Shown in pieces: positions 1 to 64,000 of a DNA stretch of 64,000 nt. The notes under the pieces were generated by a model, which was not told the DNA's origin, ran no database searches, and saw only the letters and a program-made list of their open reading frames with translations. Position 1 is the stretch's first letter. Each line of letters starts with the position of its first letter. The stretch comes from Pseudomonadales bacterium (GTDB lineage: Bacteria; Pseudomonadota; Gammaproteobacteria; Pseudomonadales; DC-out160): the NCBI GenBank assembly GCA_019090455.1, contig JAHRWA010000065.1, positions 1-64,000 of the forward strand, read 5' to 3'. Made by a program: the position numbers and the translations under genes.

Positions 1-101
1 AACCCAACCCAACCCAACCCTTGTCCACCTCTACTTGGTTGCACTTGCCTTGTGTTTGTGTGTGTACTTGCTTGCTATGAGCCAACCCAACCCAACCCTT
101 G
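1..101. repeat. Two CCCAA repeat blocks at the left edge
   Basis: Two short runs of the pentamer CCCAA, at about 1-20 and 83-99, are each followed by CTTG and lie about 80 bases apart. On the minus strand they read as GGGTT repeats and, in the open frame of the neighbouring gene fragment, both encode Lys-Gly-Trp-Val-Gly-Leu. The runs resemble telomere or minisatellite sequence, but this is a bacterial window edge, so a contig-end artefact or a coding minisatellite is more likely. Confidence 0.6.
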
Positions 102-320
102 CCATTGAGTGAATTACCCCGCAGTGCTATTTTAACAAATCGACCCACCTTATATTGTTTGTTATCTCCCGCATCAACGGACTCAGACCAAGCGGGAATG
201 ATAATCTCCTGTCCTATTAGGTCGTTCATCCGAAAAAGCTAAGGCATGGACTTGTTGAGGAAAAATAAATCCACTAATAGTTAAACCCAGAAGAAAGACA
301 CTAACGACGTAACGCGACAT
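1..320 (-). pseudogene. Frameshifted fragment of a secreted protein, cut by the window edge
   Basis: An ATG at 320 on the minus strand opens a clear signal peptide (hydrophobic core, then HALA before a likely cleavage site) but meets a stop after 45 codons at about 183. Shifting by one base at the run of five A's at 233-237 joins the signal peptide to a frame that stays open to base 1, reading LAFRMNDLIGQEIIIPAW and onwards. This suggests one secreted or periplasmic protein interrupted by a single-base indel. No family was recognised. The indel may be a real mutation, phase variation or a sequencing error. The C-terminus lies outside the window. Confidence 0.5.
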
Positions 321-335
321 ATTTCACATACCTAT

Positions 336-408
336 GATAGATAACACGATGGATAGATAACACAATGGATAGATAAAACAATGGTGGGACAAAAAGACAA
401 TGGTGGGA
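336..408. repeat. 16-bp tandem repeat, three copies, plus a short direct repeat
   Basis: Three adjacent 16-base units starting GATAGATAA (336-351, 352-367, 368-383) differ at only one or two positions. Right after them the 12-mer ACAATGGTGGGA occurs twice (378-389 and 397-408). The array lies between the divergently oriented fragment on the left and the ytoQ-like gene on the right. Besides this array the stretch 321-615 holds only AT-rich sequence and no gene. Confidence 0.8.
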
Positions 409-615
409 TTGTGTTTCGGGGGGATGCTAGCACAGGTTTTTTGATAAAACGGGGATGTTACATAACGTGACAAAAGGAAAACACAGCGAAAAAATTTAGG
501 GTAAATTGTTGAGATAAATGGGTTTACAAATACGGAAAAAAAGAGTGATCAGATTGAACTGAAGAGAAACATCGGTTCTAATCCCACTCTGTAAAAACAA
601 AAACAGGAACAACCC

Positions 616-1059
616 ATGATCTGGAAACTATATCTGTCCGGCGAGATACACACTAGCTGGAGACAAGAAATCATAGACGGTTGCAAAGCCCTCGACCTGC
701 CCGTCACATTTAGCTCAGCGGTCACAGACCATGCCTCTAGCGATGCGGCAGGTGATGTGCTCGGCAAGGAAGAGCTTAGTTTTTGGCGCGATCACAAGTC
801 GGCGAAAGTCAACGCTATGCGCACCAAAACGCTCATCGAGCAATGTGACTTGGCGATCGTTCGGTTTGGCGATAAATATAAACAGTGGAATGCCGCCTTT
901 GATGCGGGATACTGCTCGGCGCTGGGTAAGCCCTACATCACCCTACATGCGGAAGATATCATTCACCCACTGAAGGAAGTCGATGCGGCGGCCATGGCTT
1001 GGGCTACAACTACTGAGCAGGTGATCAAAGTTCTTCGATACGTCATTTCTCAAAAATAA
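616..1059 (+). CDS. YtoQ family protein
   Basis: This 147-residue protein matches the YtoQ family, known from Bacillus subtilis, in length and landmarks. It starts MIWKLYLSGEIHTSWR, has a central NAMRTKTLIEQCDLAIVRFG, then KYKQWNAAFDAGY, and ends near ITLHAEDIIHPLKE. The fold looks like a Rossmann-type nucleoside 2-deoxyribosyltransferase relative, but the biochemical role of the family is not established as far as I know. The ATG at 616 follows an AGGAAC box. It stands alone: the next gene is separated by about 130 bases. The protein is soluble with no export signal. Confidence 0.85.
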   Translation: MIWKLYLSGEIHTSWRQEIIDGCKALDLPVTFSSAVTDHASSDAAGDVLGKEELSFWRDHKSAKVNAMRTKTLIEQCDLAIVRFGDKYKQWNAAFDAGYCSALGKPYITLHAEDIIHPLKEVDAAAMAWATTTEQVIKVLRYVISQK

Positions 1060-1191
1060 GTAAAGAATAGATAGGCATATAAAATTTTCCCCACGCGGTC
1101 CAAAGGCTTGGGATTGATGGAGTTTTGTCTCGACAAAGGAATTGATTACATATCATAATCTCGGACAATTATAATAAAAGGGGGAAGTATC

Positions 1192-2508
1192 ATGTTACTC
1201 AAAAATCCCAATGGATGGAAAGGACCCATTTGGCTACGATTGACGATTTTGATTGGTAGTGTCAACTTATTAACGTTTTGCCAACCTCTGCCTTTATTCT
1301 GGGCTTCCAGCTTAGATGGAGGACATGGCGACTATTTAACTATTCCAATGGAATTAACAAAAGGCGTTTCCGCTGAATTTCATTGGAATGTTGGGTTACT
1401 TGATTCCAGCTACAATGCTGAAGCTATAGAAATCTCCCCCTCTCCAGTGACAGATGTTATCGATTTTTCCGCAGGTAGCTTAACCTTTATTCCACAGACT
1501 AGCGCATACTATGAGGCTGTTTTTAAAGACAACGATGGCGCTATTGTACACCGCTCATCTCTCGGTATAGCAGTCTTACACGAATCTTGCACGGGCACCG
1601 ACCTCGCAGGAGAGCCTTATGCTATCTATCTTGAATTGTGGCTTCCAGATAGCACGAAATTTCCCGAGGCGAATTATCCTGTCGTATTGACACTCGATAC
1701 TTATAGCCACGCGGTAGAGCACTACTTTTTGTCGAATGCAACTGAGCAAGGCTATGTCGCCGCTTCAATTAATTACGGGCGGTCGGCGGAAGCCAGAATG
1801 AGTTGGCCGACACCGTTGCAAGATGCAAAATGTGTGGTGCGATGGCTGCGGGCTAATGCGACGGAACTTAAGATCGATCCCAATGCTATTGCCGCAGTTG
1901 GAGTCGACAGTGTTGGCGGACTTGTTGCTACCATGTTAGGCGTCACCGATGTTTCAACAGATAATGAGAAACAAGATTTAATAAATGAGTTCAATAACGT
2001 TGGACAACCCACTTTTATAGACAATAATGGACAGCCTCCCGTCATTAACGAAGATATCGATGATCGCGTACAAGCGGTCGTCACCATCTCTGGCTTGAAT
2101 CATCCCGAGACTGGCTATTTTGAGTACATCACCCGTTGGGGGGAAGAGTCTGCAAAATCGTGGTACACCTGGTTCTTAGGGGAAGTACCAGTTGAAGGAG
2201 AGATTAACGAAATCTACGACCAGGCGTCTCCCATTTATTATATGGATGCTGACTCAGCGAATAAACCTTATTTAATTATTAATTCAGACTTACGCCCAAA
2301 ACAAAACTGTATGCTGAGAAGCGCCATTGTTGATTCTGGTGGATCAGATGTTACGATGATTCAGGAGACCTCGAGCTTTGATTTGTTTGATGATCAATCT
2401 GACATGTCATCGTTATACCAATTTTTAGATTATAATCTTAAGGGAGGCGCCGAGCCTAATTACACCCAGCAAATTTACGATGATGCTAACTGTGATTTGG
2501 TGTTGTAA
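1192..2508 (+). CDS. Secreted alpha/beta-hydrolase (esterase-like), catalytic histidine not evident
   Basis: The 438-residue product has an N-terminal hydrophobic export segment (about residues 14-38) and then a region of esterase/BD-FAE type. The nucleophile elbow G-V-D-S-V-G-G places the serine at residue 240, and the strand before a C-terminal NSDLR supplies a possible acid. In relatives a His follows in a Gly-Ala-Gly-His type turn about 40 residues later. Here the equivalent stretch reads ETSSFDLFDD and no histidine is present. An N-terminal region of about 140 residues before the hydrolase core looks like a beta-rich accessory domain. A start at 1192 (ATG) follows GGGGGAAGT. A hairpin follows the stop. 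It could be a binding protein rather than an active enzyme. Confidence 0.7.
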   Translation: MLLKNPNGWKGPIWLRLTILIGSVNLLTFCQPLPLFWASSLDGGHGDYLTIPMELTKGVSAEFHWNVGLLDSSYNAEAIEISPSPVTDVIDFSAGSLTFIPQTSAYYEAVFKDNDGAIVHRSSLGIAVLHESCTGTDLAGEPYAIYLELWLPDSTKFPEANYPVVLTLDTYSHAVEHYFLSNATEQGYVAASINYGRSAEARMSWPTPLQDAKCVVRWLRANATELKIDPNAIAAVGVDSVGGLVATMLGVTDVSTDNEKQDLINEFNNVGQPTFIDNNGQPPVINEDIDDRVQAVVTISGLNHPETGYFEYITRWGEESAKSWYTWFLGEVPVEGEINEIYDQASPIYYMDADSANKPYLIINSDLRPKQNCMLRSAIVDSGGSDVTMIQETSSFDLFDDQSDMSSLYQFLDYNLKGGAEPNYTQQIYDDANCDLVL

Positions 2509-2516
2509 TCGACGGC

Positions 2517-2546
2517 TAGATAGAGCCTAAGTAGCGGCTCTATCTA
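2517..2546 (+). terminator. Hairpin after the esterase-like gene
   Basis: An exact 11-bp inverted repeat (TAGATAGAGCC and its complement) with an 8-base loop starts nine bases after the stop codon. There is no good T-run after it, so it may be a weak terminator or an RNA 3'-end stabiliser. Confidence 0.55.
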
Positions 2547-2626
2547 ACGCGAAAAATTGTTAGTTTGGGTTGACCAAGAGGAGGGAGGCCAGGAAAATAG
2601 CCGACATTTTTTATCGGAGTCACAGT

Positions 2627-3202
2627 ATGTATAAAATAATTATTTTAATTTCTGGCCTGCTTCTTTCCTCTTTTACTCTAGGAAAAGAGTTTTTAATTTA
2701 CGGTGATATAGGGCTCGGCGGTGATACTTTAGTGGAAATGGAGTCTGGGGGTGATCTCACTGCAGGTCGATTGCTATATTTAGCGGCTGGTTTCGAGGGT
2801 GAAATTAGTGATGATTTAAAATATATCGCAACATTGGGTTGGAAGTTTGATTCAGTCAATGCAGATAACGGTGAGGCATCGTTTGATCGTTTTCCGCTTG
2901 AGCTTATGATCATCCAATCATTTGAAAATATTGAGATTGGAGGGGGTATAAGCTATCACTTAAATCCTAAATATGACATTGAAGTAGATGGCTTCATTAA
3001 CGAGTCTTATCGTTTTAAAAGTGCGTTAGGTAGCACGATCTATGTGGGGTTTCATATAGATGAGCAGCAAGTTATGGGTTTACGCTATACCAATATTGAG
3101 TATAAGACGAAAGAATTATTCATCATAGAAAATAACTTCACTACTAGTATTGATGGCAACAGTGTTGCCTTATTCTACAAATTTAAGTTTGGAGAGAAAT
3201 AA
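2627..3202 (+). CDS. Outer-membrane beta-barrel-like secreted protein
   Basis: The chosen ATG at 2627 follows GGAG at 2616-2619 and starts a classic signal peptide (MYKIIILISGLLLSSFTLG). An upstream in-frame TTG at 2570 would add 19 charged residues in front of that signal, which is less likely. The mature part, about 170 residues, alternates polar and hydrophobic residues in short strands (LKYIATLGWKF, IEIGGGISYHL, STIYVGFHI) and ends in a strand with Phe near the C-terminus (ALFYKFKFGEK), as in small outer-membrane barrels. No specific family was recognised. It follows the esterase-like gene after a hairpin and may be separately transcribed. Confidence 0.65.
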   Translation: MYKIIILISGLLLSSFTLGKEFLIYGDIGLGGDTLVEMESGGDLTAGRLLYLAAGFEGEISDDLKYIATLGWKFDSVNADNGEASFDRFPLELMIIQSFENIEIGGGISYHLNPKYDIEVDGFINESYRFKSALGSTIYVGFHIDEQQVMGLRYTNIEYKTKELFIIENNFTTSIDGNSVALFYKFKFGEK

Positions 3203-3285
3203 GAAAAAGTATCGCAATAAGCTCTTCTTTGTTTTTGGCGAAAAGCACAATACAATTTTCTTTGTTCGCAACACTATCCCACTCC

Positions 3286-3324
3286 TAGGCTTTCGTTTTT
3301 TATAGCGAAGCCTACCCCCCCCCC
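3286..3324. other. Imperfect hairpin followed by a run of ten C
   Basis: TAGGCTT at 3286-3292 pairs with AAGCCTA at 3308-3314 around a T-rich loop, and is immediately followed by ten consecutive C at 3315-3324. The position between two genes on the same strand would fit a weak terminator, but the homopolymer itself is length-unstable and may be misread. Confidence 0.35.
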
Positions 3325-3438
3325 ATACTCTCTTTATTCCCGAGTACTTAGTCATGTGTAGAGTCCGTAACGTCGAATTTGAATTCAATAATGATCTTTG
3401 ATCTAATGAATCAAAGATCACAACCAAAGGAAATAGTT

Positions 3439-3822
3439 ATGCGTTTACTTCATACCATGTTGAGAGTGTCGGATTTGGATAAGTCGATCGACTTTTATCA
3501 ATCATTGTTAGGCATGACATTGCATCGGAAAATGGATTTTCCCAGTGGTCGTTTTACTTTAGCTTTTTTAGGCTATGGCGATGAAAAGGAAACCACGGCG
3601 CTCGAGTTGACTTACAATTGGGATACGAAAAGTTATGAAATGGGGGATGCCTTTGGGCATATCGCTATCGCCGTGGATGATGTGTACAAAGCTTGCGAAA
3701 CGATTATGGCGAAGGGCGGTGAGGTTGTTCGTGAAGCCGGACCCATGCAGCACGGCAGTACGGTGTTGGCATTTGTTAAGGACCCTGACGGTTATATGAT
3801 TGAGCTTTTGGATATTGCTTGA
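3439..3822 (+). CDS. gloA: Glyoxalase I (lactoylglutathione lyase)
   Basis: Glyoxalase I isomerises the hemithioacetal of methylglyoxal and glutathione to S-lactoylglutathione in the cytosol. The 127-residue protein keeps all four metal ligands at the same numbers as Escherichia coli GloA: His5 (MRLLH), Glu56 (TALELTYN), His74 (AFGHIAIAV) and Glu122 (YMIELLD). It is the short, bacterial, nickel/cobalt-type form without the extra loops of zinc enzymes. The ATG at 3439 follows AAAGGAAA. An in-frame ATG at 3379 lacks a ribosome-binding site and would place extra residues before the conserved N-terminus. The gene stands alone. Confidence 0.95.
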   Translation: MRLLHTMLRVSDLDKSIDFYQSLLGMTLHRKMDFPSGRFTLAFLGYGDEKETTALELTYNWDTKSYEMGDAFGHIAIAVDDVYKACETIMAKGGEVVREAGPMQHGSTVLAFVKDPDGYMIELLDIA

Positions 3823-3877
3823 TTTGGGTATTGCGTGATTAGGTGAGAAGGATTTAGATCTGAAAAGTTCTCAAAAA

Positions 3878-5644
3878 TTATTTTGTTTTTGTAAACAATC
3901 GAAATGATAACGTCATGAGCAAGAATAACCCGAAATAGGTTAGCGTGCCGCCGCCTCCACCGCTAGATGTCGTACCTGAGGTGTTATCGCTGGTGTCGCC
4001 GCCGCCACTGTTGATGGTGCCGCTAACCGTGATGGTTATAGTATCGGAGGCGGTAGCGCCAAGGTCATCGGTTACCGTGAGTTGGATGACGATTGTATCT
4101 GCTGCAGAGGGCGCAACGACTGTGGGTTTTGATGAAGTGGCATTGAGAATGGTGGCTGTTGCCGCGCCACTAATCTGTAACCAGCTGTATGACGAGATGC
4201 TGCCATCGCTGTCGCTACTACCACTACCATCGAGACCGACACTGGCGTTAGTTGCCACAGTCTGATCACTGCCTGAATCGGCAGTGGGTGCAAAATTGTT
4301 GGTAACGGTACCCGCGGGTAGAATGGTGGTGATTTCAGTGTCGCTATTATTCGTTGGGCTGGAATCGACAATGCTGGCGTGTACGGTGGCGTTGTGGGTG
4401 ACGCTTCCCGTTTCGCTGACGGAAAGCGAGAAGCTAATATTGGCAATGCCACCTGAGGCAATAGTGCCGAGATCGCAGTTGATACTGGATGACGTGGAAG
4501 AGCAACTACCTTGGCTGGGGTTGGCACTGAGGAAAGTGAGTCCTGAGGGAATAGTATAAGTAAAGGTGCTGGCGTCAGCGCTACTAGTGCCGGAATTCGA
4601 AAGAGTGGCGACCAAAAAGAGAGTGTCGTCAGTGTCGATGGGATCGGATGAATCAGTCAGTACGAGTCCTAAATCAGTAAAGTTACCCCAGCCCATATCG
4701 CTTAGCGCAGCGCCAGCGATCCCGAGGTCATGAATGGCGTCGGAGTAGAATGGCTCCATGAGTTGATCGGGGCTGAGCGCATCGCTGTAATGAGAGACGG
4801 ACGAACCGGATTCGTTTGGGTCGGGCGCGTACATTTGTGGATTGTTTTGATTGAGACCGGAAGTTAGCAGAGTGGAGGCATTGGCTTCTGTTTGTGCGCC
4901 TGCCCATTGCAAGTCTCCCGTAGCTTTGTTCGCTGCAGCGCGTTGCGAATTGGTCATGTCTGAATAGGTCGGCTCTGAGGCTCCATCATGTTCAAGATGA
5001 AAACTGTAGATGTCATCTCTCCCTAGAAAGTAGGCACCTGTGCTGACATTGCCCAGTGCTAAGAATCCCAGCCCATGTACCAACTCATGTATGACGACTG
5101 ATATAAAATCGGTATCCAATCCAGGCGGGTTGGCATCTAAACCGTAATACCAGGTGTCCGTTCCCAGAACGGTGTTGCCATCTACGTCAGAATTAAACTC
5201 GGCATCGATATCGGCGTTACTATTGTCGAGATCACTGCCGCTCAGTTTATTGGCGAGAGCTTGGACGTAATAGATCCCGGATTCGGGCGCATTGTTGAAA
5301 TCAAAATGAATAGTGGTAGGCCCTGCTTGTGCCAGTGTGGCTGAAAACTCCGAGCCGCCCAATGGATCAAAATGGGCATCAACTTCGATATCCACATCAC
5401 TGTGTAGAATCACTGACAGTTTATCTACCGCATATTCGAAGGCAATTCTACGTTGATTGCCTAAGGTGGTGCCGGTGTTATTCCCCACAGGAGACACGGC
5501 AGTGGAGTCGTTAAATCCCTCTTGCGCGTTGTCGACATAATTGATGATGAAAGTGGCCTTACCATAAGCAGCGCTATAGGGGAGGCACAACATACATAGG
5601 AGCGTGGTGACGAACTGATACGTTAATTTGGGTTTCGTGTACAT
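3878..5644 (-). CDS. Secreted zinc metalloprotease with GlyGly-CTERM anchor
   Basis: A signal peptide (residues 1-29) leads into a protease domain with HELVHGLGF at about 186-194, the zinc-binding HExxH of metallopeptidases, and a later SHYSD...LMEPF segment at about 284-299 that resembles the Met-turn region. Residues about 325-445 look like a DUF11-type beta domain (TDSSDPIDTDDTLFLVATLS) and about 452-540 like a PKD/cadherin-like domain (ADSGSDQTV...DGSGSSDSDG). The C-terminus is Ser-Gly-rich, then GGGGG, a hydrophobic segment and FRLFTKTK: a GlyGly-CTERM tail, known to be processed by a rhombosortase after type II secretion. No rhombosortase is in the window. A GTG directly before the chosen ATG is an alternative start. 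Confidence 0.8.
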   Translation of the reverse strand: MYTKPKLTYQFVTTLLCMLCLPYSAAYGKATFIINYVDNAQEGFNDSTAVSPVGNNTGTTLGNQRRIAFEYAVDKLSVILHSDVDIEVDAHFDPLGGSEFSATLAQAGPTTIHFDFNNAPESGIYYVQALANKLSGSDLDNSNADIDAEFNSDVDGNTVLGTDTWYYGLDANPPGLDTDFISVVIHELVHGLGFLALGNVSTGAYFLGRDDIYSFHLEHDGASEPTYSDMTNSQRAAANKATGDLQWAGAQTEANASTLLTSGLNQNNPQMYAPDPNESGSSVSHYSDALSPDQLMEPFYSDAIHDLGIAGAALSDMGWGNFTDLGLVLTDSSDPIDTDDTLFLVATLSNSGTSSADASTFTYTIPSGLTFLSANPSQGSCSSTSSSINCDLGTIASGGIANISFSLSVSETGSVTHNATVHASIVDSSPTNNSDTEITTILPAGTVTNNFAPTADSGSDQTVATNASVGLDGSGSSDSDGSISSYSWLQISGAATATILNATSSKPTVVAPSAADTIVIQLTVTDDLGATASDTITITVSGTINSGGGDTSDNTSGTTSSGGGGGTLTYFGLFLLMTLSFRLFTKTK

Positions 5645-5715
5645 CACTTCTCACGGGTTCAAGTTGTTTAGTAATCTGGTTTGGATCTTTGTAATCCGTT
5701 TTTCAGGTGCGCGCT

Positions 5716-6117
5716 TTACTCTTTCCGTTCCGTGGACTTCAAAGGGCTGGTTTTTTTTAGGGGTTGTCTAAAATGGCCTTTTACATCGATGATCATGCCA
5801 CCGCCTTCTACATCGCTGGGTCGTTCTTCGAAAGTTACCGGTTCTGCTACGCTGCGGCTGGATATTTGTGATGACTCTATTTGTTGGTTAGACGACGCGG
5901 TATCTTGATCAGAAGGTTTCGAGGTGTATTGTCCCGTGGTGTGATCTCGATAGGCTTTCATACCTTTGCGCAGTTCACTAGTTGTCTCGTTTTGAAGAAC
6001 GCCTATTGCGGAAGACTGAGTATTTTCATCTGGCTGTTGGCACCCTGACAGCATCAGTAGTAGCAGAGCACTGATGAGGGTGGTGGTTATAAACGAGTGT
6101 CTTAATCGTATGGACAT
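5716..6117 (-). CDS. Small lipoprotein of unknown function
   Basis: This 133-residue protein has a hydrophobic N-terminus ending in the lipobox LSGC at residues 22-25, so it should be lipidated and held in the envelope. The rest is Ser/Gln/Glu-rich and probably disordered until a conserved-looking C-terminal block with EGGGMIIDVKGHFRQPL, a pattern I have seen in short hypothetical proteins but cannot name. It lies upstream of the secreted protease on the same strand with about 70 bases between them, so the two may be co-transcribed. No clear ribosome-binding site precedes the ATG at 6117. Confidence 0.65.
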   Translation of the reverse strand: MSIRLRHSFITTTLISALLLLMLSGCQQPDENTQSSAIGVLQNETTSELRKGMKAYRDHTTGQYTSKPSDQDTASSNQQIESSQISSRSVAEPVTFEERPSDVEGGGMIIDVKGHFRQPLKKTSPLKSTERKE

Positions 6118-6389
6118 ATTTTGTTAGACCCAGAGTCAGCAAATTAGGGTAGATAAAATGGGGCTTTACCTCAGTGTAGCATTGATCAAAAATCAATCTA
6201 GCCGAAAATTGAGGGTTAAGGCAATTACGTAACTGAGATACAATCACAGATCGATTTCGATGCCTATAGTTGAATGCCTATAGTTTGATGCTTCATAGCT
6301 GAATGGTTGTAAGCTGAAATCGATGTAGGTCTGAAATAGGCCTAAACCGAGACCTGAAATAGACCGAGAGAAGAAAAGGTGTAAACAGT

Positions 6390-6626
6390 ATGGAAAACGA
6401 AGCTGACCACTTCTATGACGCCCAAGGACTAGTCTGTCCTGAACCGGTGATGATGTTGCATAACAAAGTGAAAGACATGTCCGTAGGGGAAACGCTGCAA
6501 GTGGTTGCCACCGATCCCTCTACGACACGGGATATTCCTAATTTTTGTGAGTTCCTTAGCCACCCACTGATTAAACAATGGGAATCAGACGGTAAGTATT
6601 TTTTTGTGATCCGAAAAGGATCTTAA
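6390..6626 (+). CDS. tusA: TusA-type sulfur carrier
   Basis: TusA proteins pass persulfide sulfur from cysteine desulfurase to the tRNA 2-thiouridine pathway and to other sulfur-using routes. This 78-residue protein has the family signature GLVCPEPV with the acceptor Cys16, and the typical later region ATDPSTTRDIPNFCEFLSH. It is almost the same length as E. coli TusA. An AAAGG box lies about 10 bases before the ATG at 6390. The gene is monocistronic. The last codons overlap the first of three GATCC hairpin repeats. Confidence 0.92.
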   Translation: MENEADHFYDAQGLVCPEPVMMLHNKVKDMSVGETLQVVATDPSTTRDIPNFCEFLSHPLIKQWESDGKYFFVIRKGS

Positions 6627-6697
6627 AGCGGTTCTTGATCCGAAAAGGATCTTAATCCGAGAGGGACCCTAAAAAGGTTTTCGATCCGCAAAGGATC
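6608..6697. repeat. Three GATCC-N5-GGATC mini-hairpins
   Basis: The 15-mer GATCCGAAAAGGATC occurs exactly at 6608-6622 and 6637-6651, and as GATCCGCAAAGGATC at 6683-6697. A degenerate copy lies at about 6654-6667. Each is a 5-bp stem with a 5-base loop. They start inside the last codons of tusA and end just before the converging gene, so they could form stacked transcript-end hairpins. Confidence 0.75.
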
Positions 6698-6720
6698 AGA
6701 AACCGATACTCGATTCTTGC

Positions 6721-7413
6721 CTATGGCTCTATGAGTAGCGAAATGGCTGCCAAGGCGTCGGGGTCTTGTTCTTTGATTTTGTTGGCGATGCGATGCTGGA
6801 AAAAATACTTAAAATCGGGGTGATCCATGGAAGAATAAAGACACTCATCTCCGGGTAATACCGGCGTAGACGATACTATTTCATCGTCTACGAGCATGCT
6901 GTGCAATGTTCCGTCCGCTTGTAGGCGCCAGCTAAAGACCTCAATCAATGAAAAACTTTTAAAGCCGTTGTCTGTGAGGACTGCGTGAGTGCCAATGATA
7001 TCGGGTATCTCTTGGATAATGTCATCGGGTGTGTCTGTCTGGAATTCGTAGTATTCCGCAGAGGTCTCAAGTTCCATAATCTTATGAGCCGGAGCCACAT
7101 AAAAAATATCATCAATACCGGGATCACGATAACCTTCCCATCGACCATTCAATGGATCATTCAGTTCTGTACAGGCGACTATCTCATTGAGCCACGGAAC
7201 CATGCCTACCACCTCACCATCATCGCGAAGAGCCCAGCAGACGATTTTCAAACTGTATAGTTTTCTCGGCGAGGAGTCGTTAGTGTAAAGCATCTCCAGA
7301 CTATCAAACTCTGGTGCGATACGAAGGATCTTTTTCCTTGTGCCCTGTAGGGGCCTACCTGAAAATAGCTCAATGACATTGTTACTGCCTGGAGCGAGGT
7401 TCGGCTTACTCAT
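6721..7413 (-). CDS. Conserved-looking cytosolic protein of unknown function
   Basis: The 230-residue product has no export signal or membrane segment. It reads like two related halves: each has a Trp-Ala/Arg-Leu strand followed by a short Asp-Asp/Gly turn (VCWALRDDGEVVGMVPWLNEIV and SWRLQADGTLHSMLVDDEIV), which suggests an internal duplication. The C-terminal 40 residues (SSMDHPDFKYFFQHRIANKIKE) look helical. I do not recognise the family. The ATG at 7413 is the only sensible start. It converges with tusA across the GATCC repeats. Confidence 0.6.
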   Translation of the reverse strand: MSKPNLAPGSNNVIELFSGRPLQGTRKKILRIAPEFDSLEMLYTNDSSPRKLYSLKIVCWALRDDGEVVGMVPWLNEIVACTELNDPLNGRWEGYRDPGIDDIFYVAPAHKIMELETSAEYYEFQTDTPDDIIQEIPDIIGTHAVLTDNGFKSFSLIEVFSWRLQADGTLHSMLVDDEIVSSTPVLPGDECLYSSMDHPDFKYFFQHRIANKIKEQDPDALAAISLLIEP

Positions 7414-8076
7414 AACGAATACCCTCGTGTCCTAGCCTGGTAAAACTTGTTTCTTAAAAAATACAGTATTTATTCAATATCGTATCTCTTCGAAAAATGC
7501 AGCTATACCGGACCTACTACTAGTTATTGCGTATTCAATTTCACTGCGGCTTTAAAGCGCAGCTGACACTAAATTGCAATGCGTTGATTTAAGTGTAGAT
7601 GTGTCATTTGAATTTGCTTGATAAAAAAAAGGACGATTATTTATAGTGATATAGCTCAAGGACTTAGATAGCAAAGGCGAAAAATTAATTTGTAACCGAG
7701 TGGCGTTAAAACGAAAGAGTATAAAAACTCCTTTCTCTATATCGATTGCAGTTTCGATCTATCGCTTTTTATCTTAGTTTCAAGTGAGTTGTCTTCAGCT
7801 TAAATGACGGTTGTGCGTTAGCCTTGGGTCAGCATAAATGGGTTTCAATGTTTTTGAAAAAAGTGTTTTAGAAAATGAGTATTTTAAAAATACACTATTA
7901 TAGATAGAGTGATACAGATAGGGTGCTTGAAATAAAGAAAATAATTTTGTAAGAAAATGAGCTGTTTAGGCATTAAACTATTCCAATATAATAAACAGTG
8001 CTTACCCTTATAACTGAACTCTATTTCATTATGGTTGATACGGTCAATAGTATCAAAACGTAGAGGGTTCGGTGTG
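7414..8076. other. AT-rich gene-free stretch before the decayed kinase
   Basis: About 660 bases hold no convincing gene on either strand. The sequence is AT-rich, with a near-palindrome at 7879-7893 (GTATTTT around a central A, then AAAATAC), and probably carries divergent promoters for the unknown gene on the left and the kinase on the right. No recognisable riboswitch or RNA gene was seen. Confidence 0.5.
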
Positions 8077-8784
8077 ATGCATTATTTTCGAGAAAACGAT
8101 GAATTGATCGAAATAAAAAAACTGGGTGAGAGCCTCGTCGCAGAAGTGTTTATGGAGAAATCCGAAGAATCTTTGCAATTGTATTTGGTCAAGAAGGTTC
8201 GCTCTGAATTTGTGTCAATGGGTGCTAAGGAACATATTGAACAACAACAAATGGTCCTTCGTCAATTGAACATCGAAAACGTGACGATCCCCGAAGTGAG
8301 GTATCATAAGAATCAATCTTTAGAATTACGGCAGGTCTTTCACAAGGGGCAGTTACTCAGAGCTTGGTTAAATGAAAGATGGTTAACGGAAAAAGGGTTA
8401 AACGATAAATGCTCTACTGAAAATAATAAACCCGACATCACCACTGTACTTGAAATCGGAATTGCGTTAGCGGAAAGTATCGCCTTAAGGCATAAAGCGG
8501 CTTATATTCATCGGGCCATAAAACCGAATAATATTGTCATCCAAAAAAATCCAATTCGTATTCAATTGCTGGATGATGTGAGAATTCTCGATGAGATTCA
8601 GGTCAGTCAACTGATACAGAATAGGCAATATCAACGAGAAACACTGCCCTATGTTGCGCCTGAGCAAACGGGGCGGGTCCGAGTGGGTATCGATTATCCT
8701 TGTGATTTGTATTCCATTGGTATCGTGCTGTATGAATGCTTACCGGGGCACCCCCCCCTTTTTTACCTCGGAAGATGCCGATAG
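8077..8784 (+). pseudogene. Fragment: Ser/Thr protein kinase N-lobe and catalytic loop
   Basis: The reading frame has the kinase catalytic-loop region as AYIHRAIKPNNI, where the catalytic Asp of HRDIKPNN is Ala (codon GCC at 8515-8517), and the DFG position reads LLDDVRI. The activation segment YVAPEQTGRVRVGIDYPCDLYSIGIVLYE is recognisable. The frame then breaks at the C8T6 tract, just after GHPP, so the C-lobe is missing. Confidence 0.8.
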
Positions 8785-9402
8785 ATTGTCATACTGGCGA
8801 GATAGGATTCAAAACGCAGTGGGTAACAGTGGTCAGCTACTGGTGGAATTGGTCTCGGAGCTTGAGTTGATTATTGGCTCTCAACCTGAAGTTTTGCCTC
8901 TGCCACTGCTAGAGTCACAAAATCGATTCAAGGATGTGTTTTCCCGTTTTCTTGCGTGTTTGACCAGTGCAGAGCATCCTTGGTTTTATTTATGGACGAT
9001 TTACAGTGGTGTGATCAGGCGAGCTTCGATTTGTTGGAATTGATTTGTTCTCAGCCTCAGGCTTTCCCTCACCTACTGATTATCGGTGCATATCGTAATA
9101 ATGAGGTAGACGAAAATCATCGTGTGATAACAATGGAAAATGCAATTGTCGTAACCCCTCAGCCGTTGCTGAAAATCCAATTGACTTCACTTGACCGCAG
9201 CGTGACTAATCTGATGGTGTCTTATATCTTTGGCTTGCCCGAGCAGAAGACGGAAAGTTTAGTGGATATCATTTATGCCTTCTCTGCGGGAAATCCCTTA
9301 TATATAACGCAAAGCCTGTATTGGTTGCATCATAATAAAGGTATTTCTTTGTCGAAGGAAGGTGTCTGGTCGTGGGACTCGACTGAACTCATGAAATTGT
9401 AA
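8759..9402 (+). pseudogene. Fragment: ATPase domain without Walker A
   Basis: After the C8T6 tract the next frame reads FFTSEDADRLSYWRDRI and on into LVELVSELELIIGSQP and QNRFKDVF, which in the family lies well downstream of the P-loop, so the Walker A segment has been deleted. A further frameshift near 8985 restores LVLFMDDLQWCDQASFDLLE, the Walker B region. The frame ends at a TAA at about 9400 (LMKL then stop), with family-like sequence (LPNSVLALTG) continuing after it. Confidence 0.75.
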
Positions 9403-9440
9403 TTACCTAATAGTGTACTTGCGCTAACGGGTTTAGTTTT

Positions 9441-10789
9441 TTTCATGACCAAATTCAAGCTGCTGCTGCAGATTTTTTAAGTCCCGAGAAAAAGAAACAA
9501 GTTCATCAGAAAATAGCACGTGCTTTTATTATTCAAGTGAGAGAAAAGGAAGGGGGGGGGAAGTCGGTGACAAACTCAATGCTTGCGACAAGGCTAAGAC
9601 TGAAGAGAACCTTAATGCGAGTCGCCGTTTTATTGTCGCGCGTTTATTTTCCATAGTAGAGCATTTGGCTCTTGGGCGTACGGATGAGGCGACCAGTGAA
9701 GCGAGATTCGAGGAGGCGCAATTTAATTATCGAGCCGGCGTCCCCGCAATGGATGCGTTGGGATTGAAGGAGAGCGATTATTATTTCAGCCAAAGTGCAG
9801 TGCTGTGTACGATAGATAGATGGGCGACTCACTATGATTTTATGTTTGAGCTTTATAAGAAATTTGCCAGATCAGCGTTAATGAAGGGTGATCAAGAACG
9901 GTCGAACGATATTGTGACCATTGCGATTAAGCATGCGGAAACGGGTTTGGATCGGGCCGAGTGCTTGTAGGAACAAACCGTGGCGGCCGCTTCTAGTGGC
10001 GATTTGCTGGGTAGTATCGGTTTAGCTCGTCAATCTTTAATGTTAATTGGTCGGCCTATTCCTGACACAGAAGAAGAGATTCAGCATGAAATCCAAGATC
10101 TACTGGGTTCATTTTATGGTAATGGCAGAGATATTTTTAAGGAAATTATTGCAGCGAAGGAAATTGAACGTCGGGAAGACGTTCTTGCGTTGCATCTAGC
10201 TTCAGAAATATTGACATGTACTTACGCGACAGGGCAAATGACACTGCTCACGTTGATGGCCTGTCGTACTATTGATATAGCGGTAAAGAAGGGGGTTGAT
10301 GACAATACCTGCTTCGGCCTGGCTCTAATGGCTTTGTATTATTCTATGGCTGAGGATTACCCGCGCATGAGTGCCTACGAAGATGCCATGTTCGCAATGG
10401 TTGAGCGTTACCCTGATAGTTTTGGGGCGGTTCGCGGACTCGCTGCTAGTTTGTTTTTGACGTTACATTCAAAACATTCCGTGGATTATTTGTTGGATAT
10501 TTGCCAGAAAGTTCAGCATACCTGTATCAAGTGCGGCGAAATATCCTACGTAGGTAATATGGGATTTGTCGCACTTTGGTTCGAAATCACGAAATGTAAT
10601 GATCTCTCAGATATACGAGAACAAACAGATAAACTGCTGCAATATGGGAAGCAGTACAATCTTGCCTTAACGACTAGTGCTACTGCTGCGATTGAGATTA
10701 GCCTCGACCCTCTATGGTAAGGTCGCGACGGAGGACTTGATAAAACCATCATTGATCTGGAAATTGCTAGATGGAAAGAAGAACAAGTA
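9441..10789 (+). pseudogene. Fragment: helical repeat region of the kinase
   Basis: FHDQIQAAAADFLS at 9441 resumes the family sequence after a deletion. The frame shifts at the G9 tract, then continues NASRRFIVARLFSIVEHLALG and the long alpha-helical region. In-frame stops at about 9968 (ECL stop EQTVAAAS) and 10718 (DPLW stop GRDGG) interrupt an otherwise continuous frame. Confidence 0.75.
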
Positions 10790-11735
10790 TTGCCATTATT
10801 TAGCTATTTTACCTTTAGCGGTATGGTTGCTTTTTATGATCATCGGTTCTCAGAAGCCAAAGCGTTTTTAGATGAGGCAGGAATTTATGTACTGGGAGCA
10901 ATGAATTCAATTGCTTACCAAGATGCGATAGATGTCGCCAATAGCGCGCAGTATGGATTTTTGGAAGCGTATCTGACGGAAAGTTTATTCTTATATTTGA
11001 ACAATGAAAGACATCATTCAAGTGTCTTTTATTTGCGGAGTGCCATCGAACGTTATCATCAATGCGGTGCTCATGACAAAGTACGTCAATTAACTGATAG
11101 GTTGTCAGTCCTTGAACATAAAAATGAACAGTATCCTATAAGCGTTAATCCTTCAGAAGTTGCGCAAAAACGGGATGTTAAATACCTATTTGAAGCAGTG
11201 AATGCGATAGCGAGTGAATTAGATTTTAATGAATTGCTGAGTATCATTGTTAAATCGGTTATGGCGCGGTTGGGGGCAAAAAGAGGATATTTGTTGATTG
11301 TTGATAAGAGTGAATTGGTGCCGCACATTGTGGGTATCAAGAAAGAAGAAGTGTCGGTGGTGTTTAGGAATGACGCTGAATTTTCAGTATCGAAATTAAG
11401 TATGGCAATAGCGCGATATGTGTTGAATTCGAAACAGATATTAATTTTGAATAATGCTAGCGATGCGAGTGAATTTGTTTCTGATCCGACGGTGAAAGGT
11501 GAGGCTTTACGATCAATTCTGTGTCTTCCCATTATCAAGAAAACGGAAGTTCTTGGTGTGCTGTATTTAGAAAACAGTTTGATTAAGTCAGAATTTAAAC
11601 CGGAGGAAGTTGAACTGGCGAGTTTGCTAACGGCACAAGCTGCTATAGCGCTACAAAATTCTAAATTGATTAATGAACTACAAACGGCGGAAAAAGTCAC
11701 GCGGGCTAATCAGTTGCAATTCAGTTGCAATTGCA
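10790..11735 (+). pseudogene. Fragment: GAF domain of the kinase
   Basis: After more helical sequence, a GAF domain spans roughly 11170-11660: LFEAVNAIASELDFNELLSIIVKSV, GYLLIVDK, SILCLPIIKKTEVLGVLYLEN and LLTAQAAIALQN are typical landmarks. The frame is thrown out at 11711-11732 by an exact tandem copy of CAGTTGCAATT. Removing one copy reads ANQLQLQSVLDGC straight into the PAS domain. Confidence 0.8.
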
Positions 11736-12921
11736 GTCTGTGTTGGATGGTTGCAAAATATTCGCGGGATTGTTGTCGGTGGATGGACGTATTCTTTTCC
11801 TGAATGCCACTGTGTTAGCGGAAACCGACGTATCGCGAGAGGAAGTGTTGGATATACCCTTTCAGGAAGCTTTTTGGTGGTCTTACTCCTCGTCGCTGCA
11901 AAAACAGGTTCTAGAAGTTATAGAGTCAGCAGCTAAAGGGATTTCCTCTCGACATGAATACAAGGTTCGTTTCGGGTTGGAAAGGGATAGGATGATAGAA
12001 TTTTTTATGGAGCCTATATTCGATGTTGGGGGTGAAGTACAATTTCTGGTACCCACGGCCATCGATATCACCGCTCGATTAGAAAATGAAAAGAATTTGA
12101 TTTTTTATAGCGAGAAAATGGAAAAATTAGTTGAGGAACGTACGAAAGAGTTAGAGCTAAAACAATTGGAGCTAGCACATGTGGGTAGACTAGCGTCCTT
12201 AGGTGAGATGGCGACTGGTGTCGCACCCGAGTTGGGACAACCTTTGCAAATTATTAAAACGGCTGCGAGTATTATTTGCAATGAAATCGCCAACGATTCC
12301 TTTGTCCCTAGTGAAATAATTCCGATAGCAAAAGATATCTCTGAACATGTGGATAAGGCGGCTTTTATTATAAAGAACATGCGTACTTATGCCCGTAATG
12401 ACGATGCTCAGGAATCGGAATCCATTGATGTGTCTATTCCTTTTCAAGAATGTTTAGCTTTTTTTAATGCACAGTTTTATCAACATCAAATTGCGTTGAC
12501 TCTCGACATTGCGCCAAATCTACCACTCGTTGGCGTTAACCCACAAAAATTGCAACAAATTGCCGTCAATTTACTGAATAATGCGCGGTATGCGGTGGAT
12601 TTGAGAAAGTCGCAAGAAGGGAGGGGTTATGAAAAGGAAATAAAGGTGAAAATCATAGCCAATTTATCGGATGAAGAATCCAAGGAAGGATATGTTATTT
12701 TAAGCGTAGAGGATAATGGTACTGGGATGAGTGATGAGGTTCGCCAGCGTTGTTTGGAGCCATTTTATACCACTAAGAACCCAGGAGATGGTACCGGTCT
12801 CGGTTTGTCGATCAAAAATCGCATTATGAATGAATTCGAATTTCGATTTGAAATTATCAGTGAGTTAGGCAAAGGTAGCACCTTCAAAGTACTCATGCCC
12901 ATCGCATTGGATGCTGAGTGA
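11725..12921 (+). pseudogene. Fragment: PAS and histidine-kinase module, phospho-acceptor lost
   Basis: This frame is open for 398 codons: a PAS domain, a coiled coil (EKMEKLVEERTKELELKQLEL), then HisKA and HATPase. The H-box reads GVAPELGQPL instead of GVAHELNQPL; the CCC codon at 12226-12228 replaces the phospho-acceptor His. The N-box (QQIAVNLLNNARYAVD), G1 (VEDNGTGM) and G2 (GDGTGLGLSI) are preserved. It lacks an evident start of its own. At most it would be an ATP-binding module unable to autophosphorylate. Confidence 0.8.
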
Positions 12922-13089
12922 CAAAAGACAGCAGGCAACTGAATCTGGAGGGAATGACCAAGATTGAGTGCCTATGGAGCTAGTGGTTTCCGAAAATAGG
13001 AAGTTGTAAAATTGGAAAGATTTAGATATAAAAGTTATACAGTGATGGATAAAACTGCTGTACGTATAGCTAAGAAGAAATAGGGAGTG

Positions 13090-15042
13090 ATGGACGTGTT
13101 GGCCGATTTACGTGTTTTGATAGTAGATGATGAAGTAAAAATAACAGAGCTCATGTCTTTTGCGCTAAGACACCTTTCTTATGAAATAACGACAGCTTCT
13201 TCTGCGGCTCAAGCGTTGTTGGTTATGGAGCAAGAGCCCATCAATATCTTGGTTACCGATATTCGTATGCCAGAAATGGATGGTTTGGAATTAAGCCGTG
13301 AAGTGATGAAACGGTTTTCTGATATTCAGATTATTATCATTTCTGCTCATGGCGATGTGAATAGTGCGGTAGAAGCATTAAAGTTTGGTGCGGTAGATTT
13401 TCTGTTAAAACCCGTGGACCCGAAGGTATTACAGCTATCGATCAATTCCGCAGCGGAGAAGTGGCGACTACGCTATGAATTGCAAGTTGCATATCGACAG
13501 CTGGAGGAAGAGAAGGAATTCTTGGCCGTGACATTACGCAGCATTGGAGACGGCGTCATTGCGACGGACCTAGATGGCCGAGTAACGATGATTAATAAGT
13601 TGGCTGTTGCTCTTACCGGATGGGAGGTGAAGGATGCCGTTGGCACGTTATTAACCGATGTGTTTTATATCATTAACGAGAAAACCCGCATGGTGTGTGA
13701 AAACCCGGTGGCGAAGGTGCTGGAAACGGGAAGGATAATAGGATTGGCGAATCACACCGCATTGATTGCAAAGAATGGAGCGGAGATCAGCATTGCGGAT
13801 AGTGCCGCACCCATACGTGATAGCCAAAACAATGTGATAGGAACTGTACTCGTTTTTCGTGATGTGACCGTAGAGAATAAAGCGAATGCTGAGTTGGCGA
13901 AAACAAAAAAACTGGAGTCTGTGGGTGTTTTAGCGGGTGGAATAGCCCATGATTTTAATAATATACTCACGGGAATCATGGCCAATGTGGATATAAGCCG
14001 AGGAATAATCGGTACGGAGCATGAAGCTTATCGTTATCTTTCTTCAGCTGATAAAGCAACGAAACGGGCTGCGAAGTTAACTCAGCAGTTACTGACTTTT
14101 TCTAAAGGTGGCGTGCCGATTTTTGAGGTGTCATCTGTTTACGATATTGTACAAGAGTCGGCTGACTTTACCCTGACAGGATCGAATATCGCTTGTCGAA
14201 TCGATCGCGATACAGAGCTATGGGCTACTGAATGTGATAAAGGTCAGATTGGTCAGGTTGTTCAGAATATTGTGTTGAATGCGAGGCAAGGGATGCCTGA
14301 AGGCGGCACTATTCACGTTTTATGTGAAAACTACGTTAAACAGGCGAATGTCCAATCGGAGAATCCCCTTGCTGCAGGAAATTATATCCGCATTCGGATA
14401 GCTGATGAAGGTGTGGGTATTCACGCTGATTTAATCGAAAAAATATTCGATCCCTATTTTACCACCAAACAAGAGGGTAGTGGCTTGGGAATGGCTATTA
14501 CTCATTCGATAATTACCAAGCATCAAGGTTATATAAAGTGTGAATCCACGCCTGGAGAAGGAGCGACCTTTACCTTTTACCTACCCGCAACATCCAAGTC
14601 TGCTGAAGACAATAATCAAGCGGACGTGACACACAAGGGAAGTGGTAAAATATTGGTGATGGATGATGAAGAGCCTGTTAGGGAAGTGACGCAAAGCATA
14701 TTGGAATATATGGGGTACGAAGTGTTGCTGGCCAAAGATGGTGAGGAAGCGATAGAGATATATCGGCAGTGCATGCTTGAATCTAACCCGGTGAATGCCG
14801 TTATCATGGATATGACCATACCCGGAGGCATGGGGGGGAAAGAGACGATGCAAGCATTGTTAGATATCGATCCACAAGTAAAAGGTGTCGTCTCGAGTGG
14901 CTACTCAAATGACCCGGTATTGGCAAACTACAGCGATTATGGTTTTGCCGGTTTTTTATTAAAACCCTATATGAAGGCAGATCTGGCCGCAGCACTCTCT
15001 AATGCTCTCATTACGCCCCAAAACCCTACCGAACAGGAATAA
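13090..15042 (+). CDS. Hybrid response regulator/histidine kinase
   Basis: The protein (about 650 residues) has a receiver domain (phospho-acceptor Asp57 in TDIRMPEMDG), a PAS domain (about 145-265), HisKA with the phospho-acceptor His near 287 (GGIAHDFNNILTG), HATPase with QNIVLNARQGMPEGG and EGSGLGMAI, and a C-terminal receiver (ILVMDDEEPV, acceptor in VIMDMTIPGG). All key residues look intact. It has no membrane segments, so it should receive signals in the cytosol, probably from a partner. The upstream partner is the decayed kinase, 165 bases away. GTG at 13087 and ATG at 13090 are both possible starts. Confidence 0.9.
   Translation: MDVLADLRVLIVDDEVKITELMSFALRHLSYEITTASSAAQALLVMEQEPINILVTDIRMPEMDGLELSREVMKRFSDIQIIIISAHGDVNSAVEALKFGAVDFLLKPVDPKVLQLSINSAAEKWRLRYELQVAYRQLEEEKEFLAVTLRSIGDGVIATDLDGRVTMINKLAVALTGWEVKDAVGTLLTDVFYIINEKTRMVCENPVAKVLETGRIIGLANHTALIAKNGAEISIADSAAPIRDSQNNVIGTVLVFRDVTVENKANAELAKTKKLESVGVLAGGIAHDFNNILTGIMANVDISRGIIGTEHEAYRYLSSADKATKRAAKLTQQLLTFSKGGVPIFEVSSVYDIVQESADFTLTGSNIACRIDRDTELWATECDKGQIGQVVQNIVLNARQGMPEGGTIHVLCENYVKQANVQSENPLAAGNYIRIRIADEGVGIHADLIEKIFDPYFTTKQEGSGLGMAITHSIITKHQGYIKCESTPGEGATFTFYLPATSKSAEDNNQADVTHKGSGKILVMDDEEPVREVTQSILEYMGYEVLLAKDGEEAIEIYRQCMLESNPVNAVIMDMTIPGGMGGKETMQALLDIDPQVKGVVSSGYSNDPVLANYSDYGFAGFLLKPYMKADLAAALSNALITPQNPTEQE
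15026..15042 (+). repeat. Left copy of an exact 17-bp direct repeat
   Basis: CTACCGAACAGGAATAA forms the last codons and stop of the hybrid kinase gene (Pro-Thr-Glu-Gln-Glu, stop). The same 17 bases recur in the same orientation at 17255-17271, bracketing three genes. Confidence 0.85.
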
Positions 15043-15242
15043 CCCCCTTTTTATCCTAAAAATTCCATACCCTGTCATTTTTAAGATCATCGATGTCAGC
15101 GTTTATGTTCGCGTTTTACGCACCTCTCAGCCCCGATAACACAGCAAGAAATATCAAAAATTAATGCCTCGATATCGATAGATTAGCACCTGAATCAACA
15201 CGCATTCTAATGTACGACTAATCACAAGATACAGAGGCAATA

Positions 15243-15572
15243 ATGAACAAACCCATTTTCCTACTTATTGAAGCAACCGCAAATCCAGAGTTTGAGTTTG
15301 AACGACAACATTATTTACAGAATGCTGCGCCAATCACGGCACGCTTTGGCGGTACCCATGTCGCTGGCTATTCTGTAGAGAAGGTCTTAGAGGAAACCTT
15401 AGAGGAAACCATCGAGGGTGAACAATCTCCAGACGTCTTCGTCGTTATGTCATTTCCCGATCGCAATAAAATCTCAGCGCTTTTTTGTGATGATCAATAC
15501 AAAGCGCTTGTACCCTTTCGAGATAAGGGGTTCCAACATATCCGATATTCCATTTGCAATGAATTAGTTTAG
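15243..15572 (+). CDS. DUF1330 family protein
   Basis: The 109-residue protein matches DUF1330 (a dimeric ferredoxin-like alpha/beta barrel fold): aromatic N-terminal strand, the GGTHVAGY turn, and VVMSFPDRNKISALFCDDQYKALVPFR towards the end. Its biochemical role is unknown. A short duplication, LEETLEET, sits where family members have a loop. It lies 12 bases before the SRPBCC lipoprotein on the same strand, so the two are probably one transcript. It is a stress or small-molecule-type family by fold, but no substrate can be assigned. Confidence 0.8.
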   Translation: MNKPIFLLIEATANPEFEFERQHYLQNAAPITARFGGTHVAGYSVEKVLEETLEETIEGEQSPDVFVVMSFPDRNKISALFCDDQYKALVPFRDKGFQHIRYSICNELV

Positions 15573-15584
15573 GAGGAATGAGCG

Positions 15585-16190
15585 ATGAAAAAGATTATTA
15601 CACTACTTTGCATGATAGGACTCAGCGCCTGTACTAGCATCGAGCGGGGAAACTCAGCGGACTGGCCGTCGCAATACGCGGAAAAAGCCCGTGATTTTGG
15701 CGAGCTGTATGTGGATCAGTTCACCTCGGCTCCTCAGCGTGCCCACGTCAAAGCGCATTTTGTAGCGGCTCCGGAGCAGGTGTTCGCTCGCATCGGTGAT
15801 CATCGTAACCTACGAGACTGGATCAACGAAATTGATCATCTGGTTGAAGTGGACCATAGTCAGTCCATCACCCCAGGACGCTCTAACGTCGGTACGACTC
15901 GGGTTTGCGATTTCGCTGGCATGAAGCTGACGGAACGCATGCAGTTCTGGGAACCCGGGGTGTCTTATGCCTATACCATTTTGGATGGAGAAGATGCCGT
16001 CGCGACTCAACACCTCGGCGTGTTTACTATTGAAGAGGACGGTGGGGGTGGTAGCATTCTATCCTGGCGGCAGTACTTTGAACCTAAGCCCTGGTCCCTT
16101 AAGGGACACATGATGCCCTTTATTATGCCCGGCATTATGGAGCGCGCTTTGGACAACCTGACGGAAGATTTGGGTGGCTCTGTTCTTTAA
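15585..16190 (+). CDS. SRPBCC-domain lipoprotein
   Basis: The 201-residue product starts with a lipoprotein signal peptide (lipobox LSAC at residues 13-16). From about residue 50 it resembles the SRPBCC/START-like ligand-binding fold: VKAHFVAAPEQVFARIGDHRNLRDWI, then GTTRVCDFAGMKLTERMQFWEPG, and a C-terminal long helix. Such domains bind hydrophobic ligands in the family at large. Here the domain should sit in the envelope. GGAGGAATGAG precedes the ATG, and the gene follows the DUF1330 gene by 12 bases. A hairpin follows the stop. The ligand is unknown. Confidence 0.8.
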   Translation: MKKIITLLCMIGLSACTSIERGNSADWPSQYAEKARDFGELYVDQFTSAPQRAHVKAHFVAAPEQVFARIGDHRNLRDWINEIDHLVEVDHSQSITPGRSNVGTTRVCDFAGMKLTERMQFWEPGVSYAYTILDGEDAVATQHLGVFTIEEDGGGGSILSWRQYFEPKPWSLKGHMMPFIMPGIMERALDNLTEDLGGSVL

Positions 16191-16211
16191 TCCTCACTAA
16201 TGAGCGAATGT

Positions 16212-16247
16212 TCAGTCAACTCACTTTTGTTAACGTGGGTTGACTGA
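16212..16247 (+). terminator. Hairpin after the SRPBCC lipoprotein gene
   Basis: TCAGTCAACTCAC pairs with GTGGGTTGACTGA (13 bp with one G-U pair) around a 10-base loop, 21 bases after the stop. No T-run follows. It is most likely the transcript end of the two-gene unit, but could also affect the AraC-type gene that starts shortly afterwards. Confidence 0.5.
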
Positions 16248-16321
16248 TCATTGGTGATCGCTTGCGAATAGAAATTTAAGAATTATTGATATCAATTGTT
16301 TCAGCGGAGAAAATACAAGCT

Positions 16322-17173
16322 ATGCAACGATTTTTTAAGAGCATCGATTATATTGAAAGAAATCTCTACGAATCGATTTCAATTCACGATGTGGCGAGTG
16401 CATCGCATTATTCTGCTTATCATTTTAGCCGCATGTTTCGCGCCATAACAGGTGAAACGATCAAGGAATATATTCGCAAGCGTAGATTGACCATGGCTGC
16501 TAAACGCTTATTAGAAGAACCCATTGGACTTTTGGATCTTGCCGTAGCCTGTCAATTTGGGAGTCAAGAAGCATTCACGCGGGCCTTTAAGCAATTGTTC
16601 AAGGTGACCCCAGGCCAGTATCGTAAAGCCCATGATCCTTTTCGACTTTTATACCGCGACCAATTTAGTCCGGTAGATTTAGAGCATATTCAGGATGTGA
16701 CTTCGCTAACGCCTAGAATCGAGCAACGCTCAGAAATAAAGGTGGTAGGGGTCGCTAAACAATATACCGAAGACGAACCTGATTACCTCAAATTGTGGGC
16801 AGTATTCAAACCTCTAATTGGTACCATTCCAAATGAGATTCCTGGAAAAGAGGCTATCGGCATTTACGAAAGCTATGAAGATGATGGAGAGAACATCCAT
16901 TTTACCTATATCTGTTGTGTAAAAGTCGATTCCTTTGATGATGTACCGAAGGGAATGATGACACGCACTTTAGAGCCTCAAACCTACGCGGTGTTTAAAC
17001 ACCGTGGCCCCTTATCCAATCTTCAACGAACACTAAAATACATTTGGGGTAGCTGGCTTCCCAAATCGGGCTATGAGTATGCAGCAACACCCGATTTTGA
17101 GCTTTATCCCAATAACTACGCTGCTCAGGAGGAGGAAAGTGTTTTGGAATTATTTATTCCCATTCAGCAGTAG
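16322..17173 (+). CDS. AraC-family regulator with GyrI-like ligand domain
   Basis: The protein (283 residues from the ATG at 16322) has an N-terminal AraC/Rob-type DNA-binding region (IHDVASASHYSAYHFSRMFRAITGETIKEYIRKRRL and a second helix-turn-helix ending FKQLFKVTPGQYRK), then a GyrI-like domain from about residue 115 to the end (PRIEQRSEIKVVGVAKQY, AIGIYESYED, TYAVFKHRGPLSNLQRTLKYIWGSWL, DFELYP). This is the order in Rob-like regulators that sense small hydrophobic molecules. A TTG at 16286 would add 12 residues; the ATG is preferred because it starts at the first conserved helix. It probably regulates the two genes upstream. Confidence 0.85.
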   Translation: MQRFFKSIDYIERNLYESISIHDVASASHYSAYHFSRMFRAITGETIKEYIRKRRLTMAAKRLLEEPIGLLDLAVACQFGSQEAFTRAFKQLFKVTPGQYRKAHDPFRLLYRDQFSPVDLEHIQDVTSLTPRIEQRSEIKVVGVAKQYTEDEPDYLKLWAVFKPLIGTIPNEIPGKEAIGIYESYEDDGENIHFTYICCVKVDSFDDVPKGMMTRTLEPQTYAVFKHRGPLSNLQRTLKYIWGSWLPKSGYEYAATPDFELYPNNYAAQEEESVLELFIPIQQ

Positions 17174-17254
17174 ATGATCATGCTCTGATTTAATAGGCTG
17201 AATCTGATAAGAGATGATGAAGTTAAATCGGAGAAAACATGAGAAAAAAGAAAA

Positions 17255-17271
17255 CTACCGAACAGGAATAA
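17255..17271 (+). repeat. Right copy of the exact 17-bp direct repeat
   Basis: CTACCGAACAGGAATAA is identical to 15026-15042. On the plus strand it ends a vestigial frame reading Thr-Thr-Glu-Gln-Glu and stop, the same frame as the end of the hybrid kinase. The copy also overlaps the 3' end of the converging secreted-protein gene. Confidence 0.85.
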
Positions 17272-17839
17272 ACCGCCAATCCGATCCAGAATGAATCGCT
17301 TGATTGGATGATTCAGAATAAGTGACATAAACCTCCCCCAAGGGTTTGGGAAAGGTGATCGATAAATCCTTAAGACCCTCCAAAGAGTTCAGTCGAAAAT
17401 CAAATGAAAAGACCTGATAAAAACGTCTGTCACTAAAAGTGTAGGGCGTGTTGTTATTGTCTTGTAAAAACTGCGATTGAATAAATTGTCTCTTTAGAAC
17501 ATTCATCACCTGTTGTTGAGACGGGAATCGAATATTGGTATCAATCGTGTCGTTACCTATTTTTACTTTGAGTTTTGTTTTAAAAAGTTTTGTTACTTCG
17601 ATATAAAGTAATCCAAACTTGCCTTCTGGAAGAGACGCGATTACCGGTAGTGAGTAGTCGTGTGACCGGTGATTGAGGATACCCATGAAATCGAATTGCA
17701 CACGTAGTTCAATTAGGTTTCCTGGGCGTAGTGCTATCTTGGCTGTAGTGGAAGTGAGGCCGTGACTATGGGTGTTGGTACCTATCACCATGAGTAGCGT
17801 TAGGAAAAATAATTTCAACCTTAACCATCCTTGAGTCAA
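17255..17839 (-). CDS. Secreted protein of unknown function, partner of the YHYH lipoprotein
   Basis: This 194-residue protein has a signal peptide ending near THSHG (about residue 26) and a beta-rich mature part (TTAKIALRPGNLIELRVQFDF at the start). I do not recognise a family. It begins five bases after the end of the PEBP-YHYH lipoprotein on the same strand, so they form a tight operon and probably work together in the periplasm. Its last three bases overlap the right 17-bp direct repeat, so its C-terminus (FIPVR, stop) may be altered if that repeat was created by insertion. Confidence 0.65.
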   Translation of the reverse strand: MTQGWLRLKLFFLTLLMVIGTNTHSHGLTSTTAKIALRPGNLIELRVQFDFMGILNHRSHDYSLPVIASLPEGKFGLLYIEVTKLFKTKLKVKIGNDTIDTNIRFPSQQQVMNVLKRQFIQSQFLQDNNNTPYTFSDRRFYQVFSFDFRLNSLEGLKDLSITFPKPLGEVYVTYSESSNQAIHSGSDWRFIPVR

Positions 17840-17844
17840 TTTAA

Positions 17845-19977
17845 TTAATCGAATGGCGTAAAGTCTAAGGTATCGTCAGGCACGCTACGTTCTGAGCAAA
17901 TGGTTTCTGTTTCATCGCTATCGGCGTTGTTTTTATTGGCCCGGTACCGAAACTCAAAACAAGTTGTTGTATCACTGAATCCGGCATCTGATGAGTCGAG
18001 TATACGCCACAGTACTTGAGCCGTATCGCCGGCGCTTAAGAATGAGAGGCTGGCATCGGTGACCATGAATTCTGTGGTGCTGTAGGTTTTGCCGTCATAC
18101 GTGGTAGTTGAGTTAGACGTCACGGTTCCTTCCATGGGGTCGCCTAGGGTCTGTCCGCTCCAGCCGGTTCGATCGCTGGCTAGCCGGGTATTTTCTGCTC
18201 CTGGGTTGCCTACGTCTTCCAGTTGTTCTCCCATATAGCAACCGATGGTGTAGGGCGCATCTTTTGTCGTGTAGTAGACGTAGCCAGAGGTAGCACCGTC
18301 GGCATTTAAATCATAGGCGTTGCAGTCATTTAAAGGGTTTGAACCGTCTATGACATCAGAGGGCCGATAGTCTAGATGTTCGTAGAGTCCTCCACCGTAA
18401 TTCATTTCGGTAACAAAATTGCCTGAAGCATCGGCACTGACTCCATGTGTTGTCTCGGTAATGGTTCCGCCACCTTGGCCAAAGTAGAGCGGAATGCCAT
18501 CGGTCATATAAGCGATGGGTTTGCTGGGGTCATGAACGTCCATCAGGCAAACCGGAGCACCGTGCATATGATAGCCTTCGCCATTGGGTGAGTGGCCATA
18601 GCATTGATCCACTTCACCTAGCACAACGGTATCTCTATCGTCATAGTCAAAGCCATCTGTGGGTCCGCAGGTGGCTGCACTTCCGCCTGAGCCTTGCTTG
18701 TAATAAGGCAGGATTATTTGTCCATCGACGGTGATGCCTAACGTCTCCACGCCATCGCAGGTCAAATTATTATTCACACCGGTTAAGAATGTGGGGCTGA
18801 TCTTGATGGAATGTCCCGATTCAGAAGGTAATGCCAATCGACCAATCCAACGGGTGATACCTACTTGAACCTGCTGTTCAGTCAGGGACGTTTTCAAACC
18901 GTCTGCAATATGAGAAATAATATCCATTTGATTATTCTCCTCGTCACAGTTAATGCTTCGGTGCAGACGTGAATACTCATTAAAATGCGCTGTTTTCTCA
19001 TCACAAGTGGAAGCAACGGCGGTGGGCACATGGAGGTCGCTAGCGAGTGAGGCTGCATCATATCGGATTCGCTGTGTGATCAAAGTCTGCGATTCTACCA
19101 ATACAGATTGCGCCGCCGTGATCACTTCTTCTTGAGTTGCGGTGGTTGTTAAATCCAGTTCTTCTGAAAGTGCATAGAGGGTAAAGGTAAAGAGTGTTGA
19201 TACGCCGGCACCTTCGGGACAAGGCGCTGAGAATGCGATATCGCCGGCATCCGATATTGCTTGAGTGGTCATGTCACCCTGTGCTGCCGTTCCAATAGAG
19301 AAGTCACCTTCTGGTAGCGTCAGAGTCGATGCCGGGATATTAAATAAAGTGAAGTGTGCATTCGTACTGTCATCGCTTGCCTGAGAGTGTAGGGTCAGCG
19401 CCAAAAATGTCGCAGTGCTCGGAATATCGCTCCATGAAAGTAAAGGTGAGGTGCCCCCAGTAATGGCATCAGAAACGGTGGCGCCATCACAAGTGTAGGA
19501 TAAAGGTAAATTAAATCGCGTACTGCCGGTATCTTTAAACGCATCGCTATAGAGAACTATGTCACTACTCGAATTCGTCGTGGCGAAAATGGATACGGTG
19601 TCGGCAGCGCTATCCACTGTCCCGTCATTGATGGTTAAGGAGAAAACATAAGTACCCTCTTCATCAGCTGTAAAAGTCGGTTGTGCGACGGAGCTAGAAC
19701 TGAGCGTCGCAGCGCTATTGTTAGGCGCGGAAGATAGGCTCCAGGAGTAGCTTAAACTGTCGTCATCTGCGTCACTGCTAGCAGAACCATCCAAGCTGAA
19801 AAGCTCACCGGTTTCCACAGCGCCATCGCTTCCCGCGGATGCCACGGGAGTGTTGTTGTCTGAGTTGGTCGTGTTGTCATTGTTCCCTGTGTCGTTGTCG
19901 GTATTGTCGGAGCCACCGCCACAGCCTACTGAAATGATTGCCATGCTGGTGATAAAGGCGAAGTGAATTGCTTTCAT
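17845..19977 (-). CDS. Lipoprotein with PKD-like, PEBP (YbhB/YbcL) and YHYH domains
   Basis: The 710-residue product starts with a lipoprotein signal (SVGC) and an Asn/Asp-rich linker. About residues 43-135 resemble a PKD/REJ-type domain (PVASAGSDGAVETGELFSLDG, TADEEGTYVFSLTINDG). About 145-310 match the YbhB/YbcL branch of the phosphatidylethanolamine-binding family (LPLSYTCDGATVSD, SPLLSWSDIPSTATFLALTL, HFTLFNIPAS). The rest matches the YHYH domain (GEGYHMHGAPVCLMD, IAYMTDGIPLYFGQGG, TKDAPYTIGCY). The function is unknown. ATG at 19977 follows a GGGA box; an upstream ATG at 19998 would add seven residues. It heads a two-gene operon. Confidence 0.8.
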   Translation of the reverse strand: MKAIHFAFITSMAIISVGCGGGSDNTDNDTGNNDNTTNSDNNTPVASAGSDGAVETGELFSLDGSASSDADDDSLSYSWSLSSAPNNSAATLSSSSVAQPTFTADEEGTYVFSLTINDGTVDSAADTVSIFATTNSSSDIVLYSDAFKDTGSTRFNLPLSYTCDGATVSDAITGGTSPLLSWSDIPSTATFLALTLHSQASDDSTNAHFTLFNIPASTLTLPEGDFSIGTAAQGDMTTQAISDAGDIAFSAPCPEGAGVSTLFTFTLYALSEELDLTTTATQEEVITAAQSVLVESQTLITQRIRYDAASLASDLHVPTAVASTCDEKTAHFNEYSRLHRSINCDEENNQMDIISHIADGLKTSLTEQQVQVGITRWIGRLALPSESGHSIKISPTFLTGVNNNLTCDGVETLGITVDGQIILPYYKQGSGGSAATCGPTDGFDYDDRDTVVLGEVDQCYGHSPNGEGYHMHGAPVCLMDVHDPSKPIAYMTDGIPLYFGQGGGTITETTHGVSADASGNFVTEMNYGGGLYEHLDYRPSDVIDGSNPLNDCNAYDLNADGATSGYVYYTTKDAPYTIGCYMGEQLEDVGNPGAENTRLASDRTGWSGQTLGDPMEGTVTSNSTTTYDGKTYSTTEFMVTDASLSFLSAGDTAQVLWRILDSSDAGFSDTTTCFEFRYRANKNNADSDETETICSERSVPDDTLDFTPFD

Positions 19978-20291
19978 AAAAATCCCGTACGCTGACATTG
20001 GAAAGGGTGGGGAAAGTGAAATAGGGTTCTAATTTATTGTAGGTGAAGAATTGTAGGTGCAGAATTGTGAGGGTATGTGGGTAAATGGGGATAGGCGAAT
20101 AGGCGATAGAAAGAGCAATGACGCTCTAGCCGATTCGATCAGCTATTTTGTCTATAAACAAATATATACCGACATATTTATACTAAATTGGCCCTTGGTA
20201 GGACAGCGAGCGACTAAACAAGGCAGCCGTCTTAAGCTGCTAGTTACATAGGCTTCTGGTTGAACTAGTGTGTATTTAAATATAGATATAA
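19978..20291. other. Gene-free stretch with a 14-bp repeat
   Basis: About 310 bases hold no convincing gene. ATTGTAGGTGAAGA at 20036-20049 is followed by ATTGTAGGTGCAGA at 20050-20063, and then a partial third copy. The stretch separates the YHYH operon from the toxin-antitoxin island and probably carries the left boundary of that island. Confidence 0.5.
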
Positions 20292-20492
20292 GTGTATATT
20301 AAAGTGATAGCCGCTGCGGGCAATAAGCCTGTGGCCATACTGAATCGCAATAAGGTTGAAGGCTATTTTGTACCGGCTAGTGCGGTGGAGAAAATTTCTT
20401 TCGAGCCTGCTGATAGTGGAGCCGTAGTGGCTGCATTAGCAAAACGGAAAACGGCACTCGCTTCCACAGTGGAATATCTTCAGGATAAGTAA
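20292..20492 (+). CDS. Truncated Phd/YefM-type antitoxin
   Basis: The 66-residue product reads KVIAAAGNKPVAILNRNKVEGYFVPASAVE, the conserved middle of the Phd/YefM/StbD antitoxins. The usual N-terminal 15-20 residues that begin the DNA-binding fold are missing: a stop lies immediately upstream in the same frame and no other frame supplies them. It starts at a GTG. The stop abuts the Doc-like toxin start (20493) exactly. Toxin neutralisation might survive in the C-terminal half, but autoregulation by DNA binding is probably lost. Confidence 0.7.
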   Translation: MYIKVIAAAGNKPVAILNRNKVEGYFVPASAVEKISFEPADSGAVVAALAKRKTALASTVEYLQDK

Positions 20493-20840
20493 ATGTTCTT
20501 CCTCAAAGTAGATGATGTGATTCAAATTCACGATGACGTCATTAGATCTGATGAATTGCAAGGCTTAGCAGGGGGTAAATCTATTGAGGCTGTAATCGGT
20601 CGGATAGACAACCGCATCAGTTATGGTCTTATCGCGGATGTGTTTGAATTAGCCGCGTGTTATGTGTTTAACGATGCCAATAAAAGAACCGCATTTGTTG
20701 CAATGGATATTTGCCATGCTCTCAATGGACTCGAATTGGAATACGAAACTATTGAAGCAGGCGACAAGATTAGAAAGGTCGCTCAAAATAGTATTGATGA
20801 AGTAGAGTTGGCTGAGTGGCTGCGAAGTAAGAACCTGTAG
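20493..20840 (+). CDS. Doc-like toxin, catalytic-histidine segment missing
   Basis: The 115-residue product belongs to the Fic/Doc death-on-curing toxins: LKVDDVIQIHDDVI at the start, GGKSIEAVIGRIDNRISYG, ADVFELAACYVFNDANKRTAFVAMDICHALNG, and a C-terminal helix. Doc proteins phosphorylate elongation factor Tu. The family loop has a segment ending Gly-His before FNDANKR; here Ala-Ala-Cys-Tyr runs directly into Val-Phe-Asn-Asp, so about eight residues including the catalytic His are absent. The reading frame is kept. Toxicity is therefore doubtful. Confidence 0.75.
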   Translation: MFFLKVDDVIQIHDDVIRSDELQGLAGGKSIEAVIGRIDNRISYGLIADVFELAACYVFNDANKRTAFVAMDICHALNGLELEYETIEAGDKIRKVAQNSIDEVELAEWLRSKNL

Positions 20841-20870
20841 CCTCACAATCAAAATAGAATGCGGGGGGTT

Positions 20871-20939
20871 GGTAAGGGTCAATGGTAGACCCCTCGTTCT
20901 GATATTATATCCGCGGATTCATATAATATCCCCTTACCC
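20871..20939. terminator. Stem-loop between converging doc and hicB
   Basis: GATATTATAT at 20901-20910 pairs perfectly with ATATAATATC at 20921-20930 around a 10-base loop. An outer pairing of GGTAAGGG (20871-20878) with CCCTTACC (20931-20938) extends the structure. The location between two converging genes fits a bidirectional terminator. Confidence 0.5.
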
Positions 20940-20955
20940 TCTCATTACTTAAGTA

Positions 20956-21291
20956 TTACATGCTGGCTTCACGGTTTAGAACATCTGAGGCCCACTGATT
21001 AATACTGACACCACTTAACTCCGCCGCAGTAGCCACAGCTGCATGTACTTCTGGCTTTAGTCTCAGCATGAGCTTGCCAGAATAAGGCTTCAGTGGAGTT
21101 TTACCCACCGCCTTACAAGTTTTCAAGTAGTCTTCAACGGCTTCTTCAAACGCCTTTTTTAATTCAGAAATAGACTCACCGTGAAAGCCAATCGTATCTT
21201 CAATGCCGGCGATGTGCCCGATAAAACTCTCGTCTTCAGAACTAAACTCAATACGAGCAGCGTAACCTCGATAGGTTAAAGAGTTATTCAT
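20956..21291 (-). CDS. hicB: HicB-type antitoxin
   Basis: The 111-residue protein has the HicB N-terminal fold (RIEFSSEDESFIGHIAGI, TIGFHGESISELKKAFEEAVEDYL) and a ribbon-helix-helix C-terminus (GKLMLRLKPEVHAAVATAAELSGVSINQWASDVL) that should bind DNA. HicB neutralises the HicA mRNA interferase and represses the operon. It is downstream of hicA with a few bases of overlap at the hicA stop, so translation is coupled. Both domains look complete. Confidence 0.85.
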   Translation of the reverse strand: MNNSLTYRGYAARIEFSSEDESFIGHIAGIEDTIGFHGESISELKKAFEEAVEDYLKTCKAVGKTPLKPYSGKLMLRLKPEVHAAVATAAELSGVSINQWASDVLNREASM

Positions 21292-21542
21292 GGTTCCACT
21301 CCTAATTGTTTGAGAAATTTTCGAGTATCCCTTACTTGGTATGGTTTTGCTTCCTTTTTAGGGTGGGGTCGATGAAAGGTAGCAATGACGCCATCTTTAT
21401 GAAATCTTACTCGAGAGCCACTACCCTCAATTACTTCGGCCCCAGCTGAAAGAAGGAGAGATTCAATATCCTTCCATACCATTGACGCAGAAATAGGGTC
21501 GTTAAAGACCGATGCAAGTGTGCGTTTTTGTTTTGAATTCAT
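21288..21542 (-). CDS. hicA: HicA-type toxin
   Basis: HicA is a small double-stranded-RNA-binding-fold ribonuclease that cleaves mRNA. The protein (84 residues from the ATG at 21542) has WKDIESLLLSAGAEVIEGSGSRVRFHKDGVIATFHRPHP, which carries the conserved histidine in the family context, and ends in VRDTRKFLKQLGVEP. The upstream in-frame start would read through the operator palindrome, so ATG 21542 is preferred. It leads the hicAB operon, with an inverted repeat just upstream. This is the only toxin-antitoxin pair in the island without visible damage. Confidence 0.85.
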   Translation of the reverse strand: MNSKQKRTLASVFNDPISASMVWKDIESLLLSAGAEVIEGSGSRVRFHKDGVIATFHRPHPKKEAKPYQVRDTRKFLKQLGVEP

Positions 21543-21548
21543 AAAACG

Positions 21549-21573
21549 AATGATATCACAAAACGATATCATT
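21549..21573. promoter_or_regulatory. Palindromic operator upstream of hicAB
   Basis: AATGATATC (21549-21557) and GATATCATT (21565-21573) form an exact inverted repeat with a 7-base centre. The palindrome ends seven bases upstream of the hicA ATG (minus strand), where a HicB ribbon-helix-helix dimer would be expected to bind. The link to HicB is inferred from position and symmetry. Confidence 0.7.
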
Positions 21574-21857
21574 TCAAGCGGGACTCTGAAAGACTGTGCC
21601 CCGAATCCAAGTATAAGATAAGGGGTTAAGTCACATGTTTCGTATATTAGATATTATGGACCCCTTATCCATTTAGTTAGGAAAAGGGAGCTTTTTAAGA
21701 TATACGCTCACTCCGCCATTGATGTTTCTGTGCTGTTAGCGCCTCCCAAAAAGCGCGTTTTTCCAATCAAATCACGCCAATAAATTATCGAATTGCGTCA
21801 TTTATCGTGCCAAAATATTGAGTATTGCGCCAATATAGGCTTGAATAACGTCAAGTA
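21574..21857. other. Gene-free stretch with a 10-bp inverted repeat
   Basis: GATAAGGGGT at 21617-21626 and ACCCCTTATC at 21660-21669 are exact inverse copies separated by 33 AT-rich bases. Similar arms occur on the other side of hicAB (20871-20939). The rest of the stretch holds no gene and no readable N-terminus for the truncated Fic gene that follows. Confidence 0.5.
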
Positions 21858-22490
21858 GTGACACAAAAGATTGGCGGGTCTGTTTACAAACCTTGTGATA
21901 TTACGCAGGTTATCGAGGACATGTTTCATCTTATTTTGCTCAAAGCGAGTCATATCGAGGACCCCTTTGAACAAGCCTTTTTTATTATGGTACATATTCC
22001 CTATTTACAGCCATTTGAAGACGTGAATAAACGAGTTTCTCGGATCGGGGCTAATATTGCTTTCATTCAAAAAAATCTTTGTCCCTTAACTTTCATGGAT
22101 GTGCCTGCGAAAGCTTATATCGAATCGTTGCTGGGTGTTTATGAGATGAATCGCGTTGAGTTACTTTGGGATTTATTTGTCTGGGCTGATGAACGGTCAA
22201 CGAAAAAATATATTCAAGTGAAAGATGCAATCGAACAGCCAGATCCAGTACGGTTAAAGTATCGGAATGAGCTGCACGAATTGGTGGGGCAGGTCATCAG
22301 AGAAAAAATTTACCCCTACGATAATCATATTCGTAAGGCAGCTGCGAATATCATCGCGAAGGATAGCGACTGTGAAAAATTTATTATAATGGTTAAGGAA
22401 GATATCACGCGTTTGCATGAAGGGGTTTTGGTGAGATATCGATTAAAGGTTTCTGAATACAACGAGTGGAGAAAATTACTTTGTGTGTGA
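21858..22490 (+). pseudogene. N-terminally truncated Fic family protein
   Basis: The 210-residue frame begins in mid-domain (GGSVYKPCDITQVIEDMFH) and continues IEDPFEQAFFIMVHIPYLQPFEDVNKRVSRIGANI, then FMDVPAKAYIESLLGVYEMNRVELL. This is the Fic subfamily with Gln in place of His in the HPFxxxNKR motif. Fic proteins transfer AMP or other groups to target proteins; the Gln-containing group may act otherwise. The N-terminal part of the family is missing and no matching sequence lies upstream. The GTG at 21858 is an arbitrary start. Confidence 0.65.
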
Positions 22491-22505
22491 TTGACCCTTA
22501 AGGGC

Positions 22506-22538
22506 CAATAAGCAATCCGGCACTTGCATTGCTTATTG
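22506..22538. terminator. Hairpin between the Fic fragment and the GST gene
   Basis: CAATAAGCAAT at 22506-22516 and ATTGCTTATTG at 22528-22538 form an exact 11-bp stem with an 11-base loop between converging genes. This position suggests a bidirectional terminator. Confidence 0.55.
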
Positions 22539-22563
22539 ACGATTATTCAAATAGTGATAGGTC

Positions 22564-23169
22564 TTAACCCAAGCCTTCCGCTTTTAGTGTTGCTTGTACG
22601 CTGGGTCTGCTCATTACTTTCCCCATATAAGATGCCACTTTGGGCCAAGGTGAGAGGTCCATCTGCAAGAATGATGTCCAACCCAAAACGGTGGTTAGGT
22701 AAGCGTCGGCAATGGTGAACTGATCTCCCGTTAAATATTGACGATTAGCCAGGTGTTTGTCGACATAGGTAAAACGCTTGCCTAGTAATTCGAGTGTGGC
22801 CGCTTTAATTTCATCGTTGCTAGCAGGATTAAACATAGGGCTGAAATTTTTATGCAGTTCTGCAGAAACGAAATTCATGATTTCAAGCACTCGATAACGC
22901 GAGGCATCGCCGACGGGGGGAAGCAGTTTTTTGTCGGGGTTATTGTCAGCGATATATTGCAATAAAACACTGACCTCAGTTAGGTTTTCCCCATTGTCGA
23001 GCTGAAGGGCTGGCACATATCCATTGGCATTGACTTCAAGGTAATTAGATCCAGATTCGGTTTTTTTTGTGGCGAGGTCGACTTTTTCCAACTCATATTG
23101 AAGACCGACTTCGTTTAGAGCAATGTGAACTGCCATTGAACAAGCGCCTGGGGCGTAATAAAGTTTCAT
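22564..23169 (-). CDS. gstA: Glutathione transferase (GstA, beta class)
   Basis: The 201-residue protein starts MKLYYAPGACSMAVHIAL, with the Cys10 that is characteristic of the beta-class bacterial GST active site. The thioredoxin-fold half continues to NLTEVSVLLQYIAD, and the helical half includes LTGDQFTIADAYLTTVLGW. It conjugates or binds glutathione and electrophiles in the cytosol. A ribosome-binding GGAAC lies upstream of the ATG at 23169. It is transcribed alone and ends at a hairpin shared with the Fic fragment. Confidence 0.9.
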   Translation of the reverse strand: MKLYYAPGACSMAVHIALNEVGLQYELEKVDLATKKTESGSNYLEVNANGYVPALQLDNGENLTEVSVLLQYIADNNPDKKLLPPVGDASRYRVLEIMNFVSAELHKNFSPMFNPASNDEIKAATLELLGKRFTYVDKHLANRQYLTGDQFTIADAYLTTVLGWTSFLQMDLSPWPKVASYMGKVMSRPSVQATLKAEGLG

Positions 23170-23242
23170 GGAGTGAGTTCCTTTGTGATATTGAATTGAT
23201 CGGATTAAGTTTGATATGTTGGCTTTCAGCTAGGAAATTGGT

Positions 23243-23281
23243 TTGAAGCACTGGCTTGAAGCACTGGCTTGAAGCTTTGGC
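23243..23281. repeat. 13-bp tandem repeat, three copies
   Basis: TTGAAGCACTGGC occurs twice in tandem (23243-23255 and 23256-23268) and a third, slightly diverged copy follows (23269-23281). It lies in the promoter region of the GST gene. Confidence 0.8.
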
Positions 23282-23374
23282 AAGTAAACAACACTTAGCC
23301 TTACGCTGCAAAGTTTTCTAACCGCATTTAGCACAAGAAAATGATTAATCATATTTATAGAAAACGTCGTGCTT

Positions 23375-24379
23375 CTAAGCTCGGAGTGTAGTCATAATGC
23401 GAGACAGTTGTTCATCATCCTTCGACAGAAAATTAGATGAAGTTCTATCGGTAAAGTCGCCGTAACGTTGTTTGAACGCAATGGCCACTGCTTCAGGTTC
23501 GCCAACGACTGCAAACGCTTCTAAAATTTCATCAGTAATCAGCGCGCCCATCTGATCCCACTTACCTTCTTTCGACATTCGGTTTAGTTCAGGTTGGAGT
23601 TCGCCCCAGCCGTGTATGGCGAGTACCCGTTGATAAGCGGGTGTTGAGCCGTAGAAAGCAAGTTGTTTGCAGGTGGCCTTTTTATTCTTCACAAACTCCT
23701 CTTCTGATCGGCCCGTTACCACAAAGGCAGGATACGATATTTGAAAGTCTTTTCGGCTGCGACCACTCTTGGCTAGGCCAGATTCGATAGCGGGTAGGGA
23801 TACTTCACGAATGTATTTCTCGGTGGTGAAGGCATGTAAAATGACGCCATCGGCTACCTCACCCGCGACTTCTGTCATTAGGGGGCCGACGCCGGCGAGT
23901 AGGACTTTAGGTGCGCCATATTCGGTATCTTGTGGGGTAAACATAGGTGTCATTAGGCTATGGGTATAAAAGTCGCCTCGAAAATCAAGTGGCTCACCTT
24001 CGTACCAACAGGCCCAAATCGCCCTCATTGCTAGAATCAATTCCCGCATTCTTTTAGCGGGTGATGACCAAGGCATACTAAATCGTTTGGTGATGTGAGG
24101 TTGTATCTGAGAACCCAAGCCCATGACAAAGCGGCCCTTGGAAAAACTATTCAGATCATGAGCAATGTTGGCGAGTAACATAGGCGTTCTGGAGAAAGCC
24201 ACGGCAATGGATGTCATCAGCTCGATACGTTCGCTGTTTTGTGCCGCTAGTAATAGGGGGAAAAAAGGGTCGTGACTGGTTTCAACGGAGGTTGCTCCGT
24301 CATATCCTGCTGCTTCCAGTTTTTGCACGCTTCCAGGGACAGCATTTAAATTGGTACTCAGGCCTCTATCTATTTTCAT
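23375..24379 (-). CDS. LLM-class flavin/F420-dependent oxidoreductase
   Basis: The 334-residue protein belongs to the luciferase-like monooxygenase superfamily and resembles the TIGR03617 group: GYDGATSVETSHDPFFPLLLAAQNSERIELMTSIAVAF at the start, MLLANIAHDLNSFSKGRFVMGLG, and VLLAGVGPLMTEVAGEVADGVILHAF. The superfamily fold is a TIM barrel. Some of that group use coenzyme F420, but the cofactor cannot be read here. ATG at 24379 follows GGAGAAT. It is divergent from the peroxiredoxin gene across a 20-bp hairpin. Confidence 0.8.
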   Translation of the reverse strand: MKIDRGLSTNLNAVPGSVQKLEAAGYDGATSVETSHDPFFPLLLAAQNSERIELMTSIAVAFSRTPMLLANIAHDLNSFSKGRFVMGLGSQIQPHITKRFSMPWSSPAKRMRELILAMRAIWACWYEGEPLDFRGDFYTHSLMTPMFTPQDTEYGAPKVLLAGVGPLMTEVAGEVADGVILHAFTTEKYIREVSLPAIESGLAKSGRSRKDFQISYPAFVVTGRSEEEFVKNKKATCKQLAFYGSTPAYQRVLAIHGWGELQPELNRMSKEGKWDQMGALITDEILEAFAVVGEPEAVAIAFKQRYGDFTDRTSSNFLSKDDEQLSRIMTTLRA

Positions 24380-24494
24380 ATTGATTCTCCGTTAATCCAA
24401 GCTGCTTTTATTGTTGATGATTGTAGTGGTGATTTTGTTGGTGTTACATAATCTGCGATTGCGAGGACTTGCGCAACTCCGTTGGTTTCCTGAT

Positions 24495-24537
24495 CGCCTT
24501 TATTCGCTGAGTAACAATTACTCAGCGAATAAAGGCG
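24495..24537. promoter_or_regulatory. Perfect 20-bp inverted repeat between divergent genes
   Basis: The arm CGCCTTTATTCGCTGAGTAA (24495-24514) is exactly complementary to 24518-24537 with only CAA between. It lies between the two start codons of divergently transcribed genes, so it is not an obvious terminator. It might be a leader structure, an insulator, or a mobile-element remnant. Confidence 0.7.
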
Positions 24538-24656
24538 AAAATAACCTGTAATCGTATTTAACGATTTATAAGATCAAAATAACTCGTTAGAGCGATTACT
24601 GATGCCACGCTATGATAAGGCTTAATTTATAAATCAGAGAGAAAGGGGAAACAAGC

Positions 24657-25199
24657 ATGTCAGGATCAAAAATGGCGAACTCAAAAGTACCATCCGTTGT
24701 CTTTAAAACCCGTGTACGAATAGAAAATTCCACAGAAGAAAATCCATTTCGCTGGCAGGATGTCACTAGCGATGAATTGTTCTCCAATAAGCGTATTGCG
24801 CTTTTCTCACTACCTGGTGCGTTTACGCCCACTTGTAGTAGTACCCATTTACCCGGATTTGAAGAGAAGTATGATCAACTCAAGGGACTGGGCATTGATG
24901 AGGTCTACTGCGTGAGCGTTAACGATGCATTTTCGATGTTTCAATGGGCCAAAGGCCTCAACGTCGAAAAGGTAAAAATGTTGCCCGATGGCAACGCTGA
25001 TTTCACTCGTTTGATGGGCATGTTAGTAAAGAAAGAAAACTTAGGATTTGGCGAGCGATCTTGGCGGTATTCTATGGTGGTGAATAATGGCGTGATTGAG
25101 ACTCTGTTTGAAGAGCCCGGTTTATCCGATAATTGTGAAGAAGACCCTTTTACTTGCAGTGATGTGGGTACCCTGTTGAATTACTTAACCGCGAAGTGA
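24657..25199 (+). CDS. Peroxiredoxin (Prx5/AhpC-TSA family)
   Basis: The 180-residue protein reduces hydrogen peroxide and organic peroxides with a peroxidatic cysteine. The signature PGAFTPTCSSTHLPGF places that cysteine at residue 60, as in the Prx5 subgroup. Further features are VYCVSVNDAFSMFQWAK and LGFGERSWRYSMVVNNGVIE. A strong GAAAGGGGAAA box precedes the ATG. Its 3' end overlaps the 3' end of the oxyR-like gene by 19 bases in convergent orientation. A TATGAT at 24611-24616 could be a -10 element, with a poor -35. Confidence 0.92.
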   Translation: MSGSKMANSKVPSVVFKTRVRIENSTEENPFRWQDVTSDELFSNKRIALFSLPGAFTPTCSSTHLPGFEEKYDQLKGLGIDEVYCVSVNDAFSMFQWAKGLNVEKVKMLPDGNADFTRLMGMLVKKENLGFGERSWRYSMVVNNGVIETLFEEPGLSDNCEEDPFTCSDVGTLLNYLTAK

Positions 25200-26083
25200 A
25201 GCTCTTTAATAAAAGCGCTTAATAATTGGAGGTCATTCTGCTTGCTGGAATCAGGTCGCCAAATCATCCCTATGGTACGTTTGACATCACCGTCTGAAAA
25301 GCCGCGAGCTATGACGCCGGTATGCTTTAATATCCCCGAAGTGAGCGCCATTTCGGGGATTAAGGTAATGCCAATGTCATTCGCGACCATTTGTACCAAG
25401 GTGGGTAGACTGGTGCCCTGATAGGGAATACCAAAGCTGGCACCGCTGAGTTTGCAGGCGTCTAGTGCATGCTGACGCAAGCAGTGACCTTCCTCCAGCA
25501 ACAGGATTGATTCGTTTTGCAGGTGTTTTGTTTTTAACTGTTTAATGTTGCTCTTTGGGTGGTTGGGTAAACAGGCCATACTGAAGGGCTCATCATACAA
25601 AGGCTCTATATGAAACCCTTGTAGAGGATAGGGCAGGGCCAGTATTGCTGTATCTATTCTCCCCGTCCGAAGTGATTCTAGCAGGGGCAGTGTTTGCTCT
25701 TCTCGTAGAAAGACTTTCAGTGTCGGGTGTTTTTTTCTGAGCTTAGCCAGTATTTTTGGTAATAAGTACGGACCGATAGTGGGGATGGCACCAATGGTTA
25801 TCTTGCCGGATAGCGGTGCGTCTTTCTCTGCGGCAAAATCTATCAAATTATCGACTTTATTGAGAATCTCTGTCGCCTGCTCTATTAGATCGCAGCCTTT
25901 GTCAGTGACCATCACATGTTTCTTAGTGCGTTCAAAAATCGCGACACCGAGAAAGTCTTCTAAGTCCTGCACACTAGCACTGAGCGTGGATTGGGTGACG
26001 TAACACGATTCCGCTGCTCGACCAAAATGCAAGTGCTTCGCGACGGCGCAAATATATCTTAACTGTTTCAGTGATAGGCTCAT
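25181..26083 (-). CDS. oxyR: OxyR-type LysR regulator
   Basis: The 300-residue protein has the LysR-type helix-turn-helix (LHFGRAAESCYVTQSTLSASVQDLEDFLGVAIFER) and an effector domain. Within it, EEGHCLRQHALDAC holds Cys201 and Cys210 with the same nine-residue spacing as Cys199 and Cys208 of E. coli OxyR, which form the peroxide-sensing disulfide. It therefore most likely activates peroxide defence genes, possibly the converging peroxiredoxin. The gene begins MSLSLKQLRYI, typical of the family. No downstream partner gene on the same strand. Confidence 0.9.
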   Translation of the reverse strand: MSLSLKQLRYICAVAKHLHFGRAAESCYVTQSTLSASVQDLEDFLGVAIFERTKKHVMVTDKGCDLIEQATEILNKVDNLIDFAAEKDAPLSGKITIGAIPTIGPYLLPKILAKLRKKHPTLKVFLREEQTLPLLESLRTGRIDTAILALPYPLQGFHIEPLYDEPFSMACLPNHPKSNIKQLKTKHLQNESILLLEEGHCLRQHALDACKLSGASFGIPYQGTSLPTLVQMVANDIGITLIPEMALTSGILKHTGVIARGFSDGDVKRTIGMIWRPDSSKQNDLQLLSAFIKELHFAVK

Positions 26084-26148
26084 GCTGTTTTTTCTATAGA
26101 TTTAAGAGTTTTTTGATAGGCTCAAGGCTGTTATTGAAAGGCTCAAGG

Positions 26149-26529
26149 CTATTGGTTGAGCGGGTGTCCACTTTTGTGCAGATTCTTCAATCCCCCTTCG
26201 TTGATCACATTGGAGTAGCCGAGGGCTACAAGCTTATTTTTGGCAATTTCTGCTCTACCACCCACAGCACAATAGAGATGGATATTGGTGTCTTTAGTGA
26301 GCGCCAGCGACTGAATTCGGTCAGTAATCTGTGAGTGGGGGATGTTGACGGCATTTTTCAAATGGGAAGCGTTAAATTCCCGCTCACTTCGAACGTCAAT
26401 CCAGATATTTGCTGTTGGATCGGCACTGTAGCTGGTGGTGATGATGCCAAAATTGAGGCAAAGGGTGAGTAATAGAAGGGATAAGTATTTGAAGGGTATT
26501 ATCATAATAACTCTGGGTTTCATTGACAT
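26149..26529 (-). CDS. Periplasmic rhodanese-like protein
   Basis: The 126-residue protein has a signal peptide (hydrophobic FKYLSLLLLTLCLNFGIITTSYSA) followed by a single rhodanese domain: WIDVRSEREFNASHLKNAVNIPH and the active-site loop YCAVGGRAE with its cysteine. It resembles PspE-type periplasmic sulfurtransferases. Three in-frame Met codons lie within the first nine residues and no good ribosome-binding site distinguishes them; the first is used. It is upstream of oxyR on the same strand by about 65 bases, with short GGCTCAAGGCT direct repeats in the gap. Confidence 0.85.
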   Translation of the reverse strand: MSMKPRVIMIIPFKYLSLLLLTLCLNFGIITTSYSADPTANIWIDVRSEREFNASHLKNAVNIPHSQITDRIQSLALTKDTNIHLYCAVGGRAEIAKNKLVALGYSNVINEGGLKNLHKSGHPLNQ

Positions 26530-26647
26530 TGAGGTTGTACGCTAAGTGTAGAATAGTCGATTCCGAATACCAATATCAATCATCGTTTGATGCTCATATC
26601 AATGTACTATAAGCTCTGTTTCCCTGAATAATTGAAGTGAAAAAAAC

Positions 26648-28471
26648 GTGTCTCATTCCCAGAATCCACATGAAGTCCTTAAGCACGTTTTTGGTTATGA
26701 TGAATTCCGCGACCAGCAACTTGATATCATTAGTGATTTAATTGACGGTCGTGATGCCATGGTGTTGATGCCCACTGGTGGCGGTAAGTCTCTTTGTTAT
26801 CAAATTCCTTCCCTGATTCGCCCTGGAACGGGTGTAGTTATTTCCCCGCTAATTGCATTAATGCAAGATCAAGTGAATACCTTAATTGAGCAAGGGGTGA
26901 ATGCGGCATTTCTCAATTCTTCCCTTACCCGAGTAGAGCAGCGGGATATTGAGTTACAGTTCCTACAGGGCAATCTGGATATCCTCTATGTCGCACCTGA
27001 ACGACTGATGACGGATAGTACTTTAGCGTTGTTTCGCCAATCTCAAATCGCTTTGTTTGCGATTGATGAGGCGCACTGTGTGTCTCAGTGGGGGCATGAT
27101 TTTAGGGCGGATTATTTACGTCTGGCTATCTTGGCTGAAGAGTTTCCACAGGTGCCTCGTATTGCGTTGACGGCCACGGCGGATCGTCGAACGCGGAATG
27201 AGATTTCTGAGCGGCTGACGTTGCAACAAGCACAGCACTATATCACCAGTTTTGATCGGCCTAATATTCGATATCAAATTCGCGAAAAAGAAAATTCCAA
27301 AAACCGCTTACTCCAGTTTATTCAGAAGGATCACGAGGGGGATGCGGGTATTGTGTATTGCCTATCTCGAAATAAGGTAAATGAGCTCGCGCAATGGCTG
27401 AAAGAAAAGGGGATTGATGCGCTGCCTTATCATGCGGGATTGACCCAGGGGGTGAGAGCGTCGAATCAGTCTCGATTTCTGAAAGAGGATAGTGTTGTCA
27501 TTGTGGCAACCATCGCTTTTGGAATGGGTATTGATAAGCCCGATGTGCGCTTTGTTGCGCATATGGATCTGCCGAAAAGTATGGAGGCATACTACCAAGA
27601 AACCGGACGAGCAGGGCGCGATGGTGAACCGGCAGATGCGTGGATGGTGTATGGGTTGCAAGATGTTATTCAATTGCGAAAGATGATGGAGGGGTCTGCT
27701 GCCAATGAGACCTTTAAACGCGTTGAACAACAAAAGCTAGAAACCTTCTTAGGCTTTTGTGAAGCGACTACCTGCCGTCGACAGATTATATTGCGCTATT
27801 TTGAAGAAAAGGCAGAGCCCTGTGGTAATTGTGATAATTGCCAATCTCCTCCCATTACATGGGATGCGACAGAAGCGGCAAGAAAAGCCCTCTCCTGTGT
27901 TTATCGTACGGGGCAACGCTTTGGCGTCAGTCATGTTGTCGATGTGTTAATGGGTAAGGCAACCGATAAAGTGACGCAGCATGGTCATCATGCGGTGAGT
28001 ACCTTTGGTATTGGGCAAAATCTCGATCAAAATGTGTGGCGCTCCTTGTTTCGACAACTGGTTGCTATGGGGTATTTGAAGATAGACTTCGACCGTTTTG
28101 GCGTACTGGTGTTGGATGAAAAGTCGCGGGCGGTATTAAAAGGAGATGAGTCACTACATCTTCGGTTTGAAGAGAAAAAGAAAGCGGGCCGCAAGCAACA
28201 AGGCAATTTTAAGCAGCGGAAGGAAGCGATCTATGAAGGTGAAGATGAAAAACTATGGCAAGCATTGCGGCGTTTAAGAAAGAATTTATCGGATGAAAAT
28301 AATGTACCCCCTTACACAATATTCCACGATGCGACATTAATGGAAATGGTCGAGTTAAAACCCGTCAAACTTGACGAATTCTCCGACCTACATGGTGTGG
28401 GAGATAAGAAGTTAGATTCCTACGGTGATCAGTTTATTGAACTTATTTATTCACATGTCGTTGGCGAATAG
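26648..28471 (+). CDS. recQ: ATP-dependent DNA helicase RecQ
   Basis: RecQ unwinds DNA 3'-to-5' in recombination and repair. The 607-residue protein has Walker A MPTGGGKS (42-48), DEAH (140-143), the aromatic-rich loop HCVSQWGHDFR, motif VI GRAGRDGEPADAW, the zinc-binding cysteines in TCRRQIILRYF...CGNCDNC, a winged-helix region (GQRFGVSHVVDVLMG), and a C-terminal HRDC domain (LWQALRRLRKNLSDENNVPPYTIFHDATL). The order and length match bacterial RecQ. It uses a GTG start at 26648. Confidence 0.95.
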   Translation: MSHSQNPHEVLKHVFGYDEFRDQQLDIISDLIDGRDAMVLMPTGGGKSLCYQIPSLIRPGTGVVISPLIALMQDQVNTLIEQGVNAAFLNSSLTRVEQRDIELQFLQGNLDILYVAPERLMTDSTLALFRQSQIALFAIDEAHCVSQWGHDFRADYLRLAILAEEFPQVPRIALTATADRRTRNEISERLTLQQAQHYITSFDRPNIRYQIREKENSKNRLLQFIQKDHEGDAGIVYCLSRNKVNELAQWLKEKGIDALPYHAGLTQGVRASNQSRFLKEDSVVIVATIAFGMGIDKPDVRFVAHMDLPKSMEAYYQETGRAGRDGEPADAWMVYGLQDVIQLRKMMEGSAANETFKRVEQQKLETFLGFCEATTCRRQIILRYFEEKAEPCGNCDNCQSPPITWDATEAARKALSCVYRTGQRFGVSHVVDVLMGKATDKVTQHGHHAVSTFGIGQNLDQNVWRSLFRQLVAMGYLKIDFDRFGVLVLDEKSRAVLKGDESLHLRFEEKKKAGRKQQGNFKQRKEAIYEGEDEKLWQALRRLRKNLSDENNVPPYTIFHDATLMEMVELKPVKLDEFSDLHGVGDKKLDSYGDQFIELIYSHVVGE

Positions 28472-28548
28472 AAGCAGATGAATAAATCCAAATTTAAACT
28501 GAGATGCAGCTGAATACAACCTGTCATTAAATTGAAGAGAGAACGGCG

Positions 28549-29463
28549 GTGAAATCAGAAATTACGTTAGATAAAACCTTGATGGACAAACTCAGTCATC
28601 TATTAGATGCAGTAGAACCTTTATTACCTCCAACCCCTGAAAAAATAGATTGGTCCACGACGATGGCGGTGAGCTGGGTGAGTGGTCCACAGCGCGGTAG
28701 TTTGCGCGCAGTGGAATTGGATACTCAGATTGCGCTAGAAGATGTGTTGGGTGTTGATACCCAAAAAAATAAAGTAGTTCAAAATACCCGTCAGTTTATT
28801 AAGGGGCTGCCTGCCAATAATGTGTTGCTGACCGGTTCTCGCGGAACGGGGAAAAGCTCGCTGATCAAAGCGTTGTTAAACGCGTTTAGTGATCAAGGGC
28901 TGCGAGTGATACAGGTGGATAAGCATGATTTACAAAATATGCCGCAAATTTTGGAGGTCATATCTGATCAGGCTTACAGGTATATTTTATTTTGCGATGA
29001 CCTTTCGTTTAATGAGGATGACACTAACTATAAAGTGTTAAAGAGTATCTTAGATGGTGCTATGTACGCCTTGCCTGAGAATGTGGCTATCTACGCCACG
29101 TCTAACCGGCGACATCTAATGCCGGAGTATCAGCGGGATAATGAAGCATCGGCGTTGGCGAATAAGGAGATACATCATGGTGAAGTGGTGGAGGAGAAAA
29201 TTTCTTTATCCGATCGCTTTGGTCTTTGGGTCTCATTCTATCCGATGAATCAGGCGCTCTATTTAGCGGTCGCAGAACATTGGGTGAATCGCTTAGGTGT
29301 GACAATGGAGCCGAAGGCTAAAATGTTGGTGAAGTGGAGTAAGGCGGCGCAGGCAGAATCTTTGAGGTGGGCTTTGGTAAGAGGCAATCGCAGCGGCCGA
29401 TCGGCATACCAATTCGCAAGGCATTGGGTTGGGCAGGTAATCTTGGAGAAAAGTGGCTTATAG
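28549..29463 (+). CDS. DUF815 family ATPase
   Basis: The 304-residue protein matches DUF815: an N-terminal region with IDWSTTMAVSWVSG, then GLPANNVLLTGSRGTGKSS (Walker A at 96-104), the Walker B-like YILFCDDLSF at about 145-154, YATSNRRHLMPE (sensor 1), and LSDRFGLWVSFYPM near the end. These are AAA-type P-loop ATPases of unknown function. It lies 77 bases after recQ on the same strand and may share its transcript. GTG is the start. Confidence 0.9.
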   Translation: MKSEITLDKTLMDKLSHLLDAVEPLLPPTPEKIDWSTTMAVSWVSGPQRGSLRAVELDTQIALEDVLGVDTQKNKVVQNTRQFIKGLPANNVLLTGSRGTGKSSLIKALLNAFSDQGLRVIQVDKHDLQNMPQILEVISDQAYRYILFCDDLSFNEDDTNYKVLKSILDGAMYALPENVAIYATSNRRHLMPEYQRDNEASALANKEIHHGEVVEEKISLSDRFGLWVSFYPMNQALYLAVAEHWVNRLGVTMEPKAKMLVKWSKAAQAESLRWALVRGNRSGRSAYQFARHWVGQVILEKSGL

Positions 29464-29686
29464 ATGTAATAGTGCCAATAGAGAAGGATTAGAATTAAAA
29501 CGCTCATTTTTGAGTTAAGTGTTTGAGTAAAGTGTTGCATTTTTTCCTCGGAATTATTAATAATGATCCCGCGAATTAAAGTCTCGAATTGCAAAAATCA
29601 AATCAAGAACCGTGGTTGAGTGCCAATAAACAGTAGTTGACCGCCAATTCAAAGAAGACCATTAATAATAGACAGAGGATAATAAT

Positions 29687-31096
29687 ATGAGCGAATACAG
29701 TTTAGTGATAAACGGCGATACCGTTACCGGCGCTGCAAGTTATGATGTTATCAATCCCGCGACAGAAGAGGTGCTTGCCCAGGCCCCTAATGCATCAGTT
29801 GAACAGTTGAATGAAGCGGTGCAAGCGGCGAAAGACGCTTTCCCCGCTTGGTCTAAAACAGAATGGGCCGAGCGACAGGCGATACTCAACAAGCTAGCCG
29901 GCATCGTCAATGCTAATATTCAAGAGCTGGCGCAGATATTAACCAAAGAACAAGGCAAGCCTTTAGAGGTGGCCATGGGCGAAGTGGGCGGAGCCGGTGT
30001 ATGGCTTAGTACTATTGCCTCATTTTCATTTCCAGAAGAAAGCGTGAAATCCATGATCGGTAACACTGCCGTTATTGAGCGACGACCGCTAGGTGTTGTT
30101 GGCGCTATCCTACCGTGGAACTTCCCTGTATTACTTGTCGTAATGAAAATTGCACCTGCGCTACTCACGGGTAATACCATCGTGATTAAGCCAGCACCTA
30201 CAACGCCATTGGCTACTTTGAAATTGATCGCCTTATTTCAAGAAGTGTTACCCGCTGGCGTATTAAACGTGATTAGTGGATTGGAGCACATTGGACCCGC
30301 AATGACTTCTCACCCGGATATCGATAAGATTTCATTCACCGGTTCTTCTCCCACTGGCAAGAGCATCATGGCTAGCAGTGCTGAAACTTTGAAGCGAGTG
30401 ACTCTAGAGCTAGGGGGTAACGATGCCGCTATCGTATTACCAGACGCCGATGTAGATAAAATTGCGGAAGGCATCTTCCAAACGGTATTCGGTAATAGCG
30501 GCCAGGTTTGTATTGCCATTAAGCGTCTCTATGTACACGAAAGTCTTGCTGATGCGCTAACTGAAAAATTGGTTGCGTTGGCTAAGGCATCTACCGTTGG
30601 TAATGGCTTAGAGAAAGGCGTTCAATTCGGTCCTGTGCAAAATAAAATGCAGTTTGAAAAACTATCCGCCTTGTTAGACGGTATTCGTAACAGCAGCGCG
30701 AAAGTACATTGTGGTGGCGAAGTCAGTGATGAAAAAGGCTACTTCATTCCTCTGACCATTGTATCGGGTGCAACAGAAGATTCCGATATTGTTTCCAAGG
30801 AGCAGTTTGGACCGATTCTTCCCATACTCACCTACACAGACGTTGATGATGCGGTGAGTCGCGCCAACGCTTTGGATATGGGATTGGGTGGTTCTGTTTG
30901 GGGTGCTGATGTTCAAAAGGCCGCAGAAATTGCGCGTCAATTAGAAGTGGGTTCTGCGTGGGTTAACAGCCATCAAGATATCTCACCGGCTATCCCTTTT
31001 GGTGGAGCTAAGCAGTCCGGTATTGGTGTTGAAAACTCGGTACACGGTATGGAAGAATATACCCGTATACAGGTTATCAGTACTCCTGGTGCTTAA
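29687..31096 (+). CDS. NAD(P)-dependent aldehyde dehydrogenase
   Basis: The 469-residue protein is an aldehyde dehydrogenase of the common superfamily: PWNF with Asn145, LELGGNDA with catalytic Glu241, and GNSGQVCIA with nucleophile Cys275. The NAD-binding FTGSSPTGKSI and the C-terminal PFGGAKQSGIGVENSVHG are present. It oxidises an aldehyde to the acid; the substrate cannot be read. AGAGGATAATAAT precedes the ATG. A strong terminator follows the stop. Confidence 0.93.
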   Translation: MSEYSLVINGDTVTGAASYDVINPATEEVLAQAPNASVEQLNEAVQAAKDAFPAWSKTEWAERQAILNKLAGIVNANIQELAQILTKEQGKPLEVAMGEVGGAGVWLSTIASFSFPEESVKSMIGNTAVIERRPLGVVGAILPWNFPVLLVVMKIAPALLTGNTIVIKPAPTTPLATLKLIALFQEVLPAGVLNVISGLEHIGPAMTSHPDIDKISFTGSSPTGKSIMASSAETLKRVTLELGGNDAAIVLPDADVDKIAEGIFQTVFGNSGQVCIAIKRLYVHESLADALTEKLVALAKASTVGNGLEKGVQFGPVQNKMQFEKLSALLDGIRNSSAKVHCGGEVSDEKGYFIPLTIVSGATEDSDIVSKEQFGPILPILTYTDVDDAVSRANALDMGLGGSVWGADVQKAAEIARQLEVGSAWVNSHQDISPAIPFGGAKQSGIGVENSVHGMEEYTRIQVISTPGA

Positions 31097-31155
31097 TAGC
31101 GTCTTGTTTTAAGCCTCTATTTTTTAAGATAGATGTTTTAAAGACAAAGAGAAAT

Positions 31156-31190
31156 ACCCCTAGGATCATGAATTCTAGGGGTGTTTTTTT
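31156..31190 (+). terminator. Rho-independent terminator after the aldehyde dehydrogenase gene
   Basis: ACCCCTAG (31156-31163) pairs exactly with CTAGGGGT (31175-31182) and is followed by G and seven T (31183-31190), the classic intrinsic terminator form. Confidence 0.85.
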
Positions 31191-31241
31191 ATGGCTTTGG
31201 CTTTTTATGATTTTGTTCTGGTTCTGGTCTGAATAGAAAAG

Positions 31242-32891
31242 CTAACTTGCCGATAATTGTCTAACAGCGGGCTTATATTGATAGGCTTTATCAAACCACT
31301 GAGAAAGCGCTTTTTGTTGGTCAGCGTCGAAAAGAAGACCCAATTGACTGCGCCGCCAAATCACATCATTGGCGTTATCAGCCCATTCGTATTCCACTAA
31401 AAAATCGCATTCGACTTCATATAAATGATGACCGAAATGTTGCCCCAGCTCCTCTATTTTTTGTTTGTCGCCTAGCAATTTGAAGCTGCGAGTACCGTAA
31501 CAAGTGGATAATCGTTGCAGTAGTGGCACTGGCAGCTGTGGGTACTTTTCTTTTAATTGTTTCAATAGTGAGTTGAGGCGATAGTTTGCTAAGTCACTAT
31601 CTTCCTTTTCATGATGTTGACCGTTACGATTTTCGCCTGGTAGTTCGCCTCCCGGTAAAAAAGAGTCGGCGGTCCAAGGCTTTTTCAAGTGGGGGAGGTA
31701 GGGGCTTAATAGTTCCAAGGTTTGTTCTGCTAGGACTCGATGTGTTAGTAGTGATCCGCCAATGACCGATACGATGGGATTGCTCCCCTTAGTGCAGCTG
31801 AAGTCCAAAACATAGTCTTGTGCTGTGCCGCTGGGTCCCGTGGGATCTCTATATATCGCTCTAATATGTGAATAGCTTGAGACGATATCGGACGACTTGA
31901 TGGGGGTGTCTAGTAGTGGATTGACGATGTTAAGTAGGCGTCGGATTACATCATCATTGACGCAATTGTTCTCCGGTTTGGTTTCTGATTTCCCTTCACT
32001 TTCACTTTCCCTTTCACCACTATGCAGCTCGTCACTATTGTTTTTACTGCTATAACTTTCGACGAGCGGTCCCACTAGACAGTAGTCCTCTCCCAAGGGT
32101 GACAAAGTCATGACTTGGCGTTTATTTTTTTGTAATTTATAGCCCACCTGTCCGTCATAGAATTTTTTGACAATGACAAAGTTGTGTTTCACCAATTCTG
32201 TATGGCAGCGTGTGTTGCTGTTGAGTGTGTCTGAGATGGTTTTTTCAACTTGAGCGCCAGTGGCGTTAACAATGGTTTTGGACTCCACCTGTTGCCGTTC
32301 CTTGGTGACTATGTCTTCTAGTACTATGCGCCATCCATGCTCAATAGGTTCGGCACTGTGACAGCGGGTACGCGGTAATATCTTGGCTTGATTCTCAGCG
32401 GCACAGAGTGCGTTGCTGATAACCAACCGGCTGTCGTCAATTTCACACTCTGGATAGGACAGCCATTTACCGGCACTAGGGTTTAAGCACTCCAAAGGTT
32501 TTTTCGGTAAGGAGCGATGAGAAATGTAGGGTCGTAGGTATTTGTTACCGAGTAGGTCATATAACGCGAGTCGGGACTGGAGCATCCAGCGAGGCTTGGA
32601 TTGTTCGTTGCAGGGGATAATAAAAGGAATGGCATTGATGAGGTAGGGGGCGCGTTTGAGGAGAATGTTTCGCTCCTTTAGCGTTTTGCGTAAGGTATAA
32701 AGCTTGAGTCGTTCTAAGTGTCGAATACCGCCGTGGAATGCTTTTCCGCAGCGAGAAAATGCGGCTTCACCGAGGTCGTGGGTTTCACACAGTCCTACTC
32801 GTAGCCCCCGGCCAGCGGCATCAGCAGCGATAGCCGTACCATTAATTCCACCACCAATGACAAATATGTCAAATGGCTTCAATCCATTCAT
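31242..32891 (-). CDS. GlpD-like FAD-dependent oxidoreductase with altered active site
   Basis: The 549-residue protein follows the plan of aerobic glycerol-3-phosphate dehydrogenase: FAD motif VIGGGINGTAIAADAAGRG near the N-terminus, the conserved mid-region, and a C-terminal domain ending as in GlpD (HLYEVECDFLVEYEWADNANDVIWRRSQLGLLFDADQQ). However, the segment equivalent to SSKLIHGGLRYLE reads SRCGKAFHGGIRHLE, and GGKLTTYRK reads GGSLLTHRV. An acidic low-complexity insert (SGERESESEGKSE) sits at about residue 300. ATG at 32891 follows GGGAAA; an upstream in-frame start adds 15 residues. It may act on a different substrate. Confidence 0.75.
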   Translation of the reverse strand: MNGLKPFDIFVIGGGINGTAIAADAAGRGLRVGLCETHDLGEAAFSRCGKAFHGGIRHLERLKLYTLRKTLKERNILLKRAPYLINAIPFIIPCNEQSKPRWMLQSRLALYDLLGNKYLRPYISHRSLPKKPLECLNPSAGKWLSYPECEIDDSRLVISNALCAAENQAKILPRTRCHSAEPIEHGWRIVLEDIVTKERQQVESKTIVNATGAQVEKTISDTLNSNTRCHTELVKHNFVIVKKFYDGQVGYKLQKNKRQVMTLSPLGEDYCLVGPLVESYSSKNNSDELHSGERESESEGKSETKPENNCVNDDVIRRLLNIVNPLLDTPIKSSDIVSSYSHIRAIYRDPTGPSGTAQDYVLDFSCTKGSNPIVSVIGGSLLTHRVLAEQTLELLSPYLPHLKKPWTADSFLPGGELPGENRNGQHHEKEDSDLANYRLNSLLKQLKEKYPQLPVPLLQRLSTCYGTRSFKLLGDKQKIEELGQHFGHHLYEVECDFLVEYEWADNANDVIWRRSQLGLLFDADQQKALSQWFDKAYQYKPAVRQLSAS

Positions 32892-33146
32892 GCAATTTTC
32901 CCTTAGTCTGCTGTTTCCTGTGTGATCTCTTCTCAATTGTGGTAATTCATAACTAGTAATATGGGCTATATATTGAAGAGGTCAAGCTCTCGATACTAAC
33001 GATTAGTGCTAATGATGAAAAGAGATAAGCAGTCCTTTATTTTTGCATTAGCAATTTAATCGATACCCTGTTAATTGATCGATACCATGTTAAAATTACG
33101 ATCAATCCCACTGTCATCGCATTCAACCTATTCCCTAGTATTCAGT

Positions 33147-36100
33147 ATGCCGCCAAATCACTCCTTAGCACCGCTTTATCAAAATCTTGAACTCTGTATG
33201 GTCGTAGATCGTTTTCCAATACGCCAGCAAATCCGTCGTTTGAAAAAGCGGGCAGATCACCAGTCTGATGATTATGACAAGCAATACCAAAAAATTACGC
33301 AAAGAATCGAACGATCTAAAATGCGGGCCGACAACCGCAGGCAAGTGATCCCTGATATCGAATACCCCTCTGATTTACCCGTGTCAGCTCGAAAAGAAGA
33401 AATTCGGAAAATCATCAAAGATTCGCAAGTGGTGATTCTTGCCGGTGAAACCGGCTCTGGAAAAACCACACAATTGCCCAAGATTTGTTTGGAAAGTGGT
33501 TTAGGTATTTTTGGCGCCATTGCTCATACCCAGCCACGACGAATCGCCGCGCGAACTGTCGCGATTCGTATTGCGGAAGAAATGAAGTCGGAATTGGGCC
33601 AGTTGGTGGGCTATAAAGTCCGCTTTCATGAGCAAGTAGGTGAGCACTGCTTGGTCAAGCTGATGACAGACGGGATATTGCTGGCGGAAATTCAAAGCGA
33701 CCCTTATCTCAATCAATATGACACCATTATTATTGATGAAGCTCATGAGCGCAGTCTCAACATTGATTTCTTATTAGGGTATCTACGGCAATTATTAATC
33801 AAGCGTAAAGATCTAAAACTCATTATCACCTCCGCTACTATTGATGTGTCTCGATTTTCAACCCATTTTGCGGGCGCACCGGTAATCGAGGTGAGTGGCC
33901 GTACCTATCCTGTACAAATTGAATATCGACCCACTGCGGGTGAGGATGGCGAAGAGAGTACCGCTGATGTGGCAGAGGCCGTGCTCAATACGGTGAATGA
34001 AATCACTGGTGATGTACGTTGGCGATCCATCAAGGGTGCGCGGGATATTTTAGTTTTTCTCAGTGGTGAGAGAGAAATTAGAGAAACCGCAGTCGCCTTG
34101 AGAAAGCATGGGCCGAGTCACTTGGAAGTGTTACCGCTCTATGCCAGGTTAAGCCAGAAAGAGCAGAGCCGCATTTTTCATCCACGCGGTGGTCAGCGGG
34201 TTGTGTTAGCGACCAACGTGGCGGAAACCTCTTTGACTGTCCCGAATATTCGGTTTGTTATTGATACGGGTTTCGCCAGAATCAGTCGCTATAGCTTTCG
34301 CACTAAAATTCAACGGCTACCCATCGAACCCATATCACAAGCTAGTGCTAACCAACGCAAAGGGCGTTGTGGACGAATAGCCGATGGGATTTGTTTTCGG
34401 CTTTACTCTGAAGTGGATTTTAATCATCGGGATGAATATACCGATCCCGAAATTCTCCGCACTAATTTAGCCTCGGTTATTTTACAGATGGAGAGTTTAC
34501 GCCTGGGACATATCCATGAATTCCCATTTATTGATCCACCTGATCAACGCCTTATTAATGATGGTTATGGATTGTTGGAGGAGTTGTCTGCGACTGATAG
34601 CAAACGTAATTTAACATCGGTAGGTAAACAGTTAGCACGCTTGCCCGTGGACCCGCGAATTGGTCGCATGATTATTGCGGCGCAACAAACGGGATGTCTG
34701 CGGGAGATTATCATCATTGCAGCGGCTTTAAGCGTACAAGACCCGAGAGAGCGACCGCAAAATCATTCGCAGCAATCGGGTCAATCTGCCGAACAAAAAC
34801 ACGCTAGCTGGAAAGACAAGACTTCTGACTTTATGGCCTATGTCAATATGTGGAATGAGACAGAGGAGCAGCGTCAGACTTTAAGCAGTAACCAATACGC
34901 GAAATTCTGTAAAAAAAATCTCTTATCGTATATGCGGATGCGTGAATGGCGCGACGTGCATCGACAGTTGCGATTAGTCTGTAGTGATCTGCCGGGTAAA
35001 CAAAAGTTTACTGAAAATACAGAACCCGCCGGTAGTGATTTGGTGCATCAAGCATTGCTGTCAGGATTGGTCGCGAATGTGGCGATGAAAGATGAGGAGC
35101 GAGAATACCTGGGTGCGAGAAATCGGAAAATGTTTATCTTTCCTGGATCGGCACTGAGAAAAAAATCACCCAAATGGATTATGGCGTCAGAGATTGTGGA
35201 GACCAGTCGTGTCTTCGCGCGTACCGTGGCGAAAATTGAGCCGGAGTGGATTGAACAAGCGGCTGCGCATCTTCTCAAGTACCATTACTTTGAGCCTCAC
35301 TGGGAGAAAAAAAGCGGCAATGTCGTCGCCTTTGAGCAAGCCACACTATACGGCCTGATCATTAATCCTCGAAAGAAAGTGAATTACGGCCCTATTAATA
35401 CCAAGGAAGCGCGGGAGTTATTTATTCTCGCGGCTTTAGTCGCAGGTGAGTTTGAAACCAAAGGCGATTTTTTCAAGTACAACCAGCAGTGTATTCATGA
35501 GATCGATGAGCTGGAAAATAAATCTCGCAGAAGAGATATTTTAGCGGATGAGCAAGTGCTCTATGATTTTTACGATGCGCTTATTCCTGCGGATGTACAT
35601 AATCGTTCTAGCTTTGAAGCTTGGCGTCGAAAGGCGGAAAGGCAGAATGCAAAACTCCTGTTTATCTCAAAAGATATGTTGTTGGCTCGTGATACCGCTG
35701 ATGTGACTGAGGAGAAATTTCCAGACCAACTCATCTTAAACGGAATTCAGTTTGGCTTAAAATATCATTTTGAACCCGGCCATGAAGATGACGGTGTGAC
35801 GATTGTGGTGCCTGCTCCGCTATTAAAGCAGATTGATGCTGATCAGCTGGAATGGCTAGTGCCGGGTATGTTGAGAGAAAAGTGCATTGCTCTAATAAAG
35901 GGATTACCGAAAAAAATACGCAAGAACTTTGTACCCGTACCGAATCATGTAGATGGGTTTCTCGTGGCTGGCTATGAAAGAAATACGCCATTAACCACAG
36001 CGTTATCTGACTATTTAAGAAAAACCTCTGGTGTCACCATCTCTCAAGATCAGTGGCAATTGGAGGAGATAGAGCCTCATCATTTAATGCAGTTTGAAAC

Positions 36101-37160
36101 GGTGGATGAGAAGGGAGAACATGTCGGTAAGAGCCGTTCGCTCAGCGCATTACAGAGTGGCATAAAGCAGCATGTGGCAGCCACGTTGGCAGAGTTGCCG
36201 AAGATCGAGTTTCAGAAAAAGAATGTGACACGTTGGGATTCCGGTGATTTTCCCCGAGAATATGAAACACGTTTGGGGTCTCAGCTGATAAAAAGCTACC
36301 CCGCGTTTAAAGTGAATAGTGACTTGCCTAGTAAGGAAAGGTCTAATAAGAAAGGATCTAGCAAGGAAAAGTCTAATCGAGAGAAGACAGTTGACGTCTC
36401 TATTGAATTGTTCCCCACGGCTCTCGAAGCACAACAATCAATGGAGCAGGGGCTAATTCAGCTAGTTTATATTGAACTCAGCGAAAGCATACGTTACTTA
36501 AAAAAGAATATTAAACATATCAACGAAATGGCCATTGCCTATCGAGCTCAGGGTAATCAGCAACAAATGTTGGATGATATAATTCTGGCGGGTATTCGAC
36601 GTTGCTTCTTTGATAGCGCTCCCTTTAAAACCGATACCCTATGGCGGCAAGCTGATTTCGATGAAAACCTATCAAAGAACCGAAAGGAGTTTGTGACTGA
36701 GACTCAAGCCATAGCAGAATTGGTGTATGGGATTTTAAAACAGGCGCAAAAAATTCGTGGGCGATTAGGCAAATCGATCAAGCCCGAATGGCTGCATTCG
36801 ATCTCAGACATAAAGGAACAGATGGACCAACTTATCCAGCCCGAATTTATTCAAAATACGCCTGCGAAGTGGCTGCGACGTTTTCCTAAATATTTAGCTG
36901 GGATCGAATATCGTTTAGAGAAATTACAAGATAATAGAGCCAAAGATAGGGAACTGACTTTGGAATTGGCCACGCGATGGAAGGATTACCAGGCTGCCTG
37001 TCAGACTCTTAGCCTGAAAGGGATCGATGATTCTCGATTATTGGAATATCGCTGGATGATTGAAGAGTTTAGGCTTTCTTCGTTTGCACAAAAATACAAA
37101 ACTATTACACCCGTTTCAGCTACCCGATTAGATCGATTGAAATCCAAATTGATGGGGTGA
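33147..37160 (+). CDS. hrpA: ATP-dependent RNA helicase HrpA
   Basis: HrpA is a large DEAH-box RNA helicase linked to ribosome rescue and mRNA processing. The protein has Walker A GETGSGKTTQLPK, DEAHERSLNIDFLLGYL, SATIDVSRF, and motif VI QRKGRCGR, then the helicase-associated region and a long C-terminal DUF3418-type part. A charged stretch (SNKKGSSKEKSNREK) interrupts it at about residue 1080. Length (1,337 residues from ATG 33147) is close to E. coli HrpA. TTG 33075 and ATG 33087 are earlier possible starts; the chosen ATG lies just before the conserved N-terminal LAPLYQNLELCMVVD. Confidence 0.93.
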   Translation: MPPNHSLAPLYQNLELCMVVDRFPIRQQIRRLKKRADHQSDDYDKQYQKITQRIERSKMRADNRRQVIPDIEYPSDLPVSARKEEIRKIIKDSQVVILAGETGSGKTTQLPKICLESGLGIFGAIAHTQPRRIAARTVAIRIAEEMKSELGQLVGYKVRFHEQVGEHCLVKLMTDGILLAEIQSDPYLNQYDTIIIDEAHERSLNIDFLLGYLRQLLIKRKDLKLIITSATIDVSRFSTHFAGAPVIEVSGRTYPVQIEYRPTAGEDGEESTADVAEAVLNTVNEITGDVRWRSIKGARDILVFLSGEREIRETAVALRKHGPSHLEVLPLYARLSQKEQSRIFHPRGGQRVVLATNVAETSLTVPNIRFVIDTGFARISRYSFRTKIQRLPIEPISQASANQRKGRCGRIADGICFRLYSEVDFNHRDEYTDPEILRTNLASVILQMESLRLGHIHEFPFIDPPDQRLINDGYGLLEELSATDSKRNLTSVGKQLARLPVDPRIGRMIIAAQQTGCLREIIIIAAALSVQDPRERPQNHSQQSGQSAEQKHASWKDKTSDFMAYVNMWNETEEQRQTLSSNQYAKFCKKNLLSYMRMREWRDVHRQLRLVCSDLPGKQKFTENTEPAGSDLVHQALLSGLVANVAMKDEEREYLGARNRKMFIFPGSALRKKSPKWIMASEIVETSRVFARTVAKIEPEWIEQAAAHLLKYHYFEPHWEKKSGNVVAFEQATLYGLIINPRKKVNYGPINTKEARELFILAALVAGEFETKGDFFKYNQQCIHEIDELENKSRRRDILADEQVLYDFYDALIPADVHNRSSFEAWRRKAERQNAKLLFISKDMLLARDTADVTEEKFPDQLILNGIQFGLKYHFEPGHEDDGVTIVVPAPLLKQIDADQLEWLVPGMLREKCIALIKGLPKKIRKNFVPVPNHVDGFLVAGYERNTPLTTALSDYLRKTSGVTISQDQWQLEEIEPHHLMQFETVDEKGEHVGKSRSLSALQSGIKQHVAATLAELPKIEFQKKNVTRWDSGDFPREYETRLGSQLIKSYPAFKVNSDLPSKERSNKKGSSKEKSNREKTVDVSIELFPTALEAQQSMEQGLIQLVYIELSESIRYLKKNIKHINEMAIAYRAQGNQQQMLDDIILAGIRRCFFDSAPFKTDTLWRQADFDENLSKNRKEFVTETQAIAELVYGILKQAQKIRGRLGKSIKPEWLHSISDIKEQMDQLIQPEFIQNTPAKWLRRFPKYLAGIEYRLEKLQDNRAKDRELTLELATRWKDYQAACQTLSLKGIDDSRLLEYRWMIEEFRLSSFAQKYKTITPVSATRLDRLKSKLMG

Positions 37161-37248
37161 GTTAATGGATAGAGGTATTCTATAAAAATCTATATATATT
37201 AATGATTTACTGTTTTCACTGCCCAAAGTAATTCATGCTAATTTGTAC

Positions 37249-37340
37249 AATTGAGACGTCGTTCTCAATTGTTCTCTGGACAACCATCGATCGTATTTAT
37301 TCTTCGTCTCGTCTCTTAGTGAAAGCACTTGATCACTAAG
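37249..37340. promoter_or_regulatory. Two inverted repeats upstream of the first pilin operon
   Basis: AATTGAGA (37249-37256) pairs with TCTCAATT (37263-37270), and CTTAGTGA (37315-37322) pairs with TCACTAAG (37333-37340). Both lie in the 240 bases between hrpA and fimU, where the operon promoter must be. They may be regulator-binding sites or, for the first, the hrpA transcript end. No promoter hexamers could be assigned with confidence. Confidence 0.4.
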
Positions 37341-37404
37341 TGACCTATTGTTGTAGAAGCACCAATCTTACTTGATATCGTTTTTAATGGATGGTTTTTA
37401 TTGA

Positions 37405-38043
37405 ATGATAGGTGGACTGCTAGTGACGAATTATTCTACTACTTTAGCTAATCGAGACAGAGGACGTTTAATCTCCTCGGGTTTTTCCTTAGTGGAGTTA
37501 ATGGTGACAGTGGCCATTGCCAGCATTTTGATGAGCGTGGCTGGACCGACGCTTATTACCTCGATTAAAAGCAACCGCCTTACTGCCCAAATTAACTCTG
37601 TTTCTGCCAGCCTTTTCATTACCCGTAGTGAAGCGGTCAAGCAGTCCACCAATACGCTAGTGATGTGTGCTAGCACCGACTCAGTTTCTTGCGATACCAA
37701 TAACTGGGAAAACGGTTGGATCATATTTATTGATGCTGACGCAGACAACACTTTAGATGTGGCTGAAGAGCTGGTTAAGGTGGTGACGCCGCTAGAAGGC
37801 GACAATAAACTTCGTACCTCCGGATTCACCAATCTTGGCCACCTCACTTTCGATAAAAACGGAATGCCCGATTCCTCCGGTACTTTTACTTTGTGTGATG
37901 ATCGAGGCGTTACCTTTGCTAAGGCGGCCATACTCAGCATCGTCGGGCATACCCGGCTTGGTGTGGATGAAGATACCGTTCCTGACGAAATCGTGAATGT
38001 CGATTCCGGTGCCAGTGGAGGAGTTAACGTAATATGTCCTTAA
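37405..38043 (+). CDS. fimU: Minor pilin FimU/FimT (first set)
   Basis: This is the first gene of a minor-pilin operon. The prepilin peptidase site is SSG|FSLVELMVTVAIASIL at about residue 26 with Glu5 of the mature protein, followed by a GspH/FimT-type body (ARSEAVK-like TRSEAVKQSTNTLVMCAS, then WENGWIIFIDADADNTLD). Minor pilins prime assembly of the type IV pilus and help present PilY1 at the tip. ATG 37405 lacks a good ribosome-binding site; a GTG at 37423 follows AGGTGG and may be the real start. Its end overlaps pilV by 10 bases. Confidence 0.88.
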   Translation: MIGGLLVTNYSTTLANRDRGRLISSGFSLVELMVTVAIASILMSVAGPTLITSIKSNRLTAQINSVSASLFITRSEAVKQSTNTLVMCASTDSVSCDTNNWENGWIIFIDADADNTLDVAEELVKVVTPLEGDNKLRTSGFTNLGHLTFDKNGMPDSSGTFTLCDDRGVTFAKAAILSIVGHTRLGVDEDTVPDEIVNVDSGASGGVNVICP

Positions 38044-38600
38044 ATCGTATGAGAAAAGTGAATCGGAACACAAATGTGAAACGGCAAAGACACCAAGCGC
38101 AATTGGGTTTTAGTCTGGTTGAATTGCTGGTGGCACTTATTATTTTTTCCATAGGCATGCTCGGTGCTGTGAGTCTGCAAATGACCGGGATGCAAAATAA
38201 TCAGAGTGCTTATATGCGGTCACAAGCTTCATCCCTGGCTGCTGAAATGGCGGATCGTATTCGTTCAAATTCCACTGCGGCCTTGGCGGGTAGCTATGAC
38301 AATTTTGATACCAATGCGACTTCCCCGGGAGATCCCGCTTGCACCACCTCCACGATAGGTTGCGGCGGCGCAGATCAAGCGACGACAGACGTTCGGGAGT
38401 GGAGTACCAACTTTAAGGATGTGGCGGGAAGCACGGCCAATTACATGGCGGTATTTCCCACAGGACGAGGCACCATTACTCGCGCCAATTCAGACCAATT
38501 TACCATTGCGATTCTTTGGGAAGAAACTGATTGGGACCCCGCCGACGCGAATAGTCGAATTGTGAGTAACCAAGCATTAGTTCTTAATTTTAGGTTATGA
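38034..38600 (+). CDS. pilV: Type IV pilus modification protein PilV (first set)
   Basis: The 188-residue protein has the pilin-like leader QLG|FSLVELLVALIIFSIGMLGAVSLQMTGMQNNQSAY, which is the PilV/GspI-like signature including the GMLG motif and the Asn-Gln segment. It is a minor pilin of the tip complex. The ATG overlaps the end of fimU, and its stop overlaps the pilW ATG, so translation should be coupled. Confidence 0.9.
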   Translation: MSLNRMRKVNRNTNVKRQRHQAQLGFSLVELLVALIIFSIGMLGAVSLQMTGMQNNQSAYMRSQASSLAAEMADRIRSNSTAALAGSYDNFDTNATSPGDPACTTSTIGCGGADQATTDVREWSTNFKDVAGSTANYMAVFPTGRGTITRANSDQFTIAILWEETDWDPADANSRIVSNQALVLNFRL

Positions 38601-39724
38601 GAATGTTGATAAAAAAACCGCAATTAATTAACACGGAAAACGTTAGGTCTATAAAACACAGGGCCTTAGGGAAGAACCAGAAGGGAGTGACTCTCTTTGA
38701 GTTGCTCATCGCTTCCGCTATGGGGCTGTTTATTATGGCGGGGGTTATGCAGGTGTTTTCTGATTCAAAACAAACTGCCCTGATTAATCGATCGTTGTCG
38801 AATATACAGGATAGTGGTCGTATTGCGATGAACTTACTGACAGATGATTTTCGGTTGATTGGTTATCAGGGCTGTGCTGACCCTGACATTATTCAACCGA
38901 ATATTATCGCGGTTCCTGCACCGACGGCTAATCTATATCAAACGGCGTTGCAAGCCTACGAAGTGACTGGCACAGGTTGGGCAGCGGGTACGGACCTAAC
39001 GGGTATTGATGGTACCGGAACTGCTCAAGCGATAGTGGGTAGTGATGTAATCACCGTTCAACGAGCCTCATCATCATCCATTGGGTTAACTGGTGTTATG
39101 ACAGCTGAGAATGCAAATATTCAAATTACTGGCAATAGCATTGGATTTCAGCAAGATGATATTGTGATGATTTCGGATTGTGAAAATGCCGATATTTTTC
39201 GTGTTACCAATACTCCCGGTACGTCGCCGCCAGTCACCTTAGCCCATGCTACGGGTAGCAATACCGGTCCCAATTTGGGCCAGATTTATTCTGACGATGC
39301 GCAAGTGATGTCTTTTATCTCTAACACGTACTTTGTCGGTGATACCGGTCGTACCAATGCTCAGGGCGACAACGTCAATGCGCTGTATTTGTTGGAGGCG
39401 GATGCGACTGACCCCCTCGAGCTAATTGAAGGGGTTGATAATATGCAGCTTCTATTCGGACAGCGTCTGAGTAACGGCAATCTGCGTTATTTAGCTGCTG
39501 ATAATACTGACATCGATTGGACCGCGATAGAAATTGTTAAGCTTTCTCTTTTGATCAGTAGTACAGAAGTAGGGCTGCCAGCTAATGATGAGAAAACCTA
39601 TCTTGTTGCGGGTGGAGATATTAAACCGGACAGTGATGGTTCCGCGACTCTAGTTTACACCAGTGATCGACGTATGCGTCGTGCGTTTAATAGCGCGATC
39701 ACGATTAGAAACCGTCAAGAATAG
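38597..39724 (+). CDS. pilW: Minor pilin PilW (first set)
   Basis: The 375-residue protein has the leader KNQKG|VTLFELLIASAMGLFIMAGVMQVFSDSKQT, with Glu5 present but Val rather than Phe at position 1. After this come SGRIAMNLLTDDFRLIGYQGC and a long beta-rich body typical of PilW. It starts four bases before the end of pilV (ATGA). PilW works with PilV, PilX and FimU in starting pilus assembly. Confidence 0.9.
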   Translation: MRMLIKKPQLINTENVRSIKHRALGKNQKGVTLFELLIASAMGLFIMAGVMQVFSDSKQTALINRSLSNIQDSGRIAMNLLTDDFRLIGYQGCADPDIIQPNIIAVPAPTANLYQTALQAYEVTGTGWAAGTDLTGIDGTGTAQAIVGSDVITVQRASSSSIGLTGVMTAENANIQITGNSIGFQQDDIVMISDCENADIFRVTNTPGTSPPVTLAHATGSNTGPNLGQIYSDDAQVMSFISNTYFVGDTGRTNAQGDNVNALYLLEADATDPLELIEGVDNMQLLFGQRLSNGNLRYLAADNTDIDWTAIEIVKLSLLISSTEVGLPANDEKTYLVAGGDIKPDSDGSATLVYTSDRRMRRAFNSAITIRNRQE

Positions 39725-39802
39725 AAACTGTTAAGAATAGAAAGTGTTAAGAATGCAAACGCGAAGAATAGTTGAGAGTGACAACCATTAAGAGGTATTA
39801 CC

Positions 39803-40303
39803 ATGAAGCAGAATAGAAAAGTAAATAGTCGGCGACCGACCTCTTTTGGTGGTAAGGAATCCGGTGCAGTGATGGCATTGAGTTTATCAATACTTTTGGT
39901 GCTGACGATTGTGGTCACAAGTTCTGCTAGCCATACCGCTTTGGAAGAGAAAATGGCATCGAATAATCAAAATAAAAACCTCAGCTTTCAAGCGGCTGAA
40001 AGTGCGGTGGACGGTACGATTTCTGACATCTTAGAGGGTGACGTGACGTTGATTGAGGATGCGCGGGTTGCGATGAGTCAATATTCTGGTCAGGTCTCAG
40101 TAGATATAGGCTCTTCCTATACAACGAGCTTGGCTCAAGTCCGATATGTGACTGAAATCTCCTTAACCAGCGGGCATTCTATGAATGCTGACAAGAGTGC
40201 GGTTTTACTTTCCGGCGCTCGATTTGAAGTGCTAGGTACCGGCGATATGGCCAGTGGTTCCAGCATAGAGACAGTGATTAAACAAGGCATCGATTACCGA
40301 TAA
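39803..40303 (+). CDS. pilX: Minor pilin PilX (first set)
   Basis: The 166-residue protein has a leader ESG|AVMALSLSILLVLTIVVTSSASHTALEEKMASNNQNKNLSFQAAESA, the PilX/GspK-like form without Glu5, and ends at QGIDYR. An AGAGG box lies 8 bases before the ATG. It is 78 bases after pilW and 50 bases before pilY1. Confidence 0.9.
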   Translation: MKQNRKVNSRRPTSFGGKESGAVMALSLSILLVLTIVVTSSASHTALEEKMASNNQNKNLSFQAAESAVDGTISDILEGDVTLIEDARVAMSQYSGQVSVDIGSSYTTSLAQVRYVTEISLTSGHSMNADKSAVLLSGARFEVLGTGDMASGSSIETVIKQGIDYR

Positions 40304-40353
40304 CTGATTACCGATAACCGATAAAAGATTTCCAATGCATGAGGTTTAAAAAA

Positions 40354-43300
40354 ATGATTTCATACAAATTGAAATTACCCAGTATCTGCTTAGGTGCTCT
40401 CATCTCCTTAGTCACCAGCTCGTTGGCTTGGAGTGATGACACGGAAATATTTTTTGGCGGTGCGGCTAGTGGTAGTTCCACTATTCGGCCCAATGTCTTG
40501 TTTGTTCTCGATACCTCAAGCTCGATGACATCGGTGGACGGTGGTAGTGTCAATAGGCTGGATAGAATGAAGGAGGCCTTACGTAATATTTTAAATGATT
40601 CCAATAATATTAACGTGGGCCTGATGCGATTTAGTAATCCGGGTGGGGCATTACTGTATCCGGTGAGTAATATTGATGAAGTCGTTTCTACCGTGACTCA
40701 AGGTAGCGTATCCGCACGAATTGCGGAAAGCGCAGATGATGCAGAACAGCTCTCGACGGGTGAGATGACTTTGGATAATACACAGTTATCACTCAACACC
40801 ATTGCCACTGGCGGCAGCAGTGGCGCTAGCATCGCTATCTCACGTCGTATCCAGAGTGGTACTGATGATGCGGAACAAAAACAAAATAATTCTATGTACC
40901 TGAACAGTTCCGATCTCGAGTTAATGAAAGACGGCAGCGATACTCAAAAAATTGGTTTGCGCTTCGATACCATGGCCATTCCTGTGGGCGCGACTATTGA
41001 GTCAGCGGAGCTTGTTTTTACTGTGGATGAAAAGAAGTCTGGAGCCATCGCAATTGAAATATCAGGAGAGCTAGCGGACACCGGCACGTTTGATAGTGAT
41101 TCAAAAGATGTGACCAATCGAACCCGCACCTCAGCATCGGTGTTATGGTCCATGGTGGATTCGGAGCCACCAGTGAATGATCTGATAACCAGTGATGACA
41201 TCACCAGTATTGTTCAGGAGATAGTGAATAATGGGGCTTGGGCTGCCAACAATGCGATTACGCTGATTTTAGAACGAGACAGTGGTTCTGGCCTTCGGAC
41301 CGTGGAATCATACGAGGGCGATGCTAGCGAAGCGGCTTTACTCAACGTGACCTATAACACAGGTCCTGCGATACCGGGTACGCCAGCAGAACAAACCGTT
41401 GGGTTGCGATTTCAAACCGTTCTTGTTCCTCAAGGGGCTACGGTGACCAGCGCAGTGCTTAATTTTACCGTTGCAACGCCCTCTAGCGGTCTCACCTCCA
41501 TGACGCTGAAGGGAGAGGGTGAGGATAATTCCGCTGCGTTCACTACTACAAATTCCGACATTACTACCCGTTCACCAACCAGCGCGGCAGTGTCGTGGTC
41601 CAATGCCGACGACTGGACCGTCGCTGATGAAATTAAGTCTAGCCCGGATGTGACCTCTATTGTGCAGGAAATTGTTAGTAGGGGCGGGTGGTGTGGGGGC
41701 AACGCTATGACTATTTTGATTAAAGGGCTCGTGACGAATACAGCCAGTCGGTATCCCTATACTTACGATGATTCACCCTCAAATGCGCCTGAGTTACAAA
41801 TTGAATATGATCCTAGCACTGTTCCTGCGGCGCCTCTCGGCTGTTTAGCGAAAGAATACACGGCACGTATCAGTTCGAGTACCGATGATGCGGAAGAAAC
41901 CAGTAGTGGTTCCATGAGTTTGACGAGTTCGGATTTAGAATTGGTCAACGATGGCAATGATCAAAAAGTGGGAATGCGATTTACCAATATGGATTTGGCC
42001 CACGGGGCGGTCATTACCAATGCCTACATTGAGTTCACTACAGATGAAACCACCACTACGGCCACATCTTTGACAATAAAAGGTCAAGATACCGATAGCG
42101 CAAATACCTTCACTAGTACAGATGATGACATCTCTGATCGAACGTTAACGTCTAGTAGCGTCGCTTGGACCAGCGTTAGCGCGTGGTCCACTGAGGGTGC
42201 AGTCAATAGAACGCCTGACTTAAAAACGATTGTCCAGGAAATTGTCGACCGAACGGGCTGGGCTGAAGGCAATGACATGGCCTTTGTCATCACCGGTTCC
42301 GGTAAACGTGTTGCGGAAAGTTATAATGGCAGTTCTGGCCAGGCAGCGAGATTGGTAGTTTGGGCAGAGAGTTCAGGTGGCGCTAGCTCTACCACTCGTA
42401 CTGTGAGAGATGAGTTGCTGGATTTGGTGGATGAAATTCAATATAAAAGTGGTACGCCTATTGTTGATACCCTTTATGAAGCGGCACTCTATTACCGTGG
42501 CGAAGACGTAGACTACGGCCTCATGCGAGGGGGTAGTAGTTCTAGTCGTCGGGAGCATACTCGAGTCTCACATGCTGATTCCTATACTGGGGGTACCTTA
42601 AACCAACCGAGTGGTTGTACTGATGAGAATTTGAGTAGCACTGCCTGTCGAGCTGAAAATATTTCAGGGACGCCCACTTATGAGTCGCCGATAACGGAAG
42701 CTTGTCAGACCAATCATATTATATTGCTCTCTGATGGTAGCCCCAGCGTAAATACCTCTGCGAGTAAGGTAAGAACCATGGCCGGGCTTTCTGGTTGTGC
42801 CGATAGCGGTAGTGCTGCGTGCGGCCCTGAGCTGTCTGCTTTCCTCTACAATGAGGATCAAACAGCATTGTCGGGCGATCAAACCATCAAGACCTATACC
42901 ATTGGATTTAATTTCACGGGTTCTTGGTTGAGAAGTATCGCTACGGGTGCGGGTGGTACTTTCTATGAAGCGGCGTCTTCTGCAGACTTAACGGATGCAT
43001 TTGAATCTATCTTTAGGGAAATGCTGCAAACGGATACCACTTACGTATCACCGGGCGTTACCATCAACAGCTTTACTCGTTTGACTCATCGAAACGAGTT
43101 GTACTACTCGCTATTTAAGCCGGATGAAAACCCGTTGTGGTCAGGAAATTTAAAACGATACAAACTGCAAAGCAACGCTGACATAATCGATGCCAATAGT
43201 AATGCGGCGGTGGACACAGCAACAGGCTTTTTCAAGTCAACGGCACAGAGCTTTTGGTCTAGTGTTGTGGATGGTTCCGATGTGACTGCCGGTGGTGCCG

Positions 43301-45021
43301 CTGAAAACCTCCCAACCGCAGCGCTGCGAAAAATCTATACCTATTATTCTTCGTCATCTTCAACAAATCTATCCAATGGTGTGAATGCATTTTCTGACTC
43401 GAATACAGCGCTGACGAAAACGTTGTTGGGAATTGGGTCAGAGTCAGATGCGTATCGTACTGACTTAGTGAATTGGAGTAGAGGTGTTGATGTATTAGAT
43501 GCGGATAACGACTTTAATACCACAGAAGACCGTAATCAACTCAGTGATCCATTGCATTCGCGCCCTCATTTGATTACTTATGGTGGCACTAATTTAAATC
43601 CAGATATCACTGTCTACTATGGCGATAACATGGGCTTTCTTCATGCCATTGACGCGGATACCGGCGAAGAGCTATTTTCCTTTATTCCCGAATTGCTACT
43701 GCCTAACTTAGATACCCTGTACACCAATTCAAGTGCTGATTCTCATCTCTACGGCATTGACGGTGCGGTGAGTTCTTGGGTCAAAGACGTGGATGGGGAT
43801 TCTACTATTGATCCGCTAGATGGTGATCATGCTCATCTTTATTTTGGTTTGCGTCGAGGTGGGAATAACTATTATGCCTTGGATGTGACAGATCGCTCTA
43901 ACCCTACAGTGCTATGGACTATTGAGGGTGGCAGCGGTGACTTTGGTAACTTGGCACAGACCTGGTCGCGTCCAGTGAATACGGTGGTCACCATTGGTAA
44001 CACTCAACACGATGTGCTTATCTTCACTGGTGGCTATGATGCGGATCAAGATGATGTATCGGTTAGAACCCCAGATAACGAAGGGGGTGCTATCTATATG
44101 GTTGATGCGAGCACGGGTGCCTTATTGTGGTCAGCGGGTACGAGTGTGCAAGATGACACTACCGTTAGCGATATGATTTACAGCATTCCCTCTTCGGTGA
44201 AGGCAATTGATGTGAATAACGATGGCCAGACAGATCAGTTTTATGTCGGGGATATGGGCGGGCAGCTTTGGCGGTTCGATATTACCCACGGTAATAATGT
44301 GAACTCCTTGGTGAGCGGTGGCGTTATAGCGGATATATCTGGCTCAAGTGCAGCAGATAATCGCCGGTTCTATCATGCGCCAGATATCTCAGTGGTTGTG
44401 AGCGACGCTGTGAGAAAACTTGCTATTACATTTGGCTCTGGTTGGCAGGCACATCCTCTCGATACAGGTACTGAAAATCGTTTTTACGCTATGTTTTCTG
44501 AAGACGTGACCTCTGCACCTGCGAGTTATATTAAATATACGGAATCGGATTTTTACAATGCGACCCTTGATACCCTCGATGTTGGGAGTGATTCGGCTCA
44601 AACGTTGGCTCAGGCTGAATTGGATTCTAAGCAAGGTTGGTACATAAAGTTAGAAAATGCCGGTGAGAAAGTATTGTCATCCAGTACCACTTCCAGTGGA
44701 ACGGTTTATTTTACGACTTATGAACCTACGCCGTCCGGCAGCTCTTGTATTGCTCAAGCGGGTACACCTAGGCTATACAAAGTGAATGTATCGGATGCAA
44801 CAGCAACAGAGGATTTGGATAATTCAGGTGACACGGATAATCTCACTAAGAATGATCGCTCTTATGTATTAAGAACTGCAGGATTACCGCCAGAACCCGC
44901 GCGGCTAAAAGTGAAAGATGCGGATGGAACGACTCGATCTGTATTGTGTGTGGGCACAGAGTGTGAAGCGATGGATGATAGTGGTTCCATCACCAAAACT
45001 TATTGGACTGTGGAAGAGTAA
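40354..45021 (+). CDS. pilY1: Large PilY1 pilus-tip adhesin with repeats inside its vWA domain (first set)
   Basis: PilY1 is the calcium-dependent tip adhesin and mechanosensor of type IV pili. This 1,555-residue version has a signal peptide, then a von Willebrand A start with MIDAS DTSSSM at about residues 53-58. The domain then breaks off: a partial repeat at about 121-145 and three repeats of 140-175 residues (about 163-335, 347-487, 503-671) follow, marked by STDDAEE, MSLTSSDLEL and IVQEIV. The vWA domain resumes at VRDELLDLVDEIQYKSGTPIVD. The C-terminal half is the PilY1 beta-propeller (LHSRPHLITYGG, calcium-like DVDGDSTIDPLDGD). ATG 40354 follows GAGG; ATG 40339 is an alternative. Normal PilY1 is much shorter. 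Confidence 0.92.
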   Translation: MISYKLKLPSICLGALISLVTSSLAWSDDTEIFFGGAASGSSTIRPNVLFVLDTSSSMTSVDGGSVNRLDRMKEALRNILNDSNNINVGLMRFSNPGGALLYPVSNIDEVVSTVTQGSVSARIAESADDAEQLSTGEMTLDNTQLSLNTIATGGSSGASIAISRRIQSGTDDAEQKQNNSMYLNSSDLELMKDGSDTQKIGLRFDTMAIPVGATIESAELVFTVDEKKSGAIAIEISGELADTGTFDSDSKDVTNRTRTSASVLWSMVDSEPPVNDLITSDDITSIVQEIVNNGAWAANNAITLILERDSGSGLRTVESYEGDASEAALLNVTYNTGPAIPGTPAEQTVGLRFQTVLVPQGATVTSAVLNFTVATPSSGLTSMTLKGEGEDNSAAFTTTNSDITTRSPTSAAVSWSNADDWTVADEIKSSPDVTSIVQEIVSRGGWCGGNAMTILIKGLVTNTASRYPYTYDDSPSNAPELQIEYDPSTVPAAPLGCLAKEYTARISSSTDDAEETSSGSMSLTSSDLELVNDGNDQKVGMRFTNMDLAHGAVITNAYIEFTTDETTTTATSLTIKGQDTDSANTFTSTDDDISDRTLTSSSVAWTSVSAWSTEGAVNRTPDLKTIVQEIVDRTGWAEGNDMAFVITGSGKRVAESYNGSSGQAARLVVWAESSGGASSTTRTVRDELLDLVDEIQYKSGTPIVDTLYEAALYYRGEDVDYGLMRGGSSSSRREHTRVSHADSYTGGTLNQPSGCTDENLSSTACRAENISGTPTYESPITEACQTNHIILLSDGSPSVNTSASKVRTMAGLSGCADSGSAACGPELSAFLYNEDQTALSGDQTIKTYTIGFNFTGSWLRSIATGAGGTFYEAASSADLTDAFESIFREMLQTDTTYVSPGVTINSFTRLTHRNELYYSLFKPDENPLWSGNLKRYKLQSNADIIDANSNAAVDTATGFFKSTAQSFWSSVVDGSDVTAGGAAENLPTAALRKIYTYYSSSSSTNLSNGVNAFSDSNTALTKTLLGIGSESDAYRTDLVNWSRGVDVLDADNDFNTTEDRNQLSDPLHSRPHLITYGGTNLNPDITVYYGDNMGFLHAIDADTGEELFSFIPELLLPNLDTLYTNSSADSHLYGIDGAVSSWVKDVDGDSTIDPLDGDHAHLYFGLRRGGNNYYALDVTDRSNPTVLWTIEGGSGDFGNLAQTWSRPVNTVVTIGNTQHDVLIFTGGYDADQDDVSVRTPDNEGGAIYMVDASTGALLWSAGTSVQDDTTVSDMIYSIPSSVKAIDVNNDGQTDQFYVGDMGGQLWRFDITHGNNVNSLVSGGVIADISGSSAADNRRFYHAPDISVVVSDAVRKLAITFGSGWQAHPLDTGTENRFYAMFSEDVTSAPASYIKYTESDFYNATLDTLDVGSDSAQTLAQAELDSKQGWYIKLENAGEKVLSSSTTSSGTVYFTTYEPTPSGSSCIAQAGTPRLYKVNVSDATATEDLDNSGDTDNLTKNDRSYVLRTAGLPPEPARLKVKDADGTTRSVLCVGTECEAMDDSGSITKTYWTVEE

Positions 45022-45050
45022 CTAAATCTAAATTGGAATAGGAATAGCAA

Positions 45051-45521
45051 ATGAACAGTCGAATTGTTACGCGTCAACACGCAGGCTTTACCCTAATGGA
45101 ATTGATGATTGCAGTTGTGATCATCGGAATACTGGCTGCTGTCGCGACGCCGATATATATGGAAGGTGTAAAAAAATCTCGACGTTCAGATGCACAAGGG
45201 GCGCTATCCAGTTTTGCGTCGTCCATGGCGCGCTATCATACTCGAAATAATTTTTATACCGGTGCCGGTACAACAGGCGGAGGGGACACCGGTGCGCCCA
45301 CTATTTTTCCTACAGAATCACCGATTGACAGTGGAACGAAGTTCTATGACTTGACGATTGTGGCCGCGACTAGTTCAGCCTATACACTGCGGGCGACTCC
45401 AAAAAATGGTCAGGCAGGTGACGGTATCATTGAAATTAACTCTCTGGGAGTGAAGAGTTGGGATGAGAACGATGATGGAGATGTTGTCGATAGTGGTGAA
45501 AACGATTGGAGTAGAGGTTAA
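45051..45521 (+). CDS. pilE: Minor pilin PilE (first set)
   Basis: The 156-residue protein has a short leader ending HAG|FTLMELMIAVVIIGILAAVATPIYMEGVKKSRRSDAQGAL, the type IV pilin signature with Glu5, then a small globular body ending with SWDENDDGDV. It closes the first minor-pilin operon, 29 bases after pilY1, with AGGAATAG before the ATG. A hairpin at 45613-45653 follows. Confidence 0.9.
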   Translation: MNSRIVTRQHAGFTLMELMIAVVIIGILAAVATPIYMEGVKKSRRSDAQGALSSFASSMARYHTRNNFYTGAGTTGGGDTGAPTIFPTESPIDSGTKFYDLTIVAATSSAYTLRATPKNGQAGDGIIEINSLGVKSWDENDDGDVVDSGENDWSRG

Positions 45522-45612
45522 AATTTCAAGTTTTAAAAATCGTTTTTAAATGCTGAAGACCTTTTTTAAATGTTGAAAATCTAATATCAAAGGTCAATGA
45601 TCAAACGGTAAA

Positions 45613-45653
45613 GTTAAATCCAGATTAGCCCGCTAGTCTAAACTGGATTTAAC
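45613..45653. terminator. Stem-loop between pilE and the HIT gene
   Basis: GTTAAATCCAG (45613-45623) pairs with CTGGATTTAAC (45643-45653), with an A-A mismatch and then four further pairs inside. It lies between converging genes and probably ends both transcripts. Confidence 0.6.
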
Positions 45654-45724
45654 GAATCTAATTCGTCACTAATAACTTTAACCTGTCACTAAAATCGTCA
45701 TCGTCACTAATTTAGTTAACTCAA

Positions 45725-46150
45725 TTAGCCAGTGATACAGGCTCTTATCTTTTCTGCGATCACTTTCAGTTTTTCCTGATCGGCAAATTCCGCTGTATGG
45801 CCTTTGATGCCAAATAATGAGCCTGGTAAAACGTGGAAATGAAAATGAGGAACACTCTGGCCTGCTACCTTCCCGTTGTGTTGAAATACAGTAGAGCCGT
45901 CTATCTCCATCGCTTTTTCAACCGCTTTTCCCACTAGCCTGACTGTTCGCATACAGGCCGTTGAGGCGGAATCGGATAAATCATAAATTGTCGTTGCACT
46001 CTCTTTGGGGATCACTAGGATATGGCCATCGGTCTGTGGCATAACGTCCATAAACGCGAGTGTTTCTTCATCCTCAAAAATCTTGATACAAGGTGCTTCG
46101 CCTCTCAATATTTTGGCAAATATATTGTTATCGTCGTATGTGCTTTCCAT
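45725..46150 (-). CDS. HIT family protein
   Basis: The 141-residue protein is a histidine-triad nucleotide-binding protein: SVPHFHFHVLPG carries His102, His104 and His106, and DVMPQTDGHILVIPKE is the usual mid-region. HIT proteins hydrolyse nucleoside phosphoramidates or related bonds. The ATG at 46150 follows AGGAATG; an upstream ATG at 46180 would add ten residues. It is transcribed alone. Confidence 0.92.
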   Translation of the reverse strand: MESTYDDNNIFAKILRGEAPCIKIFEDEETLAFMDVMPQTDGHILVIPKESATTIYDLSDSASTACMRTVRLVGKAVEKAMEIDGSTVFQHNGKVAGQSVPHFHFHVLPGSLFGIKGHTAEFADQEKLKVIAEKIRACITG

Positions 46151-46374
46151 ATTTTCATTCCTGTGATGTGATTCGATCAAAAGTGTGAATTAAACTGAGC
46201 GCTGTGTCTATAAAAAGGGGGTTCAAGTTTTCGATACACCTTAGGCCTGTTTTATTTATCAATGTCGCTGGTTGTATGTTCTATACTCCAGGCGTAGTCA
46301 AATTACAAATAGCGAGTCGAATTACAAATAGTGGCTTTATTTAAAAGGGATGGTAATCAAAAGGGAAAGGATAA

Positions 46375-47358
46375 GTGGCCAAATACGAATTTGAGCAGGT
46401 GATCTCTGAGTCAGTTATGGTGACTTTGCCTACTGGGGATCAGTTGCACATGAAACGTTTGCGAGTGGCGTCAGATTCATCATACGCTACTCCCGTATTT
46501 ATGTTGCATGGTGTTGTTGAAGATGGCCGCATTTTTTATTCTCCCCGAGGGGGTGGTCTAGCCTATTTTTTAGCGCAACAAGGGTTTGATGTCTTTGTTG
46601 TCGATTTAAGAGGTAAGGGCAGTAGTTGGCCTTCGCTTAATCGCGGAAAACCCTCAAAAGGTAAAGACGATGAGACCGAACCTTCAGATGCAGCATACGG
46701 GGCTTATGAGGTGGTAACACAAGATTTACCCGCGTTGATCAATGAGATGAGAATGCTAACGGGTGGGTTACCTTGGATCTGGGTCACTCATGGATGGGGA
46801 GGGGTGCTGGCTACGGCTCATATGGCTCGTTATCCGGAACGTGCCACTGGCATACTGGGAGTAGTACATTTTGCCTCCCGCCGTACAGTAAAAGTGAATA
46901 GCTTTCGTAAACGTGTGCTTTTGGATTGGTGGTGGAACCGTTGGGGACAATGGCTGGTGAGATATAAAGGCTACTTACCGGCGCGTTTTTGGGGATATGG
47001 CGTGTCGGATGAAGCGGCGGGTATTCACCAAGATATGATTACTTGGTCAAGCCAGGCTGAATGGGTGGATCAAAATGATGGTTTTGATTATCGGTCAGCG
47101 GTTTTGTTGATGAGTGAAAAACCTGCCAGTTTATATTTTGCCTCTGTTACCGATAGTGGGTTTGCCGATAAAGATGATATTCGAGATTTCATGAAGCATC
47201 ATGGCGAACATGACGGTAGATTGGTGCTACTAGGTAAGGCGCTAGGTAATCGCCGAGATTACAATGCCGTGGAAATGTTAGTGCACGAAGATGCGCAGGA
47301 GGATCACTTTCCGTTGATGTTGAGCTGGATGATGGAAGTCGGCGGTGAAGTGATGTGA
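46375..47358 (+). CDS. Alpha/beta-hydrolase-fold protein with the nucleophile serine replaced
   Basis: The 327-residue protein has an alpha/beta-hydrolase layout: MLHGVVEDGRIF, FDVFVVDLRGKGSS, then the nucleophile elbow WVTHGWGGVLATAHMARYP. In the family the position equivalent to Gly140 is Ser (GHSWGG form); here it is Gly. The later acid and His regions are partly recognisable (HEDAQEDHFPLMLSW). GTG 46375 is the start. Gene position next to mlaA and the PilZ gene may be incidental. It may bind a lipid without hydrolysing it, or use another residue. Confidence 0.75.
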   Translation: MAKYEFEQVISESVMVTLPTGDQLHMKRLRVASDSSYATPVFMLHGVVEDGRIFYSPRGGGLAYFLAQQGFDVFVVDLRGKGSSWPSLNRGKPSKGKDDETEPSDAAYGAYEVVTQDLPALINEMRMLTGGLPWIWVTHGWGGVLATAHMARYPERATGILGVVHFASRRTVKVNSFRKRVLLDWWWNRWGQWLVRYKGYLPARFWGYGVSDEAAGIHQDMITWSSQAEWVDQNDGFDYRSAVLLMSEKPASLYFASVTDSGFADKDDIRDFMKHHGEHDGRLVLLGKALGNRRDYNAVEMLVHEDAQEDHFPLMLSWMMEVGGEVM

Positions 47359-47465
47359 TACTCTCCCCGTTAGCGCCCTAATGTTGTTAAAACGATAGTG
47401 TTGCTAGAACAAGAGTGTTACTAAAGCTAGAGTGTTACGATTTTATTCAGGGGAGAAAAAAAGGG

Positions 47466-48302
47466 ATGACCTCAGTTTGTTGTTATGTTGTAGGAGAGAA
47501 TAGGAACAGGCTAGTCTTCCTACAAGCGTTTGCGTCCTTCACCAGTCTATTTTCTTTTTGGCGGTTTTTTAAGGGTGCCTTTCCACTGATATTATTAGCT
47601 ACATTTGCTGTGGGTGGATTAGTTCATTCAGCCACCGTATCAGCCTCCGAAGAGGATCCGCTTGAGAAGGTTAATCGTAAGGTTTTCAAGTTTAATGACA
47701 GGGTTGATCGTTACAGTTTGAAACCTATTGCTAAAGTGTATAAGAAAATAACGCCCAGTTGGATGCGTGCTGGCGTCAGTCACTTTTTCAGTAATTTGAA
47801 TGATGTATCGGTGACGGTCAATGATTTGCTGCAGTTCAAATTTGCGCAAGCAGGATCGGACTCTATTCGTTTCGCCTTGAATACCACTGTTGGATTATTG
47901 GGTACCGTAGATGTTGCATCCAAATTGAATTTTCCAAAACATGATGAGGATTTTGGGCAAACGCTGGGGAAGTGGGGGCTTCCTGCGGGGCCTTATATTG
48001 TCTTGCCGCTATTGGGGCCTTATACGACTCGCGGGACGTTGGCTTATCCCGCTGAAAATTACCTTTCTTACTACCCGCATGTGTCAGAACCTGCTGATCG
48101 CAACGTCGCATTAGCCGTAGAATATATCGATAAAAGAGCGAAACTATTGGCAGCGGAAGCTTTTATATCAGGAGATCGGTATGCGTTTGTTCGTGATGCT
48201 TACTTACAGCAACGAGAGTTTTTAACCCAGGACGGTGCTGTCGACGACGGGTTTTTAGATTATGAAGATGAGGATGATTTCTATGATGAAGAGTTTGAAT
48301 AG
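47466..48302 (+). CDS. mlaA: MlaA/VacJ family phospholipid transporter protein
   Basis: MlaA works in the outer membrane with the Mla pathway to remove misplaced phospholipids. The mature protein has DPLEKVNRKVFKFNDRVDRYSLKPIAKVYKKITPSWMRAGVSHFFSNLNDVSVTVNDLLQFKF, FALNTTVGLLGTVDVASKL and DFGQTLGKWGLPAGPYIVLPLLGP. ATG 47466 follows GGGGAG. The N-terminal hydrophobic region ends in HSATVSASEED with no lipobox Cys, unlike E. coli MlaA. The C-terminus is very acidic (DYEDEDDFYDEEFE). Other Mla genes are not in the window. Confidence 0.9.
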   Translation: MTSVCCYVVGENRNRLVFLQAFASFTSLFSFWRFFKGAFPLILLATFAVGGLVHSATVSASEEDPLEKVNRKVFKFNDRVDRYSLKPIAKVYKKITPSWMRAGVSHFFSNLNDVSVTVNDLLQFKFAQAGSDSIRFALNTTVGLLGTVDVASKLNFPKHDEDFGQTLGKWGLPAGPYIVLPLLGPYTTRGTLAYPAENYLSYYPHVSEPADRNVALAVEYIDKRAKLLAAEAFISGDRYAFVRDAYLQQREFLTQDGAVDDGFLDYEDEDDFYDEEFE

Positions 48303-48372
48303 GGCGTTTTTATCGGTATTGCGCTTTAACCCTTGTTATCCTTTTTCTCCCCTTTATTCTTATTGGTCCAGC

Positions 48373-48720
48373 TTAGCCTTTAATTTGCTTAATAACGACG
48401 CCGACTTCAAATTTATGCTGATCGGGCATGGCTGAAACTCGCATTACTTCAACGGAGGCACTAAGGCTAGAATAATCTGCGCTATCGGTAGGTACCGTTA
48501 ACTGAAGGTTGTCACCGATTTTTAATTTCTTATCGGTTTGTAACAACATACCCGCTCCGCTCAAGTTTATGCATCGGCCGTCATAACGCTCCGTTTTATT
48601 GCGATAGGTATAAGTGATCATGGTGTCCATGCGCATGCGTATGAAATTACGTTTTTCATCGAAGGATCTCTCCACTGATGAATTGTTGTTTTTAGTTTGT
48701 TGAAAATCTCTAGTATCCAT
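48373..48720 (-). CDS. PilZ domain protein
   Basis: The 115-residue protein is a single PilZ domain: the cyclic-di-GMP binding RxxxR motif appears as EKRNFIRMRMD, and the (D/N)xSxxG motif as CINLSGAGMLL. It should therefore bind cyclic-di-GMP and act as a small receptor. ATG 48720 follows AGAAG; an upstream TTG would add five residues. It is divergent from the hsbR-like gene, and both connect to surface behaviour. Confidence 0.9.
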   Translation of the reverse strand: MDTRDFQQTKNNNSSVERSFDEKRNFIRMRMDTMITYTYRNKTERYDGRCINLSGAGMLLQTDKKLKIGDNLQLTVPTDSADYSSLSASVEVMRVSAMPDQHKFEVGVVIKQIKG

Positions 48721-49137
48721 AGGGCTTCTGTTCAACTGTATTGGAGTGTTGGTGGCTGTTGACCAGCCCGCATTTTCTGATTCATACCAGAATATCAGGC
48801 TTAGAGCCCCTACCTATTTATCGTCTGCATACAGACAAATACACTATCGGGATAAATGGTAACGCATCCAGTATAACAGGGGATTTCGATTTCGCTATTC
48901 TGGTTACAAATTCGCTACTTGATGCTGGGATAATGACAAATCCGCAATGAATGGCGTCAAAAAACTGCCATTAAATGAATCACTTTGTACTTGCCACTCA
49001 AAATTCATGGGAGTAGGGTTGAAGTGGCTGACATGTCAAACAATAGAACGTCTAGAGCGTCCAATTTAAGTCGCCAAAATTGAGTGTGAAACAGCTGAAA
49101 TTAGATAGCAAAGGGGTCGGGCATACCGTAATTACAT
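48721..49137. other. Gene-free promoter region between PilZ and hsbR genes
   Basis: About 415 bases with no convincing gene; a 69-residue open frame at 48741-48950 lacks any family resemblance. The palindrome TGACATGTCA at 49029-49038 could be a regulator site. It must hold divergent promoters for the PilZ gene and hsbR. Confidence 0.5.
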
Positions 49138-50331
49138 ATGGAATCAGCTTATTCCGCAAAAATCCTTATTATCGATGATGAGGCGTCTGTTCGCGAAGGT
49201 ATGGCGGTTTATCTCGAAGATAGTGGGTACGAAGTACATCAAGCAAAAAATGGCTTAGAAGGTCTAGGCGAGTTTAAGAGGTTAGAGCCTGAAGTCGTAC
49301 TCTGTGATTTGAGAATGCCTGGTTTTGATGGCATGGACGTGTTGCGAGCTCTGACCGATTTAGGTATCCCTACTTCACTCATTATTGTCTCAGGTGCGGG
49401 TGGGATGGAGGATGTCGTAAATGCGCTACGTCTCGGAGCCACCGATTATCTTATTAAGCCTGTGCCCAATTTAGAAGTGTTGGAGCATGCTGTATTGCGA
49501 GGAATGGAACGTACCTCCTTGCTTCGTGAAAATCAGCGTTATAGAGAACGGTTAGAGCGGGCTAACATAGAATTACACGAGTCGATTCGACTTTTGGAAT
49601 CGGACCAGCAAGCGGGTCATGCTGTTCAGATGAAAATGTTTCCCGAATGTGATCTAGAGTTGGCCGGTGTTCGGTTTCAGCATCAAGTGATGCCATCGTT
49701 ATACCTAAGCGGTGATTTTATTGATTATTATCGCGTGACCGATACCGTGGTGGGGTTCTATCTGGCCGATGTGTCTGGGCACGGTGCCTCTTCGGCATTT
49801 GTCACTATCTTACTAAAGACTTATGTCGATCGCTTGAGAAGGCGCTTCCGCAATGGAATGGATGAGGTCATATTGTCGACGGCATTAACACTGAATAGTA
49901 TCAATAGTGAATTGATATCTTTGGGCTTGGGAAAGCACCTCGCCATTTTTTGTGGGTTAGTGGACACTACAGAGAATGTCTTAAAATACAGCTTAGGAGC
50001 ACATTTTCCACCTCCTATTCTTGTCAATGGAGACGAGATAAAAACCTTGTCGGGAACTGGCTTGCCCGTGGGGATATTTAATGCAGCGGATTACGAAGAG
50101 ATTAGTGTAGAATTGGAAAAGGACTTTTCGCTAATATTGCTATCGGATGGCATTTTAGAAGTTTTACCACAACAGCCGTTGGATCAGAAAGAGGCATTCA
50201 TATTGGAAAAAGTGATGGAAGGCAACCATACTGTTCCCACTCTTATGGAAGCTTTCAAGCTCTCCGAGGTGAATGAATTACCTGATGACATTGCGTTGTT
50301 AGTGGTATCACAGACAGGTATCAAGGGCTAA
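49138..50331 (+). CDS. hsbR: HsbR-like response regulator with PP2C phosphatase domain
   Basis: The 397-residue protein has a receiver domain (ILIIDDEASVRE, phospho-acceptor Asp57 in CDLRMPGFDG, Lys in YLIKP), a coiled linker, and a SpoIIE/PP2C phosphatase domain (SGDFIDYYRV, FYLADVSGHGASSAFVTILLKTY, LILLSDGILE, LPDDIALLVV). In Pseudomonas, HsbR dephosphorylates or phosphorylates the anti-sigma antagonist HsbA to set the swimming/biofilm balance. HsbA follows six bases later, which supports the assignment. No clear ribosome-binding site precedes ATG 49138. Confidence 0.9.
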   Translation: MESAYSAKILIIDDEASVREGMAVYLEDSGYEVHQAKNGLEGLGEFKRLEPEVVLCDLRMPGFDGMDVLRALTDLGIPTSLIIVSGAGGMEDVVNALRLGATDYLIKPVPNLEVLEHAVLRGMERTSLLRENQRYRERLERANIELHESIRLLESDQQAGHAVQMKMFPECDLELAGVRFQHQVMPSLYLSGDFIDYYRVTDTVVGFYLADVSGHGASSAFVTILLKTYVDRLRRRFRNGMDEVILSTALTLNSINSELISLGLGKHLAIFCGLVDTTENVLKYSLGAHFPPPILVNGDEIKTLSGTGLPVGIFNAADYEEISVELEKDFSLILLSDGILEVLPQQPLDQKEAFILEKVMEGNHTVPTLMEAFKLSEVNELPDDIALLVVSQTGIKG

Positions 50332-50337
50332 AGATAA

Positions 50338-50844
50338 ATGCTATCCGGAAAAATGCTCTATGCCGTACATAACGGTACTTATGTTATTCAGCTGTGCGGT
50401 GATGTGCGGTTGTCTATGTGCTCGGCGTTGGATCACTTCTTGGATGCCATGTTTGAAGATCCCGTTTTGAGTTCAGTGCTTATTGATTTGTGTGAGGCCG
50501 ATGGTATTGACAGTACCACACTCGGTTTGCTGGCTAAAATATCGGTAAGTTCACAGGCCAAATTTCAACGTCTTCCCACCATAATATCAACTCGACCCGA
50601 TATTTCTCGAATCCTCGAAAGCATGGGGTTTGAATCGGTCTTCAACATCGTCCACGAAAAAACGAATTCTGCTAACTCGCAAACGCCTGAGTGCGTCAAT
50701 GAGGTTCCTGCTTGGGAAAGTAGTGAACAGGAAGTTTGCTGTAAAGTGTTGGAGGCTCATCGAACGTTGATGCAGTTAAATGAGCAGAATAAAAACACCT
50801 TTCAACACGTGGTTGCTGCATTAGAGGCAGAGCAGTCTAATTAG
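50338..50844 (+). CDS. hsbA: HsbA-like STAS anti-sigma factor antagonist
   Basis: The 168-residue protein has a STAS domain: YVIQLCGDVRLSMCSALDHFLD, then VLIDLCEADGIDSTTLGLLAKI, with Ser59 in the phosphorylation position. In Pseudomonas, HsbA partners FlgM when unphosphorylated and a diguanylate cyclase when phosphorylated. The C-terminal tail (about residues 115-168) is longer than a minimal STAS domain and carries a helical stretch. The gene is tightly linked to hsbR. No diguanylate cyclase or flgM gene is in the window. Confidence 0.88.
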   Translation: MLSGKMLYAVHNGTYVIQLCGDVRLSMCSALDHFLDAMFEDPVLSSVLIDLCEADGIDSTTLGLLAKISVSSQAKFQRLPTIISTRPDISRILESMGFESVFNIVHEKTNSANSQTPECVNEVPAWESSEQEVCCKVLEAHRTLMQLNEQNKNTFQHVVAALEAEQSN

Positions 50845-50855
50845 CGCCTTTCACC

Positions 50856-51815
50856 TTATCGGTTTGGGTTAAGGGAATGCTCTAGTGCAATTTGGTCTTT
50901 AGTGAAATTACGAATACCTTCTGCCAACTTTTCAGTCGCCATCGCATCTTGATTTAACAACCAACGAAACTCGCCTTCAGTGAGAGGTTTGTTGGTGGCC
51001 GTTTTCGGCGGTGTGATATCCGGTGATAACACACGGGGTAGTTCGGCGTTATCATCACTCAGTTGCTGCAAGAATGCAGGACTAATGGTGAGTCGATCAC
51101 AGCCAGCAAGTTGCTCTATTTCACCTTGATTCCGAAAGCTGGCCCCCATAACAATGGTGTTGATGTCATGGGCTTTGTAATGATTGTATATGCGACTTAC
51201 CGATAGGACGCCTGGATCTTCATCCGCAGGATAACTCTCATTGCCGGTGTCCCTTTTGTACCAATCTAAAATACGGCCAACAAAAGGGGATATGAGATAC
51301 ACTTTTGCATCTGCACAGGCGAGAGCTTGGCTAAAACCAAACAGTAGGGTCAAATTACAGTTAATGCCTTCTTGCTCTAAAACGGAGGCGGCTTGGATTC
51401 CCTCCCAACTTGCCGCAATTTTAATGAGCAAGCGTTCTGGTCCAATGCCGATATCTTGATACATCCGAACTAAATAGCGTGCTTTTTCAATCGTTTTTTG
51501 TGTGTCAAAGGACAAGCGTGCATCCACCTCAGTAGAAATTCTACCGGGGATGATTTGCAAAATTTCATTGCCGATAGTGACGGCGAGCCGGTCGCAACTA
51601 TTAGCTAATGTTTGTTGCTGGGTGCCACCTTGCTTTTTGGCCCAGGCGGAAGCGTCTTTGACTAGCCCTTGGTACTGCTCTAGTGCTGAGGCTTTTAAAA
51701 CTAAAGTCGGATTTGTTGTGGCGTCAACGGGTTGGTGCAATCGAATGGCATCAATGTCGCCTGTGTCAGCGACGACAGTGGTCATACTTCGTAATTGTTC
51801 TAATTTTGATGCCAT
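50856..51815 (-). CDS. tal: Transaldolase
   Basis: Transaldolase moves a dihydroxyacetone unit in the non-oxidative pentose phosphate pathway. The 319-residue protein has Schiff-base Lys132 in [12 protein letters not shown], the acid Asp17, and Asn35/Glu96 in the expected contexts ([22 protein letters not shown]). ATG 51815 follows AGGAATA. It converges with hsbA with only 11 bases between. dusA lies upstream on the same strand. Confidence 0.95.
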
Positions 51816-51914
51816 TGGAAAATATTCCTATTATTTGTTTTATCTTAAATATTTAACTCGAAACCTGAACCCTGGGAGATTGTCAAAATGAGCCGATCCG
51901 CGACCTTGATCTTA

Positions 51915-52886
51915 TCATTCGACGAGCCGTGCGGCTTGTTGCAAAACTTCAACCCCAGCTGTGGGTTTATAAGCGTGTTCCGATAGGTAGCGCCGCCATG
52001 CCTTCGCGCCGGGTTGTCCGTGAAAAAGCCCAAAGAGGTGTCTGCTCATGTGCTTGAGTTTCGTTCCCTTTTCTAGTTGGCTTTCAACATACGGGTAGTA
52101 TTGCGAGAGAATATCTTGCCGGCTTGGGATGGGATGTTCATCGCCATAAATCAGGCTATCGACTTTAGCTAAAAAATAAGGGTTTTGATAGGCCTCTCGG
52201 CCAACCATCACACCATCCACGGATTGAAGGTGTTGGTTGCACTGGGCAAGAGTTGTAATGCCGCCATTGAGAATAAACTCTGTATCTGGGAAGTCTTTTT
52301 TGAGCTGGTACACATACTCGTACTTAAGGGGTGGGATTTCCCGGTTTTCCTTTGGGCTGAGTCCCGCCAAGATGGCTTTGCGTGCATGGATAATAAGGCA
52401 TTGGCAACCGGCGTCGATCATGGTGCCTACAAAACCCTGTAAGTGTTCATAAGAATCGATGTCGTCAATTCCGATTCGGCATTTGATGGTCACTGAGAGG
52501 CTGCTATCAATGGTCATGGCGCGAATGCAATCGGCTACCAAATCCGGATGCCCCATTAAACAGGCACCTATCATGCCTGCCTGGACTCGATCGCTAGGGC
52601 ATCCCACATTTAAATTAACTTCATCGTACTGCCATTGCTTTGCCCAATGTGCACATCGGGTGAGATCTTCAATGTTGCTACCGCCTAATTGTAAGGCGAG
52701 AGGATGTTCTTGAGAGGAGTATTCTAAAAATCGAGGTCTATCACCGTAAATCAGCGCGCCGGAGGTGATCATCTCTGAGTAGAGAACGGCGTGACGGCTA
52801 ATGAGGCGTAAAAAGTATCGGTTGTGTCTGTCAGTACAATCGAGCATGGGTGCGACGCAAAATCGCCTATTAATCGTATGAGTCAT
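51915..52886 (-). CDS. dusA: tRNA-dihydrouridine synthase A
   Basis: DusA reduces uridine to dihydrouridine at positions 20/20a of tRNA. The 323-residue protein has VAPMLDCTDRHNRYFLRL, NLNVGCPSDRVQ with catalytic Cys96, IHARKAILAGLSPKENREIPPL and NGGI, which are DusA-type signatures. It precedes transaldolase on the same strand by about 100 bases. It starts at 52886. Confidence 0.95.
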   Translation of the reverse strand: MTHTINRRFCVAPMLDCTDRHNRYFLRLISRHAVLYSEMITSGALIYGDRPRFLEYSSQEHPLALQLGGSNIEDLTRCAHWAKQWQYDEVNLNVGCPSDRVQAGMIGACLMGHPDLVADCIRAMTIDSSLSVTIKCRIGIDDIDSYEHLQGFVGTMIDAGCQCLIIHARKAILAGLSPKENREIPPLKYEYVYQLKKDFPDTEFILNGGITTLAQCNQHLQSVDGVMVGREAYQNPYFLAKVDSLIYGDEHPIPSRQDILSQYYPYVESQLEKGTKLKHMSRHLFGLFHGQPGAKAWRRYLSEHAYKPTAGVEVLQQAARLVE

Positions 52887-53238
52887 GGAGTCTTTGATGT
52901 CTGTCTCTTTCAGAATGCAGTCATGCCTGATGCAACGAACGTAGGGATCATCGCGCGGCTAATGTGGTGTATCGATTATACACTTTGAAATCAAAATTGG
53001 CGTGATTGCAACTGCCCTTTTCTTATTAAAAACACACCCTAATTCTTCCTTGTTATTTAGCTTTTTGTGGTGGTTTAGGCGAGGAGACCGTCTGAGTGGA
53101 AAACGTGTAACTTTGTCGGATATAGATCATTTAGTGATCTTGTTGGGTGCTGAAGCACAGAGCAAAATGACATCTGGGTCTATTCTGATAAGAAGTATTG
53201 ATGAACTCTGGTGGCTTGAGTGAATGAGGGAGCTTGAA
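52887..53238. other. Gene-poor stretch upstream of the second pilin operon
   Basis: About 350 bases between dusA and pilE. A 73-codon frame at 53002-53223 ends at the stop just before pilE but has a GTG start and no recognisable family, so I do not call it a gene. The promoter of the second pilin operon must be here. Confidence 0.4.
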
Positions 53239-53634
53239 GTGTTGGTGCTAAAAAAAGAAGTGGGTTTTAGCTTGATGGAGCTAATGATCGTGGTGGTGAT
53301 TGTTGGCATATTAGCTAGTGTTGCAGTGCCCGCGTATCAAGATTATATCCGTAGAGGTTTTCGAATGGATTCACAGAATTTTATGTTGGAAATTGCCAGC
53401 GACGAAGAGCGTTTTCTCATGGATGCGAGGGTTTACACCACCACTATCGGTACCGGGGGATTGGGCTTGAGCACACCTCCTAGAGTCAGTTCGCGTTATA
53501 ACTATGTTGTCACTATTGGCAGTGCACCGCCTAGTTTTTTAATTGTTGCGACGGCAATTGGATCACAGGTGGGTGATGGGGATTTAACGTTGGCTAGTGA
53601 CGGTACCAAAACACCTCTTGATAAATGGCAGTGA
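53239..53634 (+). CDS. pilE: Minor pilin PilE (second set)
   Basis: The protein (131 residues from GTG 53239) has KKEVG|FSLMELMIVVVIVGILASVAVPAYQDYIRRGFRMDSQ, the type IV pilin signature with Glu5, and a short PilE-like body ending TPLDKWQ. AGGGAG lies six bases before the GTG, whereas an in-frame ATG at 53224 has no such box. It begins the second minor-pilin operon; in the first set pilE is last. Confidence 0.88.
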   Translation: MLVLKKEVGFSLMELMIVVVIVGILASVAVPAYQDYIRRGFRMDSQNFMLEIASDEERFLMDARVYTTTIGTGGLGLSTPPRVSSRYNYVVTIGSAPPSFLIVATAIGSQVGDGDLTLASDGTKTPLDKWQ

Positions 53635-53755
53635 CGAGTGATGGCCGTCGTGAGAGATGGAAGTGGCGATAGATGATGGTGGATATAAATGTCAGAGTTG
53701 CCAATGAGAAGTGTAAATCGAAATGCGAATTTTCTTAATTGAAAGGCGATAAACA

Positions 53756-54262
53756 ATGATAGGTAAGCAACGTATATCGAGAAAAAGTTGTGGTGGATTT
53801 ACTGTTGTTGAATTGATGATAACGGCATCGCTAGCAATATTGCTCACCTCTGTTGGTACGCCCACTATGGTGACGGCGGTTCATAATAGTCAGGTGCGTA
53901 CCACCACCAATGATCTATTTGCTTCGCTACATCTCGCGAGAAGCGAGTCGATTAAGCGAAATGGCACAATCACTGTTGTGGCCAATAGTGGAGGCTGGGC
54001 TTATGGCTGGTCTATTCGCAGTGGTGCAACGGTGATACGTCAACAGGATGCGATAGAGGATTTGACTATCACTACTATTTCGGCTGGGGTCACTTCAATC
54101 GTATTCGATGCGGAAGGGCGTGCCACTAATACCAGTGCCGTGACGCTCGTAGTGAGTAAAACCAATTCATCTGCGATGATTAAATGCATCACATTGAGTT
54201 CAACGCAACGGGCGTTTGTTTTATCGGATAAAGACTACGATGGGGATTGCACGAATGGTTAA
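53756..54262 (+). CDS. fimT: Minor pilin FimT/GspH type (second set)
   Basis: The 168-residue protein has CGG|FTVVELMITASLAILLTSVGTPTMVTAV, a FimT/GspH leader with Glu5, and LFASLHLARSESIKRNGTITVVA. It is the counterpart of fimU in the first operon but only weakly alike in the body. AAAGG lies a few bases before the ATG. Its stop overlaps the likely pilV ATG. Confidence 0.88.
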   Translation: MIGKQRISRKSCGGFTVVELMITASLAILLTSVGTPTMVTAVHNSQVRTTTNDLFASLHLARSESIKRNGTITVVANSGGWAYGWSIRSGATVIRQQDAIEDLTITTISAGVTSIVFDAEGRATNTSAVTLVVSKTNSSAMIKCITLSSTQRAFVLSDKDYDGDCTNG

Positions 54263-54887
54263 TCAAAAAATGGCTTATAAATGCAGTACCCGTCAGCCGA
54301 AGGGGAAGTTACGTTGTGAAGGCTTGTCCTTGATCGAGATACTGGTGACGGTGCTGATCATGGCGCTAGGTATTCTGGGGGGGTTGAGCTTGCAAGGTAA
54401 AATGCAGCAATCGGGATACGAGGCTTACCAGAGAACTCAGGCGCTAATGTTACTGGAAGATATCGTCAATCGCCTTAACACTAATCGTGCTAGTGCACCT
54501 TGCTATATGTTTACTTTCGACACGACAACAGGAGTGCCGTACCTCGGTAGTGTTGGAGGTGGACATCTGGGAAGTCCTACCTGTTCGGGTTTTGGCGATG
54601 CCAATACGCAAGCGCTTGCTATGGCAGATATGCAAGAGTGGAATTTGCTAATGCAGGGAACGAATGAAATTGACAGCAGTGGAGTCGCAGTTGGTGGGAT
54701 TGTTGATGCACGAGGATGTATCAGCTTAGATGACAGCACAATTCCGCAAACCTATATCGTGTCTATTGCGTGGCAGGGATTAAATGAAACGGTTGTACCC
54801 AGTATCAACTGTGGTAACAATTTATATGGTGATGAAACGAGACGAAGAGTTGTTTCAACCTCAATTCAATTTGCGAGTTTACTGTAG
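54255..54887 (+). CDS. pilV: Type IV pilus modification protein PilV (second set)
   Basis: The protein (210 residues) has RCEG|LSLIEILVTVLIMALGILGGLSLQGKMQQSGYEAYQRTQALMLLEDIVNRLNTNR, the PilV signature. ATG 54255 overlaps the fimT stop by eight bases, mirroring the fimU/pilV overlap in the first set; earlier ATG 54240 and TTG 54216 are less likely. The end overlaps pilW. Confidence 0.88.
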   Translation: MVNQKMAYKCSTRQPKGKLRCEGLSLIEILVTVLIMALGILGGLSLQGKMQQSGYEAYQRTQALMLLEDIVNRLNTNRASAPCYMFTFDTTTGVPYLGSVGGGHLGSPTCSGFGDANTQALAMADMQEWNLLMQGTNEIDSSGVAVGGIVDARGCISLDDSTIPQTYIVSIAWQGLNETVVPSINCGNNLYGDETRRRVVSTSIQFASLL

Positions 54888-56071
54888 TGACGACAATTAA
54901 ATGGCGGATTCTAGGTCGCAAGCAAAAGATGAAGGGCAACCCAGTGAATAAGCGATATCAGATAAACGGTTTCACTCTTGTTGAGATGTTAATTAGTTTG
55001 TTGTTGGGTGTGATTGTGATGGAAGGGGTTCTGTCATCTTATTCTGATTCCAGTGCTGCGTATGCAGAGCTTCAAAAAAATACCAGCCGAAATGAAGATG
55101 GTCGATACGCATTGAACAGAATTAAAAATGATCTAGCTCTCGCGGGTTTTTATGGTGATTTCTATGATGAAACCTGGGGAGGAAGTGTTGTGCCGGACCC
55201 TTGCGTATTAACAGAAAATGCTATTCAAGCAGGTATGACTTTTCCCGTGCAGGCATTCGATATGGGAGTGATTAGTGTCAGCCCTATTAGTTGTTTAACA
55301 ACAAACGATTTGGTGGATAATTCGGATATTGTTGTGGTTCGCAGAGCCAATACCACCGTATTAGGAGCCGGTGTTTCACCTGTCGAAAATGAAATTTATT
55401 TGCAAGCAAACAGCTCCATCGCTGAGATTCAAACTGGCGTTGCTGCTGGGTTTGTCCTCGGTTCCTTGTTGCCGACTAACGCAGTGAATGCAGTGGGTAC
55501 CGATGCGGAAGGTAATGCAGCGATTATTTTGAAAAAATCGAACAACAGTGGCGCCTCACCGACGATACAAACTATGAGAATTGCCGCAGATATTCGAAAG
55601 TTCCATGTGCATATTTATTTTGTTGCTCCCTGTGCCGTACCAGTAGGAGGTGGATCAAATTGTACTGGATCGAGTGATGACAATGGTGATCCTGTACCGA
55701 CACTCAAACGACTAGAGCTGACTTCAGTTGGTGGTATAACGGTAATGAAAGTAGTCCCTATTGCACGAGGGGTAGATCGTATGGAGGTTGACTTTGGGTT
55801 GGATACAAGTGATGAAAATACAGTGGGTAGCGGTGTACCGAATAACTATACCACTACACCTACAGCGACGGATTGGGAAAATGTAATGACGGCAAAAGTG
55901 TCTCTATTAATGAGAAACGTGGATGCGACGGCAGCTCATAGTGATACCAAACGTTATAGCATGGGATTGTCTGGTTTTACCACAGCCACTAATGACAGTC
56001 ATCGAAGAAAGGTTTACAGCTCAACGATTCGATTGTCGAATATGTCGAGTCGTAGAGAGGCTGCTTTATGA
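54887..56071 (+). CDS. pilW: Minor pilin PilW (second set)
   Basis: The 394-residue protein has QING|FTLVEMLISLLLGVIVMEGVLSSYSDSSAAYAELQKNTSRNEDGRYALNRIKNDLALAGFYG, the PilW signature with Glu5. GTG 54887 shares its first base with the last base of the pilV stop; a later in-frame GTG lies nearer the leader. Its end overlaps pilX by four bases (ATGA). Confidence 0.9.
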   Translation: MTTIKWRILGRKQKMKGNPVNKRYQINGFTLVEMLISLLLGVIVMEGVLSSYSDSSAAYAELQKNTSRNEDGRYALNRIKNDLALAGFYGDFYDETWGGSVVPDPCVLTENAIQAGMTFPVQAFDMGVISVSPISCLTTNDLVDNSDIVVVRRANTTVLGAGVSPVENEIYLQANSSIAEIQTGVAAGFVLGSLLPTNAVNAVGTDAEGNAAIILKKSNNSGASPTIQTMRIAADIRKFHVHIYFVAPCAVPVGGGSNCTGSSDDNGDPVPTLKRLELTSVGGITVMKVVPIARGVDRMEVDFGLDTSDENTVGSGVPNNYTTTPTATDWENVMTAKVSLLMRNVDATAAHSDTKRYSMGLSGFTTATNDSHRRKVYSSTIRLSNMSSRREAAL

Positions 56072-56496
56072 AGAATCGGCAATCAGAATCGGGTTTCGTG
56101 ATCATCTCGGCTTTAGTCATATTGGTTGCGATGACCTATGTTTTAGTCTCATCAATTAATATCAACATGACGGACTTGAAAATTTCCAATAATGTCGAAT
56201 CGAAGAAGTTGCTACGTTTAAGTGCAGAGCAGGCCGTCGAACAGGTGTTGAATGATGTCGTCGCTTTTTCTACACCGGCGACACAGACCATTGTGGTGAA
56301 TGGTTACAGTGTGAATGTGAGTGCAGCGGAATGCAAGCGGGCTACCACTGTGAAAGGCTATAGCGCTGTCGCTTCTATGACATCTGAAAATACGGATTGG
56401 TCTTTTTCAGCTACGGCAACGGATACGGTGACTGGCGCGGAAGTCGAGTTGCATCAAGGTGTAAAAATTAAGTTGCTGTCGGACTCGTGCTTATAG
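56068..56496 (+). CDS. pilX: Minor pilin PilX (second set)
   Basis: The 142-residue protein has ESG|FVIISALVILVAMTYVLVSSININMTDLKISNNVESKKLLRLSAEQAVEQVLND, a PilX leader without Glu5. It overlaps the end of pilW (ATGA). It is shorter than the first-set PilX. Confidence 0.88.
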   Translation: MKNRQSESGFVIISALVILVAMTYVLVSSININMTDLKISNNVESKKLLRLSAEQAVEQVLNDVVAFSTPATQTIVVNGYSVNVSAAECKRATTVKGYSAVASMTSENTDWSFSATATDTVTGAEVELHQGVKIKLLSDSCL

Positions 56497-56547
56497 TTAA
56501 CCTTTTTTAGTCAAGAATGTTTATGAAAATAGGAAGTGGTGTGCATT

Positions 56548-59500
56548 ATGAATCATCTTCGAATTGTGAGTCGTAAATATTGGCAAACAGTGTTTTTTCT
56601 TTTTACTTTCGGTTTCATGTCTTCTGCTTGGGCAGAGGATATTGATATTTTTGAGAGTTCTATTGCGACTACTCCGAATTCAAATATTCTCATCATTATT
56701 GATAATACGGCAAACTGGAGTGCGTCAATATCTGGGCAGACTAAGTTCGCAGCAGAGATGACAGCACTAGACACTATAGTCAATGGGCTTGACGCAACTG
56801 TCAGCGTCGGCTTGATGATGCTAACTAAGCAAGGCTCAAATAATGGGGGTTATCTTCGTAAAGCAATATTACCGATGAACCCAGCCAATAGAAATAGCTT
56901 GAGCAATGTCATCACGTCGTTAAATATTAATAGTGATAAAACGGCAGGTAGTGCCGCTTATGGGTATGCGATGTTCGAAGCGTATAAATATTTTGGTGGA
57001 GGCAGTGATGGAGGTGCGCCTACTGAAAGCACACCGAACCCGCAAAGCGCGACTGAATATGGGCCTGAGGCTTACTTGGGATTCGGCGCTGGGGATAGGG
57101 ACGTTGATGCTTTTAAGGCATCCCCGACTAACGAATATGAATCACCTATTACCGATGCTTGTGCCCAAAACTTTATTATTCTTATTAGTAATGGTAGCCC
57201 TCCCACCAGTAGTGATAACGGTGCGGATACACTGTTGGCAAATGTAGGTGGGGATGCAACGGCAATTAGCTTAAGTTCGATACGTTCTACTGCCAATTTG
57301 GCAGATGAGTATGCCCGCTTTCTATATCAAACAGATGTGAGTACTGAGCTTGGTCAGCAAAATATCAGAACTTATACCCTGGCTGTGTACAACAGTCCCG
57401 CAACAGGACAAGATCCCAATAATATTTTGTTGATGGAAAGTGTCGCGGATAAAGGGCATGGGCTTTATTTTGCAGCGACCGATGCTGCGAGTGTTAGTAC
57501 TGCGCTTGATACTATTTTTGATGAAATTCAAGCAGTCAATTCGGCATTCTCTTCCGTCTCTTTACCGGTGAGTGTCAATGTTCGCGGTACTAATCTAAAT
57601 CAGGTCTACCTCGGCCTCTTTAGGCCTGATGCTAATGCTTTGCCGGGTTGGAAAGGGAATTTAAAACAATACCAGTTGGCCTTGAATAATTCGACGGGAG
57701 CTATCTATTTTGCTGATGCATTAGGGAATAACGCGATTAGTGCCACCACAGGATTTATCAATGACTCTGCTGTGAGTTTCTGGTCGGAAAATGAAGCCCT
57801 CGATTTTTGGACCTTCTCGCCTTCAGGCAATCCCATTTCTGATGCAGATGCACCCGATGGGCCTATTGTGGAAAAGGGAGGAGCGGCGCAGCAGTTGCGA
57901 ATGGATTTTCCTTCCTCTCATGTTTCACGCAATGTCTATACCTGTAATTCGGTATGCCAAGGATCGGTTAGTAAACAACTCTCCAGTTCCCCTTTTGATA
58001 CCAGTACGATTATAAGCACACCCGCGAATATTGCCGCATTTGGAGCAGCGACTGGCACAGAGATGGAGCAAATTATCGATTGGTTAAGATCAGAGGATAA
58101 TGAGGCAGACGAGAATAGCGACGGTTTCTATACGGATGTGAGAGCCTATTCCCATGCTGACGTTCTGCATTCGCGCCCTTCGGTGGTGAATTATAATCGG
58201 TTTGGTGATGACAATGACGTCATTGCATATTATGGCTCGAACGGTGGTCTGTTTAGGGCAGTTCAAGCGGGGCAGGCGAGTAATGGTGGTACTGAGCTGT
58301 GGTCTTACATTCCTGAAGAATTATTCGGTGAGATAAAACGATTGCGGGATAATAATGTAGGTATTAGCGCATTGAATCGGAAGCCGTACTTTATGGATGG
58401 CCCGGTTTCAGTCTATCAGCATGATGCGAATGGAGACGGTAAGTTAGTAGCCGCAGATGGCGATCTTGTGTATCTCTACATCGGTTTGAGGCGAGGTGGA
58501 CGATTGGTCCTTGCGCTAGATGTTAGTGACCCAAATGATCCCCGATGGTTGTGGCAAGCGGATAATACGACAACAGGCTTTTCGGAGCTCGGTCAGACGT
58601 GGTCCTTCATGAAACCGATTCAGATCAGTGCGATCAGCGACCCCGTATTAATATTTGGAGGTGGTTATGATGCTGCGGTGGATGATGCCGATCCCGTGGT
58701 GGCGGCTAATACGATGGGGCGTGCCATCTTTGTGGTGAATGCGCTAACTGGTTCGCTAATCTGGCAGGCAGGACCCAGTCCGTCGGGTGCCGGTTATGAT
58801 AGAACGGTATCCGATATGAACTATGCGATTCCATCGGATATGGCTGTCATTGATAGAGATCGCGATGGGACTTATGATCGTGCCTATGTGGGTGATACTG
58901 GTGGACAAATATGGCGTGTAGACTTTAGTCATGCAGCTCCCAGTAATTGGACAGTCAACAAAATTGCGACCTTAGGTTTTGATGCGACGTCAGATGATAA
59001 TGATCGGCGAAAGTTTTTGTTTCCACCGGATGTGTTGTATGCCGATGATGCAAACGGCGATTTTGATGCCTTATTGCTGGGTTCAGGAGATCGGGAAAAT
59101 CCTTTTAATGGACTGGGAACTGCCGCGTTTCCTTCTTCCGACGCAGTAGAAAATCATTATTATCTTTTAAAGGATCGAAGTACCGGCCTGACTTACAGCG
59201 GCTCTGTGATTGAATTGTCAGATTTGTACGACACGAGTGGGAATGATATTCAAGAGGGTAACGCTAGCGATCAAGCGGCAGCTGCGACTGCATTATTAGG
59301 AGCTAAAGGAGCCTATATTGTATTGGCTGATGGTGAGAAGGCGATTAGTGGGTCCGTGACGTTGAATGGCACTACTTATTTTAATACCAATCAACCCAGT
59401 AATTCGGTGAGTACAAGTTGTGCCAGTAACTTAGGCGTAGCTCGCCAATATCGACTGAATTTCACCAATCTCGCCTCGACAGTTGAAGGCTCAGGAAATG

Positions 59501-59697
59501 CCACTCTAACCAGCGATGATAGAGCCACTGTTCATACTGGCGGGGGCCTGTTGCCTACACCTGTCCCCATCGTAGTGAAGCTAAATGGACACATCAAAGA
59601 AGCAGTATGTTCTGGTGTCGCCTGTGAGCAGGTCGATGGTTCAGCTCTCAATGCACGCTATCGTACGTATCAGTATGAAGTGATAGACAGTCCCTAG
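56548..59697 (+). CDS. pilY1: PilY1 pilus-tip protein, standard size, MIDAS altered (second set)
   Basis: The 1,049-residue protein has a signal peptide (WQTVFFLFTFGFMSSAWA), a vWA-like region beginning NILIIIDNTANWSAS, where the MIDAS DxSxS pattern is changed to Asp-Asn-Thr-Ala-Asn, and the C-terminal PilY1 beta-propeller (VLHSRPSVVNY, YIGLRRGGRLVLALDVSDPNDPRWLW, DRDRDGTYDRAYVGD). It lacks the internal repeats of the first PilY1. ATG 56548 lies 11 bases after AGGAAG; an in-frame GTG at 56536 overlaps that box. It ends the second operon. Confidence 0.9.
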   Translation: MNHLRIVSRKYWQTVFFLFTFGFMSSAWAEDIDIFESSIATTPNSNILIIIDNTANWSASISGQTKFAAEMTALDTIVNGLDATVSVGLMMLTKQGSNNGGYLRKAILPMNPANRNSLSNVITSLNINSDKTAGSAAYGYAMFEAYKYFGGGSDGGAPTESTPNPQSATEYGPEAYLGFGAGDRDVDAFKASPTNEYESPITDACAQNFIILISNGSPPTSSDNGADTLLANVGGDATAISLSSIRSTANLADEYARFLYQTDVSTELGQQNIRTYTLAVYNSPATGQDPNNILLMESVADKGHGLYFAATDAASVSTALDTIFDEIQAVNSAFSSVSLPVSVNVRGTNLNQVYLGLFRPDANALPGWKGNLKQYQLALNNSTGAIYFADALGNNAISATTGFINDSAVSFWSENEALDFWTFSPSGNPISDADAPDGPIVEKGGAAQQLRMDFPSSHVSRNVYTCNSVCQGSVSKQLSSSPFDTSTIISTPANIAAFGAATGTEMEQIIDWLRSEDNEADENSDGFYTDVRAYSHADVLHSRPSVVNYNRFGDDNDVIAYYGSNGGLFRAVQAGQASNGGTELWSYIPEELFGEIKRLRDNNVGISALNRKPYFMDGPVSVYQHDANGDGKLVAADGDLVYLYIGLRRGGRLVLALDVSDPNDPRWLWQADNTTTGFSELGQTWSFMKPIQISAISDPVLIFGGGYDAAVDDADPVVAANTMGRAIFVVNALTGSLIWQAGPSPSGAGYDRTVSDMNYAIPSDMAVIDRDRDGTYDRAYVGDTGGQIWRVDFSHAAPSNWTVNKIATLGFDATSDDNDRRKFLFPPDVLYADDANGDFDALLLGSGDRENPFNGLGTAAFPSSDAVENHYYLLKDRSTGLTYSGSVIELSDLYDTSGNDIQEGNASDQAAAATALLGAKGAYIVLADGEKAISGSVTLNGTTYFNTNQPSNSVSTSCASNLGVARQYRLNFTNLASTVEGSGNATLTSDDRATVHTGGGLLPTPVPIVVKLNGHIKEAVCSGVACEQVDGSALNARYRTYQYEVIDSP

Positions 59698-59920
59698 CTC
59701 AAAAACGAAGAGTGAAACTGGAATTGGAAGAATAAAGCGGAGATTTTATTTATTAAAAACATACTAATAAGCGAGTAAGTATAGATTTTTGTACCCTTAG
59801 ATGTTAGTGGTTGCAATGGATATAAGTATTGAATACCATCCTGGTAACCTTATTGAGTTGTCGTAGTTCTGTGCTCCTTAATAAATAAAAGCAATAATTA
59901 AATCTAAGGGTATTTCCAGC

Positions 59921-60634
59921 ATGAAAAGAAACTTTTCCTTTCCCGTATTAAACCTATTATTCCTTACGTTAGTGACGACTATTATCACCGGTTGTTATGG
60001 TCCAATGCCAACTCGAGATGAGCTTGCGACGGCATATCCTGATGTGGAGCAAGGCAGCTCGCGTTCAGAAAACACAGAAGTGCTTTGTCCTTATGTTCGC
60101 ATGTTAGAACGGGCAGGCTTGTTTGATGAGGAGTTATCAGGAAAACCCACTATGGAACTCATTACTGAATCAGTGACTAGTGCTGCTCAAACATTTGGAT
60201 GTGCGACCCTAGAGTGCGGAACTGTGGCAAAGCAAGTATCTTCGGGGCAAGGTTTAGCGGGTGTTGATATCGGGCAATTACATTTGGCTGATGGTGTTGC
60301 ACACGAATGTGGGCTGACCTTTGTTGATGGTGGCACGGTTGTGGATGAGGGTGTTCGTCAAGCAACGCTGGATAGTCTTGCTTTATTAGCGGATGAAGAC
60401 GGCCATCTGGTTTATTTGGATATCGAGGCTGTAAAAGCGGAAGTTTGTGCCTCTCAAGGATTGAATATCTCTACGGCGGGTTTAACTGAAATAAAACTTA
60501 TCTATGCTTATTTAGGGGGTGTAGATCGAGGTTATGTATTACATAGTGATATCGTTAGATTGTTCAATGCCGAATTACCTGAAACGATTACTACCTCTTG
60601 GATCAATGCGGTATTATTGTCGAAGGTGCAGTGA
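59921..60634 (+). CDS. Lipoprotein of unknown function
   Basis: The 237-residue protein has a lipoprotein signal peptide ending ITGC (residues 22-25). The mature part contains LCPYVRMLERAGLFDEEL, GCATLECGTVA and HECGLTFVDGGTVVDEGVRQATLDSLALLADEDGHLVYLD. This looks faintly like family-2 (chloroperoxidase-like) proteins, but key ligands cannot be confirmed, so I do not name it. The start at 59921 is the only good ATG. It stands alone between the second pilin operon and the bidirectional terminator. Confidence 0.65.
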   Translation: MKRNFSFPVLNLLFLTLVTTIITGCYGPMPTRDELATAYPDVEQGSSRSENTEVLCPYVRMLERAGLFDEELSGKPTMELITESVTSAAQTFGCATLECGTVAKQVSSGQGLAGVDIGQLHLADGVAHECGLTFVDGGTVVDEGVRQATLDSLALLADEDGHLVYLDIEAVKAEVCASQGLNISTAGLTEIKLIYAYLGGVDRGYVLHSDIVRLFNAELPETITTSWINAVLLSKVQ

Positions 60635-60704
60635 CTTGATTTAGCAACTGAGATTAAAAACGCGAGTTGCGGCTAAGATACGTAGGGATGTTGGTAGGTA
60701 TCTT

Positions 60705-60763
60705 GCTTCGATCAGACACAAAAAGGCCCGCTTTATGCGGGCCTTTTTGTGTCTGATCGAAGC
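60705..60763. terminator. 27-bp perfect bidirectional terminator
   Basis: An exact 27-bp inverted repeat (60705-60731 and 60737-60763) surrounds a five-base loop TTTAT. The core is GGCCCGC/GCGGGCC flanked by AAAAA and TTTTT, which serves as the T-run on both strands. It lies between two converging genes. Confidence 0.9.
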
Positions 60764-60784
60764 CCCTTTTGTTAGGGACTGCCT

Positions 60785-63700
60785 TTATGCTTTCTGGGGC
60801 TTAACGACAAATAACAAGTCACCTTGATTGATATGGGTGCCATTGACGTTATTGATCCTAACCACTTCGTATTGCTCTGAGCTTGAATACACTTCGGCAT
60901 TGCCAGAGTTGAAGGACGATAAGGATAGCGGACTGAACAGCTTCATTGCCTCTAACTGGCACAGTGTTTTATCCGAATTAATCACATCCCCAACGCTCAC
61001 ATAAGCAGGTTCGGAAGGGGAAGGGGTTATATAAAATACGCCGGTAGAGGGAGCCAGTACTCTTATCTCATCACTATCCTCAATACGTAATGCATCCATA
61101 TCGATGACGTTGCCGTCCATATCCGAAGCCAGAGTGATTTCTTTAATTAGCTCTGCCTTGTCTACCTTCTCCAAAAACGCAGGCAAATAACCGGTATTGT
61201 AGACGCCGGATCGAAATGTCTCATCTTGCAGGATACGTTTGACGAGGGGTATGTTGGTGCATATTCCCTTAATTGAGACGCTATTGAGATAAGTGAGTAG
61301 CTTCTCTATGGTGTCTTCTCTGTCTGTTCCGTAACAAATAATTTGTGCGATTAAACTGTCATAGAAAGGGGAGATAGTTTTTCCCTCAGCAGCCATGGAA
61401 ATCAGTGAAATATGATCCACCTCAGGTAGAGTGCACTCTAGAATTTTTCCGGGTGTAGGTACAAAATTAACAGTGCCGTCAGCGGCCACGTCCACTTTCT
61501 CTGCGGTAATGCGCACTTCGATGGCATAACCTTTTTTCTCAATAACCAAATGCTCAATACTTTCGCCTGAAGCGATTCGAAATTGTTCTCCCACAATATC
61601 GATATTGGTCACTAGTTCCGTTACGGGATGTTCTACCTGCAAGCGAGTGTTCATTTCCATGAAGTAGATCGCATGGTTTTTCAGGTCGAAGATAAACTCA
61701 ACAGTACCGGCACCTATGTAATTAACCTCGTCTGCTAAACGCTCAGCGTACGCGTATACGGATTTTTCTAATTCTGGCGTTAGCATGGTCGAAGCCGATT
61801 CTTCGAAAATCTTCTGATTATTACGTTGTACGCTGCAATCCCTCAAACCAAGAATTTTTGTGTTACCAAAGTTATCTCTCAATATTTGCACTTCAATATG
61901 ACGCAAATCGGTCACGTATTTTTCCAAATAAATATCACCATTACCAAAGGCGCTTTTTGCTTCAATGGTGACTTGGTGAAAAAGCTCATGAATCTTGGCG
62001 GGGTCTTCTACGACCTGAATACCTTTGCCGCCACCACCGTGTACTGCTTTGATGAGGACGGGGTAGCCAATTTTTTCCGCAACCGCAGCAGTGGCTTCCG
62101 AGCTGGTTAATATGCCATGGCTACCGGGTACTACCGGTACGTCCATCTTTAACGCTGTATTGATGGCGTTAGATTTGTTACCCATTGTTTCCATGCTGCT
62201 GACATGTGGGCCGATAAAATTAATGTTATGCTGACGTACCAGGCTCGCAAAGCTACTGCTTTCTGAAAGAAATCCGATACCTGGGTGTAGTGCGTCGACT
62301 CCTTCATAACCGGCAATGTTAATGACGCTTAATGCGTTAAGATAACTTTCATCTGATGTGTTGCCGCCAATGCAAACGACTCGGTCGTTGTCTCCTAACA
62401 TGTCCACGGGAACGGAATCCATATCAGGGTCTGATTGAACCAGCACAATATTAATCCCTTGGGCTTGAGCGCCTCGAATTAATTTTACGGCGGTACAGCC
62501 TCTGGCGTGAATGAGTACATTTTTTACCGGTTTCAATAAATTAGAATCTTGGGGTTCTTTAACGGAGTCTATCTCCAGCGTAACGTCTTCTGGTTCCATT
62601 TGTCCGGCAATAATGCGTTTGTAGACTTCGATAACCGTTTCTTTGGGTAGTGGAATATTAGGATCAATTTCTCTCAGTTCTTTGTCCAAATTCGGTGCAA
62701 AGGGATGCTTAACAAAACCCTGCATTGCCCCGGGTACGTTGGAAAGGTAGTTGGATACCGTTGCCGTTGAGGGGAGATAGGATGGCACCACGACTCGGCC
62801 TGCAAAGGGCATGTCTGTGCCCGAGAAATAGTAGGTGTGAACTAACGGGTGGGTGGCAAAGCTAGCTTGAGAGCCACCAGTACAATCACCAAATCCAAAA
62901 ACAATAACCGGTAAGTCATTGTCTCTTACAAAGCGAGTGATTCGGTCATTCACAATGGACATTGAAAAGAGTGAGGCTGCACCTTCTTTGGTTTGCATGC
63001 CGCCCGAGGAGACAAAGCAAATAATGGGCAATTTGAGATTGGCGCATTCCACTAATAATTTACAGAATTTCTCCGCGCCCGCCATATCAAAAGCGCCGGC
63101 TTGGAATGCGGTGTTTGAAATCAGTACGCCCATTCTGCGGGATTGATCATCTGCCCGAATTTTGCCGATACCCGTTACTACACCGCAAGGTTTGATGTCG
63201 TTTCTCAGTGCTTTTTCAATGGATAATCGAAAGCCAGGGAAAGAGACAGGGTCCGCCGACATTAAATTAGCATTGTGCTCGATAAAATCTTCAAAAAACT
63301 CTTCTACTATTGCATCGACTGTCGTTAGTTTTTTACGTTTTTCTTTAGTGATAAGTTCTTGGATTAAAAGATCCTGGTAAGCAATGCTGAGCCTATTCCA
63401 AAAATCTTTTCTACGTCCTATTCGGATGGGGTTGATACGTCCTTCATAAGCCTTTCCAGACTTTAATGATCCGTAGTATTCCGGTAACAGCTTTTCAAAA
63501 AGAAAAGTGATGATAACGAGCAGGGTATCTGAGAGTCGAGGGAACTCACTCTTCTTCCACTCTTCGACGGTACTTAAAAAGCTGCCGCGACGTGGACTGG
63601 AAATAAAATAATCTAGCCAAGCTGAAAAAATATCGGATTGATAATGTTCCAGTTGTAGCTCCCCGGATTGTGGCATTGCCTGCTGATCTTGTAGTTGCCG

Positions 63701-64000
63701 CTCGATAACAAATTTGCTGGCTTTCTCTAAAGCGGGCTCTAGTAGCTGAGTGACGGAGGATTGGGAGAGTACTTTATAGCTGTTGGCTTCTTTCGCAATG
63801 GCGGATAGCTTATCTACAATGCTGTTATAAACATGGCCAAAAATAAGCATGTTTTGGCATTCTAGAATGAAACCGTCACGCAGATCATCCAGTTGCATAA
63901 CGTCGAGTACTGTCATTTCTTTGGATGACTTAATGTCTGCTTTGACTAAATAGGGTGCGAGTTTGTCGCCGTAGATAGACTCCAATAATCTGCGGTTAGT
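60785..64000 (-). CDS. Fused biotin-dependent carboxylase (carboxyltransferase, biotin carboxylase, biotin carrier), partial
   Basis: At least 1,070 residues; the frame is open to the window edge, so the N-terminus is missing. About residues 1-245 of the visible part are helical and unassigned. About 250-430 match the beta-type carboxyltransferase (GVVTGIGKI, FVSSGGMQTKEGAASL, GDCTGGSQASFATHP, FAGRVVVP). From about 485 comes biotin carboxylase: HPGIGFLSE, GGGGKGIQVV, RHIEVQILRDNFG, FMEMNTRLQVEHPVTE. The C-terminal biotinyl domain has EAMKLF, with the biotin Lys at about residue 1015. No alpha-type carboxyltransferase half is seen. It probably carboxylates an acyl-CoA; the substrate cannot be read. 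Confidence 0.85.
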   Translation of the reverse strand, partial: TNRRLLESIYGDKLAPYLVKADIKSSKEMTVLDVMQLDDLRDGFILECQNMLIFGHVYNSIVDKLSAIAKEANSYKVLSQSSVTQLLEPALEKASKFVIERQLQDQQAMPQSGELQLEHYQSDIFSAWLDYFISSPRRGSFLSTVEEWKKSEFPRLSDTLLVIITFLFEKLLPEYYGSLKSGKAYEGRINPIRIGRRKDFWNRLSIAYQDLLIQELITKEKRKKLTTVDAIVEEFFEDFIEHNANLMSADPVSFPGFRLSIEKALRNDIKPCGVVTGIGKIRADDQSRRMGVLISNTAFQAGAFDMAGAEKFCKLLVECANLKLPIICFVSSGGMQTKEGAASLFSMSIVNDRITRFVRDNDLPVIVFGFGDCTGGSQASFATHPLVHTYYFSGTDMPFAGRVVVPSYLPSTATVSNYLSNVPGAMQGFVKHPFAPNLDKELREIDPNIPLPKETVIEVYKRIIAGQMEPEDVTLEIDSVKEPQDSNLLKPVKNVLIHARGCTAVKLIRGAQAQGINIVLVQSDPDMDSVPVDMLGDNDRVVCIGGNTSDESYLNALSVINIAGYEGVDALHPGIGFLSESSSFASLVRQHNINFIGPHVSSMETMGNKSNAINTALKMDVPVVPGSHGILTSSEATAAVAEKIGYPVLIKAVHGGGGKGIQVVEDPAKIHELFHQVTIEAKSAFGNGDIYLEKYVTDLRHIEVQILRDNFGNTKILGLRDCSVQRNNQKIFEESASTMLTPELEKSVYAYAERLADEVNYIGAGTVEFIFDLKNHAIYFMEMNTRLQVEHPVTELVTNIDIVGEQFRIASGESIEHLVIEKKGYAIEVRITAEKVDVAADGTVNFVPTPGKILECTLPEVDHISLISMAAEGKTISPFYDSLIAQIICYGTDREDTIEKLLTYLNSVSIKGICTNIPLVKRILQDETFRSGVYNTGYLPAFLEKVDKAELIKEITLASDMDGNVIDMDALRIEDSDEIRVLAPSTGVFYITPSPSEPAYVSVGDVINSDKTLCQLEAMKLFSPLSLSSFNSGNAEVYSSSEQYEVVRINNVNGTHINQGDLLFVVKPQKA

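Follow-up and report, generated by a model that had tools for sequence, protein, structure and literature searches.

A domain nested inside its own homologue, within the von Willebrand A domain of a PilY1 pilus tip protein

The pilY1 gene in the window (the whole 64,000-nucleotide stretch of DNA analyzed here) encodes a protein whose von Willebrand A (vWA) domain is interrupted by three related domains, A, B and C. Their layout is vWA{A{B}A C}vWA, domain A being split by a complete B. The copies are beta-sandwiches like those of DNRLRE domains and of carbohydrate-binding module (CBM) family 96. Insertions in the vWA domains of pilus tips and the CBM96/DNRLRE fold were already known; homologous self-nesting inside a vWA domain, together with a natural copy-number series, appears to be new. 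We found no such combination in the open-license papers searched, and papers in which PilY1 and carbohydrate-binding modules are both named mention no insert of this kind in title or abstract. We also looked for named examples of domains nested in homologues, which turned up nothing useful, and we do not claim that self-nesting as such is rare.

A pilY1 gene in a minor pilin operon

The features are listed in Table 1. The pilY1 frame is one uninterrupted open reading frame (ORF) that begins at 40339; the start given in the original prediction, 40354, falls 15 bases inside it. Pfam searches with the 1560-residue protein returned T4P_PilY1 (PF05567; 5.7e-12) and VWA_2 (7e-8). The first match covered residues 1078-1320, in the C-terminal propeller that defines PF05567, and scored 45.7 bits against a cut-off of 28.1; the vWA match was confined to residues 52-145. 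The solved PilY1 structure 3hx6 also matched the propeller (E 5.9e-15). Pfam analysis of the neighbors gave the gene order fimT-pilV-pilW-pilX-pilY1-pilE, that of the usual minor pilin operon, so that the gene has the minor pilin neighbors typical of pilY1. The protein shares with PilY1 of Pseudomonas aeruginosa PA14 and PAO1 its nature as a tip adhesin, the N-terminal vWA domain with a metal ion-dependent adhesion site (MIDAS), the C-terminal propeller and the operon, but the PA14 vWA domain, residues 48-368 (PMC8806160), is too short for the array.

Another set of minor pilin genes (ComP-like, GspH, PilW and PilX) forms an operon at 53224-59697 on the forward strand, and its last gene encodes a 1053-residue PilY1-like protein lacking the array. 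With it, the PilY1-type proteins of the genome number at least three, carrying three, one and zero copies. Two other long ORFs of the window are unrelated to the array: 33075-37160 encodes a DEAH-type helicase with DUF3418, and 60785-63985 a biotin carboxylase/carboxyltransferase fusion.

Table 1. Features of the pilY1 locus, with residue numbers of PilY1 and positions in the window
Feature	Position	Strand	Evidence
Minor pilin genes fimT/gspH-type, pilV-like, pilW and pilX, upstream of pilY1	37405..40303	+	Pfam GspH, N_methyl/Tt1218-like, PilW, PilX_N
pilY1, encoding 1560 aa with a signal peptide, the interrupted vWA domain, a linker and the beta-propeller	40339..45021	+	ORF; Pfam; PDB match
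First half of the vWA domain (residues 50-118), comprising strand A, which carries MIDAS residues DTSSS 58-62, then helix 1 and strands B and C	40486..40692	+	Pfam VWA; model elements 11-16, 32-46, 51-56, 64-70
An, the N-terminal half of domain A (residues 119-155), with its first two strands and the SADDAE motif	40693..40803	+	Repeat profile 1-28; strand pLDDT about 83-88; conserved in relatives
Domain B (residues 168-342), a whole copy lying within A	40840..41364	+	Repeat profile 1-175; 8wab match; DNRLRE 1.2e-6, below cut-off; absent from L120
Ac, the C-terminal half of domain A (residues 351-495), with Cys452 of the WC motif	41389..41823	+	Repeat profile 34-175; prodomain structures spanning An and Ac
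Cys452 (WC motif) to Cys502 (A-C linker), likely disulfide particular to A	41692..41844	+	Inferred from Cys conservation
Domain C, residues 505-678: complete copy after A	41851..42372	+	Repeat profile 1-175
Second half of the vWA domain (residues 687-905), comprising helix 2, T706 of the MIDAS, helix 3, and strand D, which carries D799 of the MIDAS	42397..43053	+	VIA vWA alignment
PilY1 beta-propeller (residues 1056-1330 taken as profile)	43504..44328	+	Pfam; PDB 3hx6
pilE/comP-type minor pilin gene, downstream of pilY1	45051..45521	+	Pfam ComP_DUS 1.1e-18

One vWA fold closes around the insert

About 560 residues, close to the 550 or so first estimated, break the vWA domain between strand C (model residues 64-70) and helix 2 (model residues 648-658), ahead of T706, and the vWA sequence picks up again at V689, after copy C. 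We built an AlphaFold2 model of residues 42-905 (864 residues) with 29 relatives, which reached a mean pLDDT of 84. VIA-align matched a single vWA fold to it, aligning 185 residues between model positions 7 and 864 (Z 21.2, 2.3 Å). As this one fold aligns on both sides of the insert, the core is completed by sequence C-terminal to the repeats, and the original prediction of an array inside a complete vWA domain holds. So does its intact motif at the start of the domain, D58-T-S-S-S62, which belongs to a complete MIDAS set (D58, S60, S62, T706 and D799) spread over 740 residues. In the model, PilY1 has the complete Rossmann-like vWA fold with the DxSxS, T and D positions of the MIDAS. The site is empty in L021, a paralogue in the related genome G012, where the vWA halves are only 10 residues apart.

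A vWA domain also serves as an adhesive pilus module in PilB of Streptococcus sanguinis, a modular minor pilin whose structure (PDB 7b7p) aligned to the 864-residue model with a VIA Z score of 19.7. PilB has its vWA domain grafted on a pilin (PMC8179133) and is not known to carry a CBM-like array.

Domain A is split by a complete copy of its own homologue

The insert had been described as a partial repeat followed by three repeats, of which one lacked the first signature. The stretches are truly related: pairwise BLASTP gave 4e-29 for B-Ac, 6e-31 for B-C, 2e-28 for Ac-C and 9e-5 for An-B, with 35-43% identity over the three long pairs (B, Ac, C). They do not stand in a row, however, but form three domains, with B in the middle of A. 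Ac does lack the signature, because it is the C-terminal half of A, and the partial repeat, An, is the other half.

A linear reading, with partial, full, headless and full copies in succession, would make this a plain tandem array without nesting, its first repeat degenerated to a remnant and its third deprived of the initial strands; headless or decayed B copies do occur in Pseudomonas relatives. Four lines of evidence make this very improbable. First, with a profile built from the long copies, An matched positions 1-28 and Ac positions 34-175, two complementary parts with a whole B (1-175) between them. Second, An is kept across families, and its DDA motif is nearly invariant. Third, L120 (genome G328) lacks B, and its A runs without a break (profile 3-173), with C coming after it. 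Fourth, structures of known domains span both pieces. For this we used a second model, of residues 117-506 (A{B}A; mean pLDDT 89), to which prodomains of the TGF-beta type aligned over model residues 4-380, 2-381 and 1-377, with 138-141 residues at 3.4-4.4 Å (VIA). Such spans are expected for one domain built from An plus Ac. We rejected the tandem array on the complementary halves, the empty nest of L120 and the fold alignment.

An is thus predicted to pack with Ac as one domain, the contacts being taken from the alignment spans, and B sits in the loop after the second strand of A. The repeats fold in the AlphaFold2 model as separate domains, as the original prediction required, and these domains are beta-sandwiches. 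In a tree of the propeller region, L120 adjoins the B-carrying L037 (100/99 support) inside a group of B carriers, and this placement indicates that B was probably lost in L120. A separate group (L122, L123, L124, L076 and L079) has A and C without B. The paralogue in the genome of the window (L016, contig 54) has one copy only, its N-terminal part continuous with the remainder.

The order An-B-Ac-C recurs in many relatives. A cysteine motif, WC, marks 26 of 27 A copies and was found in 0 of 20 B and 0 of 25 C copies; Cys452 of this motif and Cys502, which lies in the linker between A and C, do not vary in an alignment of 29 proteins.

The copies resemble DNRLRE and CBM96 domains

A Pfam search with the repeats gave no significant domain. 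The top Foldseek match of the 864-residue model was 8wab, the chondroitin-sulfate-binding module of a chondroitinase (E 8e-6, probability 1.0), and the alginate-binding CBM96 module 7vbo (TM6-N4) also had a probability of 1.0; a search with the A{B}A model led to the same modules. VIA aligned 8wab to B alone in the A{B}A model (46-224; Z 14.5, 164 residues, 3.9 Å). It is the closest solved fold, at 18% identity and in another host protein. Copy B aligned to 7vbo with a Z score of 12.4 (3.6 Å, 156 residues), and thus has the beta-sandwich expected of a CBM96 module. A profile search of the PDB with the copies yielded only a designed propeller and PknD, which we rejected as short strand-motif matches.

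At the sequence level, the NCBIfam model DNRLRE_dom (NF033679) matched 24 of 50 sampled copies (best 2.4e-7). It covered copy B over nearly its full length at E 1.2e-6, with 28.7 bits, below the curated cut-off of 34 bits, and copy C did not match. Since the copies of the window fall below that cut-off, they are relatives of DNRLRE domains rather than filed members. Pfam CBM96 (PF24517; curated cut-off 26 bits), a family tied to DNRLRE (PMC9971899), matched neither the copies of the window nor any in the genus; it gave weak matches to 2 of the 50 sampled copies (best 8.9e-4).

The copies share the beta-sandwich fold with CBM96 and DNRLRE domains and differ in their scores below the curated cut-offs, in composition and in their location inside a vWA domain instead of an enzyme. 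They are acidic and lysine-poor (pI 4.05-4.19, with 3-6 Lys and 5-7 Arg each, figures that describe composition only), whereas the alginate-binding CBM96 has a lysine-rich groove (PMC9971899). As far as composition can tell, this argues against a simple copy of that alginate-binding module. The same sandwich also occurs in the TGF-beta-type prodomains, so that the fold alone is no proof of sugar binding.

A copy-number ladder among relatives

Copy number, which the original prediction had suggested comparing among strains, varies among relatives from zero to four copies in gaps of 10 to 743 residues between the vWA halves. The gap was 10 residues with no copy, 236-243 with one, 377-458 with two, 549-612 with three and 743 with four, the last in L038 from Motiliproteus coralliicola. 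Copies were counted by profile, which missed decayed ones in a few proteins (in L024 and L072, two were detected in about 610 residues). Certain PilY1 proteins without any detected copy hold other inserts at the vWA site. Both nested copies of L038 are of the B class, indicating that B was duplicated within the nest, and in L142 and L143 (2047 and 2136 residues) B is itself interrupted, a further level of nesting. The array would have grown by whole-domain steps, including the insertion of a homologous domain into A. What interrupts B in L142 is a short beta module whose sequence is of the GTGAGQVRTITAYNGGTRVATV type and occurs twice.

The layout is old and widespread

The layout is old, since in a tree of 90 copies those from the same position fall together (11 changes, with a mean of 49 after shuffling); B lay closer to C, and to copies from proteins other than PilY1, than it did to A, many of the forks being weak. 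Recent amplification is ruled out by the identity of the copies (35-43%) and by this grouping across species. A recent foreign origin is unsupported: GC content is 0.47-0.50 in the array against 0.45 in the window, and GC3 is similar.

A first scan of contigs with the single PilY1 protein as query found no relative. With the array profile, matches were found in 25 of 391 genomes of the order sample and 40 of 369 of the class sample, which are upper figures for the array, as part of them are copies outside PilY1. Many gammaproteobacterial families share the nested layout, which therefore does not set this genome apart; among the named carriers are Methylococcaceae, Motiliproteus, Endozoicomonas, Sedimenticola and several Pseudomonas species. 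A profile search of the genome of the window found the domain only in two PilY1 proteins. The closest copies outside PilY1 belong to metallophosphoesterases that are secreted and to further surface proteins from Bacteroidota, Campylobacterota, Actinomycetota and Gammaproteobacteria. Among these metallophosphoesterases, L051, L060, L059, L065 and L069 carry close relatives of the domain in one or two copies.

Possible functions of the array

PilY1 determines both the targets to which type IVa pili attach and the way in which surfaces are sensed. Longer reach, ligand binding and altered force response had been proposed as effects of the array, and each may apply. We think it rather probable that this PilY1 is a type IVa tip adhesin in which the vWA domain would serve as scaffold for a removable, ligand-binding CBM-like array, with A as host, B nested and C following, and with load coupled to the vWA domain. 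The modules would bind extracellular ligands, most likely glycans of the biofilm matrix or of host surfaces; given the CBM fold, ligand binding, probably of a glycan, at the pilus tip is the best guess. The array is anchored at both ends in the vWA fold, so that pull on a bound ligand would pass into the vWA/MIDAS region, which PilY1 of P. aeruginosa employs for surface sensing, and the cysteine pair of A would stiffen the exit from A. In P. aeruginosa PA14, a cysteine of the PilY1 vWA domain affects surface signaling (PMC8806160).

ComC of Acinetobacter baumannii is likewise a type IVa tip adhesin with an insertion in its vWA scaffold that alters adhesion, twitching and transformation; the inserted finger is required for adhesion, twitching and DNA uptake (PMC10374093). 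It is a 90-residue tyrosine-rich beta finger (PMC10374093), compared with about 560 CBM-like residues, one domain nested in another, in PilY1 of the window.

The array might instead be mainly a mechanical spacer that lengthens the tip or tunes the force response of the vWA domain, with no ligand of its own. Length steps of whole domains, the strong divergence between copies, their acidic composition with few lysines, the anchoring of both ends in a force-sensing domain and a conserved cysteine motif in A only would all suit a spacer. We nevertheless regard it as unlikely, because modules with this fold bind ligands, which are polysaccharides for the nearest solved relatives, and a nested B would add little reach compared with a tandem copy. 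Still lower in probability is a protein or cell-surface partner, or contact between pili, with variation arising from selection by phages, predators or hosts. BMP and TGF-beta prodomains, which are related sandwiches, bind proteins. The ComC insertions vary between strains and condition adhesion to host cells (PMC10374093). The conservation of the layout across many families, on the other hand, points to a general rather than a host-specific partner.

For a ligand-binding array, a broader view can be offered only tentatively: gammaproteobacteria may use the vWA domain as a docking scaffold and stack CBM-like domains in it by homologous nesting, some species nesting further modules, to give an evolvable, force-coupled ligand-binding tip in which gain and loss of whole domains would change specificity and mechanics. 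To judge from its recurrence in related bacteria, the array has the look of a tunable grip for the tip of the pilus. A removable, conserved CBM-like set in the vWA domain is a concrete candidate for a ligand-binding part, including in several Pseudomonas species; the natural variants with 0, 1, 2, 3 and 4 copies are a ready-made series for work on adhesion and force sensing; and the nesting of a domain in its homologue, for which a relative with an empty site exists, is a clean case of how domain insertion arises.

In the Pseudomonas relatives L058, L061, L063, L066, L068, L070 and L072-L075, the nested B is strongly decayed (profile scores of 3-30 bits), with A and C well preserved. Judged by sequence, B in these proteins looks as if it had diverged toward another role.
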